Shown piece after piece: positions 1 through 54,148 of a DNA stretch of 54,148 nucleotides (positions within the stretch are counted from its first letter, which is position 1; the number at the start of each line of letters is the position of its first letter). The notes beneath the pieces are model-generated. The model did no database searches. It was not told the origin of the DNA and worked only from the letters and a program-made list of their open reading frames with translations. Both the position numbers and the translations under genes were made by a program. The stretch comes from Dehalococcoidia bacterium (GTDB lineage: Bacteria; Chloroflexota; Dehalococcoidia; Lucifugimonadales; UBA3495), in contig JAJDTP010000003.1 in assembly GCA_022827095.1 (NCBI GenBank), positions 1 through 54,148 of the forward strand, given 5' to 3'.

Positions 1-105
1 GGGAGAGCCGGGCAATGCCGCAAGGACACGCTGCTACCCCAAGTCAAGCTGACCCAGGCGGCAAACCGGCTCACGGCCATATGCAGCTCCGGCCCTTCAC
101 GAACG

Positions 106-129
106 AAAAGCCCCGCATGAGGGCGGGGC
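106..129 (-). terminator. Rho-independent terminator downstream of tRNA-Ile
   Basis: Read on the minus strand, GCCCCGC pairs with GCGGGGC across a 6-nt loop and is followed by TTTT (plus-strand AAAA at 106-109). It lies about 100 nt past the 3' end of the minus-strand tRNA-Ile and fits as its terminator. No gene can be supported between 1 and 232. Confidence 0.6.
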
Positions 130-232
130 CTCCGGTCACGGTTCGCTACCTTGATTGGCGGACCCGCCAGGCCAGCGCCGCTTACACCGCCAACCGGAAT
201 CTCAACGTGAAGGTTCTTGATTTTGTCCAGTG

Positions 233-309
233 TGGTGGGCCTGGATGGACTCGAACCAACGACCTCAGTCTTATCAGGACTGCGCTCTAACCGCCTGAGC
301 TACAGGCCC
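233..309 (-). tRNA. tRNA-Ile (GAT)
   Basis: The reverse strand folds as a complete cloverleaf. The acceptor stem GGGCCTG/CAGGCCC is perfect. The anticodon arm CAGTC-CTGATAA-GACTG presents anticodon GAT, and the T arm contains GGTTCGAGTCC. The discriminator base is A, and CCA is encoded at 233-235. Confidence 0.95.
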
Positions 310-321
310 ACAGGGCTTACC

Positions 322-350
322 ATTATACCAATCCCTTCGCCCCGCGCAAT
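322..350 (-). promoter_or_regulatory. Promoter of tRNA-Ile, extended -10
   Basis: On the minus strand TGGTATAAT (330-322) is a perfect TATAAT with an extended TGn. A weak -35 (ATTGCG, 350-345) stands 17 nt upstream. The predicted start at about 315 is 6 nt before the mature tRNA 5' end at 309. Confidence 0.55.
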
Positions 351-428
351 ACGACGATCCAACTCTCACGCGTACCCGGTTTGGTTAGACCGGGGAATTT
401 GCATGGATGCACAGGATGGACAGGATGG

Positions 429-448
429 ATTCCTGCTTACGCAGGAAT
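429..448 (+). repeat. REP-like hairpin, ATTCCTGC-TTAC-GCAGGAAT
   Basis: Perfect 8-bp inverted repeat with a 4-nt loop, followed by GACGGG. The same design, ATTCCGGC-TTTC-GCCGGAAT-GACGGG, occurs at 34545-34570, and an imperfect reverse-oriented copy lies at 11493-11518. This looks like a dispersed intergenic palindrome family. Confidence 0.6.
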
Positions 449-805
449 GACGGGTTCGTGAGGTTGGGTTGCAATGGCTCCTTTGGGATTGGATTTTTGC
501 AGGTGACTGGCGGTTGGTTGATTTTGACCAGGTTCCGGGAAGTGATCAGCCCCACGGCCGGGTGTAATGCGCTTGCTTTTTGCCCTCATTTTCCATGCCC
601 ACGGCATGGCGCGCTGTTGCGGGCGCGGCGACCCAGGAGACTGCTCCGATTAGAGTGGTCGGGGACAGTCCACTGCGATCGGGTTAGCGACTTGGATGCT
701 GATCGGAATTGGCCGTGTGTTCTCGGAACCTGGTCGGGAATGGACAATCACCTGCGGACACAGGATAGCACGGGCGTTCTGAATGGGTCAAGGAGGTTGG
801 TTGCT

Positions 806-927
806 CACGCGTACCCATTTTGTCATCACGAGGGGCGCAGCGACGTGACGGTCTCGTTCCCGCGGCGGCGTTCCTTGCCCCGACGAGGTTGCCGCACTGC
901 GCTCGCAATGACAAACTGGGTACGCGT
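806..927. repeat. About 120-nt palindromic element
   Basis: The outer arms ACGCGTACCCATTTTGTCAT (807-826) and ATGACAAACTGGGTACGCGT (908-927) are inverted repeats with one mismatch in 20. The interior is itself partly self-complementary (GCGCAGCG... against ...CACTGCGCTCGC). The structure resembles a non-coding MITE/REP-type unit, and no ORF lies within it. Confidence 0.55.
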
Positions 928-1225
928 TGGCGATCCGACTCGGCAACGAGAGCCGCCCACTCGACTACTTTATCCTCTGATCGGTACGCCGGTCCGCACT
1001 CGGGCATACGCTATAGCGTCTAGCATTATTTGACGCATGCAGGCTTGCCCGAGTTAAGCGTTCCATGCATTTGCGGATGCTATCGGCCGCGCGTCCCGCG
1101 TACCTGCGCGCGACGCGGCGCCACCGGCACTAGCCCCTTGGACGCAAAAATGGTATCGTTGCGCACACCTGTTAGTAGGGAGAAACCGTCGTCCGACCGG
1201 CGGAAATCCAACGTGGAGGGTTGAA

Positions 1226-1651
1226 ATGCCTCAGATCAAACACATCGCGATCGCAACCAACGACGCTGCAAAGACTGCCAAGTTCTACCAGGAAGTGTTC
1301 GGCCTACGCGAAGTGGCCAAGTTGGAGAGCGAAAACGCCAACGGCTTTATGCTGAGCGATGGGAACGTCAACATGGCCATCCTGGACTTCCAGAACGACG
1401 CCGTAGCCGGCGAGCGCGGCAAGGACTGGGAAGGCATACACCACATCGGCTTCGAGGTTGAGAGCCTCGAAGAGACCGAGGCGCGCCTGTCCGCGGCCAA
1501 CTCCCAGCCCATGGACGAGGTGAACCACGCCCTGCACGCGGGGATGACCGGCCCGCGAACGCAAAACGTGGAGACCAAATACGAAGGTCCCAACGGCGAG
1601 ATGATCGACGTTTCGGAAACCGGCTGGGTGGGCACCCGCGGGCTTGACTGA
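1226..1651 (+). CDS. VOC (glyoxalase/bleomycin-resistance) family protein
   Basis: This 141-aa single-chain protein has the two beta-alpha-beta-beta-beta repeats of the vicinal oxygen chelate fold. IKHIAIATND opens the first repeat and IHHIGFEVESLEET the second. The metal-ligand positions are suggested by His6, the HHIGF histidines and the Glu of GEMIDVSE near the C-terminus. Such proteins act as metal-dependent lyases, isomerases, dioxygenases or drug-binding proteins, and the substrate cannot be read from the sequence. The ATG is preceded by GGAGGG (1215-1220) at good spacing. A second, unrelated VOC gene lies at 4706. Family assignment is firm and function open. Confidence 0.85.
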   Translation: MPQIKHIAIATNDAAKTAKFYQEVFGLREVAKLESENANGFMLSDGNVNMAILDFQNDAVAGERGKDWEGIHHIGFEVESLEETEARLSAANSQPMDEVNHALHAGMTGPRTQNVETKYEGPNGEMIDVSETGWVGTRGLD

Positions 1652-1695
1652 TCCCGTCGCCTCGAGAAGTCCGGACCCACGCATACTTTTGACAC

Positions 1696-1717
1696 GGGCG
1701 ATGCGCGCGCATCGCCC
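1696..1717. promoter_or_regulatory. Perfect 22-bp palindrome abutting an RBS
   Basis: Arm GGGCGATGCGC at 1696-1706 is exactly mirrored by GCGCATCGCCC to 1717, with no unpaired centre. It ends one base before the AGGAG Shine-Dalgarno (1718-1722) of the next gene. No T-tract follows, so it is less likely to be a terminator than an operator or an RNA hairpin that modulates translation. Confidence 0.5.
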
Positions 1718-1726
1718 AGGAGCATC

Positions 1727-2203
1727 GTGAACACTACACCGCGACAGCTGACTTGCTACATCAAGAAAACCCAGGCCAACCCCGAGACGTGGGAAGGGTT
1801 CTGTGTCGAAGTGGATATTCCTGCCATAGGGGATACTTACGAAGAAGTTGTTGGAAAGATGCACGAGCGCCTGGGGAACTATATTGATTTCATCCATGAG
1901 CGCCAACCCGATGACGAGCAAACGTTGATGTTCCGCCCAATGCCTGGCGGGCAGGTGTGGAAGTTGAGATTTGAAGAGCGCTTCCTGCAGCGTCTGCCAT
2001 TTTCCAGTCGCCAGATTCGCAAAACCTATGTCAGCACCGAGAAGGGCATCCCCCCGCTGTTGGATCCCACTCATACGGAACTGTGTTTCAACTGCCGGAA
2101 ATATCGCAGTGTGACGCAGTTCGAGGTATTCCACGAGCCCAATTCGGCCTACGTGTGGTACGACAAGACCTGCAACATCTGCAAAGACGCGGGCTACGAA
2201 TAA
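1727..2203 (+). CDS. HicB-like N-domain protein with C-terminal zinc ribbon
   Basis: 158 aa with a GTG start, supported by AGGAG at 1718-1722. Residues about 8-58 (CYIKKT...WEGFCVEVDIPAIGDTYEEV) follow the partial RNase H-like pattern of HicB-type antitoxins. The C-terminal half carries two CxxC pairs (C120/C123 and C149/C152), which would form a small zinc ribbon. There is no HicA-like partner on either side, so a toxin-antitoxin role is not supported. A regulator or RNA/DNA-binding protein is possible. The gene is preceded by a perfect palindrome and followed by a strong terminator, so it looks monocistronic. The N-domain assignment is moderate and the metal motif is directly visible. Confidence 0.7.
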   Translation: MNTTPRQLTCYIKKTQANPETWEGFCVEVDIPAIGDTYEEVVGKMHERLGNYIDFIHERQPDDEQTLMFRPMPGGQVWKLRFEERFLQRLPFSSRQIRKTYVSTEKGIPPLLDPTHTELCFNCRKYRSVTQFEVFHEPNSAYVWYDKTCNICKDAGYE

Positions 2204-2232
2204 ACGGCCAGCCGACACGGAGACAAAAAATG

Positions 2233-2259
2233 CCGCCCCACGTCAGTGGGGCGGTTTTT
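2233..2259. terminator. Bidirectional rho-independent terminator
   Basis: CCGCCCCAC-GTCA-GTGGGGCGG followed by TTTTT. A run of six A (2225-2230) on the other side gives a T-tract on the minus strand. It sits between the convergent HicB-like gene and the DUF35 gene and can serve both. Confidence 0.9.
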
Positions 2260-2315
2260 AGTTTCGCGATGCGAGGGCGGAATAATCGGAGGCGGCGCGC
2301 AGTAGCGTGGAGGGA

Positions 2316-2735
2316 TCAGGCGGGACGGAACACCAGTCCCGGTTCGTCGGGATCGATTTCGGACATGTCAATCAGCAGGGCCATGCCGGTGCGAATGTTC
2401 TGGGGGTTGGCGGCGTCCACGCCGGCGATACGGGCCGAGATGCGCGGGCCTTCCTCCAAGGTCACGATACCGGTGCAGTAGGGGTTGTTTCGGCCGAACC
2501 CCTTGGCTTCCAGGGATGCCGGAGCGACCGAAATGCAGGTGAACGTGCTCAGCGTGGCGCGTCCGCTGAGTTCGTGCCATTCCATGTCACGGCTATGGCT
2601 CACCGGATCAATCGGCCGAGCCTCAGCGTAGATGTTCCCATTCTCTCGGCAACGAACGCCCATGAACCGGCCTTCCTTGAGGAAGGCGTAGAAGGACGCG
2701 GCGTTGAACGGCCGGCTTTCGGATTCGGTAGTCAT
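2316..2735 (-). CDS. DUF35 OB-fold protein, thiolase partner
   Basis: 139 aa starting at ATG 2735, with AGGAG 9 nt upstream. The C-terminal half (GIVTLEEGPRISARIAGVD... RTGMALLIDMSE) matches the DUF35 OB-fold that accompanies SCP2-type thiolases and acyl-CoA hydratase/aldolase subunits such as ChsH2. The N-terminal rubredoxin-like zinc ribbon normally has two CxxC pairs. Here only a single Cys (GVRCRENG) remains, so the metal site is probably lost. It starts 11 nt after the thiolase stop and is almost certainly co-transcribed with it. A structural or acyl-CoA-channelling subunit of the thiolase complex is the likely role. Confidence 0.8.
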   Translation of the reverse strand: MTTESESRPFNAASFYAFLKEGRFMGVRCRENGNIYAEARPIDPVSHSRDMEWHELSGRATLSTFTCISVAPASLEAKGFGRNNPYCTGIVTLEEGPRISARIAGVDAANPQNIRTGMALLIDMSEIDPDEPGLVFRPA

Positions 2736-2746
2736 CGGGTGAGCTC

Positions 2747-4021
2747 CTAGCCACGCTGCAGGACGTTGACGACGCAGGTGCCGCCGGTACCGCCGACGTT
2801 ATGAGTGAGCCCGAACTCCAGGCCGGAATTGTCCAACTGCCGATCCCCGGCCTCGCCGCGGAGCTGCTTGTAGACCTCGATGACCTGGGCGACGCCGCTG
2901 GCGCCCACGGGATGGCCCTTGGCTTTCAGACCGCCGCTGGTGTTGATGGGACGATCACCGTTGCGGGCGGTGCGACCTTCGTCCACCGCATGCGGGCCCT
3001 CGCCGGGCGCGAAGAAGCCCAGGTCCTCGCTGGCGACGATTTCTGCGATGGTGAAACAGTCGTGCACCTCAGCGACGTCAACCTGCTCGGGGCCAATGCC
3101 GGCCATCTCGTATGCCTGTGCCGACGCGATTCTCGCGGCTGACAGGGAGGTCAACTCTTCGGCGTCATGCAACGGACGGCCGGTAGCCTGGCCAATACCG
3201 GCGATGTGCACCGGTTTGTCGGTGAACTGGTTAGCCAGTTCGCTGGCGACCAACAGGACACAGGAAGCGCCGTCGGTAATTGGCGCGCAGTCGTAGAGGC
3301 GCAGGGGCCACGCGATCCACGGATTGGCGCGGGCGTCATTGAGGAAGTCCAGTTCGTCGTCCCAATCGGGAACAGGCTCGCCGCGCTGCTCGGCCCGGGC
3401 CTTACGCCGGTCCATCATGTCCCTGACGGTAACCCGGAACTGGGCTTTGGGGTTCAACTTGCCGTTCTCATGGTTTTTGACCCCCACCTTCAGCAGGTGG
3501 TTCAGGTTGGTCTCGTAGCGGTCCATGTGCGCCTTGGCGATAGCGCCGAAGATGCCGGGGAAGGTCAGGCCGGCGGGGACTTCGTACAGGCCGTCGGCCG
3601 CGGAGGCCAGAACGTCGGTGACGCCCTCGGTGGGCAGGGAGGTCATCTTTTCGACCCCGCCCACCAGGACCACGTCGTACATGCCGCTGGCGATGGCCAT
3701 CACGCCTTCGCGCAAAGCGCTGCCGCTGCTGGCGCAGGCGTTCTCGATGCGTGTAATCGGCGTGGGCGTCATCCCCAGCCAGTCGGCCATGATGGGTGCC
3801 GTGTGGCCCTGGTGTTCAAACAGGTCGGCCGAGTAGTTTCCCAGATAGCCGGCCTCGATGTCCTGGGCGGATATGCCCGTGTCGATGGTCTCCTGCATAT
3901 CCTGGAACGCTTCGACGAACAGGTCGCGGCTGGTCTTGTCGGGGTAGGCTCCGAACTGGGACAAGCCGGCGCCGACGATGGACACCGAGCGAGCTAGACG
4001 ACGGGAACGGGTGGTAGCCAT
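2747..4021 (-). CDS. Thiolase family protein (SCP-x type)
   Basis: 424 aa from ATG 4021, which has GAGGAG upstream. The frame stays open further upstream, but that part overlaps the divergent Fur gene and lacks thiolase similarity. The nucleophilic Cys96 is in IENACASSGSA, the VHDCFT motif supplies the thiolase HDCF-type histidine, GGLKAKGHPVGASG is the conserved C-terminal GHP loop, and HNVGGTGGTC closes the active site. Proteins of this SCP2-thiolase group cleave or form beta-ketoacyl-CoA, often at branched or cyclic substrates, and many work with a DUF35 protein like the one directly downstream. The exact substrate is unknown. Confidence 0.92.
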   Translation of the reverse strand: MATTRSRRLARSVSIVGAGLSQFGAYPDKTSRDLFVEAFQDMQETIDTGISAQDIEAGYLGNYSADLFEHQGHTAPIMADWLGMTPTPITRIENACASSGSALREGVMAIASGMYDVVLVGGVEKMTSLPTEGVTDVLASAADGLYEVPAGLTFPGIFGAIAKAHMDRYETNLNHLLKVGVKNHENGKLNPKAQFRVTVRDMMDRRKARAEQRGEPVPDWDDELDFLNDARANPWIAWPLRLYDCAPITDGASCVLLVASELANQFTDKPVHIAGIGQATGRPLHDAEELTSLSAARIASAQAYEMAGIGPEQVDVAEVHDCFTIAEIVASEDLGFFAPGEGPHAVDEGRTARNGDRPINTSGGLKAKGHPVGASGVAQVIEVYKQLRGEAGDRQLDNSGLEFGLTHNVGGTGGTCVVNVLQRG

Positions 4022-4143
4022 TGGAAATTGCTCCTCACTTACGGTTGCGGTGGCACATCCTACACCAAAAAATGCGGGCATTGCCACAACGGTTTCCTGG
4101 CGGCCTCGAGCTCGCGGATAGACCGGCCGGATCGGCCGTCGTT

Positions 4144-4179
4144 GCCGATTTGCGGCTCGCAAATCGGCGATGCTATACT
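4144..4179 (+). promoter_or_regulatory. Fur-gene promoter overlapped by a palindromic operator
   Basis: Inverted arms GCCGATTTGCG (4144-4154) and CGCAAATCGGC (4158-4168) are perfect, separated by GCT. They cover the -35 (TTGCGG, 4150-4155) and the spacer. An extended -10, TGCTATACT (4171-4179), follows with an 18-nt gap between hexamers. The position is ideal for autorepression by the Fur-family protein encoded just downstream. The site is also upstream of the divergent thiolase. Confidence 0.6.
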
Positions 4180-4243
4180 TTCTGCGAGATGCTGCCGGGA
4201 CGGTTTTTGCGGAAGGCGACAGACGCAGTATCGGGAGGGGCCG

Positions 4244-4693
4244 ATGATACAAAGCGCCGTTGTGCAGCAACTTCGACAGGGAGGCGTGCGGGTCACGCCG
4301 CAGCGTTTGGCAATCGCCGAGGCCGTGCTCAACTCCACCGACCATCCCACCGTGCAGCAGATCCACGAGCGCGTCCAGCAGCACTTCCCCTCTATGACCC
4401 TGGCCACCGTTTATTCAACCTTGGGCGTGCTCTCCAAGAGCGGTTTGATCCAGGAACTGCCCTTTGCCAAGCAGTCCCGCTATGAGAGCAACGTTTCCCC
4501 CCACGTCAATCTGGTGTGCATCGGATGCGGAAACATCGCTGACGCGGACGACAGCAGCGACATTATCATCCGCTTACGCGACCAGGTTTCCACGGAAACG
4601 CGGTTCCAGGTGATGTGGCAACGGGTGGATTTCCACGGCTGGTGCCGCTCTTGCGTGCCGGCGGATGAGCCGGCCAACTCCGCCTCCGGCTAG
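4244..4693 (+). CDS. Fur/PerR-family transcriptional regulator
   Basis: 149 aa. ATG 4244 follows GGGAGGGG, and an in-frame extension upstream would read through the operator. Residues 1-80 form the winged helix (RVTPQRLAIAEAVL... MTLATVYSTLGVLSKSGLI). The dimerisation half has two CxxC pairs (C92/C95 and C134/C137) for a structural zinc. In the regulatory site PHVNLVC keeps one histidine (H87), but Asn89 stands where PerR has its second oxidisable histidine, so peroxide sensing cannot be assumed. Iron, zinc or peroxide are all possible signals. The neighbouring palindrome suggests autoregulation. A VOC gene starts 12 nt after its stop and is probably co-transcribed. Confidence 0.9.
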   Translation: MIQSAVVQQLRQGGVRVTPQRLAIAEAVLNSTDHPTVQQIHERVQQHFPSMTLATVYSTLGVLSKSGLIQELPFAKQSRYESNVSPHVNLVCIGCGNIADADDSSDIIIRLRDQVSTETRFQVMWQRVDFHGWCRSCVPADEPANSASG

Positions 4694-4705
4694 TCGGCGT
4701 TCCCC

Positions 4706-5071
4706 GTGATCACCGGCGTTGTCGGCATAACCCTGTGGACCGACGACCTGGACCGGATGTTCCGGTTCTACCGTGACATCCTGCGCCTGCCCCTGCACTC
4801 ATTTCATGAAGATGAGGGGTTCGCCGCCTTTGAACTAGGCGATATCAGGTTCAACGTGGGGCGGCACGGTTCGATAAAGGGAGCGTCCAGGGACCCCCTG
4901 CGAATCATGCCGCACCTGGGGGTCGACAACATTCACGCGGAGCACGCAAGGCTGGCTGCCGCCGGCGTGCCGTTCATTCGCGTCCCGGAGCGGGAGCACT
5001 GGGGCGGTTGGGTAGCCACCCTCCAGGACCCCGATGGGAACGTGCTGCAACTGCTGCAGTTCCCCGATTAG
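4706..5071 (+). CDS. VOC family protein
   Basis: 121 aa from a GTG start. VGITLWTDDLDRMFRFYRDILRLPL opens the first VOC repeat, and MPHLGVDNIHAEHARLAAAGVPF followed by LQDPDGNVLQLLQFPD completes the second. DPDGN followed by LQL is the classical VOC C-terminal signature. It lacks an obvious antibiotic-resistance or glyoxalase I signature. It lies 12 nt after the Fur-family gene in the same direction, so its expression is probably tied to the Fur signal. It converges on the glutaredoxin gene with only 13 nt between them. Confidence 0.85.
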   Translation: MITGVVGITLWTDDLDRMFRFYRDILRLPLHSFHEDEGFAAFELGDIRFNVGRHGSIKGASRDPLRIMPHLGVDNIHAEHARLAAAGVPFIRVPEREHWGGWVATLQDPDGNVLQLLQFPD

Positions 5072-5084
5072 CGTTCCCCGCGGT

Positions 5085-5336
5085 TCAGCCCCGTAGTTTG
5101 CGGGCCAGTTCGGCGTTTGAAGGCTCGACCAGCACCGACCCGTCGGGAAAGACGATGGTCGGGATGATGAGCCGGTTGTCATTGACGTGCTTGACGTAGG
5201 CCTGCGCGGCCTCGTCGCCGTCCACGTTGACGTACTCGTAGGCCACCGACTGGCTGTCGAGGTAGTTCCGCGAGCGGTGGCAGTCGGGGCACCATTCGGC
5301 GCCGTAGAGCTTGATTTCGGGTGCGGCGGTGGTCAT
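5085..5336 (-). CDS. Glutaredoxin-like protein (CPDC, mycoredoxin type)
   Basis: 83 aa from ATG 5336 with GGGAGG upstream. A longer frame exists but has no similarity. IKLYGAEWCPDCHRSRNYL places a dithiol CPDC motif (C16/C19) at the start of the first helix of a thioredoxin fold. IIPTIVFPDGSVLVEPS is the cis-Pro strand (TxP variant). The type is close to NrdH/mycoredoxin proteins that reduce mixed disulfides with mycothiol-like or thioredoxin-type partners. It follows the flavin reductase gene by 28 nt in the same direction, suggesting a small redox operon. Confidence 0.88.
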   Translation of the reverse strand: MTTAAPEIKLYGAEWCPDCHRSRNYLDSQSVAYEYVNVDGDEAAQAYVKHVNDNRLIIPTIVFPDGSVLVEPSNAELARKLRG

Positions 5337-5364
5337 GGAATTTGCCTCCCTGGATGGATTGGGG

Positions 5365-6024
5365 TTAATCGGCGGCGCGGCCGGCGCCCTCGTCCTGTTC
5401 GGTGTACGTGGGGCGGACCAGCTCGAATACGTCGTCGGTGTGACAGTACATGTTGCCGGCCAGGCGGCCCGTGGGCTTGAGCGCGGCGTGGTCGATTCGC
5501 AGGCCGTTGGGGCCGTCATACAGCACATCGTCGCTGACGTGCATGCGCACGATTTCTCCGATGACGATGCCGTGGGCGTGGGGCTGCTCCCCGATGTTCA
5601 CTACCTGAACGAGGCGGCATTCCATGTTCACCGGTGACTCCAGCACACGGGGCGCTTTCACGAGTTCGCTGGGCGCTTCGGTCAGGCCGGCGATGTCGAA
5701 CTCGGACACTTCGGAGGGATACTCGGCGGCGGTGGCGTTCATGGCGGCCGCGATATCGTCCACCACCACGTTGACCACGTACTCGCCGGTTTCCTCGATG
5801 TTGGTCAGCGTGTCCTTGCGCTTGTCCTGCCATCCCGGGGCGCGGCGTGAGGAGGAGAAAATCACCGTGGGCGGGTTGTAGGCCATGGCGTTGAAGAAGC
5901 TGAAGGGGGCCAGGTTCACCACGCCATCGGTGGAGACGGTCGATACGAAGGCGATGGGCCGCGGCACCACGACGCCGGTGAGGATCATGTTGAATCGTTC
6001 GAAGGTCTTGGGGTCGATGAGCAT
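5365..6024 (-). CDS. Flavin reductase family protein (FMN-binding split barrel)
   Basis: 219 aa from ATG 6024 with AGGAG upstream. GVVVPRPIAFVSTVSTDGVVNLAPFSFFNAMAYNPP is the hallmark FMN-binding stretch of flavin reductase-like proteins. GEYVVNVVVDD and VNMECRLVQVVNIGE continue the split barrel. Such enzymes supply reduced FMN to two-component monooxygenases or are flavin-binding oxidoreductases themselves. With three luciferase-like monooxygenases in this window, a reductase-component role is plausible but unproven. It leads the two-gene operon with the glutaredoxin at 5085. Confidence 0.9.
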   Translation of the reverse strand: MLIDPKTFERFNMILTGVVVPRPIAFVSTVSTDGVVNLAPFSFFNAMAYNPPTVIFSSSRRAPGWQDKRKDTLTNIEETGEYVVNVVVDDIAAAMNATAAEYPSEVSEFDIAGLTEAPSELVKAPRVLESPVNMECRLVQVVNIGEQPHAHGIVIGEIVRMHVSDDVLYDGPNGLRIDHAALKPTGRLAGNMYCHTDDVFELVRPTYTEQDEGAGRAAD

Positions 6025-6119
6025 CGGGGAAACTCCTGCCAGTTTGCGTGATCGGCGACGCATGCCGACGATTTGGGGCGCGACAAGTATACCTTGCGCT
6101 GCGTGGCGTATTCGATAAA

Positions 6120-6148
6120 TTGCCGCAGTAGCCCGCTTGGGATAAAAT
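6120..6148 (+). promoter_or_regulatory. Promoter giving a leaderless CoA-transferase mRNA
   Basis: TTGCCG (6120-6125), a 17-nt spacer, then TAAAAT (6143-6148). The expected start at about 6155 is one base before the ATG at 6156. No Shine-Dalgarno is present, so translation is probably leaderless. Confidence 0.6.
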
Positions 6149-6155
6149 CCCCGCC

Positions 6156-7346
6156 ATGTTTGACGCGCCATTGAGCGGGATCAAGGTGCTGGATCTGAGC
6201 GAAGATATCGCCGGGTCTTTTTGTGCGCGGCTGTTGGCCGACTACGGCGCGGATGTGCTGAAGGTCGAACCGCCCGACGGGTCGGCGATGCGACGGGTCG
6301 GTCCCTACTATCACGACGACCCGCATCCCGAGAAAAGCCTCTTCTTCCTCATCCTCAATTTGAACAAGAAAGGCATCACCCTCAACTTGGAGACGGCGGC
6401 CGGGCGTCGCATCCTGGAGGAACTGGTCCCCCACATCGATCTGATCGTCGAGAGCTACCGACCGGGACACCTGGACGACCTGGGCATCGGCTACGAGGCG
6501 CTGTCGGCGATCAACCCCAACCTCGTGATGACCTCGATCACGCCCTTCGGGCAGACCGGACCGTACAGCCAATACGCCGGCGAGGAGATCGTGTCCTACG
6601 CCATGGGCATGGTGATGGGGATTAGCGGCGTGCAGGGCCGCCCGCCGCTGAAACACGGTGGGTTCCAGGCCCAGTACCAGGGTGGCCTGTTCGGAGCCGG
6701 GGCGACGGCGATGGCCCTGTTCGCCCAGGACCGGCACGGCGTCGGCCAGCATGTGGACGTGTCCATTACCGAGTGCGTAGCGTCGACCATGATGGCGACC
6801 CAGACCATCTACCCGTTCATCGGCGGCGTGCAGGTGCGGCGTGCTCCCGGCACCATGTGGGAGAACCCCATGCCCTGCAAGGACGGCTGGATCATCGTGC
6901 AGGCCGGCGGCGGCGCGACCTGGGAGGACATCGCGGACTTCTTCCGCGCGCCCGAGTTACTGGAACCCAGGTTTGCCGACCGCGCGCAGCGGGTCCGCAA
7001 CGGGCCGGCCATGGACCGGGTGGTGCTGGACGCCATCAAGGACCGCGAGAAGTGGGAACTGTTCCCGGCGGCGGCGGAAAAGCGCATGCTTTTCGGCCTG
7101 GTGCAGACGCCTACGGAACTTGCCGATTGCCCACAGCTGGAGTCCCGCGAGTTCTACCGCGAGACCGAGCACCCGGTGATCGGACGCGTCAAGGTGCCGG
7201 CCGAGCTGTTCCGCATGACGCCGGCCGGATACCAGATTCGCATGGCCGCGCCGACCCTGGGCCAGCACAACGAGGAAGTGTTCGTGGACGGTTTGGGCTA
7301 CGACCGCGAGACGCTGTCGGTGATGCGCCAGTTGGACGTGATCTAG
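6156..7346 (+). CDS. CaiB/BaiF (family III) CoA-transferase
   Basis: 396 aa. LSGIKVLDLSEDIAGSFCARLLADYGADVLKVEPPDG is the typical N-terminal Rossmann-like start of the family, followed by LNLNKKGITLNLET and IVESYRPGHLDDLGIGYEAL. Family members move CoA between carboxylic acids to activate a substrate for beta-oxidation-type breakdown. In the usual V-x-D catalytic region (KHGGFQAQYQGGL, about 167-177), Gln173 aligns where the nucleophilic Asp is expected, unlike the paralogue at 8142. The gene has no SD and is probably leaderless. A Uma2 gene follows 25 nt downstream. Confidence 0.9.
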   Translation: MFDAPLSGIKVLDLSEDIAGSFCARLLADYGADVLKVEPPDGSAMRRVGPYYHDDPHPEKSLFFLILNLNKKGITLNLETAAGRRILEELVPHIDLIVESYRPGHLDDLGIGYEALSAINPNLVMTSITPFGQTGPYSQYAGEEIVSYAMGMVMGISGVQGRPPLKHGGFQAQYQGGLFGAGATAMALFAQDRHGVGQHVDVSITECVASTMMATQTIYPFIGGVQVRRAPGTMWENPMPCKDGWIIVQAGGGATWEDIADFFRAPELLEPRFADRAQRVRNGPAMDRVVLDAIKDREKWELFPAAAEKRMLFGLVQTPTELADCPQLESREFYRETEHPVIGRVKVPAELFRMTPAGYQIRMAAPTLGQHNEEVFVDGLGYDRETLSVMRQLDVI

Positions 7347-7371
7347 GCTATGCTGGCGGCGGAGGTTTGAG

Positions 7372-8106
7372 ATGGTTACGAAACCGCAAACCACGGGCGT
7401 TCCCCCGGTTCCGTTCACGGATGACTACGTCTGCCCCGACCCTGAACCGCGCGACATGATACAAAGCCCCACCATCAACAAGTCCGGTTACTTTGTCGCC
7501 CACCACTTTGCGGCGCGGCCGGACACGCTGGTGCGGGCGCCCTGCGTGCTGAACTTCGACCCTACCAACATGAACAATCGGGTCGAGCCGGACTTGCTGA
7601 TTGCCTTCGACGTGGAACCGGCGTCCATCCTGCCGCGCAACGGCTACATTATCTGGGAGGTGGGCAAACCTCCCGACTTCGTGATGGAAGTGGCGTCGGA
7701 GATCACCCACCGCAGGGATACCGGGTTCAAGCGTGATTTGTACGCGAGGTTGGGCATCGCCGAGTACTGGAGGGTTGACCCCACCGGCGGCGACTTCTAC
7801 GGCTACGCGATGGCCGGCGACCGCCTGGTTGACGGCGAGTACCAGGCAATTGACCTGACGACGGAAGCGGATGGGATGATATGGGGTTACAGCCCGACGC
7901 TGGACCTGTGCCCGTGCTGGCATCCGGCGTGGGACTGGGACGTTGACGACGAGACGAATCTGCGGTTCTACGACCGCAAAACGGGCCGCTACCTGTGCGA
8001 CTTTGTCCTGGTTGAGGAATCTTTGGTGGCATCGAAGGCGGCCCTCGCTGCCGCTGAAGAGCGCATCCGCCAGTTGGAAGGGCAGTCGGGTCAGCGGCGG
8101 AGCTGA
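7372..8106 (+). CDS. Uma2 family protein (DUF820, PD-(D/E)XK nuclease fold)
   Basis: 244 aa. The ATG follows GGAGG. VEPDLLIAF, PPDFVMEVAS and YARLGIAEYWRVD are the three diagnostic blocks of Uma2/DUF820, with acidic residues and a Lys-bearing helix (GFKRDLY) of a restriction-endonuclease-like core. Biological roles for the family are poorly known. The last about 40 residues (VEESLVASKAALAAAEERIRQLEG) form a short coiled coil. It sits between two CoA-transferases in the same direction, with no obvious functional link. A second Uma2 gene with the same architecture is at 37047. Confidence 0.85.
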   Translation: MVTKPQTTGVPPVPFTDDYVCPDPEPRDMIQSPTINKSGYFVAHHFAARPDTLVRAPCVLNFDPTNMNNRVEPDLLIAFDVEPASILPRNGYIIWEVGKPPDFVMEVASEITHRRDTGFKRDLYARLGIAEYWRVDPTGGDFYGYAMAGDRLVDGEYQAIDLTTEADGMIWGYSPTLDLCPCWHPAWDWDVDDETNLRFYDRKTGRYLCDFVLVEESLVASKAALAAAEERIRQLEGQSGQRRS

Positions 8107-8141
8107 CCGCAGTGTCCGACCCATCCGAGAGTTGTATCACC

Positions 8142-9494
8142 ATGTCCACCTTGCCATTGGAAGGAATCCGTGTCCTGGATTCCACTTACGTATTTGCCCT
8201 GCCCTACACCGGCGGGCAGTTGGCGGACCTGGGCGCCGAGGTCATCAAGATCGAGGGTCCGGGGCGACCGGACATAACGCGCGGTGGTGGCCTCTACGGC
8301 ACGTTCCCGGACAATGACCCGGGCGAGGACTGGTGGAACCGTCCCAGCACCTACCAACTGCTCAACCGGGGCAAGCGTTCCATGGTGCTGGACATGGCCC
8401 AGGAGGAGGGCCGGCAGATCTTCAGCGAGCTGGTCATGGTCAGCGACGTGGTGATGGAGAACTTCACCCCCCGGGTCATGCGCCGCTGGAACCTGGACTA
8501 CCCCAACCTGCGCAAGCTGCGGCCGGACATCATCATGGTGTCCAACACTGGGTACGGGCACGGCGACGGACCGTACTCGTCCTACCCGGCCCAGGCCACC
8601 ACCCAGGAGGGCACTCACGGGCACTGCTGGATCACCGGCTACCCGGGTGACGAGCCGTCCAAGGCAGGGCGCTCTTTCGTCGATTTCCTGTCCACCTGGA
8701 GCGCGATGCTGGCCATCGGCTCCGCCCTACGCTACCGCAACCGCACGGGCAAGGGCCTGTGGGTGGACATCGGCATGTACCAGGCCGGCGTGATGTTCCT
8801 GTCGGAGTACCTGATGGACGCCATCGCCAACGGGCGCGAGGGCGAGCGCATCGGCAACCGCCATCCCAACCGGGCGCCGCAGGGGGCCTATCCCGCCGCC
8901 GGCGAGGACGAGTGGATCACCCTGTCCGTGGCCGATAACGAGCAGTGGCTGGCCCTGTGCCGGCTCATGGAGCGGGACGATTTGGCAACGGACGCGCGGT
9001 TCGCCACCCTGGCCGGCCGGCAGCAGCACCACGACGAGATCGACGAGGCCATTGGGCAGTGGACGAGGCACCACGACAAGTACGAGATGATGCACACGCT
9101 GCAAGCCAAGGGCATTGCCTCCGGGCCGGTACTCAGCGGCAAGGACGTGCATTTCGACCCGCATTACAGGAGCCGCAACTTCCTGGAGCGCGTGGAGTAT
9201 CCGCCGGAGCGGGACATGGGCACCCGCATCATCATGGGCCGGCCGTACAAGCTGTCCAAGACGCCGCTGGAGGTGCGCGGCCCGGCTCCGAACTTCGGCC
9301 AGGACAACGTGCCGCTGCTGGAGTCGCTGCTGGGCAAGCCGGCCGAGCAGGTATCGGCGTGGGCCGACGCCACGGTGATCACCGAGGTCCCCACCACCGG
9401 CGAGCCGTCGCCGACGCTGGACCCCGAGGAGCTGGTCGAGCGCCGCCAGTTGGCGGAGTGGGACCCGCAGTACCGCGAACGCCTGGGCATTTGA
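8142..9494 (+). CDS. CaiB/BaiF (family III) CoA-transferase
   Basis: 450 aa from ATG 8142 (MSTLPLEGIRVLDS). A GTG at 8112 with GGAG 9 nt upstream would add ten residues. The N-terminal domain shows GIRVLD...GGQLADLGAEVIKIEGPGRPD. The catalytic Asp181 lies in GRSFVDFLSTW, followed by the family GKGLWVDIGMYQ stretch. The role is transfer of CoA between acyl-CoA and a free acid. It begins 35 nt after the Uma2 gene. It is longer and only distantly similar to the transferase at 6156, so the pair is not a recent duplication. tRNA-Met follows. Confidence 0.9.
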   Translation: MSTLPLEGIRVLDSTYVFALPYTGGQLADLGAEVIKIEGPGRPDITRGGGLYGTFPDNDPGEDWWNRPSTYQLLNRGKRSMVLDMAQEEGRQIFSELVMVSDVVMENFTPRVMRRWNLDYPNLRKLRPDIIMVSNTGYGHGDGPYSSYPAQATTQEGTHGHCWITGYPGDEPSKAGRSFVDFLSTWSAMLAIGSALRYRNRTGKGLWVDIGMYQAGVMFLSEYLMDAIANGREGERIGNRHPNRAPQGAYPAAGEDEWITLSVADNEQWLALCRLMERDDLATDARFATLAGRQQHHDEIDEAIGQWTRHHDKYEMMHTLQAKGIASGPVLSGKDVHFDPHYRSRNFLERVEYPPERDMGTRIIMGRPYKLSKTPLEVRGPAPNFGQDNVPLLESLLGKPAEQVSAWADATVITEVPTTGEPSPTLDPEELVERRQLAEWDPQYRERLGI

Positions 9495-9558
9495 CGGCTG
9501 GGCAGTCGGGGTCTAACCTGAAAGCCGGCGCGATATCGATACACGCGTCGCGCGTTCC

Positions 9559-9630
9559 GGGCCCGTAGCTCAGTGGAAGAGCATCCGACTCATAATCGGC
9601 AGGTCACAGGTTCGAACCCTGTCGGGCCCA
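9559..9630 (+). tRNA. tRNA-Met (CAT)
   Basis: Perfect acceptor stem GGGCCCG/CGGGCCC. The anticodon loop CTCATAA is closed by CCGA/TCGG and gives CAT. The T arm is CAGGTTCGAACCCTG and the discriminator is A. CCA is not encoded, unlike the other tRNAs here. The G1-C72 pair argues for an elongator tRNA. Ile-CAT (lysidine-modified) cannot be excluded. Confidence 0.92.
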
Positions 9631-9874
9631 CTTTTCAACCGCCGAACTTCAGCCGGTCAATTCGCCCGCATGGTCCAATATAACTCCGCCGATTACACCT
9701 CTTTTTCTGGCCCAAACCTATCTTAAACCATTACCAACACACGTTGGAAGTACCGGATTGCGCCCGCGGGAACACCCGGCAGCCCAACTTTGTAGTAGGA
9801 TGAAGGGCAGGCCGATTTCGTTGTGGCATTCACATCCTCTCCAGTATGAGTCCAGTCCGTGGAGGTGCGAAAAA

Positions 9875-10222
9875 ATGACCACAGCGGGAACCGGGAAATA
9901 CACCTGCACCCTAGTACAGGACTGCGCCAAACTTACCGAAGGTTAGTCTTTCGGCACAGTCAGCGCCGTGTACGCCGATTCCCAGGACCGGGTTTACGTC
10001 TTCCATCGGGCCGAGCCTCCGGTTGTTGTCTTCGGCCGGGACGGCAATTTCCTCAGTTCCTGGGGCAACGGCAATTTTGTCAGCGTTCACGGTTTATTCA
10101 TCGCCGACGACATCATCTATCTGACCGACCGAGAAGACTCCGTTACCATGAAGTACACCCTGGACGGGAAGCCACTGGAGATTCCAGGCACCCACGGGGT
10201 TTACTCCGACACCGGCACCGAA
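9875..10222 (+). pseudogene. NHL-repeat protein remnant with in-frame TAG
   Basis: ATG 9875, with GGAGGTG nearby, opens a frame reading MTTAGTGKYTCTLVQDCAKL, then TEG and a TAG at 9944-9946. The same frame continues with SFGTVSAVYADSQDRVYVFHRAEPPVVVFGRDGNFLSSWG, which is clear NHL/beta-propeller sequence. The stop sits where NHL relatives of this type normally have Trp (EGWS). The propeller similarity ends at GVYSDTG, after about 115 codons, so most of the protein is missing. The frame then runs without a stop into the flavin monooxygenase. A TAG nonsense mutation plus a 3' deletion is the simplest reading. Confidence 0.7.
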
Positions 10223-10258
10223 GAGATTGGCACGGAGTCAAGAGTAAGAAGCGTGTCC

Positions 10259-11359
10259 ATGCAAATCGGTATGTTCTATCAGATGCAGGTTCCCAGGCCG
10301 TCATCCCGTTCCTACGAGGCTGACCGGTTTCTGGAAATGCTTGACCAAGTGGCCTACGCTGAAGAGATGGGCCTGAGCAGCGTCTGGATGGCCGACCACC
10401 AGTTCCGTACCGAGTGGTCCCACTCCAGCGCCCCCGACGTAACTCTTGGCGCACTGAGCCAGCGCACCAGCCGGATGCGTCTGGGTATCGCCGTGGTGGT
10501 GCCCCCGGTGCAGCACCCTCTCCACATCGCGGCCCGCACCGCCACCCTGGACGTTCTCAGCAAGGGAAGGGTTGACCTGGGCGTGGGCCGCTCCGGCTAC
10601 CCCTACCAGATGGCCGCTTTCGGTACGGACCTGGAAGACGCCACCGGAATGGTGGACGAGGCCCTGGAAATCATCCCGCGGGCATGGACCGAGGGAGAGT
10701 TCACCTACCAAGGCAACCACTATAAGATTCCCTTGCGCGAGGTCCACCCCAAGCCGGTCCAGCACCCCCACCCGCCCATCTGGCTAGGTTGCAGCCAGGA
10801 AGACACGTTCAGGAAGGCGGGACTCATGGGCTTGGGCTGCCTGGCAATGGCCGGCGGCGGGGCTACAGGACTGGCTCCTCTCGTGCAAGCCTACCGGGAC
10901 GGCATCCGGAACGCCAGTCCGACTACCGGGGTTGTCCACAACCGCGTCTCTGTAAGCACCGTGGCCATCTGCGGGGAGTCGCGCAAGAAGGTGCAGGAAC
11001 GCTCCGCTGAATTGATCGACTGGTACCGCCATCAGCAGGCCCTCCGGGACGTCCGCGTGTGGAGCGAACAGGACCCGTCCCGCGTTCCCGAAGACTACCA
11101 GTGGCACTACACCCGCTCGACCGCGACCGACTCTCCAAAGCGCGAGGAAACATCATCCCTCGACCAGATAAGGAGTGGACGCTACTGCATCGGCGACCCC
11201 GACGACTGTATCCGCTACCTGGAAGCCTATGCCGAGGCGGGCGTGGATGAGGTCATGCCCCTGTTTCAGGTGGGCGGCATATCCCATGAGGAAGTGATGG
11301 ATACGCTGCGTCTCTTCGGCAAGCACGTCATCCCCCACTTCAATGCGAAGGCTAGTTAG
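10259..11359 (+). CDS. LLM-class flavin-dependent oxidoreductase
   Basis: 366 aa from ATG 10259 (MQIGMFYQMQVPRP), the usual N-terminus of the family. A GTG at 9968 would add 97 residues of NHL remnant in frame. The luciferase-like TIM barrel is shown by EEMGLSSVWMADHQF, MRLGIAVVVPPVQHPLHIAARTATLDVLSKGRVDLGVGRSG and VHPKPVQHPHPPIWLG. These enzymes use FMNH2 or F420 to oxidise or reduce organic substrates. Only a weak SD (AAGAAG) precedes the ATG, so expression may depend on translation or transcription of the remnant upstream. Such genes are reported to be expanded in SAR202 genomes. The substrate is unknown. Confidence 0.9.
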   Translation: MQIGMFYQMQVPRPSSRSYEADRFLEMLDQVAYAEEMGLSSVWMADHQFRTEWSHSSAPDVTLGALSQRTSRMRLGIAVVVPPVQHPLHIAARTATLDVLSKGRVDLGVGRSGYPYQMAAFGTDLEDATGMVDEALEIIPRAWTEGEFTYQGNHYKIPLREVHPKPVQHPHPPIWLGCSQEDTFRKAGLMGLGCLAMAGGGATGLAPLVQAYRDGIRNASPTTGVVHNRVSVSTVAICGESRKKVQERSAELIDWYRHQQALRDVRVWSEQDPSRVPEDYQWHYTRSTATDSPKREETSSLDQIRSGRYCIGDPDDCIRYLEAYAEAGVDEVMPLFQVGGISHEEVMDTLRLFGKHVIPHFNAKAS

Positions 11360-11775
11360 TCCTCCGGTAGCCCTGCAAGATAGATGGTCCCATTCCCTGC
11401 TCTGCCGTCAGCTTGCCAGACCACCTGACAGGACACACAACATCGTCCTCGGAATTCTCAATGTGTGTTGGTTATACGCCAATCAGCCCTCGTCATTCCG
11501 GCGAAACCGGGAATCCGGGAGCCTCGGCAGATACAATTCTCCCGCGGCGGAGGCCCTTAGATTCCCACGAAAGCGGGGGCGTGCCTGCAATACCAACAAA
11601 TGCTGTGAATACCAGATCTCCTAACCACATCTCAAAAACGGTTCGGCCTATCGTCAAAATAGGCCCACCGAGATGGAATCGTCATAGCAGTACCTCCCAA
11701 CTAAAAGTTCGCAATACGGTACACTTAGGCCCACTTTTTGATTGTCTGGCAGCGGAATAAAGGCGAGGCGTACTC
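11360..11775. other. Gene-free region with a degenerate REP-like palindrome
   Basis: No supported gene. At 11493-11518 GTCATTCCGGCGAAACCGGGAATCCG is an imperfect, reverse-oriented copy of the REP-like hairpins at 429 and 34545, and ATTCCCACGAAAGCGGGGG at 11561-11579 looks like a further decayed copy. A TACACT hexamer at 11720-11725 may be part of the promoter for the DUF429 gene. Confidence 0.5.
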
Positions 11776-12690
11776 ATGAAAGAAGCGTTTGTGGGGTTCG
11801 ATTCTGCTTGGGGTGTGAATACTATCGGGGGGATAGCTTATGCTGTTTTCCAAGACAACGTTCTTGTAAAGGCGCCCGCTCCGCGCGTTGCTGATGTCGC
11901 CGACGCTGCTGAAATCATCAAAATCCTTCAACGAGAATGTGACGACGTGCTGGTTGCGATCGACCAGCCGATTGTGGTTCCCAACGACATAGGCAGTCGC
12001 CCTGTGGACGACGCCGTCGATTCGTTGATGCAACACCTGAATAGTGGTGCTCTAAAAGCCAACCGAACCGAAAAGAAAAAGGAAACCAAAACGCAGCGGG
12101 GATACGATAACGTGTACCTGCTCGGGGACAAAGCTCCCATCTGGAAATTCATGAGCAAAATAGGGCCTTGTGGATATTTTGGCAAGACCGACACTGACGA
12201 CAAGCGTGCTTTCGTGGACTTTCAGGCGGCTCGGACTCCATCGGAAAATACACACGTGATCGAGGTTTATCCAGCACTGGCCTTGGCAGCACTCAGTCCG
12301 ACATTCATGTGTCGCGGGTCTGCGGCGAGACATAACCCTGGCCATCGGTACTGGCAGGGGAGGGTCAAGTTCTCTTTGGAAGACTGGAAGCTCGTGTGCG
12401 AGATAGTTCATTGTGTTTCAGTCGATCACAACCTTGTAGCACTCTCGCAGTGGGCGACGGAGATGATTGATCCATGGGATTCACCCGCAAGGCCCAGAAA
12501 GCGTCACCAAGACAAACTAGACGCCGCGATCTGCCTGATAATTGCAGTGCAATGGAGGCGTGTTCAAGATAGGTCCCAGTTGCTTGCAATCGGAGACCTC
12601 GATCAAGGCTACATGGTAACGCCGGTGTCCGATGCAACACGACAAATCCTTGAAACAGCTTGCAGAGATCTAGATGTCGATTTCACGTAA
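11776..12690 (+). CDS. DUF429 family protein (predicted RNase H-like nuclease)
   Basis: 304 aa. GFDSAWGVNTIGGIAYAV near the N-terminus provides the first acidic residue of an RNase H-like core. VLVAIDQPIVVPN, THVIEVYPALALAAL and HQDKLDAAICLIIAVQWRR carry the further conserved Asp/Glu positions of DUF429. Nuclease activity is predicted for the family by fold, not established. Codon and base use are noticeably less GC-rich than in neighbouring genes, suggesting relatively recent acquisition together with the HigA gene 74 nt downstream. A GAGG stretch precedes the ATG. Confidence 0.8.
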   Translation: MKEAFVGFDSAWGVNTIGGIAYAVFQDNVLVKAPAPRVADVADAAEIIKILQRECDDVLVAIDQPIVVPNDIGSRPVDDAVDSLMQHLNSGALKANRTEKKKETKTQRGYDNVYLLGDKAPIWKFMSKIGPCGYFGKTDTDDKRAFVDFQAARTPSENTHVIEVYPALALAALSPTFMCRGSAARHNPGHRYWQGRVKFSLEDWKLVCEIVHCVSVDHNLVALSQWATEMIDPWDSPARPRKRHQDKLDAAICLIIAVQWRRVQDRSQLLAIGDLDQGYMVTPVSDATRQILETACRDLDVDFT

Positions 12691-12764
12691 CCTCGAGGAA
12701 TCTGAAGAATCCGTTGTCAAACCCAGCAGTTCAATTTAGCGCGAGGCGACGGTAAGCGATTATC

Positions 12765-13094
12765 ATGTTTGATCAGACGGCGCATACTTACGAACGGTTG
12801 CTGTCCATTCATCCGGGGGAGATACTTGATAAAGAATTTCTTCGACCTATGAACGTCAGCCAGTACCGTCTGGCAATGGCCATTGGCGTTGACGCACGTC
12901 GCATCCACGCCATCGTCCACGGTGAGCGTTCGATCACGGCTGAAACGGCCCTTCTATTCTCGCGCTTCTTTGGGAACTCCGCCGGGTTCTGGATGGGATT
13001 GCAAAGCCAATACGATTTGGAAACAGCCGAAGACCGTCTGGCCGACAATCTGAATGCGGTGGTCACTCACTCTTCAGCCGGGGGCGTAGAATAG
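12765..13094 (+). CDS. HigA-family antitoxin-like HTH protein (orphan)
   Basis: 109 aa. HPGEILDKEFLRPMNVSQYRLAMAIGVDARRIHAIVHGERSITAETALLFSRFFGNSAGFWMGLQSQYDLE is a textbook HigA/VapI helix-turn-helix antitoxin. HigA normally follows a HigB toxin of about 90-100 aa. Here only 74 nt separate it from the DUF429 gene, and no HigB-like frame is present on either strand nearby. It may be an orphan repressor, or it may partner the DUF429 protein (speculative). No clear SD is seen. Confidence 0.85.
   Translation: MFDQTAHTYERLLSIHPGEILDKEFLRPMNVSQYRLAMAIGVDARRIHAIVHGERSITAETALLFSRFFGNSAGFWMGLQSQYDLETAEDRLADNLNAVVTHSSAGGVE
13087..13092 (+). promoter_or_regulatory. -10 element for a leaderless Eis-type gene
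   Basis: TAGAAT at 13087-13092, inside the end of the higA frame, lies exactly 6 nt before the ATG at 13099, so the predicted transcript starts on the A of the ATG. No Shine-Dalgarno is present. Confidence 0.45.
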
Positions 13095-13098
13095 CTCG

Positions 13099-14289
13099 AT
13101 GCTGGAACTGAGAAACATCACCCCCGACGAGTTTGAGCGGTGGATGAGCACGGAGTCGCGGGCGCATGGCAACCGCCTGAACCACGACCCCGAGCATCTG
13201 CGGCCCCGCTTTGACCTGAGCCGTTCCATCGCGGTGTTCGAGGATGGGCAGATCGTCGGCGGATGCCACTCCCACCTGCTGGAGATGTCGATACCCGGAG
13301 GCGCTTCGGCGGTGGCCGGGGTGTCCAACGTGGAGGTGCAGCCCACCCACACCCGGCGGGGCATCATGACCCGGATGATGCGCCATCAGATCGACGGCAT
13401 CCACGAGCGCGGCGAGCCCTTGGCCGCCCTGTTTGCCACCGAGAGCGGCATTTACGGGCGTTTCGGCTACGGCATCGGCGCGGTGCACGAGCAGTGGTCC
13501 ATCGAAAAACGCCACAGCGCCTACGACCGCCGATTTGATAGTCCCGGCCGCCTGGAATTCGTGGCGCCCGCGGACATCGTGAAGACGCTGCCGGAGGTGT
13601 CCCGTCGCGGCACCCAGGGCCGGTCCGCCGTGTTCCAGCGCGCCATGCACCACTGGGAGGACGCGGCCAATGATCCCATCCACTCCCAGGGCGGGTCCGG
13701 CGGCGTGTTCTACGTGGCCTACGTGGAGGACGGGCGCATCGACGGCTACGCCTCCTACCGCACCCAGCGGCCCACGGTGACGGTCAACGAGTTGGTGGCG
13801 ACCACCCGCGAGGCGTCCGCTGCACTATGGCGGTTCTGCTTCGATCTGGACTTATACGAACGAACCGAGGCCGCGCGGCGACCCACCGACGATCCGCTTC
13901 CCTGGATGCTGGCCGACCCGCGCCGACTCCAGCGCTCCACTCGCGACGGCTTGTGGGTTCGGGTGGTCGACGCCCGCGCCGCGTTGGAGCAACGGACCTA
14001 CGCCGCCAGCGACCGCCTGGTGCTGGAAATTCGCGACGACTTCTGCGATTGGAACCGGGGATGCTGGAGTGTCGAGATGTCGCCGGAGGGCGGCAACTGC
14101 CGGCCGGTCACCGGCGGCGCGGACCTGGCGATCTCTGTGTCCGCTCTCGCTTCCGTGTACCTGGGCGCGGCCAGTTTCAGCACCCTGCAGCAGGCCGGCC
14201 TGGTGGACGAGGAGACCTCGGGGGCGGTGCAGCGGGCGGACCGGGCGTTCGCCGTGGCTCTGAAGCCGTGGACGCCCTACAACTTTTGA
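13099..14289 (+). CDS. Eis-family GNAT N-acetyltransferase
   Basis: 396 aa, the usual length for Eis proteins. The first GNAT domain contains VAGVSNVEVQPTHTRRGIMTRMMRHQ, the acetyl-CoA-binding V-x-V...RR-G-I/L motif. ALFATESGIYGRFGYGIGAV is the conserved Eis signature. A second degenerate GNAT lobe and a C-terminal sterol-carrier-like domain (VLEIRDDFCDWNRGCWSVEMS... ADLAISVSALASVYLGAASFSTLQQAG) follow. The chain ends with Phe, whose carboxylate is catalytic in Eis. The family acetylates amines such as aminoglycosides or lysines. The gene probably starts a leaderless mRNA. Confidence 0.9.
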   Translation: MLELRNITPDEFERWMSTESRAHGNRLNHDPEHLRPRFDLSRSIAVFEDGQIVGGCHSHLLEMSIPGGASAVAGVSNVEVQPTHTRRGIMTRMMRHQIDGIHERGEPLAALFATESGIYGRFGYGIGAVHEQWSIEKRHSAYDRRFDSPGRLEFVAPADIVKTLPEVSRRGTQGRSAVFQRAMHHWEDAANDPIHSQGGSGGVFYVAYVEDGRIDGYASYRTQRPTVTVNELVATTREASAALWRFCFDLDLYERTEAARRPTDDPLPWMLADPRRLQRSTRDGLWVRVVDARAALEQRTYAASDRLVLEIRDDFCDWNRGCWSVEMSPEGGNCRPVTGGADLAISVSALASVYLGAASFSTLQQAGLVDEETSGAVQRADRAFAVALKPWTPYNF

Positions 14290-14342
14290 CCCCACCTTGC
14301 CCAAGTGTCATTGCGGGGACAGGCGAGCCGGTAGGAGGAGTT

Positions 14343-14777
14343 ATGGAGAATCAGCTGCGGAACGCTCCTATCAGGACCAGGACTCTCGAGGGAACGCTGG
14401 CAAGAATTGGGGTGGTGTCGCTGTTGGTGCTGCTGGCGTTGCCGGTGTTTTACCTGGGGCTATTGGGAATCTACGCACTGTTCTGGCTAGGTGATGCCAT
14501 CTCACCAAGTTCAGTTCTGCTTTCAGTTCCGATTATTCTGACGCCGGTCTTTGTGGTGTTGAGTGCGCTTGGAACGCTCCTATCCTTCCGATATGTGCCG
14601 ATGACTGTGGCCGCGCTGGCGGTGTTTTATCTTGGCTGGGCTTTCACCATTTATCCGTTCCCCGATCTTTTGCCGAGTCCGCTCTTCTACTGGGACCAAG
14701 TAACCATGTTTGTCATTCTATGCCTGAATCTGGCGTGGATAGTTTGGGCGCTTCGTAGGCGCCTGGCACTCAGGTGA
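14343..14777 (+). CDS. Four-helix membrane protein of unknown function
   Basis: 144 aa. ATG 14343 follows AGGAGGAG (14333-14340). Four hydrophobic segments can be seen: IGVVSLLVLLALPVFYLGLLGIYAL, VLLSVPIILTPVFVVLSALGTLL, MTVAALAVFYLGWAFTIYPF and VTMFVILCLNLAWIVWAL, each flanked by charged or polar turns. There are no recognisable catalytic or transport motifs. It starts 53 nt after the Eis-type gene in the same direction. Base composition is lower in GC than its neighbours. I do not recognise the family. Confidence 0.7.
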   Translation: MENQLRNAPIRTRTLEGTLARIGVVSLLVLLALPVFYLGLLGIYALFWLGDAISPSSVLLSVPIILTPVFVVLSALGTLLSFRYVPMTVAALAVFYLGWAFTIYPFPDLLPSPLFYWDQVTMFVILCLNLAWIVWALRRRLALR

Positions 14778-14895
14778 TTGGTCAACACCCGTACCTGCTT
14801 GTCCTTTGCGCCTCTGCGCCTTTGCGTTAACTCATGGCGCAGCCGCATGGATTGGCGGTAATCTTGAGCGAGAAATTTCAACGAGGTGAATGGCC

Positions 14896-15654
14896 ATGGG
14901 ACGAATGGACGGCAAGGTTGCCCTGATCAGCGGCGGCGCGCGCGGGATGGGCGCCACCGAAGCCCAGCTGTTCGCCCGCGAGGGTGCGGCAGTGGTCATC
15001 GGCGACGTCCTGGACGAGGAGGGCGAAGCGACCGCCGCGTCGATTGCAGCCGAAGGTGGCCGCTGCCGGTTTGTTCACCTGGACGTGACCCAGGCAGCGG
15101 ATTGGGAGGCCGCCGTGACCGAAGCGGTCTCGCGGTTCGGCAGCCTCGACGTGCTGGTGAACAACGCGGGCATCGGCAGCAGTTCGTTCCAGATCCACGA
15201 GGAACCGGTGGAACTCTGGGACCGCACCATCGACGTGAACCTGAAGGGCGTGTTCCTGGGCACTCGCACGGCCGTGCCCGCCATGCTGGAGGCCGGTGGC
15301 GGCTCCATCATCAACATCTCCTCGCAACTTGGCATCGTGGGCGTGCCGTACAACGGTTCCGCCTACCAGACCTCCAAGGGCGGCGTGCGCATCTTCACCA
15401 AGGCCGCCGCGCTGCAGTATGCCGACCGGGGCATCAGGGTGAACTCGGTGCATCCGGGCCCGATAGTCACCGAGATGACCAGGGCGGGCCGAGACGACCC
15501 AGAGCGCCTGTCGATAATGCTTGCCCGCATCCCCATGGGCCGCTACGGCGAACCCGAGGAGGTCGCCAACGCGGTGCTCTACTTGGCGTCTGACGAGTCG
15601 TCCTTCGTCACGGGCAGTGAGGTGGTTGTGGACGGCGGCTGGACGGCCCAGTAG
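14896..15654 (+). CDS. SDR family oxidoreductase
   Basis: 252 aa from ATG 14896, 7 nt after GAGGTG. The ATG at 14890 is too close to that SD. MDGKVALISGGARGMGATEAQ holds the TGxxxGxG-type cofactor loop (SGGARGMG), NNAGI the NNAG motif, and SSQLGIVGVPYNGSAYQTSKGG the catalytic Ser-Tyr-Lys. VHPGPIVTEMT and FVTGSEVVVDGGWTAQ are the standard C-terminal blocks. Asp39 in VIGDV suggests NAD(H) preference. This is a classical 3-ketoacyl-ACP-reductase-like or hydroxysteroid-dehydrogenase-like enzyme of unknown substrate. It converges on the flavin oxidoreductase across a tandem 18-bp duplication. Confidence 0.92.
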   Translation: MGRMDGKVALISGGARGMGATEAQLFAREGAAVVIGDVLDEEGEATAASIAAEGGRCRFVHLDVTQAADWEAAVTEAVSRFGSLDVLVNNAGIGSSSFQIHEEPVELWDRTIDVNLKGVFLGTRTAVPAMLEAGGGSIINISSQLGIVGVPYNGSAYQTSKGGVRIFTKAAALQYADRGIRVNSVHPGPIVTEMTRAGRDDPERLSIMLARIPMGRYGEPEEVANAVLYLASDESSFVTGSEVVVDGGWTAQ

Positions 15655-15687
15655 ATCAGGGACGATCGATAGATCAGGGACGATCGA
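15652..15687. repeat. Perfect 18-bp tandem duplication at convergent stops
   Basis: TAGATCAGGGACGATCGA is repeated exactly twice (15652-15669 and 15670-15687). The first copy begins with the stop codon of the SDR gene. The second contains the stop of the minus-strand flavin oxidoreductase (15674-15676). Each unit holds the palindrome CGATCG. Confidence 0.9.
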
Positions 15688-16591
15688 TCTCGGCGAACCG
15701 CTCCAGCTGATCGAGCAGCTCCGCTGAGTTGGCGGCCCTGGGCTCCACCACGAGGTAGTCGAGGCCGGCCTGGGCGTATTCGTCCAGGTCGCTTGAAACC
15801 TGATCCGGAGAACCGCGCAGGGGAGTACGGCCGGCTCCGTCGAAAGGCGCGTCGGCGACATCGAGGCCGGCGCGCAGCGAAATCGTGAAGCCTTCCGTGC
15901 TGGCGCCGCGTGACGAGCGCAGTTCGCCGATCCGCGCCGCAACTCGCGCCACGTCAGATGGGCTTTGCCGGACGCCGTGCCACCCGTCGGCCAGGCTTGC
16001 GGCGCGTCGTAGGGCCGGCCGACTGATGCCGCCGGTCCAGATTGGCGGGTGAGGCTGGGACACGGGTGAGGGCGCCATACCCACGCCGGCGACGCTGTAG
16101 TGTTCGCCGCAAACGTCGGGGGCAGGATTGGTCCAGAAGGCTTTCAGCAGGGCGATGTGCTCGTCGGTCACGGCTCCCCTGGCGTCGAAGTCGGCGTCCA
16201 GGGCGTTGAATTCCTCCTCCATCCAGCCAACCCCGGCACCCACGATCAGCCGACCGTTGGAGATCACGTCCAGCGTGCCCAGCATCTTGGCGTTGAGCAC
16301 CGGATGGCGGTAGGGCAACACGAGCACGCTGAAACCGAGTTGCAGCCGAGTGGTGATGGCCGCCAGGTAGGCCAGGGTCGTGAGCGGTTCCAGAATACGG
16401 TCGGCGGCAGTGAGCGGGAACCGGCCGTCGCTTCGATATGGGTACCGCGAATGCAGTTCGGTGGGTATCGCGATGTGGTCGCTGAGGAACACGCCGTCGT
16501 AGCCCAGTGCCTCAGCGCCGGAGGCGATTTGAATCAGCGAATCGATGTGGGCCAGGGGGCCGACATTGGGCAATATCACACCGTATTTCAT
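15674..16591 (-). CDS. LLM-class F420/FMN-dependent oxidoreductase
   Basis: 305 aa from ATG 16591 (MKYGVILPNVGPLAHIDSL). The open frame upstream overlaps the citrate synthase promoter and has no similarity. EALGYDGVFLSDHIAIP, LQLGFSVLVLPYRHPVLNAKMLGTLDVISNGRLIVGAGVGWMEEEFNAL and SQPHPPIWTGGISRPALRRAA define the luciferase-like TIM barrel, closest to the TIGR03619-type F420-dependent group. It is probably a hydride-transfer or monooxygenase enzyme of unknown substrate. It is divergent from citrate synthase, with both promoters sharing a palindromic ATGCTAGCAT core. Confidence 0.9.
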   Translation of the reverse strand: MKYGVILPNVGPLAHIDSLIQIASGAEALGYDGVFLSDHIAIPTELHSRYPYRSDGRFPLTAADRILEPLTTLAYLAAITTRLQLGFSVLVLPYRHPVLNAKMLGTLDVISNGRLIVGAGVGWMEEEFNALDADFDARGAVTDEHIALLKAFWTNPAPDVCGEHYSVAGVGMAPSPVSQPHPPIWTGGISRPALRRAASLADGWHGVRQSPSDVARVAARIGELRSSRGASTEGFTISLRAGLDVADAPFDGAGRTPLRGSPDQVSSDLDEYAQAGLDYLVVEPRAANSAELLDQLERFAEIDRP

Positions 16592-16636
16592 ACTCAAAAC
16601 CTGCGGACGGAGGGGTCGGCCGGCGGGCGGTTTTGG

Positions 16637-16666
16637 TTGACACTCCGCCGAACCCGATGCTAGCAT
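16637..16666 (+). promoter_or_regulatory. Citrate synthase promoter, palindromic extended -10
   Basis: Consensus -35 TTGACA (16637-16642), an 18-nt spacer, and extended -10 TGCTAGCAT (16658-16666). The string ATGCTAGCAT (16657-16666) is its own reverse complement, so the same bases also read as an extended -10 on the minus strand, toward the flavin oxidoreductase gene. Confidence 0.6.
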
Positions 16667-16750
16667 AATCCACCGCCGGATCGGTCGATTTCCGCCGGCG
16701 TGAACGGGAAGGCGCCCCGTCGCCAAGCCCCTTACCAAGGAGAACAACAG

Positions 16751-17887
16751 ATGGCCGACCAGCCCGAAATCCACCGCGGTCTGATGAACGTCTACATGGA
16801 CACCACTGAGTCCAGTTTCATCGACGGCGAGATCGGAAAACTGCTCTATCGTGGGTACAACATTCACGATCTGGCCGAGAAGTCCACCTTCGAGGAAATT
16901 ATCCACTTGGTGCTGTACGGCGAACTGCCCAACCAGGCACAGCTGGACGAGATGGACGGCTACCTGCGGGCCAACCGGCGGATCCCCAACGAGATCATCA
17001 CCGTCATCGATGCCGTGAAGGGCGCGCACCCCATGGACGTCCTACAGACGGCGCTCATCGCCCTCGCGGCCTTCGACACCGAGTCCGAGGACAACTCCAG
17101 AGAAGCCAACGTCCGCAAGGCCCTGCGCCTGACCGCCCAGGGCCCGACTATCGTCACTGCCCACCACCGGATCCGCAATGGCCTGGAGCCGGTGGCGCCC
17201 AACCCTGACCTCAACCACGCCGGCAATTTCCTCTACATGCTATTCAACGAGATTCCGGACGACGAAACCGTGTCGTTGATGGACGTGGACTTCATTCTGC
17301 ACGCCGAGCATGGCGTCAACGCGTCTTCGTTTGCGGCTCGCGTCGCGGCTTCCACCAACTCGACCCTGCACGCGGCCGTGTCGGGCGCCGTGGGGACGTT
17401 GAAGGGGCCGGCTCACGGCGGAGCCGCGGAAGAAGTGATGAAGATGTCGATGGAAATCGGCAACCCCGAGAACGCCGAGGAGTACGCCCGCAACAAGCTG
17501 AACAACCGCGAGCGCATCATGGGGTTTGGCCACCGGGTATACCGGGCGGAGGACCCCCGAGCCCGCCACCTGCGCGAGCGCTCCCAGGCGCTGGGCGAGA
17601 AGCGCGGCGACCCGCGCTGGTTCCAGATCCTGACCCACCTGTCCGAAGACGTGATGGCGCCATACCGCGACCGCGGGATTTACGTCAACGTGGACTTCTA
17701 CGCCGGCTCCATCTACCACCTGTTGGGGATCGAGTCTGACCTGTTCATCCCCATCTTTGCGCTGGGCCGCATCCCCGGCTGGTCCGCGCAGTGCATCGAG
17801 CAGTACCAGAACAACATCCTGCTGCGGCCGCGGCTCCACTACGTAGGTCCAATGGACCGGGAATACGTGCCCATCGACCAGCGTTAA
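16751..17887 (+). CDS. Citrate/2-methylcitrate synthase
   Basis: 378 aa from ATG 16751 with AAGGAG at 16738-16743. The frame is open further upstream, but that part is not conserved. Short type II-like bacterial form. Catalytic residues are H222 in LKGPAHGGAAEE, H261 in GFGHRVYR and D315 in NVDFYAGSIYHLLG. SSFIDGEIGKLLYRGYNIHDLA is the family N-terminal motif. The enzyme condenses acetyl-CoA (or propionyl-CoA in PrpC-type enzymes) with oxaloacetate at the entry to the TCA or methylcitrate cycle. Sequence alone does not separate the two in this short clade. It is monocistronic, with its own promoter and terminator. Confidence 0.93.
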   Translation: MADQPEIHRGLMNVYMDTTESSFIDGEIGKLLYRGYNIHDLAEKSTFEEIIHLVLYGELPNQAQLDEMDGYLRANRRIPNEIITVIDAVKGAHPMDVLQTALIALAAFDTESEDNSREANVRKALRLTAQGPTIVTAHHRIRNGLEPVAPNPDLNHAGNFLYMLFNEIPDDETVSLMDVDFILHAEHGVNASSFAARVAASTNSTLHAAVSGAVGTLKGPAHGGAAEEVMKMSMEIGNPENAEEYARNKLNNRERIMGFGHRVYRAEDPRARHLRERSQALGEKRGDPRWFQILTHLSEDVMAPYRDRGIYVNVDFYAGSIYHLLGIESDLFIPIFALGRIPGWSAQCIEQYQNNILLRPRLHYVGPMDREYVPIDQR

Positions 17888-17911
17888 GCAAGGTTGAAAC
17901 GCGAAATTACG

Positions 17912-17943
17912 CAGGGGCGGATATTTATCCGCCCCTGACTTTT
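17912..17943 (+). terminator. Rho-independent terminator of citrate synthase
   Basis: CAGGGGCGGATA (17912-17923), TT loop, TATCCGCCCCTG (17926-17937), then ACTTTTG. The stem is a perfect 12 bp. It is placed between citrate synthase and the convergent lipoprotein gene. Confidence 0.8.
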
Positions 17944-17964
17944 GTGCCGTCCACTGATCGAGGA

Positions 17965-18942
17965 TTACGGGTAGATTTCCAAATTGCCCAAGTGGACCTC
18001 GGCGACGATCTCACGCTGGCCGGGGCCTCCGTGGGAGTGGCCGTGCCCATCGTCATGTTGATGGCCATGCGAATCGCCGTCGGCCTGACCCACATCGGGA
18101 ACGGTTACCGTCACTACCGACTCGACCTTCTTGCCCCCGTACTCAAGCTCGCGGTGGTCGTTGGCATTCAGTGACACGCGAATTTCGTGATCGCCGGGCG
18201 GCAGTTCGGCTATGTGGTACTCGGATGCGAAAACCCTGCCGAGTTTCACGCCATCTACGTAGATGTGGGCGTGCCCCGCTCCGGGCGTGTGTGGCTGGTC
18301 AACCAGCTCCGGTGCAAATCGGAACCCCTCGGTCACGATACCGACATTGACGCCGGCCTTGCCGTCCGATTCAGCGGTTATCTGGACGCTCACCAGCGTT
18401 TCCGACACGACCGCTTCGGGCGCCTCAGCTCTGTGATGGTCGTCTGAACCCACGGCCGTGGTGTCGGCAAAGACGTGAAAATTCAACGCGAACGCTCCGG
18501 CGGTGGTCGCTTCAAATACCAGTTCACCAGGATGCCCGGGCGACACCTCGGCGGTGAGGTCGTAGCCGTGCAGATGGATTTCGCCCTCCTCGTCGGCCTC
18601 GAAAGTGAGGCGCACCGTGTCGCCCTGCGATACGCGCAGGTCGTCGCGGGTCGCGGTGGTTGAACGGCCGGAGATGGGCAAATTGATGACCACCGCATCG
18701 GTTGGGGCCTCGTTTTCCGCGCTGTTGCCAGAATCGGCGCTGTGACTGGACGAAGTGGCTCCGGAGTGGTGATCGTTTCCTTGCTCGGTCATGGTATGGG
18801 ACTCGGAGGCGGTCGCCGGCGTGGTGGGGAGGTCCGGCTGGCTAGCGGAGCCGCAGGCTAGTGTCGTGAGCAATGCGGTCAGGGCAATCGCCAGGGCGAG
18901 GGCGACGGCCGGCTGGCGAAATACAGGGTGTTGGCGCTGCAT
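17965..18942 (-). CDS. His-rich lipoprotein, putative metal-binding
   Basis: 325 aa from ATG 18942 with GAGGAGG upstream. The N-terminal signal ends in a lipobox (LLTTLAC-GSAS), so it should be a membrane-anchored extracytoplasmic lipoprotein. A low-complexity segment (about 50-80) is rich in His, Ser, Asn and Glu. Residues about 85-160 look like a cupredoxin-type beta-sandwich (DLRVSQGDTVRLTFEADEEGEIHLHGYDL). A second domain (AHIYVDGVKLGRVFASEYHIAELPPGDHEIRVSLNANDHRELEY) follows, then a histidine cluster (DSHGHQHDDGHGHSHGG, about 293-310). Copper or zinc capture or delivery is likely. It is encoded 97 nt after the His-rich anchored protein at 19040. Confidence 0.8.
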   Translation of the reverse strand: MQRQHPVFRQPAVALALAIALTALLTTLACGSASQPDLPTTPATASESHTMTEQGNDHHSGATSSSHSADSGNSAENEAPTDAVVINLPISGRSTTATRDDLRVSQGDTVRLTFEADEEGEIHLHGYDLTAEVSPGHPGELVFEATTAGAFALNFHVFADTTAVGSDDHHRAEAPEAVVSETLVSVQITAESDGKAGVNVGIVTEGFRFAPELVDQPHTPGAGHAHIYVDGVKLGRVFASEYHIAELPPGDHEIRVSLNANDHRELEYGGKKVESVVTVTVPDVGQADGDSHGHQHDDGHGHSHGGPGQREIVAEVHLGNLEIYP

Positions 18943-19039
18943 TGAAGAATCCTCCTCTGGATTCTCGTGCCTGTCGCGCAGCCACACGCTGCCGCGGACA
19001 CGGAGAATGTCAAAAGTGATCGGAACCGGGAAGGAGGAT

Positions 19040-19525
19040 TCAGGCCACGGGTGGGCGTAGCGCGGGTGGAACGTGCGCCCCCGGTAGCGGCCGCAACGCC
19101 GCCACAAAACCGGCTAGCGGATTGTCGTTTCGGGCATGGGGAAGGGGAGGTCGGATCGCCTCCGGGGCGGTATGGCTGGGCGCGTTCATCGAGGCCAGCA
19201 TCAATCCCGAGGCGACCGGGCTGAGGAACAGCGTCCCGGCAGCGGGCCGTTGGCCGTTGGTTTCGAGGGTGGCGTCCCGGGGCGCTGCGTGCAGGTGGGC
19301 GCTTCCGGTCTGGTAAACGTGATCGTGCTGCACCGGCCAACCGTTCAGGTAGATGTGGTCGTGGTTGTGTGCCCGCTCCACGAAGTGGTGGTCGTCCAAA
19401 GGTCCGATGACCGGGAGAGCCAGCGAAAACAGGGCGACGGCCAAGAGGAGCATCCAGCCTAGGGAGGGCGGAGCCCCCGCCTGGCTCGGCGCGGGCGAAG
19501 GCATGGTTGACAAAGCGGAGCGCAT
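19040..19525 (-). CDS. His-rich single-span membrane protein
   Basis: About 161 aa from ATG 19525 (an alternative ATG at 19504 removes seven residues). One hydrophobic span (LGWMLLLAVALFSLALPVIGPL) is followed at once by a histidine-dense stretch (DDHHFVERAHNHDHIYLNGWPVQHDHVYQTGSAHLHA). The C-terminus is Pro/Ala-rich. There is no strong SD. Topology suggests one transmembrane anchor or an uncleaved signal with metal-binding histidines outside the membrane. It starts 7 nt after the HEPN remnant and precedes the His-rich lipoprotein, so the two His-rich proteins probably act together in metal handling. Function is inferred from composition only. Confidence 0.6.
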   Translation of the reverse strand: MRSALSTMPSPAPSQAGAPPSLGWMLLLAVALFSLALPVIGPLDDHHFVERAHNHDHIYLNGWPVQHDHVYQTGSAHLHAAPRDATLETNGQRPAAGTLFLSPVASGLMLASMNAPSHTAPEAIRPPLPHARNDNPLAGFVAALRPLPGAHVPPALRPPVA

Positions 19526-19532
19526 GGCGGGA

Positions 19533-20019
19533 TCAATCTGCTCGATTTTGCAGCAGAACCGTAATGGCAAAGGCCCGGCGAATTGCCGCCGGCGTTGATG
19601 CCAGGAGATTGATTGCCAGGTCTGCTCGATTGATGATGCGGTCAACGTCGGAGGGAGAAAAGTTCCAAAGGGGGTTGTAGTCGGCCCGGTTACGTTGACT
19701 CTGGACCTCCACAAAAGTCCTCGCAAACTCTTTGATTTCCGCTGGGAACGGGGCCATTATGCCGGTGTTACGGCACTGGTTCCTGACGTGGGTATGCTCC
19801 GGTCCCCGGCAAGCCTGCAGCCAGGAGGCGGAGGTGGCCGGGCCGGCGTCCGCGCCGGGCAGCAATTCCGCTGCGTTGGCGCAGACCGCATGAAACATGG
19901 CGTAGTAGGCGGTGCTGACGGCGCGCTTCAAGTGCGTCTTGGGCTTGTTCGGTATCGGTTTCGCGCTCAGCCGAGGCTTGCAGCAGTCGCGCCGTTGCGA
20001 TGAGGTTAGCGGGAGACAA
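19533..20019 (-). pseudogene. HEPN-domain protein, frameshifted
   Basis: The start TTG 20019 gives LSPANLIATARLLQAS and then AERETDTEQAQ. The continuation THLKRAVSTAYYAMFHAVCANAAELLPG is in another frame, and removing one base near 19945 joins them seamlessly. The downstream part ends with EVQSQRNRADYNPLWNFSPSDVDRIINRADLAINLL. The AVSTAYYAMFHA helix and RNRADY motif are typical of a HEPN family with an N-x-A-D-Y motif rather than the RNase RxxxxH motif. It overlaps the end of the 109-aa gene by 14 nt, so translation would be coupled. Either the gene is broken or the assembly carries a one-base error. Confidence 0.65.
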
Positions 20020-20335
20020 CGTAGGGGTTCCGGGAAAAGTCCGGCCATCCGGACTTTTCTATAAAAGAATGAGTGAGCACCTCAGGGGACATACCTTCTC
20101 CCAGTTCCTCCGCCAGTAGTCCCAGGAATTTGATGTCCTTGTAGGTATCGATCTCGATGGCGTTTTCGTCGAATACAATATACACATGGAGATATACTTC
20201 GCCGTCGCCGTCGCCGTCGTCTGTGGGGATGACTACGACGGGATCAAATACCGCATCGGGACCGTACTGCTCGGCCAGGACTTTGGCGACGGCGGCTTTG
20301 ACCTTCTCGGCGACCGCTGCTTTTACGGTGGTCAT
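20006..20335 (-). CDS. Hypothetical partner of HEPN protein
   Basis: 109 aa from ATG 20335 with CGGAGG upstream. An alanine/lysine-rich N-terminal helix (VKAAVAEKVKAAVAKVLAEQYG) is followed by an acidic DDGDGDGEVYLHVYIVFDENAIEID beta segment, then LLAEELGEGMSPEVLTHSFIEKSGW. Small proteins with this YLHVYIVFD pattern and a C-terminal F-I-x-K-S motif are, as far as I recall, found immediately before HEPN genes in other bacteria, so a two-gene toxin-antitoxin-like module is plausible. The HEPN frame begins inside the last codons of this gene. Confidence 0.65.
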   Translation of the reverse strand: MTTVKAAVAEKVKAAVAKVLAEQYGPDAVFDPVVVIPTDDGDGDGEVYLHVYIVFDENAIEIDTYKDIKFLGLLAEELGEGMSPEVLTHSFIEKSGWPDFSRNPYVVSR

Positions 20336-20387
20336 GTCGTTGGCCTCCGGTGTACGGGTGGTCGTCAGCCGAAGCGCTGGAGCGTCG

Positions 20388-20417
20388 TTGACAGTTAGAT
20401 AGAGCATATCAGATAAT
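20388..20417 (+). promoter_or_regulatory. Promoter of first DUF1800-DUF1501-NHL module
   Basis: Consensus -35 TTGACA (20388-20393), an 18-nt spacer and -10 GATAAT (20412-20417). The predicted start at about 20424 leaves a 32-nt leader carrying AGGAGG (20443-20448) before ATG 20456. Confidence 0.6.
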
Positions 20418-20455
20418 GCCCGGCACCAATGCCAACACAAACAGGAGGCAAAACG

Positions 20456-21859
20456 ATGGCATCTCAGGACATCGCTTTGATGGCCCATCTGATGCGACGA
20501 GCCGGTTTCGGGGCCACCCGTGACGAATTGGAAGCGCTTGTCGAGAAAGGGTACGAGGCTACCGTTGAAGAGCTTTTGAACCCGGAGAGTCAGCCGGCAA
20601 TTGACCGGTACGAGCTGGTTCGGTATCAGCCGTGGACCTGGCGCCCGGGCACCATTCAGGGCATGGGTTCGGCCGAATGGCTGCACTTCATGATCAACAC
20701 CAAGCGGCCGCTGGAAGAGAAGATGGCGCTGTTCTGGCACCAGATCTTCGCCACCGGCGTGTCCAAGGTTGACCACTACGACGAGATCACGCGCATGGTC
20801 GCCCTGTTCCGCGAGAAGGGCATGGGCAACTACAAGGAGCTGCTGCTGGAGGTTGCCAAGAACCCGGCGATGATCTACTGGCTGGATAACTTTGAGAACC
20901 ATGCCGACGCCGTCAACGAGAACTGGGGCCGCGAGTTGCTGGAGTTGTTCAGCATGGGCGTTGGCACCTACACTGAGGTTGACGTTCGCGAGGCTTCCCG
21001 CGCCTTCACCGGCTGGACCTTCGAGCCCAAGCTGCCGCGTGGCCCCATCGGCCGCCACGACTGGCAGTTCCAGTATCTGCCCGAAGACCACGACGACGGC
21101 GAAAAGACCTTCCTCGGCGAGAGCGGCAACTTCAACGGCGAAGACATTATCAACATTGTCTGCGAGCACCCGGCCACGGCCACGTTCGTAGCCCGCCACC
21201 TGTACAACTTCTTCGTCGCCGACGAAGCCCAGGTTCCGGCATGGCAGGTGACCCCGCCCAAGGATGAGGACGCCATCGACCTTCTGGCCGACACGTTCAT
21301 CGATTCGGGCTGCGACATGACCGCCGTACTGCGTGTCCTGTTCAACAGCGACTTCTTCAAGAACGCTCGCTACGCTCGCCTGAAGAGCCCCGCCGAAGTG
21401 GTGGTTGGCACCCTGCGGCTGGTCGGCGGCTACGAGTTCCCCGGCCCAGGCCTGGGCGAAATGGCCCGCCAGCCCACCTACATGGGCCAGGACCTGCTCA
21501 ACCCGCCCAGCGTGGAAGGCTGGCACACCGGTGTCGAGTGGATCAACAGCGGTTCGTTGATGCGCCGCATCAACTTCACCGCCGACATGGTCAGCGACGT
21601 CAACCGCCCCGGCATCCGCTCCATGATTGACCGGATGCAGGCGCAGGGCGACCTGACGGCCGCAGCCATGGTGGACAACTGCCTGGACCTCATGGGCCCG
21701 CTGGAAGTCGACGCCGATACCCGCCAGGAACTCGTTGCTCATGCGGAGAATTCCGGCAGCGTGTCCTGGGCCACCGACGCCGACGTCAGCGCCTCCGAGG
21801 AACGCATTTCCGAGATGCTGCAGCTGATCGTTTCGCTGCGCGACTACCAGTACGCCTGA
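20456..21859 (+). CDS. DUF1800 family protein (module copy 1)
   Basis: 467 aa from ATG 20456 with AGGAGG 7 nt upstream. DIALMAHLMRRAGFGATRDELEAL is the diagnostic DUF1800 N-terminus. KMALFWHQIFATG, ENWGRELLELFSMGVG, REASRAFTGWTFEP, GESGNFNGEDIINIV and LLNPPSVEGWHTG are further family blocks. DUF1800 proteins have no established biochemical activity and usually pair with DUF1501 proteins. No signal peptide is visible, so a cytoplasmic location is expected, whereas many relatives elsewhere are exported. It starts an operon with DUF1501 (91 nt) and an NHL protein. Copy 2 is at 33118. Confidence 0.92.
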   Translation: MASQDIALMAHLMRRAGFGATRDELEALVEKGYEATVEELLNPESQPAIDRYELVRYQPWTWRPGTIQGMGSAEWLHFMINTKRPLEEKMALFWHQIFATGVSKVDHYDEITRMVALFREKGMGNYKELLLEVAKNPAMIYWLDNFENHADAVNENWGRELLELFSMGVGTYTEVDVREASRAFTGWTFEPKLPRGPIGRHDWQFQYLPEDHDDGEKTFLGESGNFNGEDIINIVCEHPATATFVARHLYNFFVADEAQVPAWQVTPPKDEDAIDLLADTFIDSGCDMTAVLRVLFNSDFFKNARYARLKSPAEVVVGTLRLVGGYEFPGPGLGEMARQPTYMGQDLLNPPSVEGWHTGVEWINSGSLMRRINFTADMVSDVNRPGIRSMIDRMQAQGDLTAAAMVDNCLDLMGPLEVDADTRQELVAHAENSGSVSWATDADVSASEERISEMLQLIVSLRDYQYA

Positions 21860-21950
21860 CGTAACCAACGTGGCGATGCCTGCAAAAACATCGCCACAAC
21901 GACCGTCTCGCACTCCGCGCCCGCGGAACGATATCCACAGGAGCAACAAA

Positions 21951-23078
21951 ATGACCTCAACGAAGAAAGATCCGGTTCTGGTGGTGTTGCAGCTGACTGG
22001 CGGCAACGACTACATGAACACCGTTATCCCTCACGCCGAGCCCTTGTACCGCGATAAGCGGCCCGTGGTCGGCGTGCCGGACGAGCGCATCCTCAAGCTC
22101 AATGACAGCATCGGCTTCCACCCCGAGCTGGCGCCGCTGCGCCGGTTCTGGGATGCCGGCGACATGGCCATCATCCACGGTGTCGGCTACGCCAACAGCC
22201 CGCGCAGCCACTTTCGCAGCATGGACATCTGGCACACTTGCGAGCCGGACAAGCTCGGCACCGAGGGCTGGCTGGGTCGCGCCGCCCGTGACATGGACCC
22301 GAACAAGGAAAACGTGGTAACAGCCGTCAGCTTTGGCCCGAGCCTGCCTCGCGCCCTGGCCCTTCCCGGCGTACCCGTCGCCTGCGTGGACGACCTGGAG
22401 AACTTCGGGATGCTGACCAGCATCCAGGAAGAAATCCAGCGGGACAAGATCATTGACCGCTTCACGCGCCTCTACTCCCCGACTATCGGCAACGGCTTCG
22501 TGATGGACTACCTGGGCCAGACCGGTCTCGACGGCCTCAAGGCCGCCGACATCCTGAAGGTCGCCCCGGAGCGGTACAGCAGTTCGGTCGAGTATCCCGA
22601 CACCCCCATCGCCCGGAAGCTCAAGGGCATCTCCCAGGTGCACCAGGCTGAGCTGGGTGCTCGCGTGCTCTACTGCGACCACGGCAGCTTTGACAGCCAC
22701 TCCAACCAGGTTGGCATGCACGACGGCCTGTGGCGCGACGTTTCCGCCGCCGTGTCCAGCTTCTTTGACGACCTGCGCGAGAACAACGCCAGCGACAACG
22801 TCATCCTGATGATGTTCTCCGAGTTCGGCCGCCGCGTCCACGACAACGGCAGCGGCACCGACCACGGCGCCGCCGGCCTCGTCATGGTTATGGGCGACCA
22901 GATCAAGGGTGGAGAGTACGGCCAATACCCGTCCTCCAAGCCCGAGGACCTGGAACAGGGTGACCTGGTTCCCGGCACCGACTTCCGCGGCGTCTACTCC
23001 ACCATCCTCGAGGATTGGATGGGCCTGGACGCCAACCCCATCGTCAGCGGGACCTTCGAGAAAGTCGCGTTCGTCTAG
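21951..23078 (+). CDS. DUF1501 family protein (module copy 1)
   Basis: 375 aa from ATG 21951 with CAGGAG upstream. KKDPVLVVLQLTGGNDYMNTVIP, SHFRSMDIWHT, GWLGRAARDM, DHGSFDSHSNQ and MFSEFGRRVHDNGSGTDHGAAG are conserved DUF1501 blocks. The Asp/His positions recall the alkaline-phosphatase/sulfatase superfamily metal sites (GGND, DSH, TDHG). The twin-arginine signal often found before GGND in this family is absent, so the protein begins directly with the catalytic fold and is probably cytoplasmic. Its partner DUF1800 lies upstream and an NHL propeller 151 nt downstream. Confidence 0.92.
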   Translation: MTSTKKDPVLVVLQLTGGNDYMNTVIPHAEPLYRDKRPVVGVPDERILKLNDSIGFHPELAPLRRFWDAGDMAIIHGVGYANSPRSHFRSMDIWHTCEPDKLGTEGWLGRAARDMDPNKENVVTAVSFGPSLPRALALPGVPVACVDDLENFGMLTSIQEEIQRDKIIDRFTRLYSPTIGNGFVMDYLGQTGLDGLKAADILKVAPERYSSSVEYPDTPIARKLKGISQVHQAELGARVLYCDHGSFDSHSNQVGMHDGLWRDVSAAVSSFFDDLRENNASDNVILMMFSEFGRRVHDNGSGTDHGAAGLVMVMGDQIKGGEYGQYPSSKPEDLEQGDLVPGTDFRGVYSTILEDWMGLDANPIVSGTFEKVAFV

Positions 23079-23229
23079 GGGATCACGGGTTCCGGTCAAC
23101 GGGACGCGCTGATTGGCACAACCGACCGGGGCCAGTGGGTTTAAATCTGCTGGCCCCGCAGTTATGGATAGCCGGGGGCACCTCCGGGACGTATCGACCA
23201 AGACACACAGGCAACGAGCAGGTAAAAAT

Positions 23230-24294
23230 ATGCTTACGCAAATAGCCAAGGGCCGAGTGTATGACTACAGTCACTCGGTGGGCCGGGGCGCGGCGTCCGG
23301 CATGGGCTTCAGCCAGCCCACCTCCATGGCCTTCGAGGGGAATACGGTTTATGTTCTGAACCGTGGCATCGAAGGCATTTCCAACGTACCGTGGAACCGG
23401 CTCGCCTACGGCGCTCGGGTCAGCATCATCGACCTGGGTGACAACGAGGGCGACGAAGAATTCACCGGCGAGTTCGGCAAGTACGGTGACCGCGAAGGCG
23501 AGTTCATTTGGCCCTCTGGCATGGTTCTTGCCCCCAATGGACACATCTACGTGGCCGACGAATGGATGAACATGGTGTCGGAGTTCGAGAAGGACGGGAC
23601 CTTCATCAAGCGGTGGAGTGCGATTCCCTCCGACGACGGCAAGGAACATGGCACCTCGAGCCTGGCGGTAGACGCCGACGGCAACCTCTACTTGACGGAT
23701 GGCCGTAGCCACCAAGTGCGCAAGTTCACGGCCGACGGCGCGTTCGTCACCAGCTGGGGTTCCCTGGGCGAGGGCAACGGCGAGTTCAACTCGCCGTGGG
23801 GCATCACCGTTGACCAGAGCGATGGCTCCGTCTACGTGGCCGACCATCGGAACCACCGGGTGCAGAAGTTTACCGGCGACGGCGAACGGCTCATGCAGTT
23901 CGGCGAGGCAGGCACGAAGCGCGGCCAGATGCACCTTCCCGTGCAGGTCACTGTGGATCACACGGGCGATGTCTACGTCGCTGATTGGAGCGACAACGGC
24001 ATGCACCCGGGGCGCGTGCACGTCTTTGACAAGGACGGCGGCTTCATCATTTCGCTGATTGGCGATGCGCAGTGGCTCAGCAAGTGGGCGGACATGACCG
24101 TCGTCGCCAACGCCGACTACCTGAAGCGCCGCCGCGAGGTGCCCACCACCGAGTCCGAATGGCGTTTTGCATGCCCTACCGACGTGCATTTCGACGAGAA
24201 CACCGGCCGTCTGGTGGTGCTGGATGCCCAGCGCAGCCGGCTGCAAATCTACAACAAGATGGAAAATTACATGGTTCCCCAGATGAACCTGTGA
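23230..24294 (+). CDS. NHL-repeat beta-propeller protein (module copy 1)
   Basis: 354 aa from ATG 23230 (MLTQIAKGRVYDYSHSVGRG). At least four NHL units are visible, for example GEFIWPSGMVLAPNGHIYVADEWMNMVSEFEKDG, GEFNSPWGITV with VYVADHRNHRVQKFTGDG, and GQMHLPVQVTVDHTGDVYVADWS. The last blades are more divergent (FACPTDVHFDENTGRLVVLDAQRSRLQIYNK). There is no signal peptide. NHL propellers bind proteins, RNA or small ligands, and a few have lyase or lactonase activity. Catalytic residues cannot be assigned. It is third in the DUF1800-DUF1501-NHL module, and a hypothetical gene begins 6 nt after its stop. Confidence 0.9.
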   Translation: MLTQIAKGRVYDYSHSVGRGAASGMGFSQPTSMAFEGNTVYVLNRGIEGISNVPWNRLAYGARVSIIDLGDNEGDEEFTGEFGKYGDREGEFIWPSGMVLAPNGHIYVADEWMNMVSEFEKDGTFIKRWSAIPSDDGKEHGTSSLAVDADGNLYLTDGRSHQVRKFTADGAFVTSWGSLGEGNGEFNSPWGITVDQSDGSVYVADHRNHRVQKFTGDGERLMQFGEAGTKRGQMHLPVQVTVDHTGDVYVADWSDNGMHPGRVHVFDKDGGFIISLIGDAQWLSKWADMTVVANADYLKRRREVPTTESEWRFACPTDVHFDENTGRLVVLDAQRSRLQIYNKMENYMVPQMNL

Positions 24295-24300
24295 TGATCC

Positions 24301-24627
24301 GTGATTACCCAGGTGCAGGAACCCGACTACGTTCGGATGGCGGAGGGATCTCCCGGCATGCTTTGCCGGGAGGCGCCTTCTGAAATCCTGGAGGCGTGCG
24401 CGCTGGACAACGAGCCGACGCCTTTCCTGGAGCAGTTCTTTGAAGCGGGAATTCGCGCCCACGCTCGCATGGAGCATGGGCGCGAGCTCCCGCAAATGTA
24501 TGTCAACAATGCCATACTGGTGCTTTGGCTGCGGTCCTGCCGCCTGTACACCAACGGCCTCCTGGGGGTGTCTGACCCCGACCTGGATAAGCAGTTCTTT
24601 TCCAGCGCGGACGTGACTCCGAGCTGA
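24301..24627 (+). CDS. Hypothetical protein
   Basis: 108 aa from a GTG start. The sequence is helical, with an aromatic/leucine-rich centre (NNAILVLWLRSCRLYTNGLLG) and an acidic C-terminus. It has no motif that I recognise. It starts 6 nt after the NHL gene, so it belongs to the same transcript, but it has no counterpart after the second NHL gene at 36921. Function unknown. Confidence 0.55.
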   Translation: MITQVQEPDYVRMAEGSPGMLCREAPSEILEACALDNEPTPFLEQFFEAGIRAHARMEHGRELPQMYVNNAILVLWLRSCRLYTNGLLGVSDPDLDKQFFSSADVTPS

Positions 24628-24675
24628 CAGCTGCGGCAGGTGACTTGTCCAGACTCGGCTCCAAACGAACCTCCC

Positions 24676-25515
24676 ATGTCTGAATTGCTGGATCCCAAAG
24701 CCGCGGGCGCTCGGCGTTTCGATGGACAGGTGGCCGTCGTCACCGGAGGTGGCCAGGGCATCGGCTCCGCAACGGCTAGACGTTTGGCTCAGGAAGGCGC
24801 GTCTATCGTCATCGGCGACATGGTCACTGAAACCTCGGAGCGCGTCCGCCAGGAGATCCGCGATTTCGGCGGGGCGTGCGAGGTATCCATTGGCGACCTC
24901 TCTAAGTGGGAAAACGCCGAGGCTCTGATGGCCAGAGCCCATGATGCTTTTGGCAGGATCGACGTGCTCGCCAACATCGCCGGCGGCACGATCTGGTTCC
25001 AGTCTCTGCAATATTACACGCCGGACCAGATTCAGGCGGAGATCGACCGTAGCTTCTGGACTGCCATGTGGTGCTGCCGGGCCGTGCTGCCGTACATGAT
25101 CGATCAAGGCTCAGGATCCATAGTCAACATCGCCACCCACGCCGTGACCGGCCGTTTCCGAGTGCCCTACGCGGCAGCCAAGGCGGGGCAAATTGGACTG
25201 ACCACGTCCCTGGCGCGCGAGGTCGCCCATTTGGGCATCCGGGTCAATTGCGTGGCGCCCAGCGGAACCGCCGCGGACGATCGGGTGACGCCGCGCGATT
25301 ATGGCGTTGGCATCATTCCGCCCGAACTGCCGGACAGCGAGCGCGCCGCACAGGACGAGTACCGCTCGGCGACCCGCAACTCTGAGATTCCGATGGGCCG
25401 GCGCGGCGAGGCCGACGAGCAGGCGGCCGCCATCGCCTTTCTCGCTTCCCACGACGCCTCGTATATAACCGGCCAGGTGCTGGCGGTCGGTGGTGGCCAA
25501 CCGTATCCGTTCTAG
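24676..25515 (+). CDS. SDR, BenD-like cis-diol dehydrogenase candidate
   Basis: 279 aa from ATG 24676. A GTG at 24640 would extend it by 12 residues, and neither start has a good SD. VAVVTGGGQGIGSATARRL is the cofactor loop. ANIAGGTIWFQSLQYYTPDQIQAEIDRSFWTAMWCCRAVLPYMI strongly recalls BenD-type 1,6-dihydroxycyclohexadiene carboxylate dehydrogenases. The catalytic region reads THAVTGRFRVPYAAAKAG, so Tyr and Lys are kept but Thr stands at the position of the usual Ser. The next gene is a Rieske oxygenase, so the pair could perform ring hydroxylation followed by diol rearomatisation. The substrate is unknown. Confidence 0.85.
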   Translation: MSELLDPKAAGARRFDGQVAVVTGGGQGIGSATARRLAQEGASIVIGDMVTETSERVRQEIRDFGGACEVSIGDLSKWENAEALMARAHDAFGRIDVLANIAGGTIWFQSLQYYTPDQIQAEIDRSFWTAMWCCRAVLPYMIDQGSGSIVNIATHAVTGRFRVPYAAAKAGQIGLTTSLAREVAHLGIRVNCVAPSGTAADDRVTPRDYGVGIIPPELPDSERAAQDEYRSATRNSEIPMGRRGEADEQAAAIAFLASHDASYITGQVLAVGGGQPYPF

Positions 25516-25673
25516 GTTTGGCCTGACCGGTTTTCCCTCCGTTGCCGGGGGCGAACCATCATTCGCCCTGATTTCTCCGCAAGCGCCTCGGCGCGATTGT
25601 AGGCATACGCTGTCGCTTGACCGTTCTGCTAATATGGCGGGAACCGATCACGGCACGACACGGGGGCAACGGT

Positions 25674-27122
25674 ATGGGACCCAAACGCCTTTTGCTGAAG
25701 CCGCTATCCGGTTATCCCGGCGGCTACAAGAAGATGCGGCGAGGGACGCAGGGGTTCAACTCCACTCCGCCGTTCCAGGTTCCGGATAATCTTAGGGACC
25801 GTCGCAGCCGGATTCCTCCCAACGGCTTTCGGGAATACTGGTATCCCGCCCTGCCAGCCAAGGATGTCAAGAAGAACCAGCCCACCATGCTGCGGATGCT
25901 GGGCACCGATGTGGTTTTCTTCAAAGACCAAGCGGGCGAGGTGCAGGCGCTGCTGGACTGGTGCCCGCATCGCGCCGTCTACCTGTCGATGGGACGCTGT
26001 TACTTCGAAGGCTTCCTGACCTGCCCCTACCACGGCGCCACCTTCGACGGCGACGGCAACTGTGTGGCTTTCCTTACCGAGGGCCCCGACTCCATGATGG
26101 TCGGCGCGCCTGGCATGAAGGCCCGCAAGTTTCCCACGGTGACCCTCAAGGGCATGGTCTTCGTGTGGATGGGCGAGGGCGAGCCGGTGGATCCGCAGGA
26201 GGACATCCCGCCGGAGATGTTCGAGGAGCACAATATCTGCCGGCCATCTTTCACGATGTTCGACTGCAACTGGGTGCTCGTGCTGGAAAACACCATGGAC
26301 GCCCACAACGCCTTCATGGTGCACCGCAATGCCCTGCGCATTCTTGGCAGCCGGGTTGGCGGCCGGCCCCGCACTCCACTGGGCTATCGGGTGAACCTGG
26401 TCAACAACAAGAACGTGCATTATCGGCCTGGGAGCGGCAAGTCCTCGGTGGAAAAGTACTACTACGACGAGGACGGGAAGATCCCATATCAGATGTACTA
26501 TCCCGGCGTGGATGGCGTGTGGCCGCTGCACCGCTGGCGTCTCGCCTGGACCTGGTTCTTCGACTGGAAGGCCAAGCGCCGGGGGCAGGACCCCAACTAC
26601 CGGCGCGCGTCGGGCTCGGATACGCCCGATGTCAACGAGTGGAATGGGACCCGTCTGCCCGGGATGTCCCGCACGGGAGGCAACAACCGATACTTCCGCA
26701 GCACACGGTGGCCCGTACCGGTCGAGGACAACCTGACCCGCATGGTCTATCTGAACGTGGAGCGGTATGAAAACCGGCCCGGTCTGCTTCGACGCGTTGT
26801 CAGTGCGACTACCTGGCCGTACCGGAACTGGGAGCTCAACTTCAACTTCCGCAACCAGGACTACGACGCGGAGAAGTACACCCAATACCACATGCCGGAG
26901 TACCTGTCCTCCACCGACTCGGTGGTGGTGGCGATGCGCCGGCTGTTTGCGGACCACAACCGCGACGTCATTCGCCAGCGTGAGCGCGAGGAGGCCATGC
27001 CTGAGGTGATGGAGGAGAGCGAAGCCGAACGCATGGTGCGCGAAGGCGATGTCAAGGTGGCCACCGCTACCGAGGCGTTCGACGCTGATCGTCTGGAGGC
27101 CGAGCTGCTGCGACGGGTCTAG
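25674..27122 (+). CDS. Rieske non-heme iron oxygenase, alpha-subunit-like
   Basis: 482 aa from ATG 25674. The Rieske cluster ligands are C97/H99 (DWCPHRA) and C117/H120 (TCPYHGA). The catalytic iron region reads ENTMDAHNAFMVHRN (205-219). Here D209 and H217 fit the usual pattern, but Asn212 is at the expected first-His position, with His211 just before it. There is no separate ferredoxin or reductase gene beside it, although a Rieske-ferredoxin-like domain lies in the protein at 29164. It is likely a hydroxylase or demethylase of aromatic or alicyclic compounds. It overlaps the convergent flavin monooxygenase by four bases (CTAG). Confidence 0.9.
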   Translation: MGPKRLLLKPLSGYPGGYKKMRRGTQGFNSTPPFQVPDNLRDRRSRIPPNGFREYWYPALPAKDVKKNQPTMLRMLGTDVVFFKDQAGEVQALLDWCPHRAVYLSMGRCYFEGFLTCPYHGATFDGDGNCVAFLTEGPDSMMVGAPGMKARKFPTVTLKGMVFVWMGEGEPVDPQEDIPPEMFEEHNICRPSFTMFDCNWVLVLENTMDAHNAFMVHRNALRILGSRVGGRPRTPLGYRVNLVNNKNVHYRPGSGKSSVEKYYYDEDGKIPYQMYYPGVDGVWPLHRWRLAWTWFFDWKAKRRGQDPNYRRASGSDTPDVNEWNGTRLPGMSRTGGNNRYFRSTRWPVPVEDNLTRMVYLNVERYENRPGLLRRVVSATTWPYRNWELNFNFRNQDYDAEKYTQYHMPEYLSSTDSVVVAMRRLFADHNRDVIRQREREEAMPEVMEESEAERMVREGDVKVATATEAFDADRLEAELLRRV

Positions 27123-28228
27123 CCGAAGGCCGGCATCACCTCCTCGGCGAACAGCCGGATTGACTGCCTGGCCGCAGCGGGGTCGATGTAGCCGAACAAG
27201 TGCCGTGCGCAGAAGATGTCGTGGCCGATGAGATCGTGTTGCTCCCGCAGGCGATTCGCCACCGTCTCCGGGCTGCCCACCAGGGCAATGCCGTTGTCGA
27301 TCCAGAAGTCGTAGGACTGCGCCCGTTCCCGGAAGGTGCGCCGCAGTTCCGCACGCTCCGGCGTGCCCGGGTCTTCGCCGCGCATCCCGAAGGGTCCGTA
27401 CCCGATGCGGCTCTCTCCGATGAAATCGCGACCCTTGCCTTCAGGGATCGCCGACGGGAAGGCCGCCGTTGCCAGGAAGGGTTCGGCCTGCTCCCGCGCC
27501 TTGGCGTCGGTCTCGGCCACATGGACGTGACGGGTCAGGAAGGTTTTAGGCATGGTCGTGTCGTGCCCTTCTGCCTGCCACAGATTGCGCCAGGTGTCGA
27601 ATTTGTCTGCGATCACCGGGTCTGTGTCGATGTTCTGGGAGACGTGGAAGTTCTTCTTGGCGGAGTACTCAAAGCTCCGCGCGCTGTGGCACCCGAACCA
27701 CACCGGGGGATGTGGCTTCTGGAACGTATCGGGCGTGGTCAGGACCTCGTCGAATTTGAAGAACTCGCCCTCGTAGGTGACGCTCCCCTCTTTCCAGGCC
27801 ATCAGGATGACGTCCAGCGCCTCTTCACTGATGGCGCGCCGGCGGTCGAAGTCAACGTTCCACCGCAGGAATTCGTGGTAGGTAACGCCGGTGCCGGCTC
27901 CGAATTCCACCCGGCCTCGGGACAGGTGATCCAGCATGGAAACCTCTTCGGCAAGTCGGATGGGGTGATGGAACGGGAGCTGGTAGATCATCACACCGAA
28001 CCGCATGGCGCTGGTGGCCCGGGCCAGGGCGGTCAGGTAAACGCTCGGCGAGCTCATGAAGCTGACGTCGGATGACTGGTGCTCGATGGAGAAGTAGTAC
28101 TTGTACCCCATCTGTTCAGCTTCCTGGGCTCCTCTGATGTGCTCGTCGTACACGTCGGCGGCCAACGCATGTGACTCCATCTGTGCCTGGTCCAGCACGT
28201 CGTAGAGACCGATTTCCATCTTGGACAC
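27119..28228 (-). CDS. LLM-class flavin-dependent monooxygenase
   Basis: 369 aa. GTG 28228 (MSKMEIGLYDVLDQ) has GGAGG 8 nt upstream, whereas the internal ATG at 28219 would be 17 nt away. EQMGYKYYFSIEHQSSD, MRFGVMIYQLPFHHPIRLAEEVSMLDHLSRGRVEFGAGTGVTYHEF, KPHPPVWFGCHSARS and GIALVGSPETVANRLREQ mark the luciferase-like barrel. It probably uses FMNH2 and O2, and a flavin reductase is encoded at 5365. It belongs to a catabolic block with a Rieske oxygenase on each side. Its stop codon shares CTAG with the stop of the Rieske gene on the other strand. Confidence 0.9.
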   Translation of the reverse strand: MSKMEIGLYDVLDQAQMESHALAADVYDEHIRGAQEAEQMGYKYYFSIEHQSSDVSFMSSPSVYLTALARATSAMRFGVMIYQLPFHHPIRLAEEVSMLDHLSRGRVEFGAGTGVTYHEFLRWNVDFDRRRAISEEALDVILMAWKEGSVTYEGEFFKFDEVLTTPDTFQKPHPPVWFGCHSARSFEYSAKKNFHVSQNIDTDPVIADKFDTWRNLWQAEGHDTTMPKTFLTRHVHVAETDAKAREQAEPFLATAAFPSAIPEGKGRDFIGESRIGYGPFGMRGEDPGTPERAELRRTFRERAQSYDFWIDNGIALVGSPETVANRLREQHDLIGHDIFCARHLFGYIDPAAARQSIRLFAEEVMPAFG

Positions 28229-28304
28229 GGCGAAAACCTCCGGGGTTCGATGCATACGTTGGTGGTGGAACGCGTTCAATCGACGGTCGGGGATGCGGTG
28301 GTAG

Positions 28305-28310
28305 TATAAT
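28305..28310 (+). promoter_or_regulatory. Consensus -10 TATAAT of the alpha/beta-hydrolase gene
   Basis: TATAAT at 28305-28310, 24 nt before ATG 28335, with GGGAGGGG between. No -35 at canonical spacing was found. The divergent flavin monooxygenase starts at 28228. Confidence 0.4.
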
Positions 28311-28334
28311 GCCGACTGTAACCGGGAGGGGCCC

Positions 28335-29111
28335 ATGACCACCGTCGATTATTCGGTATTGGACAACCTTGCGGGGTCGTCCCGTTCGTTCTACCCTCAG
28401 CGCCACTGGACGGAAACCCCCGAAGGGGCGGCCGATTACGGGATAGCGGTCGACAATGGCGTGGTGCTGTCCAGCCGATTTTACCCGGTGGGGAGGGAAA
28501 GCCCCACCGTTTTGTTTTTCTACGGCAACGGCGAGACGGCGGCCGGCTACGATGCGATCGCCCCTTTCTATAACCAGGTTGGGGCCAATTTCTTCGTCGC
28601 CGACTATCGAGGTTACGGGGCGTCCGGCGGAAGGCCGACCTTCACCACCATGCTTGCCGACGCCCGCCTAGTGCTGGATTGGCTGACTGGCGCACTTGGC
28701 GAACTGCGGTTCACCGGACCCCTGTACGTGATGGGTCGGTCCATGGGTCGCCACGCCGCCGGCGAACTGGCGGTCTCGGGGTCGGATCGTATCAACGGAG
28801 TCATCATCGAGAGCGGCCGGCCCAATTTGGGCCGTTTCACGGAGGGTCTGGATGCTGCCTCGGCCCAAGCCCTGGAAGATGCCTACCATGAGAAGTTCTA
28901 TTCGATAAACATCCCGGCATTGGTGATCCACGGTGAACGGGACGAACTCGCTCCGCTGGCGGACGCCGTGGACATGCACGACAAGATGCGAACCACAGAG
29001 AAACACCTGGAGATCATCCCCAGCGCCGGACACAACGACCTGATGTTCGTGGGCATCCAGCAATACTTCGGAGCGATACGCAACTTCATCGGTCGTTACG
29101 CTGAGAAATAG
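28335..29111 (+). CDS. Alpha/beta hydrolase
   Basis: 258 aa. ATG 28335 follows GGGAGGGG. VLFFYGNGETAAGY provides the oxyanion-side loop, and FFVADYRGYGASGGRP is typical of the YqiA/BEM46-like group. The nucleophile Ser136 is in MGRSMGRHAAGE, the acid Asp in VIHGERDELAPL and the His in PSAGHNDLMF. Hydrolysis of an ester, lactone or C-C bond is expected. The gene stands just upstream of the Rieske-helical fusion (52 nt), suggesting co-transcription in a catabolic unit. No signal peptide. Confidence 0.9.
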   Translation: MTTVDYSVLDNLAGSSRSFYPQRHWTETPEGAADYGIAVDNGVVLSSRFYPVGRESPTVLFFYGNGETAAGYDAIAPFYNQVGANFFVADYRGYGASGGRPTFTTMLADARLVLDWLTGALGELRFTGPLYVMGRSMGRHAAGELAVSGSDRINGVIIESGRPNLGRFTEGLDAASAQALEDAYHEKFYSINIPALVIHGERDELAPLADAVDMHDKMRTTEKHLEIIPSAGHNDLMFVGIQQYFGAIRNFIGRYAEK

Positions 29112-29163
29112 TCCGGCCCGCCGCGGCCGGAGCGAACGTTGGTTGGGTTCGGAGGGCAGCACC

Positions 29164-30909
29164 ATGACGACGCAGGTTCAGGGTCTCATCAACGCGGGCA
29201 CCGTCGAAGATCTCAAAGAGGTCGGCTGCAAGGTTGTAACCGGCGGTGGGCACGCCGTAGCCGTCATCCACCACGACGGCGAAATCTACGCGGTAGACAA
29301 CCGCTGTCCCCACATGGGGTTCCCGCTGGATCGGGGCAGCGTCAGTGGCGGCATCCTGACCTGCCACTGGCACCATGCCCGGTTCGACCTGGCCAGCGGA
29401 GGCACCTTCAATCCCTTCGCCGATGACGTGCGGAGTTTCCCGGTCACCGTTGCCGATGGACAGGTTTGGGTGGATCCCCGGCCTGCGGAGCGGAACGAGG
29501 TTGATCACTGGTCGGACCGGCTGAGGGACGGGCTCGAACACAACATCCGCCTGGTTTCCGCCAAATCCGTGTTGGGCTTGCATGCCGCGGGAGCGGACTA
29601 CCGGCTTCCCCTCCGAATAGGCGCCGACTTTGGCACCAGGTACACGTCGGAAGGATGGGGCCCGGCCATGACCATTCTCACCGCGACGGCCAACATCCTG
29701 CCGCATCTTGTCGAGGACGACCGTCCCCTGGCGCTGTACCAGGGGCTGCTCCACGTGTCGCGCGAATGGGCCGGTCGCCCGCCCCGCTTCGTGGTAGACC
29801 CCTTGCCCACCGGGGAAACCCGACCCGAGGTTTTCAAGCAGTGGTTCCGCAATTTCATCGACGTGCGGGACGAGGACGCCGCCGAGCGGTGTCTGCGCAC
29901 GGCCATCGAGCTGGATATCCCTCCCCGTGACATCGCCGACATGATCTTTGCGGCGGGCACTGACCACATCTACCTGGACGCTGGGCATACGCTGGATTTT
30001 GCCAACAAGGCGTTCGAGTTGCTCGACCACATCGGTTGGGAACACGCCAGCCAGACGCTGACCAGCCTGGTCCACGGCATGGCCCGGGCACGCCGCAGCC
30101 AGGAACTCAGCGCGTGGCGGCACCCTATCGACCTGGCGTCGCTGGTGTGGCAGGCCCGCGAAGAGTTGCCGTCACTCTGCGAATCGGGTCGCCGGGCCTC
30201 CGGCTGGGATGATGCCGACGGCCTGGCCCGCGAAATGCTGCGGGAATCACCTTCGGATATCATCGACGCCATCAAAGAGGCGATACGTGCCGGGGCAACC
30301 GCAGAACAGCTGGGATCCGCCGTTGCTTATGCCGCATTCCTGCGGATGGCCCATTTTCACGTGTCCAACGAGTTCAACGACTGGGACACCGTACACAACA
30401 CGCTGACGGCGGCCAACGCGCTGCACCGTGCGCTACAGCGGGCTCCATCGTTGGAACTGGTGCGCGGGGTTTTTGACGTCGCCATGAGCATCTATCTCGA
30501 TCGGTTCCTCAACATGCCGGCCCAGCGTATCCCGGAAACTGGACGCGAGGCGGTGGACAGCGATGCGCTGCTGGCGGAGCTGGGCGAGTTGATGAACGTG
30601 CGCCAGCAGGTGGAGGGAGTATCGCGCCTCGTGTCCCGCCACCTGACCGGCGCGAGCGACCCGGATGCCCTGATGGCTGCCCTGGGACACGCGATGCTTG
30701 CCGAGGATGCGGGTTTCCACTCGTTCCAGATCGTGGATGCGGGATTGGGCCAGTACCGGGAGCGACGGGGATCGGAGTCGGGCCGGCACGTGCTGATCGG
30801 CATGTCGCGTTACCTGGCTGCCCACGCGCCCACATCGCGCGCCGTGGGACAGACCTACCAGATTGCCCTGCGCCTGCAACGCGGTGAGGAGATATTTCGA
30901 GAGCCGTAG
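29164..30909 (+). CDS. Rieske [2Fe-2S] domain fused to a large helical domain
   Basis: 581 aa from ATG 29164 with GGAGGG 8 nt upstream. Residues 1-105 form a ferredoxin-type Rieske domain with C48/H50 (RCPHMG) and C67/H70 (CHWHHA), then GTFNPFADDVRSFPVTVADGQVWVDP. The remaining about 470 residues are almost entirely alpha-helical, with repeated TLTSLVHGMARAR and AVAYAAFLRMAHFHVSNEFNDWDTVHN-type segments containing conserved His, Asp and Glu. I do not recognise a catalytic family there. It could be an electron-transfer protein with a substrate- or metal-binding helical domain. It follows an alpha/beta hydrolase and precedes an amidase pair. Confidence 0.8.
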   Translation: MTTQVQGLINAGTVEDLKEVGCKVVTGGGHAVAVIHHDGEIYAVDNRCPHMGFPLDRGSVSGGILTCHWHHARFDLASGGTFNPFADDVRSFPVTVADGQVWVDPRPAERNEVDHWSDRLRDGLEHNIRLVSAKSVLGLHAAGADYRLPLRIGADFGTRYTSEGWGPAMTILTATANILPHLVEDDRPLALYQGLLHVSREWAGRPPRFVVDPLPTGETRPEVFKQWFRNFIDVRDEDAAERCLRTAIELDIPPRDIADMIFAAGTDHIYLDAGHTLDFANKAFELLDHIGWEHASQTLTSLVHGMARARRSQELSAWRHPIDLASLVWQAREELPSLCESGRRASGWDDADGLAREMLRESPSDIIDAIKEAIRAGATAEQLGSAVAYAAFLRMAHFHVSNEFNDWDTVHNTLTAANALHRALQRAPSLELVRGVFDVAMSIYLDRFLNMPAQRIPETGREAVDSDALLAELGELMNVRQQVEGVSRLVSRHLTGASDPDALMAALGHAMLAEDAGFHSFQIVDAGLGQYRERRGSESGRHVLIGMSRYLAAHAPTSRAVGQTYQIALRLQRGEEIFREP

Positions 30910-30938
30910 TTCCACGCTGCCCGGGGGCGGCTGCGATG

Positions 30939-30944
30939 TATAAT
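30939..30944 (+). promoter_or_regulatory. -10 TATAAT upstream of the GatC/AtzG-like-amidase pair
   Basis: TATAAT at 30939-30944, preceded by TG, in the 102-nt gap before ATG 31012. No convincing -35 is seen. It would give a leader of about 60 nt for the two-gene unit. Confidence 0.4.
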
Positions 30945-31011
30945 CGCCCCAGCATTTCTTACTCTGGCAAACTGCGGACACATCAGCGCGTTTGACCACG
31001 GAGGTTCAACG

Positions 31012-31212
31012 ATGCCCCATCCGAGCGAAATGTCTATTGACGACCTGCAGCGGATCGCGGACCAGGCCGGTCTCGGAATGACCCGCGAGGAGGTTGTGGA
31101 GATCAAGCCCATTTACGATCTGTACGCCGGGTATGCCTACGAGCTCCACCAGATCAGCTTCGGCCCCACCGAAATGGTGGTCGAATTTCGTCCTGACTGG
31201 CCCGAAGAATAA
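31012..31212 (+). CDS. Small GatC/AtzG-like subunit
   Basis: 66 aa. ATG 31012 is preceded by GGAGG. MSIDDLQRIADQAGLGMTREEVVEIKPIYDLYAGYAYELHQI follows the two-helix pattern of GatC and of AtzG, the small subunit that wraps around AtzE-type amidases. The C-terminal EMVVEFRPDW tail matches the position where such subunits contact the amidase. It is immediately upstream (50 nt) of an amidase gene and is probably an obligate partner of that enzyme. GatB is absent, so a tRNA amidotransferase role is unlikely. Confidence 0.65.
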   Translation: MPHPSEMSIDDLQRIADQAGLGMTREEVVEIKPIYDLYAGYAYELHQISFGPTEMVVEFRPDWPEE

Positions 31213-31262
31213 ACCGGCGCACACGAAAGAGCGATTGCGGCGTCCCAAGGAGTTACCATCCC

Positions 31263-32669
31263 ATGGCTACTGCTGACCAGCGTCTATATTTCCTTACCAT
31301 CCACCAGGCTGGAGAGTTGATGCGCCGGGGAGAGCTGTCTCCCGTTGAACTGACGCGCGCCTGCCTGGACCGCATCGCCGACACCGACGACCGCCTGCAC
31401 TCATTCATCCTGCTGCTTGCGGACGAAGCCCTGGAACAGGCCCGCGTCGCGGAGTCGGAGATGTTGCGCGGCCAATATCGCGGCCCGATGCACGGTATCC
31501 CCTTCGCCCTGAAGGACCTGTACGACACCGCCGGGATCCGCACTACGTCCGGATCCCGCGTGGACATCGAGCGGATTCCCACCGAGGATGCCACCACGAC
31601 GGCCCGCCTGAAAGACGCCGGCGGCATCTTGCTGGGCAAGCTGGCGATGCACGAGTTTGCCCTGGGAGGTCCGGACTGGACCACGCCTTTCGAGCCGGCG
31701 TGCAACCCCTGGAACCTGAACCACATCACCGGCGGCTCCAGCAGCGGCTCCGGGTCGGCGGTGGCCGCGGGCCAGGCGCTGGGCGCGCTGGGCTCCTGCA
31801 CCGGCGGTTCTATTCGCGGGCCGGCGTCCCTGTGCGGCATTGTCGGCCTCAAGCCCACGTACGGGCGCGTGAGCCGTTACGGGGTGGTGACGCTGAGCTG
31901 GTCACAGGACCACGCCGGCCCCATGACCTGGACGGTTGAGGACACCGCGTACATGCTGCAGGCCATCGCGGGCCATGATCCCAAGGATCCCACTTCGAGC
32001 AAGGCTCCCGTGCCCGACTATTCGCGGTCACTGCGCGAGGACATTCGCGGGGTCCGGTTGGGCCTGCCTCGTCATTATTTCTTCGATCCCGACCCCAGCG
32101 TCAACCCGGAGGTGGTCGCCACGGTGGAGAAGGCCATCGGCGAATTGGAGAGCCTGGGCGCCAGCGTGCAGGAAGTCTCCCTGCCCAGCCTGGACTACAT
32201 CCGCGCCGCCAACTCCGTCATCATGGTCAGCGAGGCCTACGCCTACCACGAGCCCAACCTGAAGACCCGGCCCGAGGAGTTCGGCGAGATCGTGCGCGGC
32301 CGGTTCCGTGTGGGCGGCATGATGTCCGCTGCTGACTATTTGCAGGCGCAGCGAGTCCGAACCTGGGCGCGCCGCGAGTTCGCCGAGGTAATGCAGAATG
32401 TGGACCTGCTGGTGACGCCCACCATGACCCAGCCGGCGGCCGCGTTCGAAGGCTACGATCCCAGCAGCACGGCCCGGGGCCGCAGCTTCACCGCTCCGTT
32501 TAACGCTACTGGCTTGCCGGCCATTTCAGTGCCCTGCGGCTTTACCGAGAGCGGGCTGCCCATCGGGATGCAGTTCGCCGGCAAACCCTTTGACGAGCCG
32601 GGTGTCATCCAGGCCGCCTACACCTACCAGCAGCACGCTCGCCTGTACGAGCAGCGCCCGCCGATTTAG
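31263..32669 (+). CDS. Amidase signature enzyme (AtzE/GatA-like)
   Basis: 468 aa. The Ser-cisSer-Lys triad is visible: Lys84 in FALKDLYD, cis-Ser in ITGGSSSGSGSAVAAG (about 156-171) and Ser183 in SCTGGSIRGPAS. The Asp usually found in GTDTGGS is replaced by Cys (GSCTGGS). LDLVTPT-type and GLPAISVPCGF blocks complete the fold. It hydrolyses an amide or, with the small subunit at 31012, a biuret/carbamate-like substrate. The pair follows the Rieske-helical gene. The actual substrate cannot be inferred from the sequence. Confidence 0.9.
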   Translation: MATADQRLYFLTIHQAGELMRRGELSPVELTRACLDRIADTDDRLHSFILLLADEALEQARVAESEMLRGQYRGPMHGIPFALKDLYDTAGIRTTSGSRVDIERIPTEDATTTARLKDAGGILLGKLAMHEFALGGPDWTTPFEPACNPWNLNHITGGSSSGSGSAVAAGQALGALGSCTGGSIRGPASLCGIVGLKPTYGRVSRYGVVTLSWSQDHAGPMTWTVEDTAYMLQAIAGHDPKDPTSSKAPVPDYSRSLREDIRGVRLGLPRHYFFDPDPSVNPEVVATVEKAIGELESLGASVQEVSLPSLDYIRAANSVIMVSEAYAYHEPNLKTRPEEFGEIVRGRFRVGGMMSAADYLQAQRVRTWARREFAEVMQNVDLLVTPTMTQPAAAFEGYDPSSTARGRSFTAPFNATGLPAISVPCGFTESGLPIGMQFAGKPFDEPGVIQAAYTYQQHARLYEQRPPI

Positions 32670-32696
32670 GCGCTAAATCCGGGCTTCGATTTGTCG

Positions 32697-32939
32697 ATGA
32701 AGCGATGGCTGGCCGCGCGCCGCTGGTGGCTCGCCGCCTTCACGATCGTCCTGGTGGTCGTGCGGATTGCTGTCGCCGCGAGTGTCGGTTCGGTCGTCTC
32801 CGGTGGGGACGGAAGAGGTGATGCGGTTGCGTTTGTAACGGCAATACTCGATGTTCTGGCCCTGGGGCTCGCGGTAGTCGCCTTGGTGGCTTTCGTGCAG
32901 TACGGCCGGATATTCAGGAGCCGCGTCCCTACCGAATGA
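32697..32939 (+). CDS. Small two-span membrane protein
   Basis: 80 aa from ATG 32697 (MKRWLAARRWW). A TTG at 32691 is an alternative. It has two hydrophobic spans (WLAAFTIVLVVVRIAVAASVGSVV and AFVTAILDVLALGLAVVALVAFVQY) with a short glycine/acidic loop (GGDGRGD), a basic N-terminus and a basic C-terminus. No SD and no recognised family. It could be a minor membrane protein, and confidence that it is expressed is limited. Confidence 0.45.
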   Translation: MKRWLAARRWWLAAFTIVLVVVRIAVAASVGSVVSGGDGRGDAVAFVTAILDVLALGLAVVALVAFVQYGRIFRSRVPTE

Positions 32940-33046
32940 TCTGCGACGCTCGACGGTGCATGGACCTGTTCCTGGGTTGCTTTGAAAAGAATCGACAATA
33001 AACGTAAGTCGTGGTGTGGCGAAGCCGTCGCGGGTTATCGATACGG

Positions 33047-33075
33047 TTGAGCGTCTTGCCGCTTAATGGTAGGAT
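33047..33075 (+). promoter_or_regulatory. Promoter of second DUF1800-DUF1501-NHL module
   Basis: -35 TTGAGC (33047-33052), 17-nt spacer, extended -10 TGGTAGGAT (33067-33075). The leader of about 36 nt carries GAGGAGG (33103-33109) before ATG 33118. The design matches the first module's promoter in strength and spacing, but the sequence is different. Confidence 0.55.
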
Positions 33076-33117
33076 ACCGATGGCGATTTGTTGATTCAGA
33101 TCGAGGAGGTTTTATCA

Positions 33118-34527
33118 ATGGCATACGATGACCATGATATCGGTTTGATGGCTCATTTGATGCGACGGGCTGGCTTCGGCGCGAAGTACGATGAGCTGGA
33201 GGCCCGTGCGGCCAAGGGGTACAACGCGACCGTGGACGAGTTGCTGAACCCCGAACAGCACGACCATGGGATGGACCTGGACATTGCCGAGAGGTGCTTC
33301 ATCGAGTGGAGCCACCACACCCGGGGCTTGCCCGAGTACGTGGCTTTCCGGTTCATCAACTCCAGGAACCAACTTGAAGAAAAGATATGCCTTTTCTGGC
33401 ACGGCATCCTGTGTACCGCCGACAGCAAGACCCAGAGCTACCCCACGTCGTACGACGAGATCGAAATGTTCCGCAAGTACGGCATGGGCAGCTTCCGCGA
33501 GTTGCTGGTGCAGATTTCCAAAGACCCGGCGATGATCTTCTTCCTGGACAACTGTCTCAGCCACAAGGGCGCCATCAATGAGAACTACGGGCGCGAGTTG
33601 CTGGAGCTGTTCTCCATGGGCGTCGGCATGGACGGTGAGTTCAACTACACCGAGGACGACGTCAAGGAATGTGCCCGAGCGTTCACCGGCTGGACCATCG
33701 CCAATAACCTGCCCGGCCAGCCCTACGGCCGTTTCGCCGCCAAGTTCGTGTACAACCCGGACGACCACGACGAAGGGATGAAGACCTTCCTGGGCGAAAC
33801 CGGCAACTTCAACGGCGAGGACGTGATCGACATCATCGCCAAGCAGCCCGCCACCGCCCGCTTCATTTCCCGCCATCTGTACAGCTACTTTGTGGCCGAC
33901 GAGGCGCAGGTTCCGGCCTGGATGGACACTCCGCCCCGAGACATGGACACCATCAAGATGCTGGAGGACGAGTACTATCGCTCCGGTTACGACATTCGCT
34001 CCATGCTGCGGGTTCTGCTCCACTCCGATGCGTTCAAGAACGCCAGATTCCAACGGGTCAAGAGCCCCATTGAGACGGTCATCGGTACGCTACGCCTGGT
34101 GGGCGACTGGACGGAGCCCAAGCCCGGTTTCGAGTTCATCTTTGACGAGATGAAGCACATGGGCCAGGAGATCTTCAACCCGCCGTCCGTGGAAGGTTGG
34201 CACACTGGCCGCGAATGGATCGATGGCGGCACGCTGGTCCACCGCATCAACTTCACCGCCGACTTCGTTGGCGACACTAAGCAGCCAGGCGTGAAAGAGA
34301 TCATCGAACGGCTGGCCGATCAGGGTCCGGCGATCTCGCCCGAGGAAATGGTGGATACTACCTGCCTGCTGATGGGCCACTACGAGCTTGCGGACGAAAC
34401 CCGCGAAATGCTGGCCAACAGCGTCCGCAAGGGCGGAACGGTCAACACAGACACGGCGGAGTTTGCCGGTCGCGTGAGTGAACTTCTCCAGATGATCGTC
34501 GCCACCAAGGAATATATCTACGCCTAG
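33118..34527 (+). CDS. DUF1800 family protein (module copy 2)
   Basis: 469 aa from ATG 33118. Shares with copy 1 (20456) the N-terminal LMAHLMRRAGFGA, the NYGRELLELFSMGVG block, ARAFTGWT, FLGETGNFNGEDVIDI, RHLYSYFVADEAQVPAW and FNPPSVEGWHTGREWI, so the two are clear paralogues of nearly equal length. The middle region (residues 45-85) differs most. There is no signal peptide. It is separated from DUF1501 copy 2 by 85 nt containing a REP-like hairpin, where copy 1 has a plain 91-nt spacer. Confidence 0.92.
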   Translation: MAYDDHDIGLMAHLMRRAGFGAKYDELEARAAKGYNATVDELLNPEQHDHGMDLDIAERCFIEWSHHTRGLPEYVAFRFINSRNQLEEKICLFWHGILCTADSKTQSYPTSYDEIEMFRKYGMGSFRELLVQISKDPAMIFFLDNCLSHKGAINENYGRELLELFSMGVGMDGEFNYTEDDVKECARAFTGWTIANNLPGQPYGRFAAKFVYNPDDHDEGMKTFLGETGNFNGEDVIDIIAKQPATARFISRHLYSYFVADEAQVPAWMDTPPRDMDTIKMLEDEYYRSGYDIRSMLRVLLHSDAFKNARFQRVKSPIETVIGTLRLVGDWTEPKPGFEFIFDEMKHMGQEIFNPPSVEGWHTGREWIDGGTLVHRINFTADFVGDTKQPGVKEIIERLADQGPAISPEEMVDTTCLLMGHYELADETREMLANSVRKGGTVNTDTAEFAGRVSELLQMIVATKEYIYA

Positions 34528-34544
34528 CCCCAACCGCCCCCTGG

Positions 34545-34564
34545 ATTCCGGCTTTCGCCGGAAT
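34545..34564 (+). repeat. REP-like hairpin ATTCCGGC-TTTC-GCCGGAAT
   Basis: Perfect 8-bp inverted repeat followed by GACGGG, inside the gap between DUF1800 and DUF1501 of module 2. It is the same family as 429-448. In a transcript it could act as an RNA stabiliser or attenuator between the two genes. Confidence 0.65.
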
Positions 34565-34612
34565 GACGGGATAAGGCAAGACCACGCAAACCATCCCACG
34601 GGAGGAGAAATC

Positions 34613-35749
34613 GTGACCGCTACGAAGAAAGATCCGGTCCTGGTAGTTCTACAGATGTCGGGCGCCTTTGACGCTCTGAACACCATCATTCCCTACAACG
34701 ACCCGTTGTACAAGGACTACCGGCCCCACCTGAAGGTGGAGGTTGAGGAAGTCCTGGCCGTCGATGACAAGGTTGGGTTCCACCCGGCCATGGCCCCCAT
34801 CAAGGACATGTACGACGACGGAAAGGTCGCCGTCATCCAGGGCATCGGCTATCCCAATCCCATCCGCTCCCACTTCCGCTCCATGGACATCTGGCACACG
34901 GCCGAGCCGGCCAAGATGTCCACCGAAGGTTGGCTGGGCCGCGCCATCCAGGACCTCGATCCCAACAAGGAAAACGTCCTGACCGCCGTCAACTTTGGCC
35001 GCGGCCTTCCGCGGGCCCTGGCCGCGCCTGGCGTGTCCGTTGCTTCTGTCGGCAACCTCGAGACTTACGGCGTACTCACCGGTATCGACGGTGAGGAGCA
35101 GCGTTCGGAGGCCCTGGACATCTTCTCCCGCATGTACTCGCCGATGGTCGGCTCTGGCCCCATCAACGAATACCTGTCGCAGACCGGCCTGGACGCCCTC
35201 AAGGGCGCAGATATCCTGCGTACCGCTCCGGAGATCTACTCCTCCAGCGTCGAGTACGGCGGGGACATGTTCTCCCAGTGGGTCAAGAACGTGGCCCAGG
35301 TACACACGGCCGGCTTCGGTACGCGCGTCCTGTACACCGGCCTTAACCCCGGCGCCTTCGACACCCACGCCAACCAGCCCACGTCCTTCGCCAAGCTGTG
35401 GGGTGAGGTCTCGCGTGCGGTCAACGACCTGTACCAGGACCTGAAAGAGCACAACGCCAACGAAGAAGTTGTCATGCTGCTCTTCACCGAGTTCGGCCGC
35501 CGCGTGCAGGAGAACGGCTCTGGCACCGACCACGGTTCCGGCAGCGTGGCGTTCGTCATCGGCGACGGCGTCAAGGGCGGCCTCTACGGCGAGTACCCGT
35601 CCCTGGAGCCGGACAAGCTCGATGAGGGCGACCTGAAGTGGAACAACGACTTCCGGAGCACCTACGCTACCATCCTGGACAAGTGGCTTGATCTGGATGA
35701 CCAGGAGATCCTGAAAGGCTCCTACGAGCAGTTCGACTTCATCAAGTAG
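34613..35749 (+). CDS. DUF1501 family protein (module copy 2)
   Basis: 378 aa from GTG 34613 with GGAGGAG upstream. It is paralogous to 21951: KKDPVLVVLQMSGAFDALNTIIPYNDPLY, SHFRSMDIWHTAEPAKMSTEGWLGRA, GAFDTHANQ and FTEFGRRVQENGSGTDHGSGS. The GGND motif of copy 1 is GAFD here, keeping Asp but losing the Asn, a difference in the putative metal/active-site loop. DTH and TDHG are kept. No export signal is visible. NHL copy 2 follows 128 nt later, after a hairpin. Confidence 0.92.
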   Translation: MTATKKDPVLVVLQMSGAFDALNTIIPYNDPLYKDYRPHLKVEVEEVLAVDDKVGFHPAMAPIKDMYDDGKVAVIQGIGYPNPIRSHFRSMDIWHTAEPAKMSTEGWLGRAIQDLDPNKENVLTAVNFGRGLPRALAAPGVSVASVGNLETYGVLTGIDGEEQRSEALDIFSRMYSPMVGSGPINEYLSQTGLDALKGADILRTAPEIYSSSVEYGGDMFSQWVKNVAQVHTAGFGTRVLYTGLNPGAFDTHANQPTSFAKLWGEVSRAVNDLYQDLKEHNANEEVVMLLFTEFGRRVQENGSGTDHGSGSVAFVIGDGVKGGLYGEYPSLEPDKLDEGDLKWNNDFRSTYATILDKWLDLDDQEILKGSYEQFDFIK

Positions 35750-35795
35750 CCAACTGCAACCCCTGTCCGTTGTACCGGCAGGAACGGACGCGAAG

Positions 35796-35822
35796 TAGGG
35801 GCAGGTTACCAACCTGCCCCTA
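35796..35822. repeat. 12-bp stem hairpin between DUF1501 and NHL (copy 2)
   Basis: TAGGGGCAGGTT (35796-35807), ACC, AACCTGCCCCTA (35811-35822) is a perfect inverted repeat without a T-tract. It may be an intergenic repeat or an attenuating/stabilising RNA hairpin rather than a full terminator. Confidence 0.6.
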
Positions 35823-35877
35823 CGCTACGATTGCCGGACGGTCGGAATTCTACGGCGTGAAATTTGGAAGGTGAAAT

Positions 35878-36921
35878 ATGGTTACTGCGACTGAGATCGC
35901 GCCGGTAACGTTTCAATACAGTCATACCATTGGCCGGCAGGAAGTGCGCAGCGGCAACGGGTTCTTCAATCCGGTCGCCATCACGCGCGACGATAGCGGG
36001 ATGCTGTACGTGCTGAGCCGCGGCACCGAGACCCCGGCATTCTTCCCGTGCAAGCGCGTCACCGTCTTCCACCCGGACGAGGAAGAAGTGGTCGCCGAAT
36101 TCGGACAGAAGATCCCGCCCGAAGACGCAGACGAAACCACCCCCAACGGTTCGTTCATGTGGCCGACCTCGGTGGCGCTGGACAGCAAGGGTTATGCCTA
36201 CGTCTCCGACGAATGGTTGAACCGGATCTCAATCTACGACCAGGAGCGCGGCAACTGGATCGGGATGTGGGGCATCCCGGGTTCCGGCGACGGCGAGATC
36301 GACCGGCCGGCCGGCTTGGTTTTCGACAAGGACGACAACCTGTATGTCGTGGAAAGCCGCAACCACCGGGTTTCGGTGTTCACCAAGGAAGGCCAGTTCA
36401 AGTTCAGTTGGGGCCGCAAGGGGTCCGGCGACGGCGAGTTCGATCACCCCTGGGGCATCGAGATTGACCAGGACGGCGATGTCTACGTTGCAGACTGGCG
36501 CAATGACCGCATCCAGAAGTTTGCTCCCGACGGTGCCTTCCTGATGAAGTTCGGCGCCTCCGGCGACGGCGAGGGCGAGTTCAGCCGGCCCACCGGCGTG
36601 GCAGTCGACAAGGACGGGCACATCTTCGTCACCGACTATAGGAACGACCGCGTCCAGGTGTTCCGGGCCAACGGCAGCTACATCACATCCATGCATGGGC
36701 AGGCCGGCCTGTCCAAGTGGGGCGCGGAGCGCGTGTACCTTGACCCGACCATCGTACGGGCTCGCGAGCGCGCGTTGGGCCTGGCCGAGAGGGAAGGTGC
36801 TTTCCAGGGTCCCATTGCCATCGAGGTGAGCGACGACGGCCGAGTGTTCGTGCTGGAGGCCCCCCGGCATCGGGTGCAGGTCTTCAGCAAGCAAACGGCC
36901 ATGTTTGCCGGCGAGCTCTGA
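35878..36921 (+). CDS. NHL-repeat beta-propeller protein (module copy 2)
   Basis: 347 aa from ATG 35878 with GGAAGGTG upstream. NHL blades are regular: GSFMWPTSVALDSKGYAYVSDEWLNRISIYDQERG, GEIDRPAGLVFDKDDNLYVVESRNHRVSVFTKEG, GEFDHPWGIEIDQDGDVYVADWRNDRIQKFAPDG, GEFSRPTGVAVDKDGHIFVTDYRNDRVQVFRANG. Residues 1-45 (TFQYSHTIGRQEVRSGNGFFNPVAI) align with the start of copy 1 (YSHSVGRGAASGMGFSQPTSM). There is no signal peptide. Ligand-binding and protein-scaffold functions are both possible. It ends the second module and is followed by a strong terminator. Confidence 0.92.
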   Translation: MVTATEIAPVTFQYSHTIGRQEVRSGNGFFNPVAITRDDSGMLYVLSRGTETPAFFPCKRVTVFHPDEEEVVAEFGQKIPPEDADETTPNGSFMWPTSVALDSKGYAYVSDEWLNRISIYDQERGNWIGMWGIPGSGDGEIDRPAGLVFDKDDNLYVVESRNHRVSVFTKEGQFKFSWGRKGSGDGEFDHPWGIEIDQDGDVYVADWRNDRIQKFAPDGAFLMKFGASGDGEGEFSRPTGVAVDKDGHIFVTDYRNDRVQVFRANGSYITSMHGQAGLSKWGAERVYLDPTIVRARERALGLAEREGAFQGPIAIEVSDDGRVFVLEAPRHRVQVFSKQTAMFAGEL

Positions 36922-36948
36922 TCGCCCAGTTCCAGCAGCTGATTTCGA

Positions 36949-36979
36949 GGGCCATGGCAACGCCGCCATGGCCCTTTTT
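36949..36979 (+). terminator. Rho-independent terminator of module 2
   Basis: GGGCCATGGC (36949-36958), 6-nt loop, GCCATGGCCC (36965-36974), TTTTT (36975-36979). Confidence 0.9.
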
Positions 36980-37005
36980 GATCATTCCAAAGCCGTGACT
37001 ATAAT
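36978..37005 (+). promoter_or_regulatory. Promoter of the second Uma2 gene
   Basis: -35 TTGATC (36978-36983), which begins inside the T-tract of the preceding terminator, 16-nt spacer, and perfect -10 TATAAT (37000-37005). It is 42 nt before ATG 37047. Confidence 0.6.
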
Positions 37006-37046
37006 GGTCAAGATACAGATGCAGAGCCTCCCCCACGAGGTCTTTT

Positions 37047-37736
37047 ATGACTAGCAAACGAATTGCGCCGCCGGCTGCTAAGCCCACTGGTCAATTTCCT
37101 GAGTTTCCACCCAGGGATGATATGCAGAACGCCCTTCATCTGGACGATCAGGGCCATCAGCCCGCCTTGCGCCGCCACCTCGGCACGCCGCAAACCACCG
37201 TAGTCATCGGAGAAGTTCCCATCGGCTGGAACATCCATACCCGGCGGGAAGTGATCCGGGTTCCGGATCTATTGATCGCGTTCGGTGTCGACCGGGACTT
37301 GGTCGTTGCCGAGATGGGTTATTCCATCGACGAACACGGCAAGGCGCCGGATTTCGCTTTGGAGATCGCTTCGCCAAACACTGCGCGCAACGATGAGACC
37401 GGCAAGCGGATCGACTACGCCCGATTCGGCGTGACGGAATACTGGAGGTTTGACCCGCAAGGGGGCCGGTGGTACCAGCAGGCCTTGGCCGGCGACCGTC
37501 TGGTAAATGGCGTTTACCAGCCAATACACATCGTGCAAGTAGACGCGGAACGGTATTGGGGCCACAGCGACGCGCTGAACCTCGACGTGTGCTGGGAGTA
37601 TGGAGAACTGCGTTGGTACGACCCAGTGGCGCGGCGCTATCTTCCTACCTTTGATGACGAGGCCGAAGCGCGGATTGCCGCTGAAGCCCGCGTACTAGAG
37701 CTGGAGGCGGAAGTCACCCGCCTGCGAGGCCAGTAA
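37047..37736 (+). CDS. Uma2 family protein (DUF820)
   Basis: 229 aa. IRVPDLLIAFGVDRDLV, KAPDFALEIASPNTARNDETGKRIDYARFGVTEYWRFDPQGG and LNLDVCWEYGELRWYDPVARRYL are the Uma2 blocks, giving a PD-(D/E)XK-type core (VPD, ALEIAS, GKR). The C-terminal EAEARIAAEARVLELEAEVTRLRG is a coiled coil like that of the Uma2 protein at 7372. Role unknown. It has its own promoter, is transcribed alone and converges on livF with a 16-nt gap. Confidence 0.85.
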   Translation: MTSKRIAPPAAKPTGQFPEFPPRDDMQNALHLDDQGHQPALRRHLGTPQTTVVIGEVPIGWNIHTRREVIRVPDLLIAFGVDRDLVVAEMGYSIDEHGKAPDFALEIASPNTARNDETGKRIDYARFGVTEYWRFDPQGGRWYQQALAGDRLVNGVYQPIHIVQVDAERYWGHSDALNLDVCWEYGELRWYDPVARRYLPTFDDEAEARIAAEARVLELEAEVTRLRGQ

Positions 37737-37752
37737 CAGGGATTGGCAGCAG

Positions 37753-38517
37753 CTATGCACTGCCGAGGAACACCTGTGTCAAAATATCTGTTTCCCTGAT
37801 TGAGTCTGGCGTTCCGTTGTGGACCACCTCTCCCTTGTCCAGCACATAGGCGCGATCTACGATGTCCAGCACGCCCTTGATATTGTGCTCCACTACCATG
37901 ATGGTGGTGTCGAGCCGCTCGCTGATCTCCGCGACCTTTTCGAATACCTCTTTGACGATGATCGGCGCCAGGCCAAGGGTCGGTTCGTCCAACAGCAGCA
38001 ACTCCGGTGAGGCCATCAGCCCGCGACCGAGGGCCAGCATCTGCTGCTGACCGCCGGACATGGCGCTAGCCATGTCCTTGCGTTTTTCATAGAGCACCGG
38101 GAAGAGTTCCATCACTGAATCGAGGCGGTTGGCCTTCTCCGACCGGTCGTTCAGGTAGATGCAGCCCATCTCGAGGTTTTCGGTGATAGTCAGGTGGGTG
38201 AACACGCGCCGGCCCTGGGGCACGAAGGCGATACCTTCCTTGACGATCTCATGGGTAGCCGCGGCCAGGAGATGCTGCCGCCAGTAAACCTGGCCGGCAA
38301 CCACCGGCGCCAGGCCCATGACAGCCTTGAGCACGGTGGACTTGCCGGCCCCGTTGGGGCCCATCACCGCGACCACCTCGCCCTTTTGCACGGACATGGA
38401 TATCTCGTGCAACGCGCGAACTGCACCGTATTCGACGGAGATGCCTACCAGTTCCAGCAGCGGGGCATCACCGCTGCCGTCGGCCTGACCCGCGGTTTGC
38501 ACCGACGCTAACGCCAT
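37753..38517 (-). CDS. livF: LIV-type ABC transporter ATP-binding protein LivF
   Basis: 254 aa from ATG 38517, which overlaps the livG stop by one base (TGATG). Walker A GPNGAGKST, Q-loop PQGRRVF, signature AMSGGQQQML and Walker B LLLLDEPTLGLAP with switch His in VVEHN are all present. PQGRRVFTHLTITENLEMG and LDKGEVVHNG identify the LivF subgroup. It powers import of a branched-chain-amino-acid-like substrate with LivG, LivM and LivH. It is the last gene of the operon. Confidence 0.95.
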   Translation of the reverse strand: MALASVQTAGQADGSGDAPLLELVGISVEYGAVRALHEISMSVQKGEVVAVMGPNGAGKSTVLKAVMGLAPVVAGQVYWRQHLLAAATHEIVKEGIAFVPQGRRVFTHLTITENLEMGCIYLNDRSEKANRLDSVMELFPVLYEKRKDMASAMSGGQQQMLALGRGLMASPELLLLDEPTLGLAPIIVKEVFEKVAEISERLDTTIMVVEHNIKGVLDIVDRAYVLDKGEVVHNGTPDSIRETDILTQVFLGSA

Positions 38518-39266
38518 CACGCCCCCAGATATGCCTCGATTACCTCTGCGCTGCCCAACACCGGCTCGACGTCACCGGCCGCCAGCAACGTTCCGCTGTC
38601 CAGCACAATGATCCGGTCGGACAGTTCCCGTACGATGTCCATGTTGTGGGACACGAAAACGATGGTGTAGCCATCGGCCCGCATCTGCTTCATGATGTCC
38701 TTGACCCGCTCCAGCATTTGCGGGAAAAGACCGGCGAAAGGCTCGTCAAAGAGGTAGGTCTGGACGTCCATGGCCATGGCGCGGCCGATTTCCAGCAACT
38801 TGCGCTGTCCGTAAGACAGTTCCATGGCCAGCGAATCGCGCTTTTCCCACATGCCCACGGACTCCAGGATCTCCTGAGCTTTGCGGCGGTTGGCCGGGCG
38901 GATGCGTTCGAATAGCGACGAAAACAGCCGCCGGTCGGTCAGCACCACCATGATGTTGTCCCAGACGGTTATCTGGTCGAACAGCCGGACTTCCTGGAAG
39001 GTGCGAGTCAAGCCGTGGTCCGGCGTTTCATGGGCGTGCACGACCCTCAGGCCGACGCCGTCGATGATCACCATTCCGCCGTCCAGGGGGAGAACCCCGC
39101 TCAACAGGTTCACCAGTGTCGACTTGCCGGACCCGTTGGGCCCCACGATGCTGGTGGTTCCTTGGCGAGGGATGGACAGGCTGAGCTCGTCCACCGCGCG
39201 GACGGCCCCGAAGTGTTTGGATATGCCCTCGGTTTGCAGGGCCAGGGCTTCGTCATTCCCGGTCAC
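38517..39266 (-). CDS. livG: LIV-type ABC transporter ATP-binding protein LivG
   Basis: 249 aa from GTG 39266, overlapping the end of livM by four bases (GTGA). Walker A GPNGSGKST, RTFQEVRLFDQITVWDNIMV (the LivG-type Q-loop), signature LSYGQRKLLEIGRA (Tyr in place of the second Gly-adjacent Ser/Gly), Walker B TYLFDEPFAGLFP and switch His in FVSHNMD. The helical ABC subdomain contains FERIRPANRRKAQEILE. It is the second nucleotide-binding subunit of the transporter. Confidence 0.95.
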   Translation of the reverse strand: MTGNDEALALQTEGISKHFGAVRAVDELSLSIPRQGTTSIVGPNGSGKSTLVNLLSGVLPLDGGMVIIDGVGLRVVHAHETPDHGLTRTFQEVRLFDQITVWDNIMVVLTDRRLFSSLFERIRPANRRKAQEILESVGMWEKRDSLAMELSYGQRKLLEIGRAMAMDVQTYLFDEPFAGLFPQMLERVKDIMKQMRADGYTIVFVSHNMDIVRELSDRIIVLDSGTLLAAGDVEPVLGSAEVIEAYLGA

Positions 39267-40318
39267 AGCCGATACCTCCCTACCAGTCCCTGCGGGCGGA
39301 ACAGCATCAAAAGCACTAGCAGTATACCCAGGATCACCTGGCGCGCCTGTCCGATGTACTCGGTGGGCAGGTATGGGATGAACCGCATACCCTCCTCCAG
39401 CAGCACGAAAGCCATCGCGCCCAGCAGAGAACCCCAAATGGTGGCCAAGCCGCCCAGGATGACGATGGACACCAGCAGCACCGACTCGAGGAGGATGAAA
39501 GAGTTGGGGTCGATGAAGGACGTCCAACTAGCGAAGAGGCCGCCGGCCAGGCTGGTCATCATGGCCGAAATAACCCAGACCGCCAGCTTGAAGTGCGTGG
39601 CCCGGTAACCGAACACTTCGATGGCCTGCTCGTCCTCGCGGATTGCGGTGAGAACTCTGCCGAAGGACGATGTAGTGATGAACCATGAAATTAGCATCAC
39701 CAGGGCCAGGAACGCCAGACCCAGCAGCAAGAACTCGACCTCGCCGTCGAAGACCCAATTGCCAATCTGCGGCCGGGCGATCTCGTGGATCCCGAAGGCC
39801 CCGCGTGTGACGCTGCGCAGGTTGAGGAACACGTTGAAGGCGATGATGGCGAACCCAAAAGAAACCAGCACGAATATGTCGTCGCGGAACCGGTTGAACA
39901 CCACGCCAACCAATAGCGCGGCCAACCCGGCCAATCCGATGCATACGGGTAGTGCTGCGAAGAACGTCCAGCCAAAGGTGGGGATCGCCTCCGTCCGCAG
40001 TTGCTCATAGGCCGGGTCGGAGGTCAGGATCGCCATGGTGTAGGCCCCCAACCCGAAGAAGCCGATATGCCCGACGGACAGCAGGCCGGTGAAACCAACC
40101 ACCAGGTTCAGGCTCACCGCCAGGATCGCCCAGATGGCGAAAACGGTCAGCACGATCACGGCGAACCCGGCGCCCTGCCACAGCATGAAAGCGATGGCCC
40201 AGCCAATCACGAACAGATTGGCCCAAAGCTCGATGTTCCCCCGGGCGTGGCGGGCCAGCTCTGCCGGGTTCTGCGCCAGGCGGGCAAACGTCCTGATGCC
40301 GTCGAGGTTTACCGGCAC
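39263..40318 (-). CDS. livM: LIV-type ABC transporter permease LivM
   Basis: 351 aa from GTG 40318. The SD GAGGAG lies in the last codons of the livH-like gene, and the intergenic gap is only 4 nt. The hallmark LivM block LAVSLNLVVGFTGLLSVGHIGFFGLGAYTMAIL is present near residue 70. A conserved cytoplasmic loop TSSFGRVLTAIREDEQAIEVFGYRATHFKLAVWVISA precedes the last helices. There are 8-10 hydrophobic spans. Inner-membrane permease subunit. Confidence 0.94.
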   Translation of the reverse strand: MPVNLDGIRTFARLAQNPAELARHARGNIELWANLFVIGWAIAFMLWQGAGFAVIVLTVFAIWAILAVSLNLVVGFTGLLSVGHIGFFGLGAYTMAILTSDPAYEQLRTEAIPTFGWTFFAALPVCIGLAGLAALLVGVVFNRFRDDIFVLVSFGFAIIAFNVFLNLRSVTRGAFGIHEIARPQIGNWVFDGEVEFLLLGLAFLALVMLISWFITTSSFGRVLTAIREDEQAIEVFGYRATHFKLAVWVISAMMTSLAGGLFASWTSFIDPNSFILLESVLLVSIVILGGLATIWGSLLGAMAFVLLEEGMRFIPYLPTEYIGQARQVILGILLVLLMLFRPQGLVGRYRL

Positions 40319-40322
40319 AGCG

Positions 40323-41705
40323 TTATCTCCTCGGCAGCAGGCCCTTCGGCCAGAATGACAGGAACAGAATGAGAAGGACGAACGCTATGGCGTCTTTCCA
40401 CTCGCCGGCCAGGTCCCAGATCCCGAATTGCTCCACCAATCCCAGCACAAATCCGCCCAGGATGGCTCCGTACAGGTTGCCGATCCCACCGACTACCGAG
40501 GCGATCCAGCCTTTCAGGAGCAGCAGCAGACCCATGCGCGGTTGCAGCGCGGTGTCGTGTCCGGTCAATATTCCAGCCATGGCGGCATACATTGCCCCGA
40601 CGAAAAACACCACGGCAATGATCACAGTGGTGTTGATGCCAACCACCTTGGAAACTTCCTCGTCGTCGCCGATGGCCCTTACGGCGCGTCCGAACGAGGT
40701 CAGCTTCAGCAGATACCACATGCCAACGAAACCGGCCAGGGCCACGCCGATGGCGAACACATTGAAGCCCTTGATGCGCGCTCCAGCGATATTCCACGGA
40801 GTGCTGCCGAAGGCATCCGGGAGCGCACGGGGCGCGCTCTGGAAAACGATCACGATCAGCGCGGCGATTGCCAGCAAGATGCCCAGCGATGCCACCAGCA
40901 TGATCAGGGGTGAACGAGCACGCTCCCGCATGTACACGTAGAGCCCGCGATACAGCGCGAGGGCCACGCAACCCGCCAGCAGGCAAGAAACTCCCCAGCT
41001 GAGATAGAGGCCCGCGCCGGGGGCCCCGGTCAGCAGGTATCCGCACCATGCGCCCAAAAGCGCAGCGGGCACGGCTGCGGCCAGTGCGATCCGGGTCGGG
41101 CTGATCGTTGGCACCAACGCGGCGGCAAATCGCTGGACGGCCGCAATAATCACGCCCGCAGTTGCCAACCCCACAGCGAGGCTCAGCGTCAGGTGGATGT
41201 GCGCCGGCAAGGCCAGCACGATGCCGGTGTAAGCGCCTAACGCGACCGCGAGCAGAATAACGCCGGCACGAAGAACCTCCGGGCTCGTCCGACCACGCAA
41301 GCGCGGCTCCAGCACCGTGTGCAGGGTCCACGCTGCCACACCGGAAACCACCGCGCCAAAGAACACGTTGACATAGATACTGTTGGGGTCCAGGCGACTG
41401 CCCAGCGATGGGTCCGTGCGCAGGTAAAAGACGCCGTATGCTCCTAGAGCGGCGGCCGCCCCGTAGTACAGATCGAAGAACCATACCGTGCTGTAGACCA
41501 GCGTGAACCCCAACGCCAGCAGGGCGTACACCGCGCCCACGGCCAAACCGTTGAACGCGAATTGCAATGCCTGAGGCGGGGCTTGCCCGATTTTCCAGGC
41601 GATGTACCCCAGAGCAAGCGCCGTCAAAAGCGCGGCAAGCAGCCGAGTGCCGGGCACATTTATCAACCGAGGCAGCCCGCGGGCGTTCTCACGATTTCCA
41701 GCCAA
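40323..41705 (-). CDS. livH: LivH-type permease with extra membrane region
   Basis: 460 aa from TTG 41705, with GAGGA upstream. ALQFAFNGLAVGAVYALLALGFTLVYSTVWFFDLYYGAAAALGAYGVFY (47-94) and SPLIMLVASLGILLAIAAL through RAVRAIGDDEEVSKVVGINT and KGWIASVVGGIGNLYGAILGG are the standard LivH segments. LivH proteins are usually around 290-310 aa. Here residues about 100-255 include several additional hydrophobic spans (for example VLRAGVILLAVALGAYTGIVLAL and RIALAAAVPAALLGAWCGYLL), so the protein has roughly 110-150 extra residues. The extra region keeps the frame and ends cleanly before YRGLYVYMRERARS, so it is not a sequencing artefact. Confidence 0.92.
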   Translation of the reverse strand: MAGNRENARGLPRLINVPGTRLLAALLTALALGYIAWKIGQAPPQALQFAFNGLAVGAVYALLALGFTLVYSTVWFFDLYYGAAAALGAYGVFYLRTDPSLGSRLDPNSIYVNVFFGAVVSGVAAWTLHTVLEPRLRGRTSPEVLRAGVILLAVALGAYTGIVLALPAHIHLTLSLAVGLATAGVIIAAVQRFAAALVPTISPTRIALAAAVPAALLGAWCGYLLTGAPGAGLYLSWGVSCLLAGCVALALYRGLYVYMRERARSPLIMLVASLGILLAIAALIVIVFQSAPRALPDAFGSTPWNIAGARIKGFNVFAIGVALAGFVGMWYLLKLTSFGRAVRAIGDDEEVSKVVGINTTVIIAVVFFVGAMYAAMAGILTGHDTALQPRMGLLLLLKGWIASVVGGIGNLYGAILGGFVLGLVEQFGIWDLAGEWKDAIAFVLLILFLSFWPKGLLPRR

Positions 41706-41770
41706 CGAAATCCTCGCTAGTTTGAATGAAGATCAAAAGAAGTTATGGCGGCGCAATCATAGCACAAATG

Positions 41771-41798
41771 GGGCCGGCCGCAGTTGTGCGGCCGGCCC
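41771..41798 (-). promoter_or_regulatory. 12-bp GC-rich hairpin between SBP and permease genes
   Basis: Arms GGGCCGGCCGCA and TGCGGCCGGCCC around GTTG form a perfect stem in the 121-nt gap after the binding-protein stop. Only a weak T-rich stretch (ATTTGTG) follows in the minus direction. It may stabilise the upstream mRNA and partly terminate, favouring more binding protein than permease. Confidence 0.6.
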
Positions 41799-41826
41799 AC
41801 GGTAGTTTGACCAAGTCGGCCGTCGT

Positions 41827-44109
41827 TTAGGGCGTGGGAGCGGGTCCCAGCGAAACGTATCCCAGGTTGTCTTCGTTGCGCTCAGCCAGCGGGAGAATTT
41901 GAACAACCACGTTGCCCGGCCCGACCACTTCGCCGTCGGAGTCGAACGTGTAGTTTGCCCCGATGGCTCCGCTGAAGGTCAACCCGTACAGACAATCCCT
42001 GAAGCCGTCAGCGTCCTGGTCGTCGTTGGTCTGCTTCAGGCACTCTGCGGCAAGATACACATCGTCGTATGCGGAAGCCTGGAACCAGGGTTGGGTCGCG
42101 GGGCTGCCATAATGAGCATCAAAGTCCTTGAGGAACTGCTCGCCCCGCTCCGTGAGGCCCAACGGGATGATGGCCTTCATGCCGGTGGCGGCCTCTCCAG
42201 CGATGCTCAACGCCTCAGGCCCGGTGTTCACGGCCTCGGTGTAGATGGGGCCTTCGTAACCCAGCTCCCGTGCCTGTTTGATGATAGTGCCGCCCGAGAA
42301 TTCGCCTTGCGATGCCAGGTGAATGGCGTCGGGTTCCGACGCAATCAGTTTGGTGAGTTGCGTGCGAAAGTCAGTCACGTCCGAAGTATAGCTCTCGGCG
42401 GCGACGACGTGGCCACCCAGTTCCTCAAAGCGGGCGACAGTGGTGCGGCGCGCGCCTTCAGCGTAGTCCGTGGCTTCGGTGATGGTTGCCAGATGGTGGT
42501 GGCCGTCGGCATGGAGAGCGTTTCCGGTGTCGACTCCCAGCTGGTTATCGTCAATGGCGGTACGGAATATGTAATCGCCGGCCGGCTTGATGTCAGGGCT
42601 AGTGGCGGATGCGGACAGCATGATGACGCCATCAGCCTCGGCCAGAGGGGCCGCTCCCAGCATCGCGCCAGAGCAGGTAGTGCCGAGAATGATCTTGACA
42701 CCGTCAACGTCGGTCAGCTTGTTGTACGCCGTGATGGCGTCCTGCGCCGCGCACTTGGAGTCTTCGGGGATAATCTCCAGCATTCGCCCGTTGATGCCAC
42801 CAGCCGCGTTGATTTCTTCCACGGCGAGGAGCTTGGCGTTCAGGATCGGGTTACCGTAGGACTCGCCCACGCCGGTCAGGGCATCCATCGCGCCAATGCG
42901 GAATGGATCCTGCGACATGACAGGAGCGGCCGCAGCGGCATCTGCGCCCGGAGCGGAGCCAAGGATGCGATAGCCGTTGTTGTCGGCAGTGCGCTCAGAT
43001 TCCGGCAGTACTTCGACCACCGCGTTGGCCAGGCCGACAACCTCGCCGTCGGAGTCGAAGCTGTAGTTTTCGCCGATGGCGCCGCTCCAGGTAATCCCGT
43101 ACATGCAGTCGCGGAACCCGTCGGCGTCCTGGTCATCGCCGGTCATTTTCAGGCACTCGGCGGTGATGTAAACGTCGTCGTAGCCGGATGCCAAGTACCA
43201 GGGCAATGTCACATAGTCGTAGCGAGCCCTGAAGTTGGTCAGGACCTCCTGGCTCTTGGCGTTGGCCGGATCCAGTTCGGCAATGACGGCCTTCAAGCCG
43301 GTCGCCGATTCGCCGGCAACTTCGAGGGCAGTAGCGCCCACCGGAACGATCTCCGAGTACAGGGGGCCCTCGTAACCCAGTTCGCGGATCTGCTTCACCA
43401 CCGTGCCGCCGGAGAATTCCGATTGGGCGGCAATGTGCACCGCATCGGGATTGGAGTTCAAAATCTTGGTCAACTGGCTGCGGAAGTCGGTCACGTCGGA
43501 AGCATAGCGCTCCTCGGCGACGATCTCGCCTCCCAAAGAAACGAACTGCTCCGCGGTGGTGCGGCGCACGCCCTCGGCGTAGTCGGTGGTTTCCGTGATG
43601 GTCGCCAGGCGTTGCGCGCCGTCGGCGCGGATCACGTTGCCGGTGTCGATGCCCAGCTGCAGGTCGTTCATCGACGTGCGGAAGATGTAGTCGCCGGCGT
43701 GGGCAATGTCAGGGTTGGTTGCCAATCCGGAGAACAGGATCACGCCGTCCGCTTCGGCGAGGGGCGCCGCGCCCAGCATGGCGCCGCTGCACGACGTGCC
43801 GAGGATGATCTTCACGCCATCCACGTCGGTGAGCTTGTTGTACGCGGTGATCGCGTCCTGGGCGCTGCACTTCGAGTCCTGCACGATGAGCTCGATCATG
43901 CGCCCGTCGATGCCGCCGGCAGCGTTGATCTCGTCGACCGCCAGCTGCTTGGCCTGACTGGAGACCGTTCCGTAAGTCTCGCCGGGGCCTGTGAGCGATT
44001 CCATCACTCCTATCTTGAACGACTCGTCGCTCGCATCGTCCCCGCAGGCGACGGCCAGGAGTCCCAAGACTGCCAGAACGCACACCAACGCAATCTGTCG
44101 AATGGACAT
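41827..44109 (-). CDS. Tandem double LIV-type substrate-binding lipoprotein
   Basis: 760 aa from ATG 44109 with AAAGGAGG upstream. The signal ends in a lipobox (LLAVAC22-GDD). Residues 31-385 and 403-760 are two complete type I periplasmic binding domains, each starting F(K/R)IGxM(E/D)xLTGxGExYG and each with INAAGGI(D/N)GR and EFSGGT, joined by an Ala-rich linker (386-400). A single domain of about 380 aa is normal. Each copy has matched Cys pairs (C81/C107 and C319/C335 in copy 1) and a DQDADGFRDC stretch. It heads the operon. The ligand may be an amino acid, urea-like compound or small amide. Confidence 0.93.
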   Translation of the reverse strand: MSIRQIALVCVLAVLGLLAVACGDDASDESFKIGVMESLTGPGETYGTVSSQAKQLAVDEINAAGGIDGRMIELIVQDSKCSAQDAITAYNKLTDVDGVKIILGTSCSGAMLGAAPLAEADGVILFSGLATNPDIAHAGDYIFRTSMNDLQLGIDTGNVIRADGAQRLATITETTDYAEGVRRTTAEQFVSLGGEIVAEERYASDVTDFRSQLTKILNSNPDAVHIAAQSEFSGGTVVKQIRELGYEGPLYSEIVPVGATALEVAGESATGLKAVIAELDPANAKSQEVLTNFRARYDYVTLPWYLASGYDDVYITAECLKMTGDDQDADGFRDCMYGITWSGAIGENYSFDSDGEVVGLANAVVEVLPESERTADNNGYRILGSAPGADAAAAAPVMSQDPFRIGAMDALTGVGESYGNPILNAKLLAVEEINAAGGINGRMLEIIPEDSKCAAQDAITAYNKLTDVDGVKIILGTTCSGAMLGAAPLAEADGVIMLSASATSPDIKPAGDYIFRTAIDDNQLGVDTGNALHADGHHHLATITEATDYAEGARRTTVARFEELGGHVVAAESYTSDVTDFRTQLTKLIASEPDAIHLASQGEFSGGTIIKQARELGYEGPIYTEAVNTGPEALSIAGEAATGMKAIIPLGLTERGEQFLKDFDAHYGSPATQPWFQASAYDDVYLAAECLKQTNDDQDADGFRDCLYGLTFSGAIGANYTFDSDGEVVGPGNVVVQILPLAERNEDNLGYVSLGPAPTP

Positions 44110-44148
44110 CACCCCTCCTTTCGGAGCCGGCCAATCTGCCGTGCGGGC

Positions 44149-44221
44149 AGTATCCCCCACGCGAATCTCAAGCCGCAAGGGTATTCGGGGAAGCCGTGAA
44201 CCTGTTGAGATTGAATCTCAA
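44149..44221 (-). promoter_or_regulatory. Promoter and candidate operator of the LIV operon
   Basis: On the minus strand -35 TTGCGG (44178-44173), 18-nt spacer, -10 GATACT (44154-44149). A perfect 17-nt palindrome TTGAGATTGAATCTCAA lies upstream at 44205-44221. A further half-site GAATCTCAA (44163-44171) falls in the promoter spacer. The arrangement suggests a dimeric regulator binding two sites about 50 bp apart. Promoter strength is only moderate. Confidence 0.45.
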
Positions 44222-44277
44222 TGCCATGCGGAACAGATGTTGTGACGAACGGTTGTCAGGCGAGAGATAGTGTGGGG

Positions 44278-44353
<76 letters not shown>

Positions 44354-44398
44354 ACGACGCGCACTCCGCCGCCAAACGGCTGCGGTGCGGCAGCCTCT

Positions 44399-44407
44399 AC
44401 TATAGCA
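44399..44407 (-). promoter_or_regulatory. Extended -10 of tRNA-Ala
   Basis: Minus-strand TGCTATAGT (44407-44399) predicts a start near 44392, 39 nt before the tRNA 5' end. No convincing -35 is seen, as is common with extended -10 promoters. Confidence 0.4.
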
Positions 44408-44465
44408 CAGGGTGGTGCCCGTCCCGGGGCACAGGGACGCTCCGGCCTTGCGACTGCCTGTCGTT

Positions 44466-44474
44466 TGCTACAAT
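44466..44474 (+). promoter_or_regulatory. Extended -10 of tRNA-Asn and peroxiredoxin
   Basis: TGCTACAAT at 44466-44474, with a possible -35 TTGCGA at 44448-44453 (15-nt spacing, short). Predicted start about 44481, 22 nt before the tRNA. It is the only promoter-like site close enough to serve the peroxiredoxin gene as well. Confidence 0.45.
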
Positions 44475-44502
44475 AGACCTCGCGCCGGAATGGCGCGCGC
44501 GT

Positions 44503-44578
44503 TCCCGCGTAGCTCAGTTGGTAGAGCGGTCGGCTGTTAACCGATTGGTCGTAGGTTCGAGTCCTACCGCGGGAGCCA
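44503..44578 (+). tRNA. tRNA-Asn (GTT)
   Basis: Acceptor TCCCGCG/CGCGGGA, anticodon loop CTGTTAA closed by TCGG/CCGA with anticodon GTT, T arm GTAGGTTCGAGTCCTAC, discriminator G and encoded CCA (44576-44578). The peroxiredoxin gene starts only 28 nt after the CCA. Confidence 0.95.
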
Positions 44579-44606
44579 GATCAAGCACGCAAAGGAGATG
44601 CACATC

Positions 44607-45266
44607 ATGGCGCTACGCATCAACGACACGGCCCCCGACTTCACCGCTGACACCAGCAGCGGCACCGTCAACTTCCACGACTGGATCGGCGACGGTTGGG
44701 CGGTCCTCTTCTCCCACCCCAAGGACTTCACTCCCGTCTGCGCAACCGAACTCGGCTACGTCGCCAGCCTGAACGATGAGTTCGGCAAGCGCAACTGCAA
44801 GGTCATCGGCCTCAGTGTCGACAAGGTCGAGGACCACCAGCGCTGGGCAGCCGACATCGAAGAGATCGGCGGCACCGCCCTCAACTTCCCCATCATCGCC
44901 GACGACCAGCTGAACATCGCCAAGCTGTACGACATGCTCCCCGCCGAGGAGGAGCCCGGAGAGGGCCGCACTGCGGCAACGAACCAGACCGTGCGCACCG
45001 TCTTCCTCGTCGGCCCGGACAAGAAGATCAAGATGAACCTCACCTACCCCATGAGCACGGGGCGCAATTTCGATGAGTTGCTGCGTGTCCTGGACTCCTG
45101 CCAGCTCACCGCCGGCCACAAGGTGGCGACCCCCGCGAACTGGAACAAGGGCGAGGACGTCATCATCCTGCCCGCGGTCGACAACGAGGCCGCCAAGGAG
45201 CTCTTCCCGGACGGTTGGGAGACAGTGAAGCCTTACCTCCGCAAGGTCAAGGACCCCAGCGCGTAA
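44607..45266 (+). CDS. 1-Cys peroxiredoxin (Prx6 group)
   Basis: 219 aa from ATG 44607, 9 nt after AAAGGAG. The ATG at 44598 touches that SD. SHPKDFTPVCATELGYV contains the peroxidatic Cys45 with the conserved Thr and Pro, and Arg in NQTVRTVFLVGPDKKIK completes the site. The length and C-terminal NWNKGEDVIILPAVDNEAAKELFPDGWETVKPYLR extension are those of Prx6-type enzymes. It reduces H2O2 and organic hydroperoxides in the cytoplasm. It is placed directly after tRNA-Asn without room for a separate promoter and ends at a bidirectional terminator. Confidence 0.95.
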   Translation: MALRINDTAPDFTADTSSGTVNFHDWIGDGWAVLFSHPKDFTPVCATELGYVASLNDEFGKRNCKVIGLSVDKVEDHQRWAADIEEIGGTALNFPIIADDQLNIAKLYDMLPAEEEPGEGRTAATNQTVRTVFLVGPDKKIKMNLTYPMSTGRNFDELLRVLDSCQLTAGHKVATPANWNKGEDVIILPAVDNEAAKELFPDGWETVKPYLRKVKDPSA

Positions 45267-45304
45267 GCGCAGTAGGCTGCGCACTGCCCGGAATGACAGA
45301 GTAA

Positions 45305-45333
45305 AAGCCCCCGCGCACATTGCGCGGGGGCTT
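45305..45333. terminator. Bidirectional rho-independent terminator
   Basis: AAGCCCCCGCGCA (45305-45317), CAT, TGCGCGGGGGCTT (45321-45333). The AAAA before it makes a T-tract for the minus-strand tRNA-Asp transcript, and TTCATTT follows on the plus side for the peroxiredoxin transcript. Confidence 0.88.
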
Positions 45334-45350
45334 CATTTCGCTGCCGCTGC

Positions 45351-45429
45351 TGGCGACCCGGACCGGATTTGAACCGGCGATCTCCGCCTTGACAGGGCGG
45401 TGTGTTAAACCAGGCTACACCACCGGGCC
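45351..45429 (-). tRNA. tRNA-Asp (GTC)
   Basis: Minus-strand cloverleaf with acceptor GGCCCGG/CCGGGTC (one G:U), anticodon arm CCGCC-CTGTCAA-GGCGG giving GTC, T arm GCCGGTTCAAATCCGGT, discriminator G and encoded CCA (45351-45353). It lies 40 nt downstream of the glutaredoxin gene on the same strand. Confidence 0.94.
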
Positions 45430-45469
45430 GCGGTAGCTTGCCCCGGCTACACCGGGGCGGTCAGAACGC

Positions 45470-45694
45470 TCAGCCGATCCCATGATACCCCACGATGACG
45501 AGTTCTCCCTCGACCATCACGGGGGTCACGCGCTCACCGCCGGTCAGCCGCTCCAACTCCCCTACGAACTCGGGGTGCTCCTCGAGATCGATCTGCCGGT
45601 ACTCCACTCCATCTTTTCTGAGGTCGTGCAGCAGGGCATCCGAGTAGGTACAGTCGGGGCGCGTATAGACGATGAGCTCAGCCTGGCTGACCAT
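45470..45694 (-). CDS. Glutaredoxin-like protein with CxxS motif
   Basis: 74 aa from ATG 45694. LIVYTRPDCTYSDALLHDLRKDGVEYRQIDLEEHPEFVGELERLTGGERVTPVMVEGELVIVGYHG is a complete short glutaredoxin. The active site is C15-T-Y-S18, so the resolving Cys is Ser. VTPVM supplies the cis-Pro loop. Monothiol action on glutathione-like thiols or Fe-S assembly is possible. An extended -10 TGGTATGAT (45712-45704) would start transcription only about 3 nt before the ATG. A small hairpin (45441-45457) and tRNA-Asp follow, and the two are probably co-transcribed. Confidence 0.8.
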   Translation of the reverse strand: MVSQAELIVYTRPDCTYSDALLHDLRKDGVEYRQIDLEEHPEFVGELERLTGGERVTPVMVEGELVIVGYHGIG

Positions 45695-45766
45695 TGCCTC
45701 CGAATCATACCAGCGCGTGGCCTGATAGGCTAGGGAGCCATTCACTCACCCGTGCGGAGCCGGAAC

Positions 45767-46744
45767 ATGCCCACGATGCGAGCCGCCATCCTCAGAGGAC
45801 TGCGGGACATCGTCTGCGACGAAGTGCCCATGCCGGAATCGGATGGACAGAAAGCGCTCGTGCGGATGCACATGGCCTCCATCTGCGGCACGGACCTGCA
45901 CTACGTCTACCACGGCTGGCCGCGCAACCAATATCCGATGGAGCCCGGTGAACCGGGGCATGAAGGGGTAGGCACTATCGTCGACCCGGGCGAGACCGGT
46001 TTGCGGGAGGGAGCGCTTGTCCTCACCGTTCCGAACATCTGGGAGGCGCGCAACTTCGCCGAATACCAGGCTGTCTCGCCCCATTTCATCATCGAACTGC
46101 CGGAGGGGCGCCCCCTTGCCGAATTGATGATGGCCCAGCAGTTGGGCACCGTCATCTTCGCGGCGCGCAAACTGCCTGAGATGACGGGCAAAACCGCCGT
46201 GGTCATCGGGCAGGGGAGCGCAGGCCTCTTCCACGACTTCTACCTGCGCCGCCTCGGCGCCGAGCGGATCATCACCATCGAACCGAACGACGACCGGCGT
46301 GCGGCAGGGGTCGCGCTCGGCGCGGACGACGCGCTCGACGTGACCGGCGATGCAGCGGTGGAAGCCGTGCTGCAATTAACGGACGGGCAGGGGGCCGAGG
46401 TGATCGTTGACGCGGTCGGCGGTCACGAGACGCTCGACCAGGCGGTGCGGATGGCGAAAGCGGAGGGCCACGTGCACGTGTTCGGCCTGCCGACGGGGTT
46501 CGACCCTGTGCCGTTCGACCTGGGCACTTACTTCCTCAAACGGCTCGACGTACGCACCATATTCGGCGCTCAGGACGAGCCGGGCCTCGTGTCGTTCCGG
46601 CAGGCCCTCCGGCTCATAGCCGAGGGGGAGATCGATATGTCTCCCTACGTAACGCACACCATGCCTCTGGAACGAGTGGGCGATGCCTTCGAACTGGCGC
46701 ACGAACCCAGCGGCGGCGCGCTCAAGGTTTCCCTTACGATGTAG
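45767..46744 (+). CDS. Zinc-type alcohol dehydrogenase (MDR superfamily)
   Basis: 325 aa from ATG 45767 with GGAG 7 nt upstream (ATG 45776 is an alternative). SICGTDLHYVYHG gives the catalytic zinc Cys, and GEPGHEGVGTIV the His/Glu pair. The four-Cys structural zinc lobe of classical ADHs is missing. The Rossmann loop is VIGQGSAGLFHDFYLRRLGAERIITIEPNDDR, where Glu after the strand suggests NAD(H). It probably oxidises a polyol, alcohol or threonine-like substrate. It stands divergent from the glutaredoxin gene. Confidence 0.9.
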   Translation: MPTMRAAILRGLRDIVCDEVPMPESDGQKALVRMHMASICGTDLHYVYHGWPRNQYPMEPGEPGHEGVGTIVDPGETGLREGALVLTVPNIWEARNFAEYQAVSPHFIIELPEGRPLAELMMAQQLGTVIFAARKLPEMTGKTAVVIGQGSAGLFHDFYLRRLGAERIITIEPNDDRRAAGVALGADDALDVTGDAAVEAVLQLTDGQGAEVIVDAVGGHETLDQAVRMAKAEGHVHVFGLPTGFDPVPFDLGTYFLKRLDVRTIFGAQDEPGLVSFRQALRLIAEGEIDMSPYVTHTMPLERVGDAFELAHEPSGGALKVSLTM

Positions 46745-46795
46745 CGGGGTTGCGCATTCCCTGCGAAGCAAGAATCGGGTATGATTGCTGAACGC

Positions 46796-46823
46796 TTGAC
46801 ACGCAGCGGCAAACCCTTATAGC
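46796..46823 (+). promoter_or_regulatory. Promoter of the three-gene secreted-protein cluster
   Basis: -35 TTGACA (46796-46801), 16-nt spacer, -10 TATAGC (46818-46823). The predicted leader is about 60 nt with AAGGAGG (46878-46884) before GTG 46891. Confidence 0.55.
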
Positions 46824-46890
46824 CTCTGCGCCGCACTCGCGGCACGCACGAGTTGTCTGGCCGTGAGCATCGGGTTGAAGGAGGAAAGCC

Positions 46891-47403
46891 GTGACTCGAA
46901 CGCATTCACTACTGTCGCCGCGGTTCGCATTGGTTACATTGGCCGCTGCCGCTCTGGTGGGGCTCGCCCTCGCGGCGGCGCTTTCCACGAATGAAGGCGC
47001 GCGCGCGGACGGTCACGCCACCGGAGGAGAGACGCTTGTCGTAACGCCGAACGAAGCAGACTTCGTTCCGGGGACGCGCAGCTCTCGCACTGCGGTGTGG
47101 ATCTACGGGTCCGGCTTCAACCCCGGTCAGAGCCTCCTCGTCCTGATCGCTGACCAGCGTGGCGTTGCCACGGACGTCGGTGCTCTCTCGGGCGTCGACG
47201 TGGTCGCCAACGACGACGGCGCCTTCGGGTTCGAGTGGACATTCGGCCGCTTTACCCGGACAGGCGTCGGCGGCGAGGGCATGCAGTCGGTCCGTGCAGT
47301 GGACGCAGGCTCGTTCGACGAGTTGGCGACCGCTCCGCTTGCCCTCTGCAACCTCAGCGGCCGTGCCGAGGATGCGGAAGTCCCGAGCCACTGCTCGGCG
47401 TAA
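46891..47403 (+). CDS. Secreted beta-sandwich protein, ADGH family member 1
   Basis: 170 aa from GTG 46891. A basic N-terminus, a hydrophobic span (FALVTLAAAALVGLALAAALS) and the signal-peptidase-like site ARA-DGH (cleavage after residue 39) predict export, giving a mature chain that starts Asp-Gly-His. VWIYGSGFNPGQSLLVLIA and NDDGAFGFEWTFGRFTRTG form an Ig/IPT-like beta-sandwich. The end carries two cysteines (LCNLSGRAEDAEVPSHCSA) that may form a disulfide. It is the first of three tandem paralogues (47441 and 48041). Function unknown. I do not recognise a named family. Confidence 0.75.
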   Translation: MTRTHSLLSPRFALVTLAAAALVGLALAAALSTNEGARADGHATGGETLVVTPNEADFVPGTRSSRTAVWIYGSGFNPGQSLLVLIADQRGVATDVGALSGVDVVANDDGAFGFEWTFGRFTRTGVGGEGMQSVRAVDAGSFDELATAPLALCNLSGRAEDAEVPSHCSA

Positions 47404-47440
47404 CCCTACCTTTTGAAGATTCGTTGAGCAGGAGGACTCA

Positions 47441-48016
47441 GTGACAGCTGCTACCACAGTAACGAAACGGTCAGCGACCATCTGGATCGCTGCCGGTCTC
47501 ATCGCCGGTCTTGCGCTCGCTATCGCGCTCTCTGCGTATCAGGGCGTGCGCGCGGACGGGCATGTGACGGGGACCGAAGCCATCGTGCTCGACAAGACCG
47601 AGGTCACTTTCGTACCGGGCACGAGCCGCTCAGGCGAGGAAGTCTGGATCCGCGGTTCCGGATTCACGCCGGGCAATGAGATCGAGCTCATGGTGGCGGA
47701 CTACCAGGGCGCGCTCTACATCATCAGCGCCTGTCGCTGGAACGACGAAGGTGAGTGCGACCCCGGTCGCTACCGCGACGGCGCGGGCAGCGTGTGGCCG
47801 CTCATCGTGAACGACGATGGTGCGTTCGCGACCAAGTGGCGCCTCGGACGCTTCACCCGCGCGAACGTTGGTGCAGAGCGTCTGGCGACTATGTGGGCCG
47901 TGGAAAAGGCCAGCGGCACTTTCCTGGCCAGCGCGCCGATCGCGCTCTGCAACCTGACACGGAATGACGATCCTGAAGCGGAACCCGTAGAAGTCCCCAA
48001 CTTCTGCTCGGCGTAA
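47441..48016 (+). CDS. Secreted beta-sandwich protein, ADGH family member 2
   Basis: 191 aa from GTG 47441 with AGGAGG upstream, 37 nt after member 1. Signal span TIWIAAGLIAGLALAIALSAY, then VRA-DGH with predicted cleavage after residue 38. VWIRGSGFTPGNEIELMVADY and NDDGAFATKWRLGRFTRAN match member 1. A 25-residue insertion rich in charged and Cys residues (ACRWNDEGECDPGRYRDG) lies between these blocks. The C-terminus LCNLTRNDDPEAEPVEVPNFCSA keeps the terminal Cys pair. Likely extracytoplasmic, with unknown ligand. Confidence 0.75.
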   Translation: MTAATTVTKRSATIWIAAGLIAGLALAIALSAYQGVRADGHVTGTEAIVLDKTEVTFVPGTSRSGEEVWIRGSGFTPGNEIELMVADYQGALYIISACRWNDEGECDPGRYRDGAGSVWPLIVNDDGAFATKWRLGRFTRANVGAERLATMWAVEKASGTFLASAPIALCNLTRNDDPEAEPVEVPNFCSA

Positions 48017-48040
48017 GCGTAAGGTCCACAGGAGGTAATC

Positions 48041-48781
48041 GTGACTAAGGTAATCGCAACTCACCCCCGGGCCGTGGTTCTCACGCTTATCGCCGCGGGG
48101 CTGCTGCTCGGCCTTGTGGCGGGCAATGCCGTCCTCTCCCCGAGGGCGTCCGCCGACGGACACGTCTCCGGCGTCGAGAGCGTCGTCACGGGAGACGTGG
48201 TCGTCAACCACCAGTTGGGGGCGCGCTCGTCCCGCGAGCAGGTCCGTATCTGGGGCGCGGGCTTCGCTGCCGGACAGGAGGTCATCCTCCTTATCAACGA
48301 CGGTCCCGGCACTCCTTCAGACATCACGAACTACGTGAGCAACAAGAGTGCCAACAACACCCTCGTTGCCAACGACCAGGGCGCATGGACAACAGTCTGG
48401 ACGCTCGGCCGCTTCACCCGCCAGCGCTCCGGCATCGGCCCCGGCGACGGCGACGTGGAGCGCGTGCGTACCCTCAGCGTCATCGACCCCGGTACGTTTG
48501 ACGTCATCACCAGCACACCGTTGGCCTTCTGCCGCAAGAGCGACCGCGTCGCCATCGCGGAGAACCTCGCCGAGTTGGAGTCCGACCTGGCGCTCGTCCA
48601 GGCTGACAGGGACGAAGGCCTCGGCGAGAAGCCCGTCAACGTCTCCGATGCGGCCTGGGCCCTCGCGACCGCGTTCTACCCCTCCTACGAGGCAACACTC
48701 GACGCCAAGATCGTCGAACTGACGGCGGACATAGAGGCTGAGAAGGCCAAGCAGGGCGTTCCTGACCACTGTCCCTCGTAG
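48041..48781 (+). CDS. Secreted beta-sandwich protein, ADGH family member 3
   Basis: 246 aa from GTG 48041 with AGGAGG (48029-48034), 24 nt after member 2. Signal span VVLTLIAAGLLLGLVAGNAVL, then ASA-DGH, an ideal AxA signal-peptidase site. VRIWGAGFAAGQEVILLIND and NDQGAWTTVWTLGRFTRQ correspond to the other members. The last 80 residues (after FCRKSDR) are unique: a predicted helical hairpin (IAENLAELESDLALVQADRD... LDAKIVELTADIEAEKAKQ) sits between the two conserved cysteines before VPDHCPS. It could mediate assembly or spacing at the cell surface. Confidence 0.75.
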   Translation: MTKVIATHPRAVVLTLIAAGLLLGLVAGNAVLSPRASADGHVSGVESVVTGDVVVNHQLGARSSREQVRIWGAGFAAGQEVILLINDGPGTPSDITNYVSNKSANNTLVANDQGAWTTVWTLGRFTRQRSGIGPGDGDVERVRTLSVIDPGTFDVITSTPLAFCRKSDRVAIAENLAELESDLALVQADRDEGLGEKPVNVSDAAWALATAFYPSYEATLDAKIVELTADIEAEKAKQGVPDHCPS

Positions 48782-48808
48782 GGCCAAGAGGCATAGGCGA
48801 AACCTGGA

Positions 48809-48833
48809 AGCCCTCCGGAGAACCCGGAGGGCT
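48809..48833 (+). terminator. Rho-independent terminator of the secreted cluster
   Basis: AGCCCTCCGG (48809-48818) pairs with CCGGAGGGCT (48824-48833), followed by TCTGCTTT. Confidence 0.8.
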
Positions 48834-48851
48834 TCTGCTTTGCACCGCCAT

Positions 48852-48860
48852 TGCTAGAAT
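48852..48860 (+). promoter_or_regulatory. Extended -10 of the glutaryl-CoA dehydrogenase gene
   Basis: TGCTAGAAT at 48852-48860, predicted start about 48867, 25 nt before ATG 48892. It lies just after the terminator of the previous cluster. Confidence 0.45.
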
Positions 48861-48891
48861 GGCCTTCCACCACCCGTACTGTGAGGCCCTG

Positions 48892-50058
48892 ATGCAACCC
48901 TACCGCGGCATAGACCTGCTGGATATCGAATCGCAGTTGACCGACGACGAGCGGCAGGTGCGCGACACTGTTCGCGACTTCGTCGAGGCGGAGGCGATGC
49001 CTGCCGTCGTTCCCCACTTCCGGGAGGGTACATTTCCACTGGAACTCGTCCCGCGCCTGGGGGAACTGGGCCTCTTCGGCGCCCACCTGGAGGGTTACGG
49101 CTGTGCCGGGCTCGGCCCCGTGGCCTACGGCCTCGTCATGCAGGAGCTGGAGCGCGCCGACTCCGGCTACCGCTCATTCGCGTCTGTCCAGTCCTCCCTG
49201 GCGATGACCGCCATCCATGAGTTCGGCACCGAGGAACATCGCGAGCGCTACCTGCCGGACATGGCTGCAGGCCGCGTCCTCGGCGCATTCGGGCTCACCG
49301 AAGCAGACCACGGCTCCGATCCGGCCGGGATGGAGACGCACGCTGTCGAAACCGCGGACGGCTTCACGCTCAACGGCGGCAAGATGTGGATCACGAATGC
49401 CGGCATCGCCGACGTCGTGGTGGTCTGGGCGAAGCTGGGCGACGCGATACGAGGCTTCCTGGTGGACACGACCCTGCCGGGCGTACGACGGGAGGACATC
49501 CACAACAAGCTCTCGATGCGGATGAGCGTAACCAGCGCATTTTTCCTGGAAGACGTGCGCGTGGGAGAAGATGCGTTGCTCCCCGGCACGCGTGGCCTCG
49601 GCTCGGCGCTGGCCTGCCTCAACGCGGCGCGATACAGCATCGTCTGGGGCGTCTGCGGGGCGGCTGCCGACTGCCTGCACACCGCCATCGAATACACAAA
49701 GGAGCGGGAGCAGTTCGGACGCCCGCTTGCGTCCTTCCAGCTCGTGCAGCAGAAGCTTGCGGACATGGCCACATCGCTCTCGAAGGCGCAGCTGCTCGCG
49801 TTGCAGTTGGGACGGCTGAAGGCCGCGGGAACGCTGCACTGGTCGCACGTCAGCATGGCGAAGTACAGCAACACCCTCGCGGCGCTGGAGATCGCGCGCA
49901 CCAGCCGCGACCTGCTCGGCGCGGCCGGCATCACCGACGATCTCTCCCCGATGCGCCACGCGATGAACCTGGAGACAGTGCACACCTACGAGGGCACGCA
50001 GCACATGCACCAGCTCATCCTGGGGCGTCACCTGACCGGCATCAACGCTATCTCCTGA
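48892..50058 (+). CDS. gcdH: Glutaryl-CoA dehydrogenase-like acyl-CoA dehydrogenase
   Basis: 388 aa from ATG 48892 with GAGG nearby. The in-frame ATG at 48859 overlaps the -10. LERADSGYRSFASVQSSLAMTAIHEFG, FGLTEADHGSDPAGMETHAV, GGKMWITNAGIADVVVVWAKL and LSMRMSVTSAFFLEDV follow the glutaryl-CoA dehydrogenase pattern closely. The catalytic Glu367 is in TYEGTQHMHQLILGRHLTG. The enzyme would oxidise and decarboxylate glutaryl-CoA to crotonyl-CoA (lysine, tryptophan or aromatic ring degradation) with FAD and an electron-transfer flavoprotein. No ETF genes are in the window. Confidence 0.9.
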   Translation: MQPYRGIDLLDIESQLTDDERQVRDTVRDFVEAEAMPAVVPHFREGTFPLELVPRLGELGLFGAHLEGYGCAGLGPVAYGLVMQELERADSGYRSFASVQSSLAMTAIHEFGTEEHRERYLPDMAAGRVLGAFGLTEADHGSDPAGMETHAVETADGFTLNGGKMWITNAGIADVVVVWAKLGDAIRGFLVDTTLPGVRREDIHNKLSMRMSVTSAFFLEDVRVGEDALLPGTRGLGSALACLNAARYSIVWGVCGAAADCLHTAIEYTKEREQFGRPLASFQLVQQKLADMATSLSKAQLLALQLGRLKAAGTLHWSHVSMAKYSNTLAALEIARTSRDLLGAAGITDDLSPMRHAMNLETVHTYEGTQHMHQLILGRHLTGINAIS

Positions 50059-50124
50059 CTGGCGGCAGGCAGGTTTGCCTCATGCGCTCCCCAGGCGGAT
50101 AATCGACCTGCAGGAGGATGGCTG

Positions 50125-51090
50125 ATGAAAGCGGTGCGGTTCCACGAATTCGGCGGGCCGGAAGTGCTCCGCCTTGAAGATGTCCCCGACCCCGAACCCG
50201 GCGACGGCGACGTGCTGGTCCGGCTCGCGGCCTCCGGCGTCAACCCTACGGATGCCTCGCGGCGCGCCGGACGCATGGGGCAGGACATCGGCTTTCCCGC
50301 CATGCTCGGCGTGGAGGGCGCGGGCGTCGTTGCGGGGACCGGCAGGGACGTGACGTCGGTGAGCGAGGGCGACCGGGTCATCGTACGTCAGCACTTGCAC
50401 ACGTATGCTGAACTGATCGCCGTTCCCGAGCACGCCGTGTTTCCAGCGCCGGGCAACCTCAGCCTCGTTGAAGCCTCGACGCTTGCCATCATCTACACGA
50501 CCGCGTGGGCGGCGCTGTGTGTCCGCGGCGGTGCGAAGGAGGGCGACACCGTCCTCGTGCAGGCCGCGGCGAGCGGCTGCGGCATCGCCGCCATCCAGCT
50601 GGCGAAGCAGCTGGGGATGACTGTGCTCGGCACTGCGAGCAGCGCCGAGAAGCTCGAATGGGCGGCCCAGTACGGGCTGGACCACGGCATCAACTACGTC
50701 GAGCAGGACTTCGTCGAGGAGTCCAAACGGCTCACGGACGGCCGCGGCGTGGACGTCATAGTCGACGGTATAGGCGGCGACATCCTGGCCAGGGGCCTCG
50801 GAGCACTGGCGCGCGGCGGGCGGGCAGCCGTGTTCGGGGCTGCGGGCGGCCGGGAGACGACGTTGCCGATCGCCAGCCTTTACCGCGGTCCGGTCTCGAT
50901 AACCGGCGCCGGCGCGGCGCTCACGCCGCGGGAGGACTTCGAGACGATCCTCGGCTGGTTCGCCGAGGGCAAGCTCAGGCCGACCATGGACCGCACGTGG
51001 CCGCTCGCCGAGGCCGTCGAGGCCCACCGCTACCAGGAGTCGCGCCAGATCAAGGGCAAGAGCGCACTCATCATCAGCGAAGACGACTGA
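50125..51090 (+). CDS. NADPH:quinone oxidoreductase (zeta-crystallin-like MDR)
   Basis: 321 aa, ATG with GGAGG upstream and a GATAAT -10-like string at 50098-50103. MKAVRFHEFGGPEVLRLEDVPDPEPG and ASGVNPTDASRRAG are the QOR-family N-terminus. VLVQAAASGCGIAAIQLAKQLGMTVLGTASS is the AxxGxxG-type cofactor loop. There are no zinc ligands. Reduction of quinones or alpha,beta-unsaturated carbonyls with NADPH is expected. It is followed by a dienelactone hydrolase gene 21 nt away, suggesting an operon. Confidence 0.9.
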   Translation: MKAVRFHEFGGPEVLRLEDVPDPEPGDGDVLVRLAASGVNPTDASRRAGRMGQDIGFPAMLGVEGAGVVAGTGRDVTSVSEGDRVIVRQHLHTYAELIAVPEHAVFPAPGNLSLVEASTLAIIYTTAWAALCVRGGAKEGDTVLVQAAASGCGIAAIQLAKQLGMTVLGTASSAEKLEWAAQYGLDHGINYVEQDFVEESKRLTDGRGVDVIVDGIGGDILARGLGALARGGRAAVFGAAGGRETTLPIASLYRGPVSITGAGAALTPREDFETILGWFAEGKLRPTMDRTWPLAEAVEAHRYQESRQIKGKSALIISEDD

Positions 51091-51111
51091 CCCGCACGAA
51101 GGAGGAAGGCG

Positions 51112-51873
51112 ATGGCATCCGAGTGGGTGAGCATAGACGTTGACGGCAAGCCGGTGGACGCGTACCTCGCTCTGCCGGACGCTCCCGGCCCGCACCCCGG
51201 CGTCGTCGTGGCGATGCACGTATTCGGGATCGACCGGTTCGTGCGGGAGAAGTGCGACGGGCTTGCCGAGGCGGGCTATGCCGCCATCGCGCCTTACCTC
51301 TTCCACCGCTCCGACGTGACGAACGAACAGCTGACGGGGTACGCCTTCGAGGACCCGACCCGCCGCGAGGTCGCCATGCCGCTGAAGGACAGCCTGCGCG
51401 ACGACGAACTGCTGCAGGATATGCTCGCAGGACTGGCGTGCCTGCGCGGACTGCCGGACGTGTCCGGGCCGTTCGGTGTCACCGGCTTCTGCATCGGCGG
51501 GCGCATCGCCTACATGCTCGCGGTACGGACGAAGGAGTTCGCCGCGTGCGCTGACTTCTACGGCGTTGACGTCGACCTGCCCTGGGGCGACGGCCCCGAC
51601 CCGCTGAGCCTGACGGCCGAGCTCGACTGCCCGCTCACCGGCTTCTTCGGCGACCTCGATGCGAACCCGGCGCCGCCGGACGTCGACAAGCTGGAAGCCG
51701 CGCTCCGCGCCGAGGGGAAGCCGTTCACCTTCCACCGCTATCCCAACGGACAGCACGCCTTCAACGATCCCTACAACCCCGTGCGGTACAACCCGGAGAT
51801 CTCCGCCGACTCGTGGCCGAAGCTCATCGGCTTCTTCGACAGCGCACTGAAAGCGAGGGAGCCGGTCGCATGA
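51112..51873 (+). CDS. Dienelactone hydrolase family protein
   Basis: 253 aa. ATG 51112 is preceded by AAGGAGGAAG. The nucleophile is Cys127 in VTGFCIGGRIAYML, as in true dienelactone hydrolases. The acid is the Asp in FFGDLDANP and the His lies in YPNGQHAFNDPYNP. PHPGVVVAMHVFGIDRFVREKCDGLAEAGYAAIAPYLF is the family N-terminal block. Such enzymes open the lactone ring in chlorocatechol or related ring-cleavage pathways, though many have other ester or lactone substrates. The stop overlaps the start of the next gene (ATGA). Confidence 0.92.
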   Translation: MASEWVSIDVDGKPVDAYLALPDAPGPHPGVVVAMHVFGIDRFVREKCDGLAEAGYAAIAPYLFHRSDVTNEQLTGYAFEDPTRREVAMPLKDSLRDDELLQDMLAGLACLRGLPDVSGPFGVTGFCIGGRIAYMLAVRTKEFAACADFYGVDVDLPWGDGPDPLSLTAELDCPLTGFFGDLDANPAPPDVDKLEAALRAEGKPFTFHRYPNGQHAFNDPYNPVRYNPEISADSWPKLIGFFDSALKAREPVA

Positions 51874-52409
51874 CCGCCGTCGTCGGCATATTCGAACACC
51901 GTACGGCTGCCGTTGCCGCTGAGCAGTTGCTGGAAGAGGCCGGCTTCGGCGACCGCACGGGCGTCACCTACGTGCTGCCGGACGACGGCCCTGCGCCTCC
52001 GAGCCTGAAGCGGCGGGGTGAGAGCATGCTGCGAGCGGCGATAAAGTGGGGCATCTGGGGCTCGCTCATCATCGAAGTGCCGTCGCTCATCGCGCTGCTG
52101 GTCTACCCGATGGACATCAACATAAAGATCCTGCTGGCGGCGACGGTCTGGAAGTTCGGCGCGGCGTTCGGCTCCTGGATAGGGGCGATGTCCGCCGGCG
52201 AGGAGGGACTCGACGACGAGCACGCCGCCGAATACGAGGCGCTCCTCGCTGCTGGCTATGCGCTCATCGCCGTGGACGTTCGAGCGCGTCATCGCCCCGG
52301 CATACGCGGAGCGCTGTTGGAGAGCGGCGCACTGAGCCTGCGGGACGTGCGCGGGTCGTTCGTGCTCAAGCAGCCGCCCGGTACGAAGCGGGCCGCCGTC
52401 TCCTCGTAG
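51870..52409 (+). CDS. Hypothetical protein with a central membrane hairpin
   Basis: 179 aa from ATG 51870, sharing ATGA with the dienelactone hydrolase stop, so the two are translationally coupled. The N-terminal part (VVGIFEHRTAAVAAEQLLEEAGFGDRTGVTYVLPDD) has the look of YflT/general-stress-type alpha-beta domains. The centre is hydrophobic (WGIWGSLIIEVPSLIALLVYP and ILLAATVWKFGAAFGSWIGAMSAG), giving one or two spans. The C-terminal part returns to a soluble beta-alpha motif. Function unknown, with family similarity weak. Confidence 0.6.
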   Translation: MTAVVGIFEHRTAAVAAEQLLEEAGFGDRTGVTYVLPDDGPAPPSLKRRGESMLRAAIKWGIWGSLIIEVPSLIALLVYPMDINIKILLAATVWKFGAAFGSWIGAMSAGEEGLDDEHAAEYEALLAAGYALIAVDVRARHRPGIRGALLESGALSLRDVRGSFVLKQPPGTKRAAVSS

Positions 52410-52413
52410 CCGG

Positions 52414-52866
52414 TCAGGATGCAGGCCGATCGAGCCGTTTCGCCATCGGCACGTGGTCTATGCCTGCCTCCACGAATCCCGGCCCCGTAACCGCGTACCC
52501 GTGACGCTCGTAGAGCGCCTGCACGTACGTCTGCGAGTGCAGGCCCACCTCGGCGATGCCGAGCCTGCGAGCCTCGGATTCCAGCGCCCCGAGCAGCAGT
52601 CCAGCGATGCCGCGACTCCGCCACGCGGGCAGCACCGCGACGCGCCCTATCCGCGCTTCGCCGTCCCGAGTCAGCCGCGCCGTGCCGACGACCGCCGTCC
52701 CGTCTCTCGCGACGACGTGCACGGCGTTATCGTCCGCATCGTCGCGTTCGAGTTCGGGCGGTACGCCCTGCTCGAGGATGAAGACCTCGCGCCGCACGGC
52801 GAACGCGCCATGCATATCGTCGTCGCTCGACGCCACCCGAACCTCGATGCTCTGCTGTCCGGCCAT
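52414..52866 (-). CDS. GNAT N-acetyltransferase (ElaA-like)
   Basis: 150 aa from ATG 52866. FAVRREVFILEQGVPPELERDDADDNAVHVVARD is the ElaA/GNAT opening (R-x-E-V-F-x-x-E-Q). RIGRVAVLPAWRSRGIAGLLLGALESEARRLG is the acetyl-CoA loop (RxxG-type RSRGIA). LHSQTYVQALYERHGYAVTGPGFVEAGIDHVPM completes the fold. The acceptor is unknown. A perfect minus-strand TATAAT lies 6 nt before the ATG and there is no SD, so it is probably translated from a leaderless mRNA. It converges on the gene at 51870 with a 4-nt gap. Confidence 0.9.
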   Translation of the reverse strand: MAGQQSIEVRVASSDDDMHGAFAVRREVFILEQGVPPELERDDADDNAVHVVARDGTAVVGTARLTRDGEARIGRVAVLPAWRSRGIAGLLLGALESEARRLGIAEVGLHSQTYVQALYERHGYAVTGPGFVEAGIDHVPMAKRLDRPAS

Positions 52867-52870
52867 GCCG

Positions 52871-52896
52871 GGATTATAGGAGCGCGGCTATAATCC
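52871..52896. promoter_or_regulatory. Symmetric divergent -10 pair
   Basis: GGATTATAG (52871-52879) and CTATAATCC (52888-52896) are exact inverted repeats. The left arm is a TATAAT for the minus-strand GNAT gene (start on the ATG). The right arm is a TATAAT for the plus-strand MetE-like gene (leader about 22 nt). The two RNA polymerase sites are too close to be used at once. Confidence 0.5.
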
Positions 52897-52922
52897 GGTT
52901 CACCTTTCCCCGGAGCACTCCC

Positions 52923-54068
52923 ATGAAACTCTCTACAGACCGCATCCTCACGACCCACGTCGGCAGCCTGCCGCGTCCGGACGACGTCGCCGCACTGCTC
53001 CTCAAGAAGGAGCGCGAGGAAGAGTACGACGCCGACGAGCTGGACGCGCTCGTGCGGCAGGGCGTCGCCGACATCGTCGCGCGGCAGCACGCCGCAGGCG
53101 TCGATATCGTGAGCGACGGCGAGATGAGCAAGGTCGCCTACTCCACCTACGCCAAGGACAGGCTCACCGGTTTCGAGGGAGACAGCGCGCGCCGCCCCAA
53201 CCTGGACGTGGCGCCGTACCCCGACTTCCGCGCCAAGATGGCTCGCATGACCGGCGACCAGCCGATGCGCCGCCCGCAGTGCGTCGGGGCGGTGGAGGTG
53301 AGGGACCGGGAGCCGCTGCGGAAGGACCTCGATAACTTCAAGGCGGCGATCGAAGGCGTGGGCGTCACCGATGCGTTCATGACCTCGTCCTCGCCGGGAG
53401 TGGCCTCCGTGTTCATGCCGAACGCGTACTACCCGACGCACGAGGCGTACATAGACGCGTTGGGGGCGGCGATGCAGGAGGAGTACGAGGCCATCGTCGG
53501 GGCGGGGTTCGTGCTGCAGGTGGACTGTCCCGACCTGGCTATGGCGTTCCACACCGGCTTCCAGGGACTGACCGAGGAGGAGTTCCTCCACCGCGCCGAG
53601 CACCATATCGACGTGCTGAACGGGGCGCTGGAGAACGTGCCTGCGGAATCGGCGCGGCTGCACGTCTGCTGGGGCAACTACGAGGGGCCCCACGACTACG
53701 ATATCGCCGTGTCTAAGATCATGCCCATCCTCCTTCGGGCGAAGCCGACCGCCATCCTCTTCGAGGCGTCGAACCCGCGTCACGCCCACGAGTGGAAGGA
53801 GTGGCGCGACGCCCGCATACCGGACGACAAGGTGCTCGTCCCCGGCGTGCTCGACTCCACGAGCAACTACGTGGAGCACCCGGAGCTGGTGGCGCAGCGC
53901 ATCGAGACGTTCGCCGCCATCGTGGGGCGCGAGCGGGTGCTCGCGGGCTCGGACTGCGGCTTCGGCACATTCGCAGGCTACGGGAAGATGGACCCGGACA
54001 TCATCTTCCGCAAGCTGGAGTCGCTGGCTGAAGGCGCCGCCATCGCCTCAGAGCGGCTTTGGGGTTAG
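52923..54068 (+). CDS. Cobalamin-independent methionine synthase C-domain/epoxyalkane-CoM-transferase-like enzyme
   Basis: 381 aa. GGAG lies 6 nt before the ATG. ILTTHVGSLPRPDDV is the opening of the MetE C-terminal domain family. VDIVSDGEMSKVAY, FVLQVDCPDLAM, RLHVCWGNYEGPHDYD (zinc ligands His/Cys) and LAGSDCGFGTFAG (third Cys) match the zinc thiol-transferase core. It lacks the MetE N-terminal half. Relatives include 2-hydroxypropyl-CoM lyase (epoxyalkane:CoM transferase) and other methyl- or alkyl-thiol transferases. The substrate cannot be chosen without structural comparison. Confidence 0.88.
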   Translation: MKLSTDRILTTHVGSLPRPDDVAALLLKKEREEEYDADELDALVRQGVADIVARQHAAGVDIVSDGEMSKVAYSTYAKDRLTGFEGDSARRPNLDVAPYPDFRAKMARMTGDQPMRRPQCVGAVEVRDREPLRKDLDNFKAAIEGVGVTDAFMTSSSPGVASVFMPNAYYPTHEAYIDALGAAMQEEYEAIVGAGFVLQVDCPDLAMAFHTGFQGLTEEEFLHRAEHHIDVLNGALENVPAESARLHVCWGNYEGPHDYDIAVSKIMPILLRAKPTAILFEASNPRHAHEWKEWRDARIPDDKVLVPGVLDSTSNYVEHPELVAQRIETFAAIVGRERVLAGSDCGFGTFAGYGKMDPDIIFRKLESLAEGAAIASERLWG

Positions 54069-54115
54069 GGGATGCGCCCATCACATGCGGCTTTTCCCAC
54101 CCACCCGCCCGTAGC

Positions 54116-54138
54116 GTTGTGGGGGACACCCCCACAAC
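54116..54138. repeat. 10-bp stem palindrome near the window end
   Basis: GTTGTGGGGG (54116-54125), ACA, CCCCCACAAC (54129-54138). No T-tract follows. The last 80 bases of the window contain no gene start. Confidence 0.6.
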
Positions 54139-54148
54139 CCCGGCAGAG

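Follow-up and report, generated by a model that had tools for sequence, protein, structure and literature searches.

The gene at positions 41,827–44,109 of the window, the whole stretch of 54,148 nucleotides analysed here (Dehalococcoidia bacterium, assembly GCA_022827095.1, contig JAJDTP010000003.1), encodes a substrate-binding lipoprotein with two complete LIV-type domains in one chain, an architecture that is true, old, and uncommon. With moderate confidence, we interpret it as two joined paralogues forming a tethered two-module binding protein that would offer two related ligands to a single LIV permease. The features of the gene are as follows.

41,827–44,109, minus strand: two-domain LIV-type substrate-binding lipoprotein gene, 760 amino acids (single open reading frame; PF13458 found twice; fused in related genomes).
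44,044–44,109, minus strand: signal peptide and lipobox (Cys22) of the contig copy, probably non-native (sequence; f19-like side of the junction described below).
42,946–44,031, minus strand: domain 1 (type N), residues 27–388 (PF13458; alignment to domain 2).
42,904–42,954, minus strand: Ala-rich linker, about residues 386–402 (sequence; same place in orthologues; own-genus side of the junction).
41,830–42,918, minus strand: domain 2 (type C), residues 398–760 (PF13458; good structure model, LIV-type fold).

The 760-codon frame runs on the minus strand from an ATG at 44,109 to a stop at 41,827–41,829 without interruption. PF13458 matched the whole protein twice (E 7.5e-107, 358 bits; cut-off 31.7), and its genomic matches to the gene scored 191 and 179 bits, both above the curated cut-off of 31.7, which places the protein among the LIV-type (HAAT) substrate-binding proteins defined by a Peripla_BP_6 domain above cut-off. 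Among the NCBIfam models of named LIV and urea binding proteins, none was matched above its cut-off. Export and lipid anchoring are predicted, from sequence only, by a signal peptide and lipobox present in the window copy and in relatives; the lipobox of the window gene (LLAVA-C22) is single, with no second one in the chain. The two PF13458 matches and the single lipobox at Cys22 bear out the original prediction of two full LIV-type domains behind one lipobox, and the stop and start between the domains, which it named as refuting, are absent, the linker of about 17 residues (386–402) being open throughout. Aligned over 359 codons, the halves are 66% identical in amino acids and 68% in nucleotides, with 48% identity at third codon positions and high synonymous divergence (dS about 1.3), in agreement with the old, retained event that was predicted. 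Elsewhere in the same genome, contig C14 carries a frame of 797 amino acids with only one PF13458 match.

The 5' part of the window copy has to be set apart from the rest, as the contig changes its affiliation inside domain 1, at about 43,783–43,792 (approximately 43,790, codon ~106), a junction that the original prediction missed.

43,783–43,831, no strand assigned: own-genus sequence gives way to family f19 sequence within a conserved domain 1 block (site-by-site comparison with L039 and L098; sliding identity; flank searches).

Positions 1–20,000 and 20,000–36,000 match the genus of the window (main matches at 80–90%, mostly in the same order as in G011 and G001), and the search of 1–36,000 against genus g42 of family f19 gave no match but two short ones of 70–71% in G064. 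Positions 44,600–54,148 match g42 (91% in G062, 89% in G061, and 88% in the longest piece of G060), are collinear in G062 and G061, and do not exceed 67% in any of the five own-genus genomes compared. On the 5' side of the switch, 43,801–44,200 is 84–99% identical to the single-domain genes L098/L088, and the sequence on its 3' side, to about 42,700, shares 84–95% identity with the G013 fused gene. In the same metagenome-assembled genome (MAG), contig C23 shows the reverse arrangement: it carries the own-genus upstream flank and the 5' part of the binding-protein gene (90–93% to G013) to about position 430, beyond which it is 83–98% identical to L106, from another lineage, until the contig end; in its region 1–1200 (L052, G000:C23), an own-genus 5' half of the gene gives way to the L106-like sequence at the block where the window also switches. 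When the G011 protein served as query, the match to C23 began at residue 2, but that to the window did not begin until residue 63. The window copy lacks the Pro/Ala/Thr/Gln-rich tether that in relatives separates domain 1 from the lipid anchor.

The DNA 5' of ~43,790 is that of a different bacterial family, so that the window copy probably owes its first ~106 codons, with the signal peptide and short tether, to an assembly chimera; the organism's own signal peptide and 5' half appear to be located on C23. Biological inference from the first 106 codons of the window copy is unsafe unless the reads are checked. It is unlikely that the switch instead reflects real recombination or transfer: the 20 exact bases that the window and C23 share at the switch are few for a reciprocal swap in an assembly graph, and identity of 97–99% to an f19 gene over ~200 bases of the 5' part is what a recent exchange could give; however, all of 44,600–54,148 follows f19 (88–91%) and not the own genus, C23 holds the own-genus 5' half and turns to a third lineage at the same block, and a search of the MAG for an f19-type permease operon found only the own-genus operon. 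That the assembly simply exchanged ends between the window and C23 is also unproven, given the 20 shared bases and the continuation of C23 into a third lineage. The junction serves as a practical warning that near-identical binding-protein families can let metagenome contigs of different organisms join. The segment 43,790–54,148, which matches f19 and not the own genus, encodes two tRNAs and peroxiredoxin-like, dehydrogenase-like, and acyl-CoA dehydrogenase-like genes. It also contains, at 46,891–48,781, three consecutive secreted-looking open reading frames with similar N-terminal halves (SGxE...PGxRSSRxxVWIxGxGFxPG), two of which were searched against Pfam and gave no match.

The original prediction proposed a search for the same fusion in related genomes, and we found it in 11 of 13 sampled relatives of the genus: G001, G002, G004, G006, G007, G009, G010, G011, G012, G013 (two copies), and, counted with them, G008, in which the two halves stop at contig ends. 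No close match was found in the other two sampled members, G003 and G005. The linker of the compared orthologues lies in the same place and is of similar make-up. Because the same architecture recurs in many separate assemblies, including those of G011 and G007, which are single-contig genomes, the fusion is real. The probable misjoin nearby at ~43,790 and the unfused adjacent pairs of other genomes could suggest that assembly error joined two neighbouring genes, but this is extremely improbable, as the linker falls within own-genus sequence and many separate assemblies contain this fusion, two of them single-contig. The first 106 codons, which are probably chimeric, have no bearing on the two-domain explanation.

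The fused gene lies upstream of livH-livM-livG-livF on the same strand, and is encoded together with LivH, LivM, LivG, and LivF type subunits:

40,323–41,705, minus strand: livH-type permease, 460 amino acids (BPD_transp_2 and LivH/UrtB models; conserved beside the binding-protein gene).
39,263–40,318, minus strand: livM-type permease, 351 amino acids (model matches; conserved neighbour).
38,517–39,254, minus strand: livG-type ATPase, start approximate (model matches; conserved neighbour).
37,753–38,520, minus strand: livF-type ATPase (model matches; conserved neighbour).

The liv operon is found downstream of the fused gene in all these genus relatives except at the second G013 copy, where it was not found within the stretch examined. 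The livH-type permease is ~150 residues longer than Escherichia coli LivH (model length 308), and livH matches in related single-domain operons are likewise long.

The fusion is rare among the genomes sampled: it occurs in the window's genus and in a single genus belonging to a second family. Of 250 genomes screened across the order, 52 had close relatives; fused genes were seen in the window's genus (g1, family f1) and in genus g22 (family f6; G196/L107, G198/L113, and G197/L171, where L107 and L113 were assigned to G196 and G198 by matching frame lengths), which agrees with the earlier view that two domains per chain are unusual. When a profile of the fused protein was compared with 400 phylum and 393 class genomes (partly overlapping samples, with the two best candidates per genome scored), the only near full-length match was in the window's own genome, and single-domain matches were many. 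Those relatives that have names are MAGs of Dehalococcoidia, the SAR202 cluster, and other Chloroflexota. Many loci contain two unfused adjacent genes of the binding-protein family, and such pairs plausibly represent the precursor state of the fusion. Other extended forms were also observed: L172 (2485–6753) has an open frame of 1423 amino acids in which a LIV-type binding domain comes after leucine-rich repeats, and L103 (4519–7077) and L108 (5017–7086) have a single LIV-type domain after a long N-terminal lipoprotein region (about 490 and 330 amino acids, respectively) with no Pfam match.

In maximum-likelihood trees, type N and type C domains form separate supported groups. The type C clade also contains single-domain genes from different genera and families (G015, G109, G246, G248, and G249), and type N domains are placed among other single-domain genes. 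A simple intragenic duplication within the genus is unsupported, because both types cluster with single-domain genes elsewhere, and the fusion of two old paralogues would be the simplest account of the N+C protein. The original prediction of an old, retained duplication thus holds for the age but not for the origin, which the trees describe better as the joining of two separate paralogues. The fused gene of G009 has two N-like domains and that of G007 two C-like domains; the members of each pair group together, so that later replacement or separate duplication has taken place. The g22 fused genes have other domain pairings.

The trees of the two domains disagree in detail, the window standing beside G013, G001, and G011 in the N tree and beside G006, G008, G010, and G012 in the C tree, with G004 placed in the opposite way; this could be due to recombination or assembly error. 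In domain 2, below about 42,700, identity to G013 drops from 91–94% to 59–81%, and identity to G006 and G010 stays at 68–88%. The drop may reflect conversion in G013, since the C domains of its two copies, L039 and L047, are closely related; the N domains of these copies differ, through conversion or a chimera. It has also been considered that LIV domains are exchangeable modules and that the fused pairs (N+C, N+N, C+C, and the g22 pairs) were reassorted by recombination at the conserved CSGAMLG block. The discordant trees fit this, but chimeras in metagenome assemblies would give the same pattern, and we regard it as rather doubtful. If true, one permease could change its substrate menu.

The pocket was compared with the sequence and contact residues of LivK, with which both domains share most anchor positions. 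In the fused genes of the genus, both N and C types keep Tyr18, Cys53, Cys78, Ser79, Thr102, Asp121, and Tyr150 (LivK numbering). The comparison of contact residues suggested in the original prediction, run against LivK, found 79, 102, 121, and 150 retained; by the presumed contact list, Tyr202 is replaced by Gln and Glu226 has no aligned acid. Over 11 sequences of each type, the N and C types differ consistently at positions 99 (G/A), 100 (L/S), 229 (V/T), 276 (Y/F), and 277 (L/Q), and almost consistently at 103 (N/S). Of about 10 presumed contact positions, 2 differ, whereas the complete domain has 36 positions at which the difference is fixed or nearly so. Of the options raised in the original prediction (two ligands, higher avidity, or cooperative binding of one ligand), the pocket comparison leans toward related, non-identical ligands. 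As LivK Tyr202 and Glu226 are not conserved, an amino acid is the putative ligand class. A DDQDADG motif of the calcium-loop type lies between two invariant cysteines in domain 2 (residues 299–309, domain numbering) and at the same place in domain 1; it is family-wide and unusual next to LivK.

Both domains are under purifying selection, with dN/dS of 0.03–0.11 (N) and 0.05–0.18 (C) over six genome pairs, C being higher in five. The predicted structure of domain 2 is of high quality (pLDDT 92.8) and resembles solved LIV-type proteins (Z 42–44), the structural matches including leucine, alanine, valine, and isoleucine complexes. A full-length prediction based on 12 sequences was poor (pLDDT 67) and was set aside. 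The faster evolution of domain 2 in five of the six pairs could mean that one domain alone feeds the permease, the other being a sensor, a structural spacer, or losing function; this is quite improbable, however, as purifying selection on domain 2 is clear, all the listed anchor positions are kept, and its fold model is intact.

In the mechanism we propose, two older paralogous binding proteins would have been joined in frame, yielding two clamshell domains on one lipid anchor that holds both near one LivHM channel. Each domain would close independently on its own amino-acid-like ligand, and the domains might dock by turns on the same channel, which would let a single importer handle two related substrates. 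The single chain, the two intact domains, the common operon with livHMGF, conservation in the genus, separate ancestry of the domain types, and purifying selection on both are established by the data, and the two-ligand function is an educated guess. The lack of conservation at LivK Tyr202 and Glu226 and the same-type pairs in G009 (N+N), G007 (C+C), and L113, which two ligands do not require, weigh against it. These pairs in G009, G007, and genus g22, together with the identical anchor positions, are what would be expected if both domains bound the same ligand and the extra copy gave more sites per anchor, with faster capture and delivery. We give this possibility less credence, since the pocket-side differences at 99, 100, 229, 276, and 277 are fixed over the 11 sequences of each type and N and C have been separate since before the genus.

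Among known proteins, LivJ and LivK (HAAT, Peripla_BP_6) share the domain family and the livHMGF operon, and the closest solved relatives by sequence are Streptococcus LivJ (4gnr) and E. coli LivK/LivJ (1usg, 1z15); in contrast to these, the window protein has two domains per chain, carries Gln at position 202, and has no acidic residue aligned with position 226. UrtA and AmiC have the same superfamily fold (AmiC 1pea, Z 38), but AmiC is structurally further from domain 2 than the LIV proteins, and the match to the UrtA profile is weak (TIGR03407, 91.5 bits against a cut-off of 492.75). Within the literature covered, a search for tandem HAAT/LIV domains returned nothing relevant, which is weak evidence of their absence. 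The bacteria carrying the fusion are uncultured and mostly sponge-derived, and sponge SAR202 genomes have been described as those of amino-acid-use specialists (PMC6306507).

Tandem binding domains are already known from permease-fused importers such as GlnPQ, in which the two domains have different specificities and each binds on its own, with no cooperativity; lengthening the linker slows transport but leaves binding unchanged (PMC8025302). The window protein resembles GlnPQ in having two related tandem binding domains, a short linker (about 17 residues, 14 in GlnPQ), and one importer (PMC8025302), and by analogy it probably works like this tandem. It stands outside the GlnPQ family, because it consists of LIV-family domains unattached to a transmembrane subunit: in GlnPQ they are joined to the permease (PMC8025302), whereas here they form a separate lipoprotein, with LivH and LivM encoded by separate genes. 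Two-LIV-domain lipoproteins, with same-type and mixed-type pairs in two lineages of sponge-type SAR202/Dehalococcoidia, constitute a natural experiment on receptor doubling, in which a wider menu can be set against more receptors.

Follow-up and report, generated by a model that had tools for sequence, protein, structure and literature searches.

The window, i.e., the whole stretch of 54,148 nucleotides analysed here, carries three open reading frames arranged in tandem on the forward strand, each with a GTG start and separated by gaps of 37 and 24 bases. These genes, their predicted control signals and the predicted N-termini of the mature products are located as follows.

46796..46823, forward strand: predicted promoter upstream of gene 1 (TTGACA, 16-nt spacer, TATAGC), conserved in the ortholog alignment
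46878..46884, forward strand: strong Shine-Dalgarno sequence AAGGAGG before gene 1, recognised from sequence and conserved
46891..47403, forward strand: paralogue A, 170 residues; signal peptide 1-39, mature DGH, Ig domain, Cys153/Cys168
47008..47016, forward strand: Asp-Gly-His, predicted mature N-terminus of A
47441..48016, forward strand: paralogue B, 191 residues; signal peptide 1-38, DGH, Ig domain with an additional Cys-containing loop, terminal Cys pair
47555..47563, forward strand: Asp-Gly-His, predicted mature N-terminus of B
48041..48781, forward strand: paralogue C, 246 residues; signal peptide 1-38, DGH, Ig domain, helical hairpin between two terminal cysteines
48155..48163, forward strand: Asp-Gly-His, predicted mature N-terminus of C
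48807..48835, forward strand: probable terminator, a 12-bp G+C-rich hairpin GAAGCCCTCCGG-AGAAC-CCGGAGGGCTTC followed by a T-rich tail

Each precursor runs from a short basic segment through a hydrophobic core to a variable spacer which ends in ARA, VRA or ASA, respectively, and is followed by Asp-Gly-His. An earlier note on this DNA had described the three products as tandem secreted paralogues, and the pairwise identities of 42%, 32% and 37% (BLASTP E values 2e-45, 7e-19 and 1e-25) show that they are true paralogues. It had placed the DGH motif at residues 39-42; the three preceding tripeptides were as described, while the exact positions of the motif are 40-42 in A and 39-41 in B and C. Of the shared GSGFxPGQ...GRFTR domain that it had proposed, GRFTR is present in all three proteins, but the Ig signature is the looser G[SA]GFx[PA]G (GSGFNPGQ, GSGFTPGN and GAGFAAGQ). 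The terminal Cys pair was found in all three, and the helical hairpin claimed between the cysteines of C is predicted by AlphaFold2 at mature residues 128-154 and 165-199. The earlier description is right in all important points. In the G113 genome, paralogue A (L182:10696-11337, reverse strand) has a partial internal duplication which repeats ATNEGARADSHVTGG and provides two copies of the motif; it is either real or an assembly artefact.

The promoter sequence has an exact, unique match in five of nine genomes searched. Of the five g58 genomes searched, four share an identical 29-base promoter stretch, which occurs once per genome, and G106 and G018 retain the hexamers around diverged spacers (TTGACA-TATAGT in G106). 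The spacer has diverged also in another genus, g24, where the hexamers are recognisable (TTGACA-GATAGT), and TTGACA lies at the equivalent place in the g74 and g76 orthologues. A consensus scanner, which demands T at position 6 of the -10 element, passed over 46796-46823. AGGAGG precedes the GTG of genes 2 and 3 as well. Most orthologues retain the hairpin after gene 3, and both sides of its stem carry changes; the scanner, which needs a denser T run, passed over 48807-48835 as well. From these sequence signals we read the trio as a three-gene operon that is predicted to be strongly expressed. A structured 5' leader was also considered; it was rejected, as the leader of the operon has no Rfam match and the promoter accounts for most of the conserved block.

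The predicted cleavage site was compared in 31 members, taken from the window and from twelve genomes of another family of the order. Position -1 is Ala in all 31, and position -3 is only Ala or Val. Asp stands at +1 in 30 members and is replaced by Gly in the remaining one, whereas +2 varies among Gly, Ser and Ala. In 29 members His occupies +3, a position that rests on the predicted cleavage at the conserved AxA site. Both exceptions are paralogue C of genus g24, which reads AFA-DGDHDH, with one His added. The first two positions vary solely among residues compatible with an amino-terminal Cu(II)- and Ni(II)-binding (ATCUN) site, i.e., DGH, DSH and GAH. On a tree of 30 members, positions -1, +1 and +3 have undergone 11, 5 and 8 codon steps with 0, 0 and 1 amino-acid steps, respectively, compared to 17 codon steps and 13 amino-acid steps at the neighbouring +4. 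In a second alignment of 27 members, which places the His of g24 C against H42, D40 and H42 show 0 replacements in 11 codon steps versus 121 in 257 at surrounding linker sites (Fisher P = 0.0013, an indicative value, the comparison having been picked after the motif was seen and parsimony codon steps not being independent events). Two downstream residues in that alignment, G45 and E47, are as fixed as D-x-H and probably belong to the Ig domain, while the residues from the hydrophobic core to AxA vary freely among members. Judged from these substitution patterns, AxA-D-x-H is under selection, and the proposal that signal peptidase I would leave Asp-Gly-His at the N-terminus is well supported by the conservation at -1, -3 and +3 and by the exclusively synonymous changes of the +1 Asp on the tree. 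Mature residues 1-8 have no secondary structure in the AlphaFold2 model.

The g74 orthologue, which occupies the same locus, has about 140 additional residues between the motif and the Ig domain, and its mature start is still DSH after VRA. Because the insertion leaves VRA-DSH at the mature start, it is suggestive of a motif that tracks the cleavage site and not the Ig domain. The inserted domain resembles cupredoxins: members of this group (copper nitrite reductase, plastocyanin and pseudoazurin) supply its three best PDB profile matches, each of them weak (E values 0.015-0.35), and it has no Pfam match. Its ligand loop reads DDSTDPGEHG or YDSTDPDGHG, without Cys or Met, and so differs from the His-Cys-His-Met ligand set of type 1 copper sites. 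The gene directly upstream in g74 encodes a membrane protein bearing a second copy of this cupredoxin-like domain; the products of L184:9320-10240 and L185:11729-12658 are membrane proteins of this kind, with a non-blue domain (lacking Cys/Met ligands) and no Pfam match, and adjoin the fused orthologue. The occurrence of the domain both in the orthologue and in the upstream membrane protein is suggestive, and makes a copper theme at this locus plausible.

In the AlphaFold2 models, mature A is predicted to fold as an Ig-like sandwich (mean pLDDT 81, pTM 0.75); mature C, modelled with less confidence (pTM 0.52), combines a similar sandwich with the hairpin. The top Foldseek matches are neocarzinostatin and macromomycin (E values 2e-4 to 1.4e-3; Z about 8.5), with TM-scores of 0.37-0.53, and other Ig-like folds (complement MG domains) reach an equal Z. 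Among 18 members tested, one reaches an E value of 0.025 with PF00960, the neocarzinostatin apoprotein family, for which six genomes yielded no match above cut-off, and one reaches 0.006 with PF01833 (IPT/TIG), which has no match to the window proteins at E values up to 1. Membership in either family was rejected, for want of a sequence match above the curated cut-off for PF00960 and of a family-model match in the window proteins for PF01833. The view that no named family has this combination of features was borne out, as no Pfam or NCBIfam family matches the trio; furthermore, sequence searches gave no convincing relative of solved structure, and we found no description of the D-x-H Ig family in the literature. 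Distant exported relatives in the same genomes have the Ig domain and the Cys pair without D-x-H. A wider group of exported Dehalococcoidia proteins (L175-L179 and L188) has the same Ig domain and a C-terminal Cys pair but no D-x-H start, and no Pfam family lies above cut-off in the members tested.

The genome of the window, which was scanned by patterns and in sampled stretches, has 35 matches to [AV]xAD[G/S/R]H, and among the 30 that were read only the three of the trio follow a signal peptide; the search for further exported proteins with an ADGH start, suggested in the earlier note, returned none beyond the trio among these 30. All 31 matches in the complete genome G106 were accounted for, and again only its three follow a signal peptide. 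A chance or generic motif was rejected on this basis, the other ADGH sites in both genomes having no preceding signal peptide. A lineage-wide preference for His at +3 was rejected as well, since none of 29 non-family signal-peptide ORFs, collected with a simple home-made predictor from 628 kb of two genomes, has His at this position.

The trio is present in five other public Chloroflexota MAGs. Among 147 genomes evenly sampled from the order, full-length matches beyond the genome of the window are confined to the family f19, and the trio is found in none of six other genomes of the window's own genus. Within f19 it is carried by 12 of 16 genomes, and by 10 of 10 among those more than 90% complete. 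Out of 350 genomes drawn from the phylum, only the genome of the window and one f19 genome gave matches. The same alcohol dehydrogenase and acyl-CoA dehydrogenase genes flank the trio in the window, in G113 (g58) and in G135 (g76), and in g74 the acyl-CoA dehydrogenase gene follows the orthologue.

The most familiar ATCUN sites are those of vertebrate plasma proteins and of antimicrobial peptides. They require a free amine and a His residue at position 3, and bind Cu(II) or Ni(II) tightly in a 4N square-planar geometry. Asp-X-His sites occur in serum albumin (DAH/DTH), hepcidin (DTH) and histatin-5 (DSH); where measured, their Cu(II) affinities lie around 1e12 to 5e14 per molar (PMC7701195). 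As these known sites share the Asp-X-His pattern, binding of Cu(II) or Ni(II) at the predicted DGH start would be chemically sound. In the proposed mechanism, the operon makes three Ig-fold proteins which would be exported by the Sec system and then cut by signal peptidase I behind AxA. This cut would leave an Ig domain, closed by a C-terminal disulfide, with an exposed and unstructured Asp-Gly/Ser-His tail. An ATCUN site would be formed there by the His imidazole together with the free amine and two amide nitrogens, and outside the membrane this site could take up Cu(II) (or Ni(II)). Provided that signal peptidase I does cut at the conserved AxA, chemistry alone would predict tight Cu(II) binding by every mature protein. 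Outside the cytoplasm the proteins might then buffer or carry Cu(II) or provide a redox centre, with the Ig domain, plus the helical hairpin in C, serving as the part which binds a partner or a surface. The gene trio, its homology, the operon signals, the selection on AxA-D-x-H and the predicted fold are what the analysis shows; the cleavage itself, the disulfide, metal binding and the physiological role are predicted properties.

Like albumin, hepcidin and histatin-5, the trio would have a secreted and processed Asp-X-His N-terminus with a small or polar residue at position 2, but those are vertebrate proteins of unrelated folds, whereas here the putative metal site belongs to a bacterial Ig-fold family with three members per operon. 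In PcoB-type outer-membrane copper proteins, copper efflux depends on a flexible, His-rich tail at the N-terminus that carries ATCUN-like motifs (PMC12509749). The trio would likewise have a flexible, extracytoplasmic N-terminal tail with such a motif; PcoB-type proteins, however, are beta-barrels with many internal His/Met motifs, and the trio has a single N-terminal X-X-His. The small secreted Ig-like sandwich with disulfides that is predicted for the trio is reminiscent of the neocarzinostatin apoprotein family, which supplies the best fold matches at the TM-scores given above, although the cysteine pattern of A and C differs and PF00960 has no helical hairpin. The GSGFxPG turn and the Ig-like fold are likewise reminiscent of IPT/TIG domains, from which the lack of a TIG match sets the window proteins apart.

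The best reading, in our opinion, is an operon of exported Ig-fold proteins exposing Asp-Gly/Ser-His as a putative extracytoplasmic Cu(II) ATCUN site. Our confidence in it is moderate because Cu(II) binding as the job of these proteins, be it as buffer, carrier or redox centre, is what we infer. Several observations count against copper, namely the two g24 C paralogues without His at +3, the distant Ig relatives without the motif, the departure of the cupredoxin-like domain from the normal Cys-His-Met set, and the absence of an adjacent copper-handling gene in the window, where the trio has a zinc alcohol dehydrogenase and an acyl-CoA dehydrogenase as neighbours. In addition, G45 and E47 are part of the conserved stretch, so that the motif might be one portion of a longer structural element. 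An alternative reading is that the trio consists of exported Ig-like surface or matrix proteins with a role in structure, in adhesion or in contacts to a sponge host; Asp-X-His would then be retained because a protein contact, folding or export requires it, and metal binding would be incidental. Ig-like proteins are common in sponge symbionts, which several of the source MAGs appear to be from their bin names; the Ig core is invariant, the T/S-G-x-E residues after the motif are as conserved as D-x-H, and copper genes are absent nearby. This alternative is possible, if somewhat doubtful, as the g74 motif stays at the mature N-terminus though a whole domain separates it from the Ig fold, so that it is not simply strand A of that fold, and variation at +1 and +2 with a constant His fits metal chelation.

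The two remaining alternatives appear less likely. A binder of small ligands resembling neocarzinostatin apoprotein, with an incidental N-terminus, would account for the top Foldseek matches and for the one member that touches PF00960, yet the TM-scores are low, complement MG domains score an equal Z and the family cut-off was not passed in six genomes; we consider it improbable. Less likely still is that the N-terminal hydrophobic segment is an uncleaved anchor, which would leave the His internal and create no ATCUN site. The distance of about 8 residues from the core to AxA is rather long in A and B; against this, an invariant -1 Ala and a -3 position restricted to Ala or Val despite many synonymous changes are expected of a signal peptidase I site, and the residues between core and AxA vary freely.

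If the Cu(II) ATCUN reading is true, the trio would represent a bacterial exported family whose site is created by signal-peptidase cleavage, and copper handling via processed N-termini would occur in bacteria, with selection holding Asp, a small residue and His. The lineage is uncultured, and its extracellular biology is almost unknown. More tentatively, the trio may represent a bacterial family not described before, whose Ig proteins would be strongly expressed, secreted and able to chelate Cu(II). Signal peptidase would make their albumin-type Asp-X-His N-terminus, and the proteins would be produced as a set of three, with fusion to a cupredoxin-like domain in one lineage.

With regard to the contig, positions 1-44028 of the window are collinear with genomes of the same genus at about 80-90% identity, while the 9.5-kb tail that includes the trio (44604-54069) is 91% identical to, and collinear with, G096 of f19. 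The junction (44028-44604) falls around the genes for tRNA-Ala and tRNA-Asn (44278-44353 and 44503-44578), and the contig is either chimeric or the carrier of a recently transferred segment. The gene family is unaffected by this question because it is seen in many independent assemblies. A 783-residue ORF on the reverse strand (41827-44178) resembles a tandem fusion of two ABC-transporter substrate-binding domains, each some 370 residues long.
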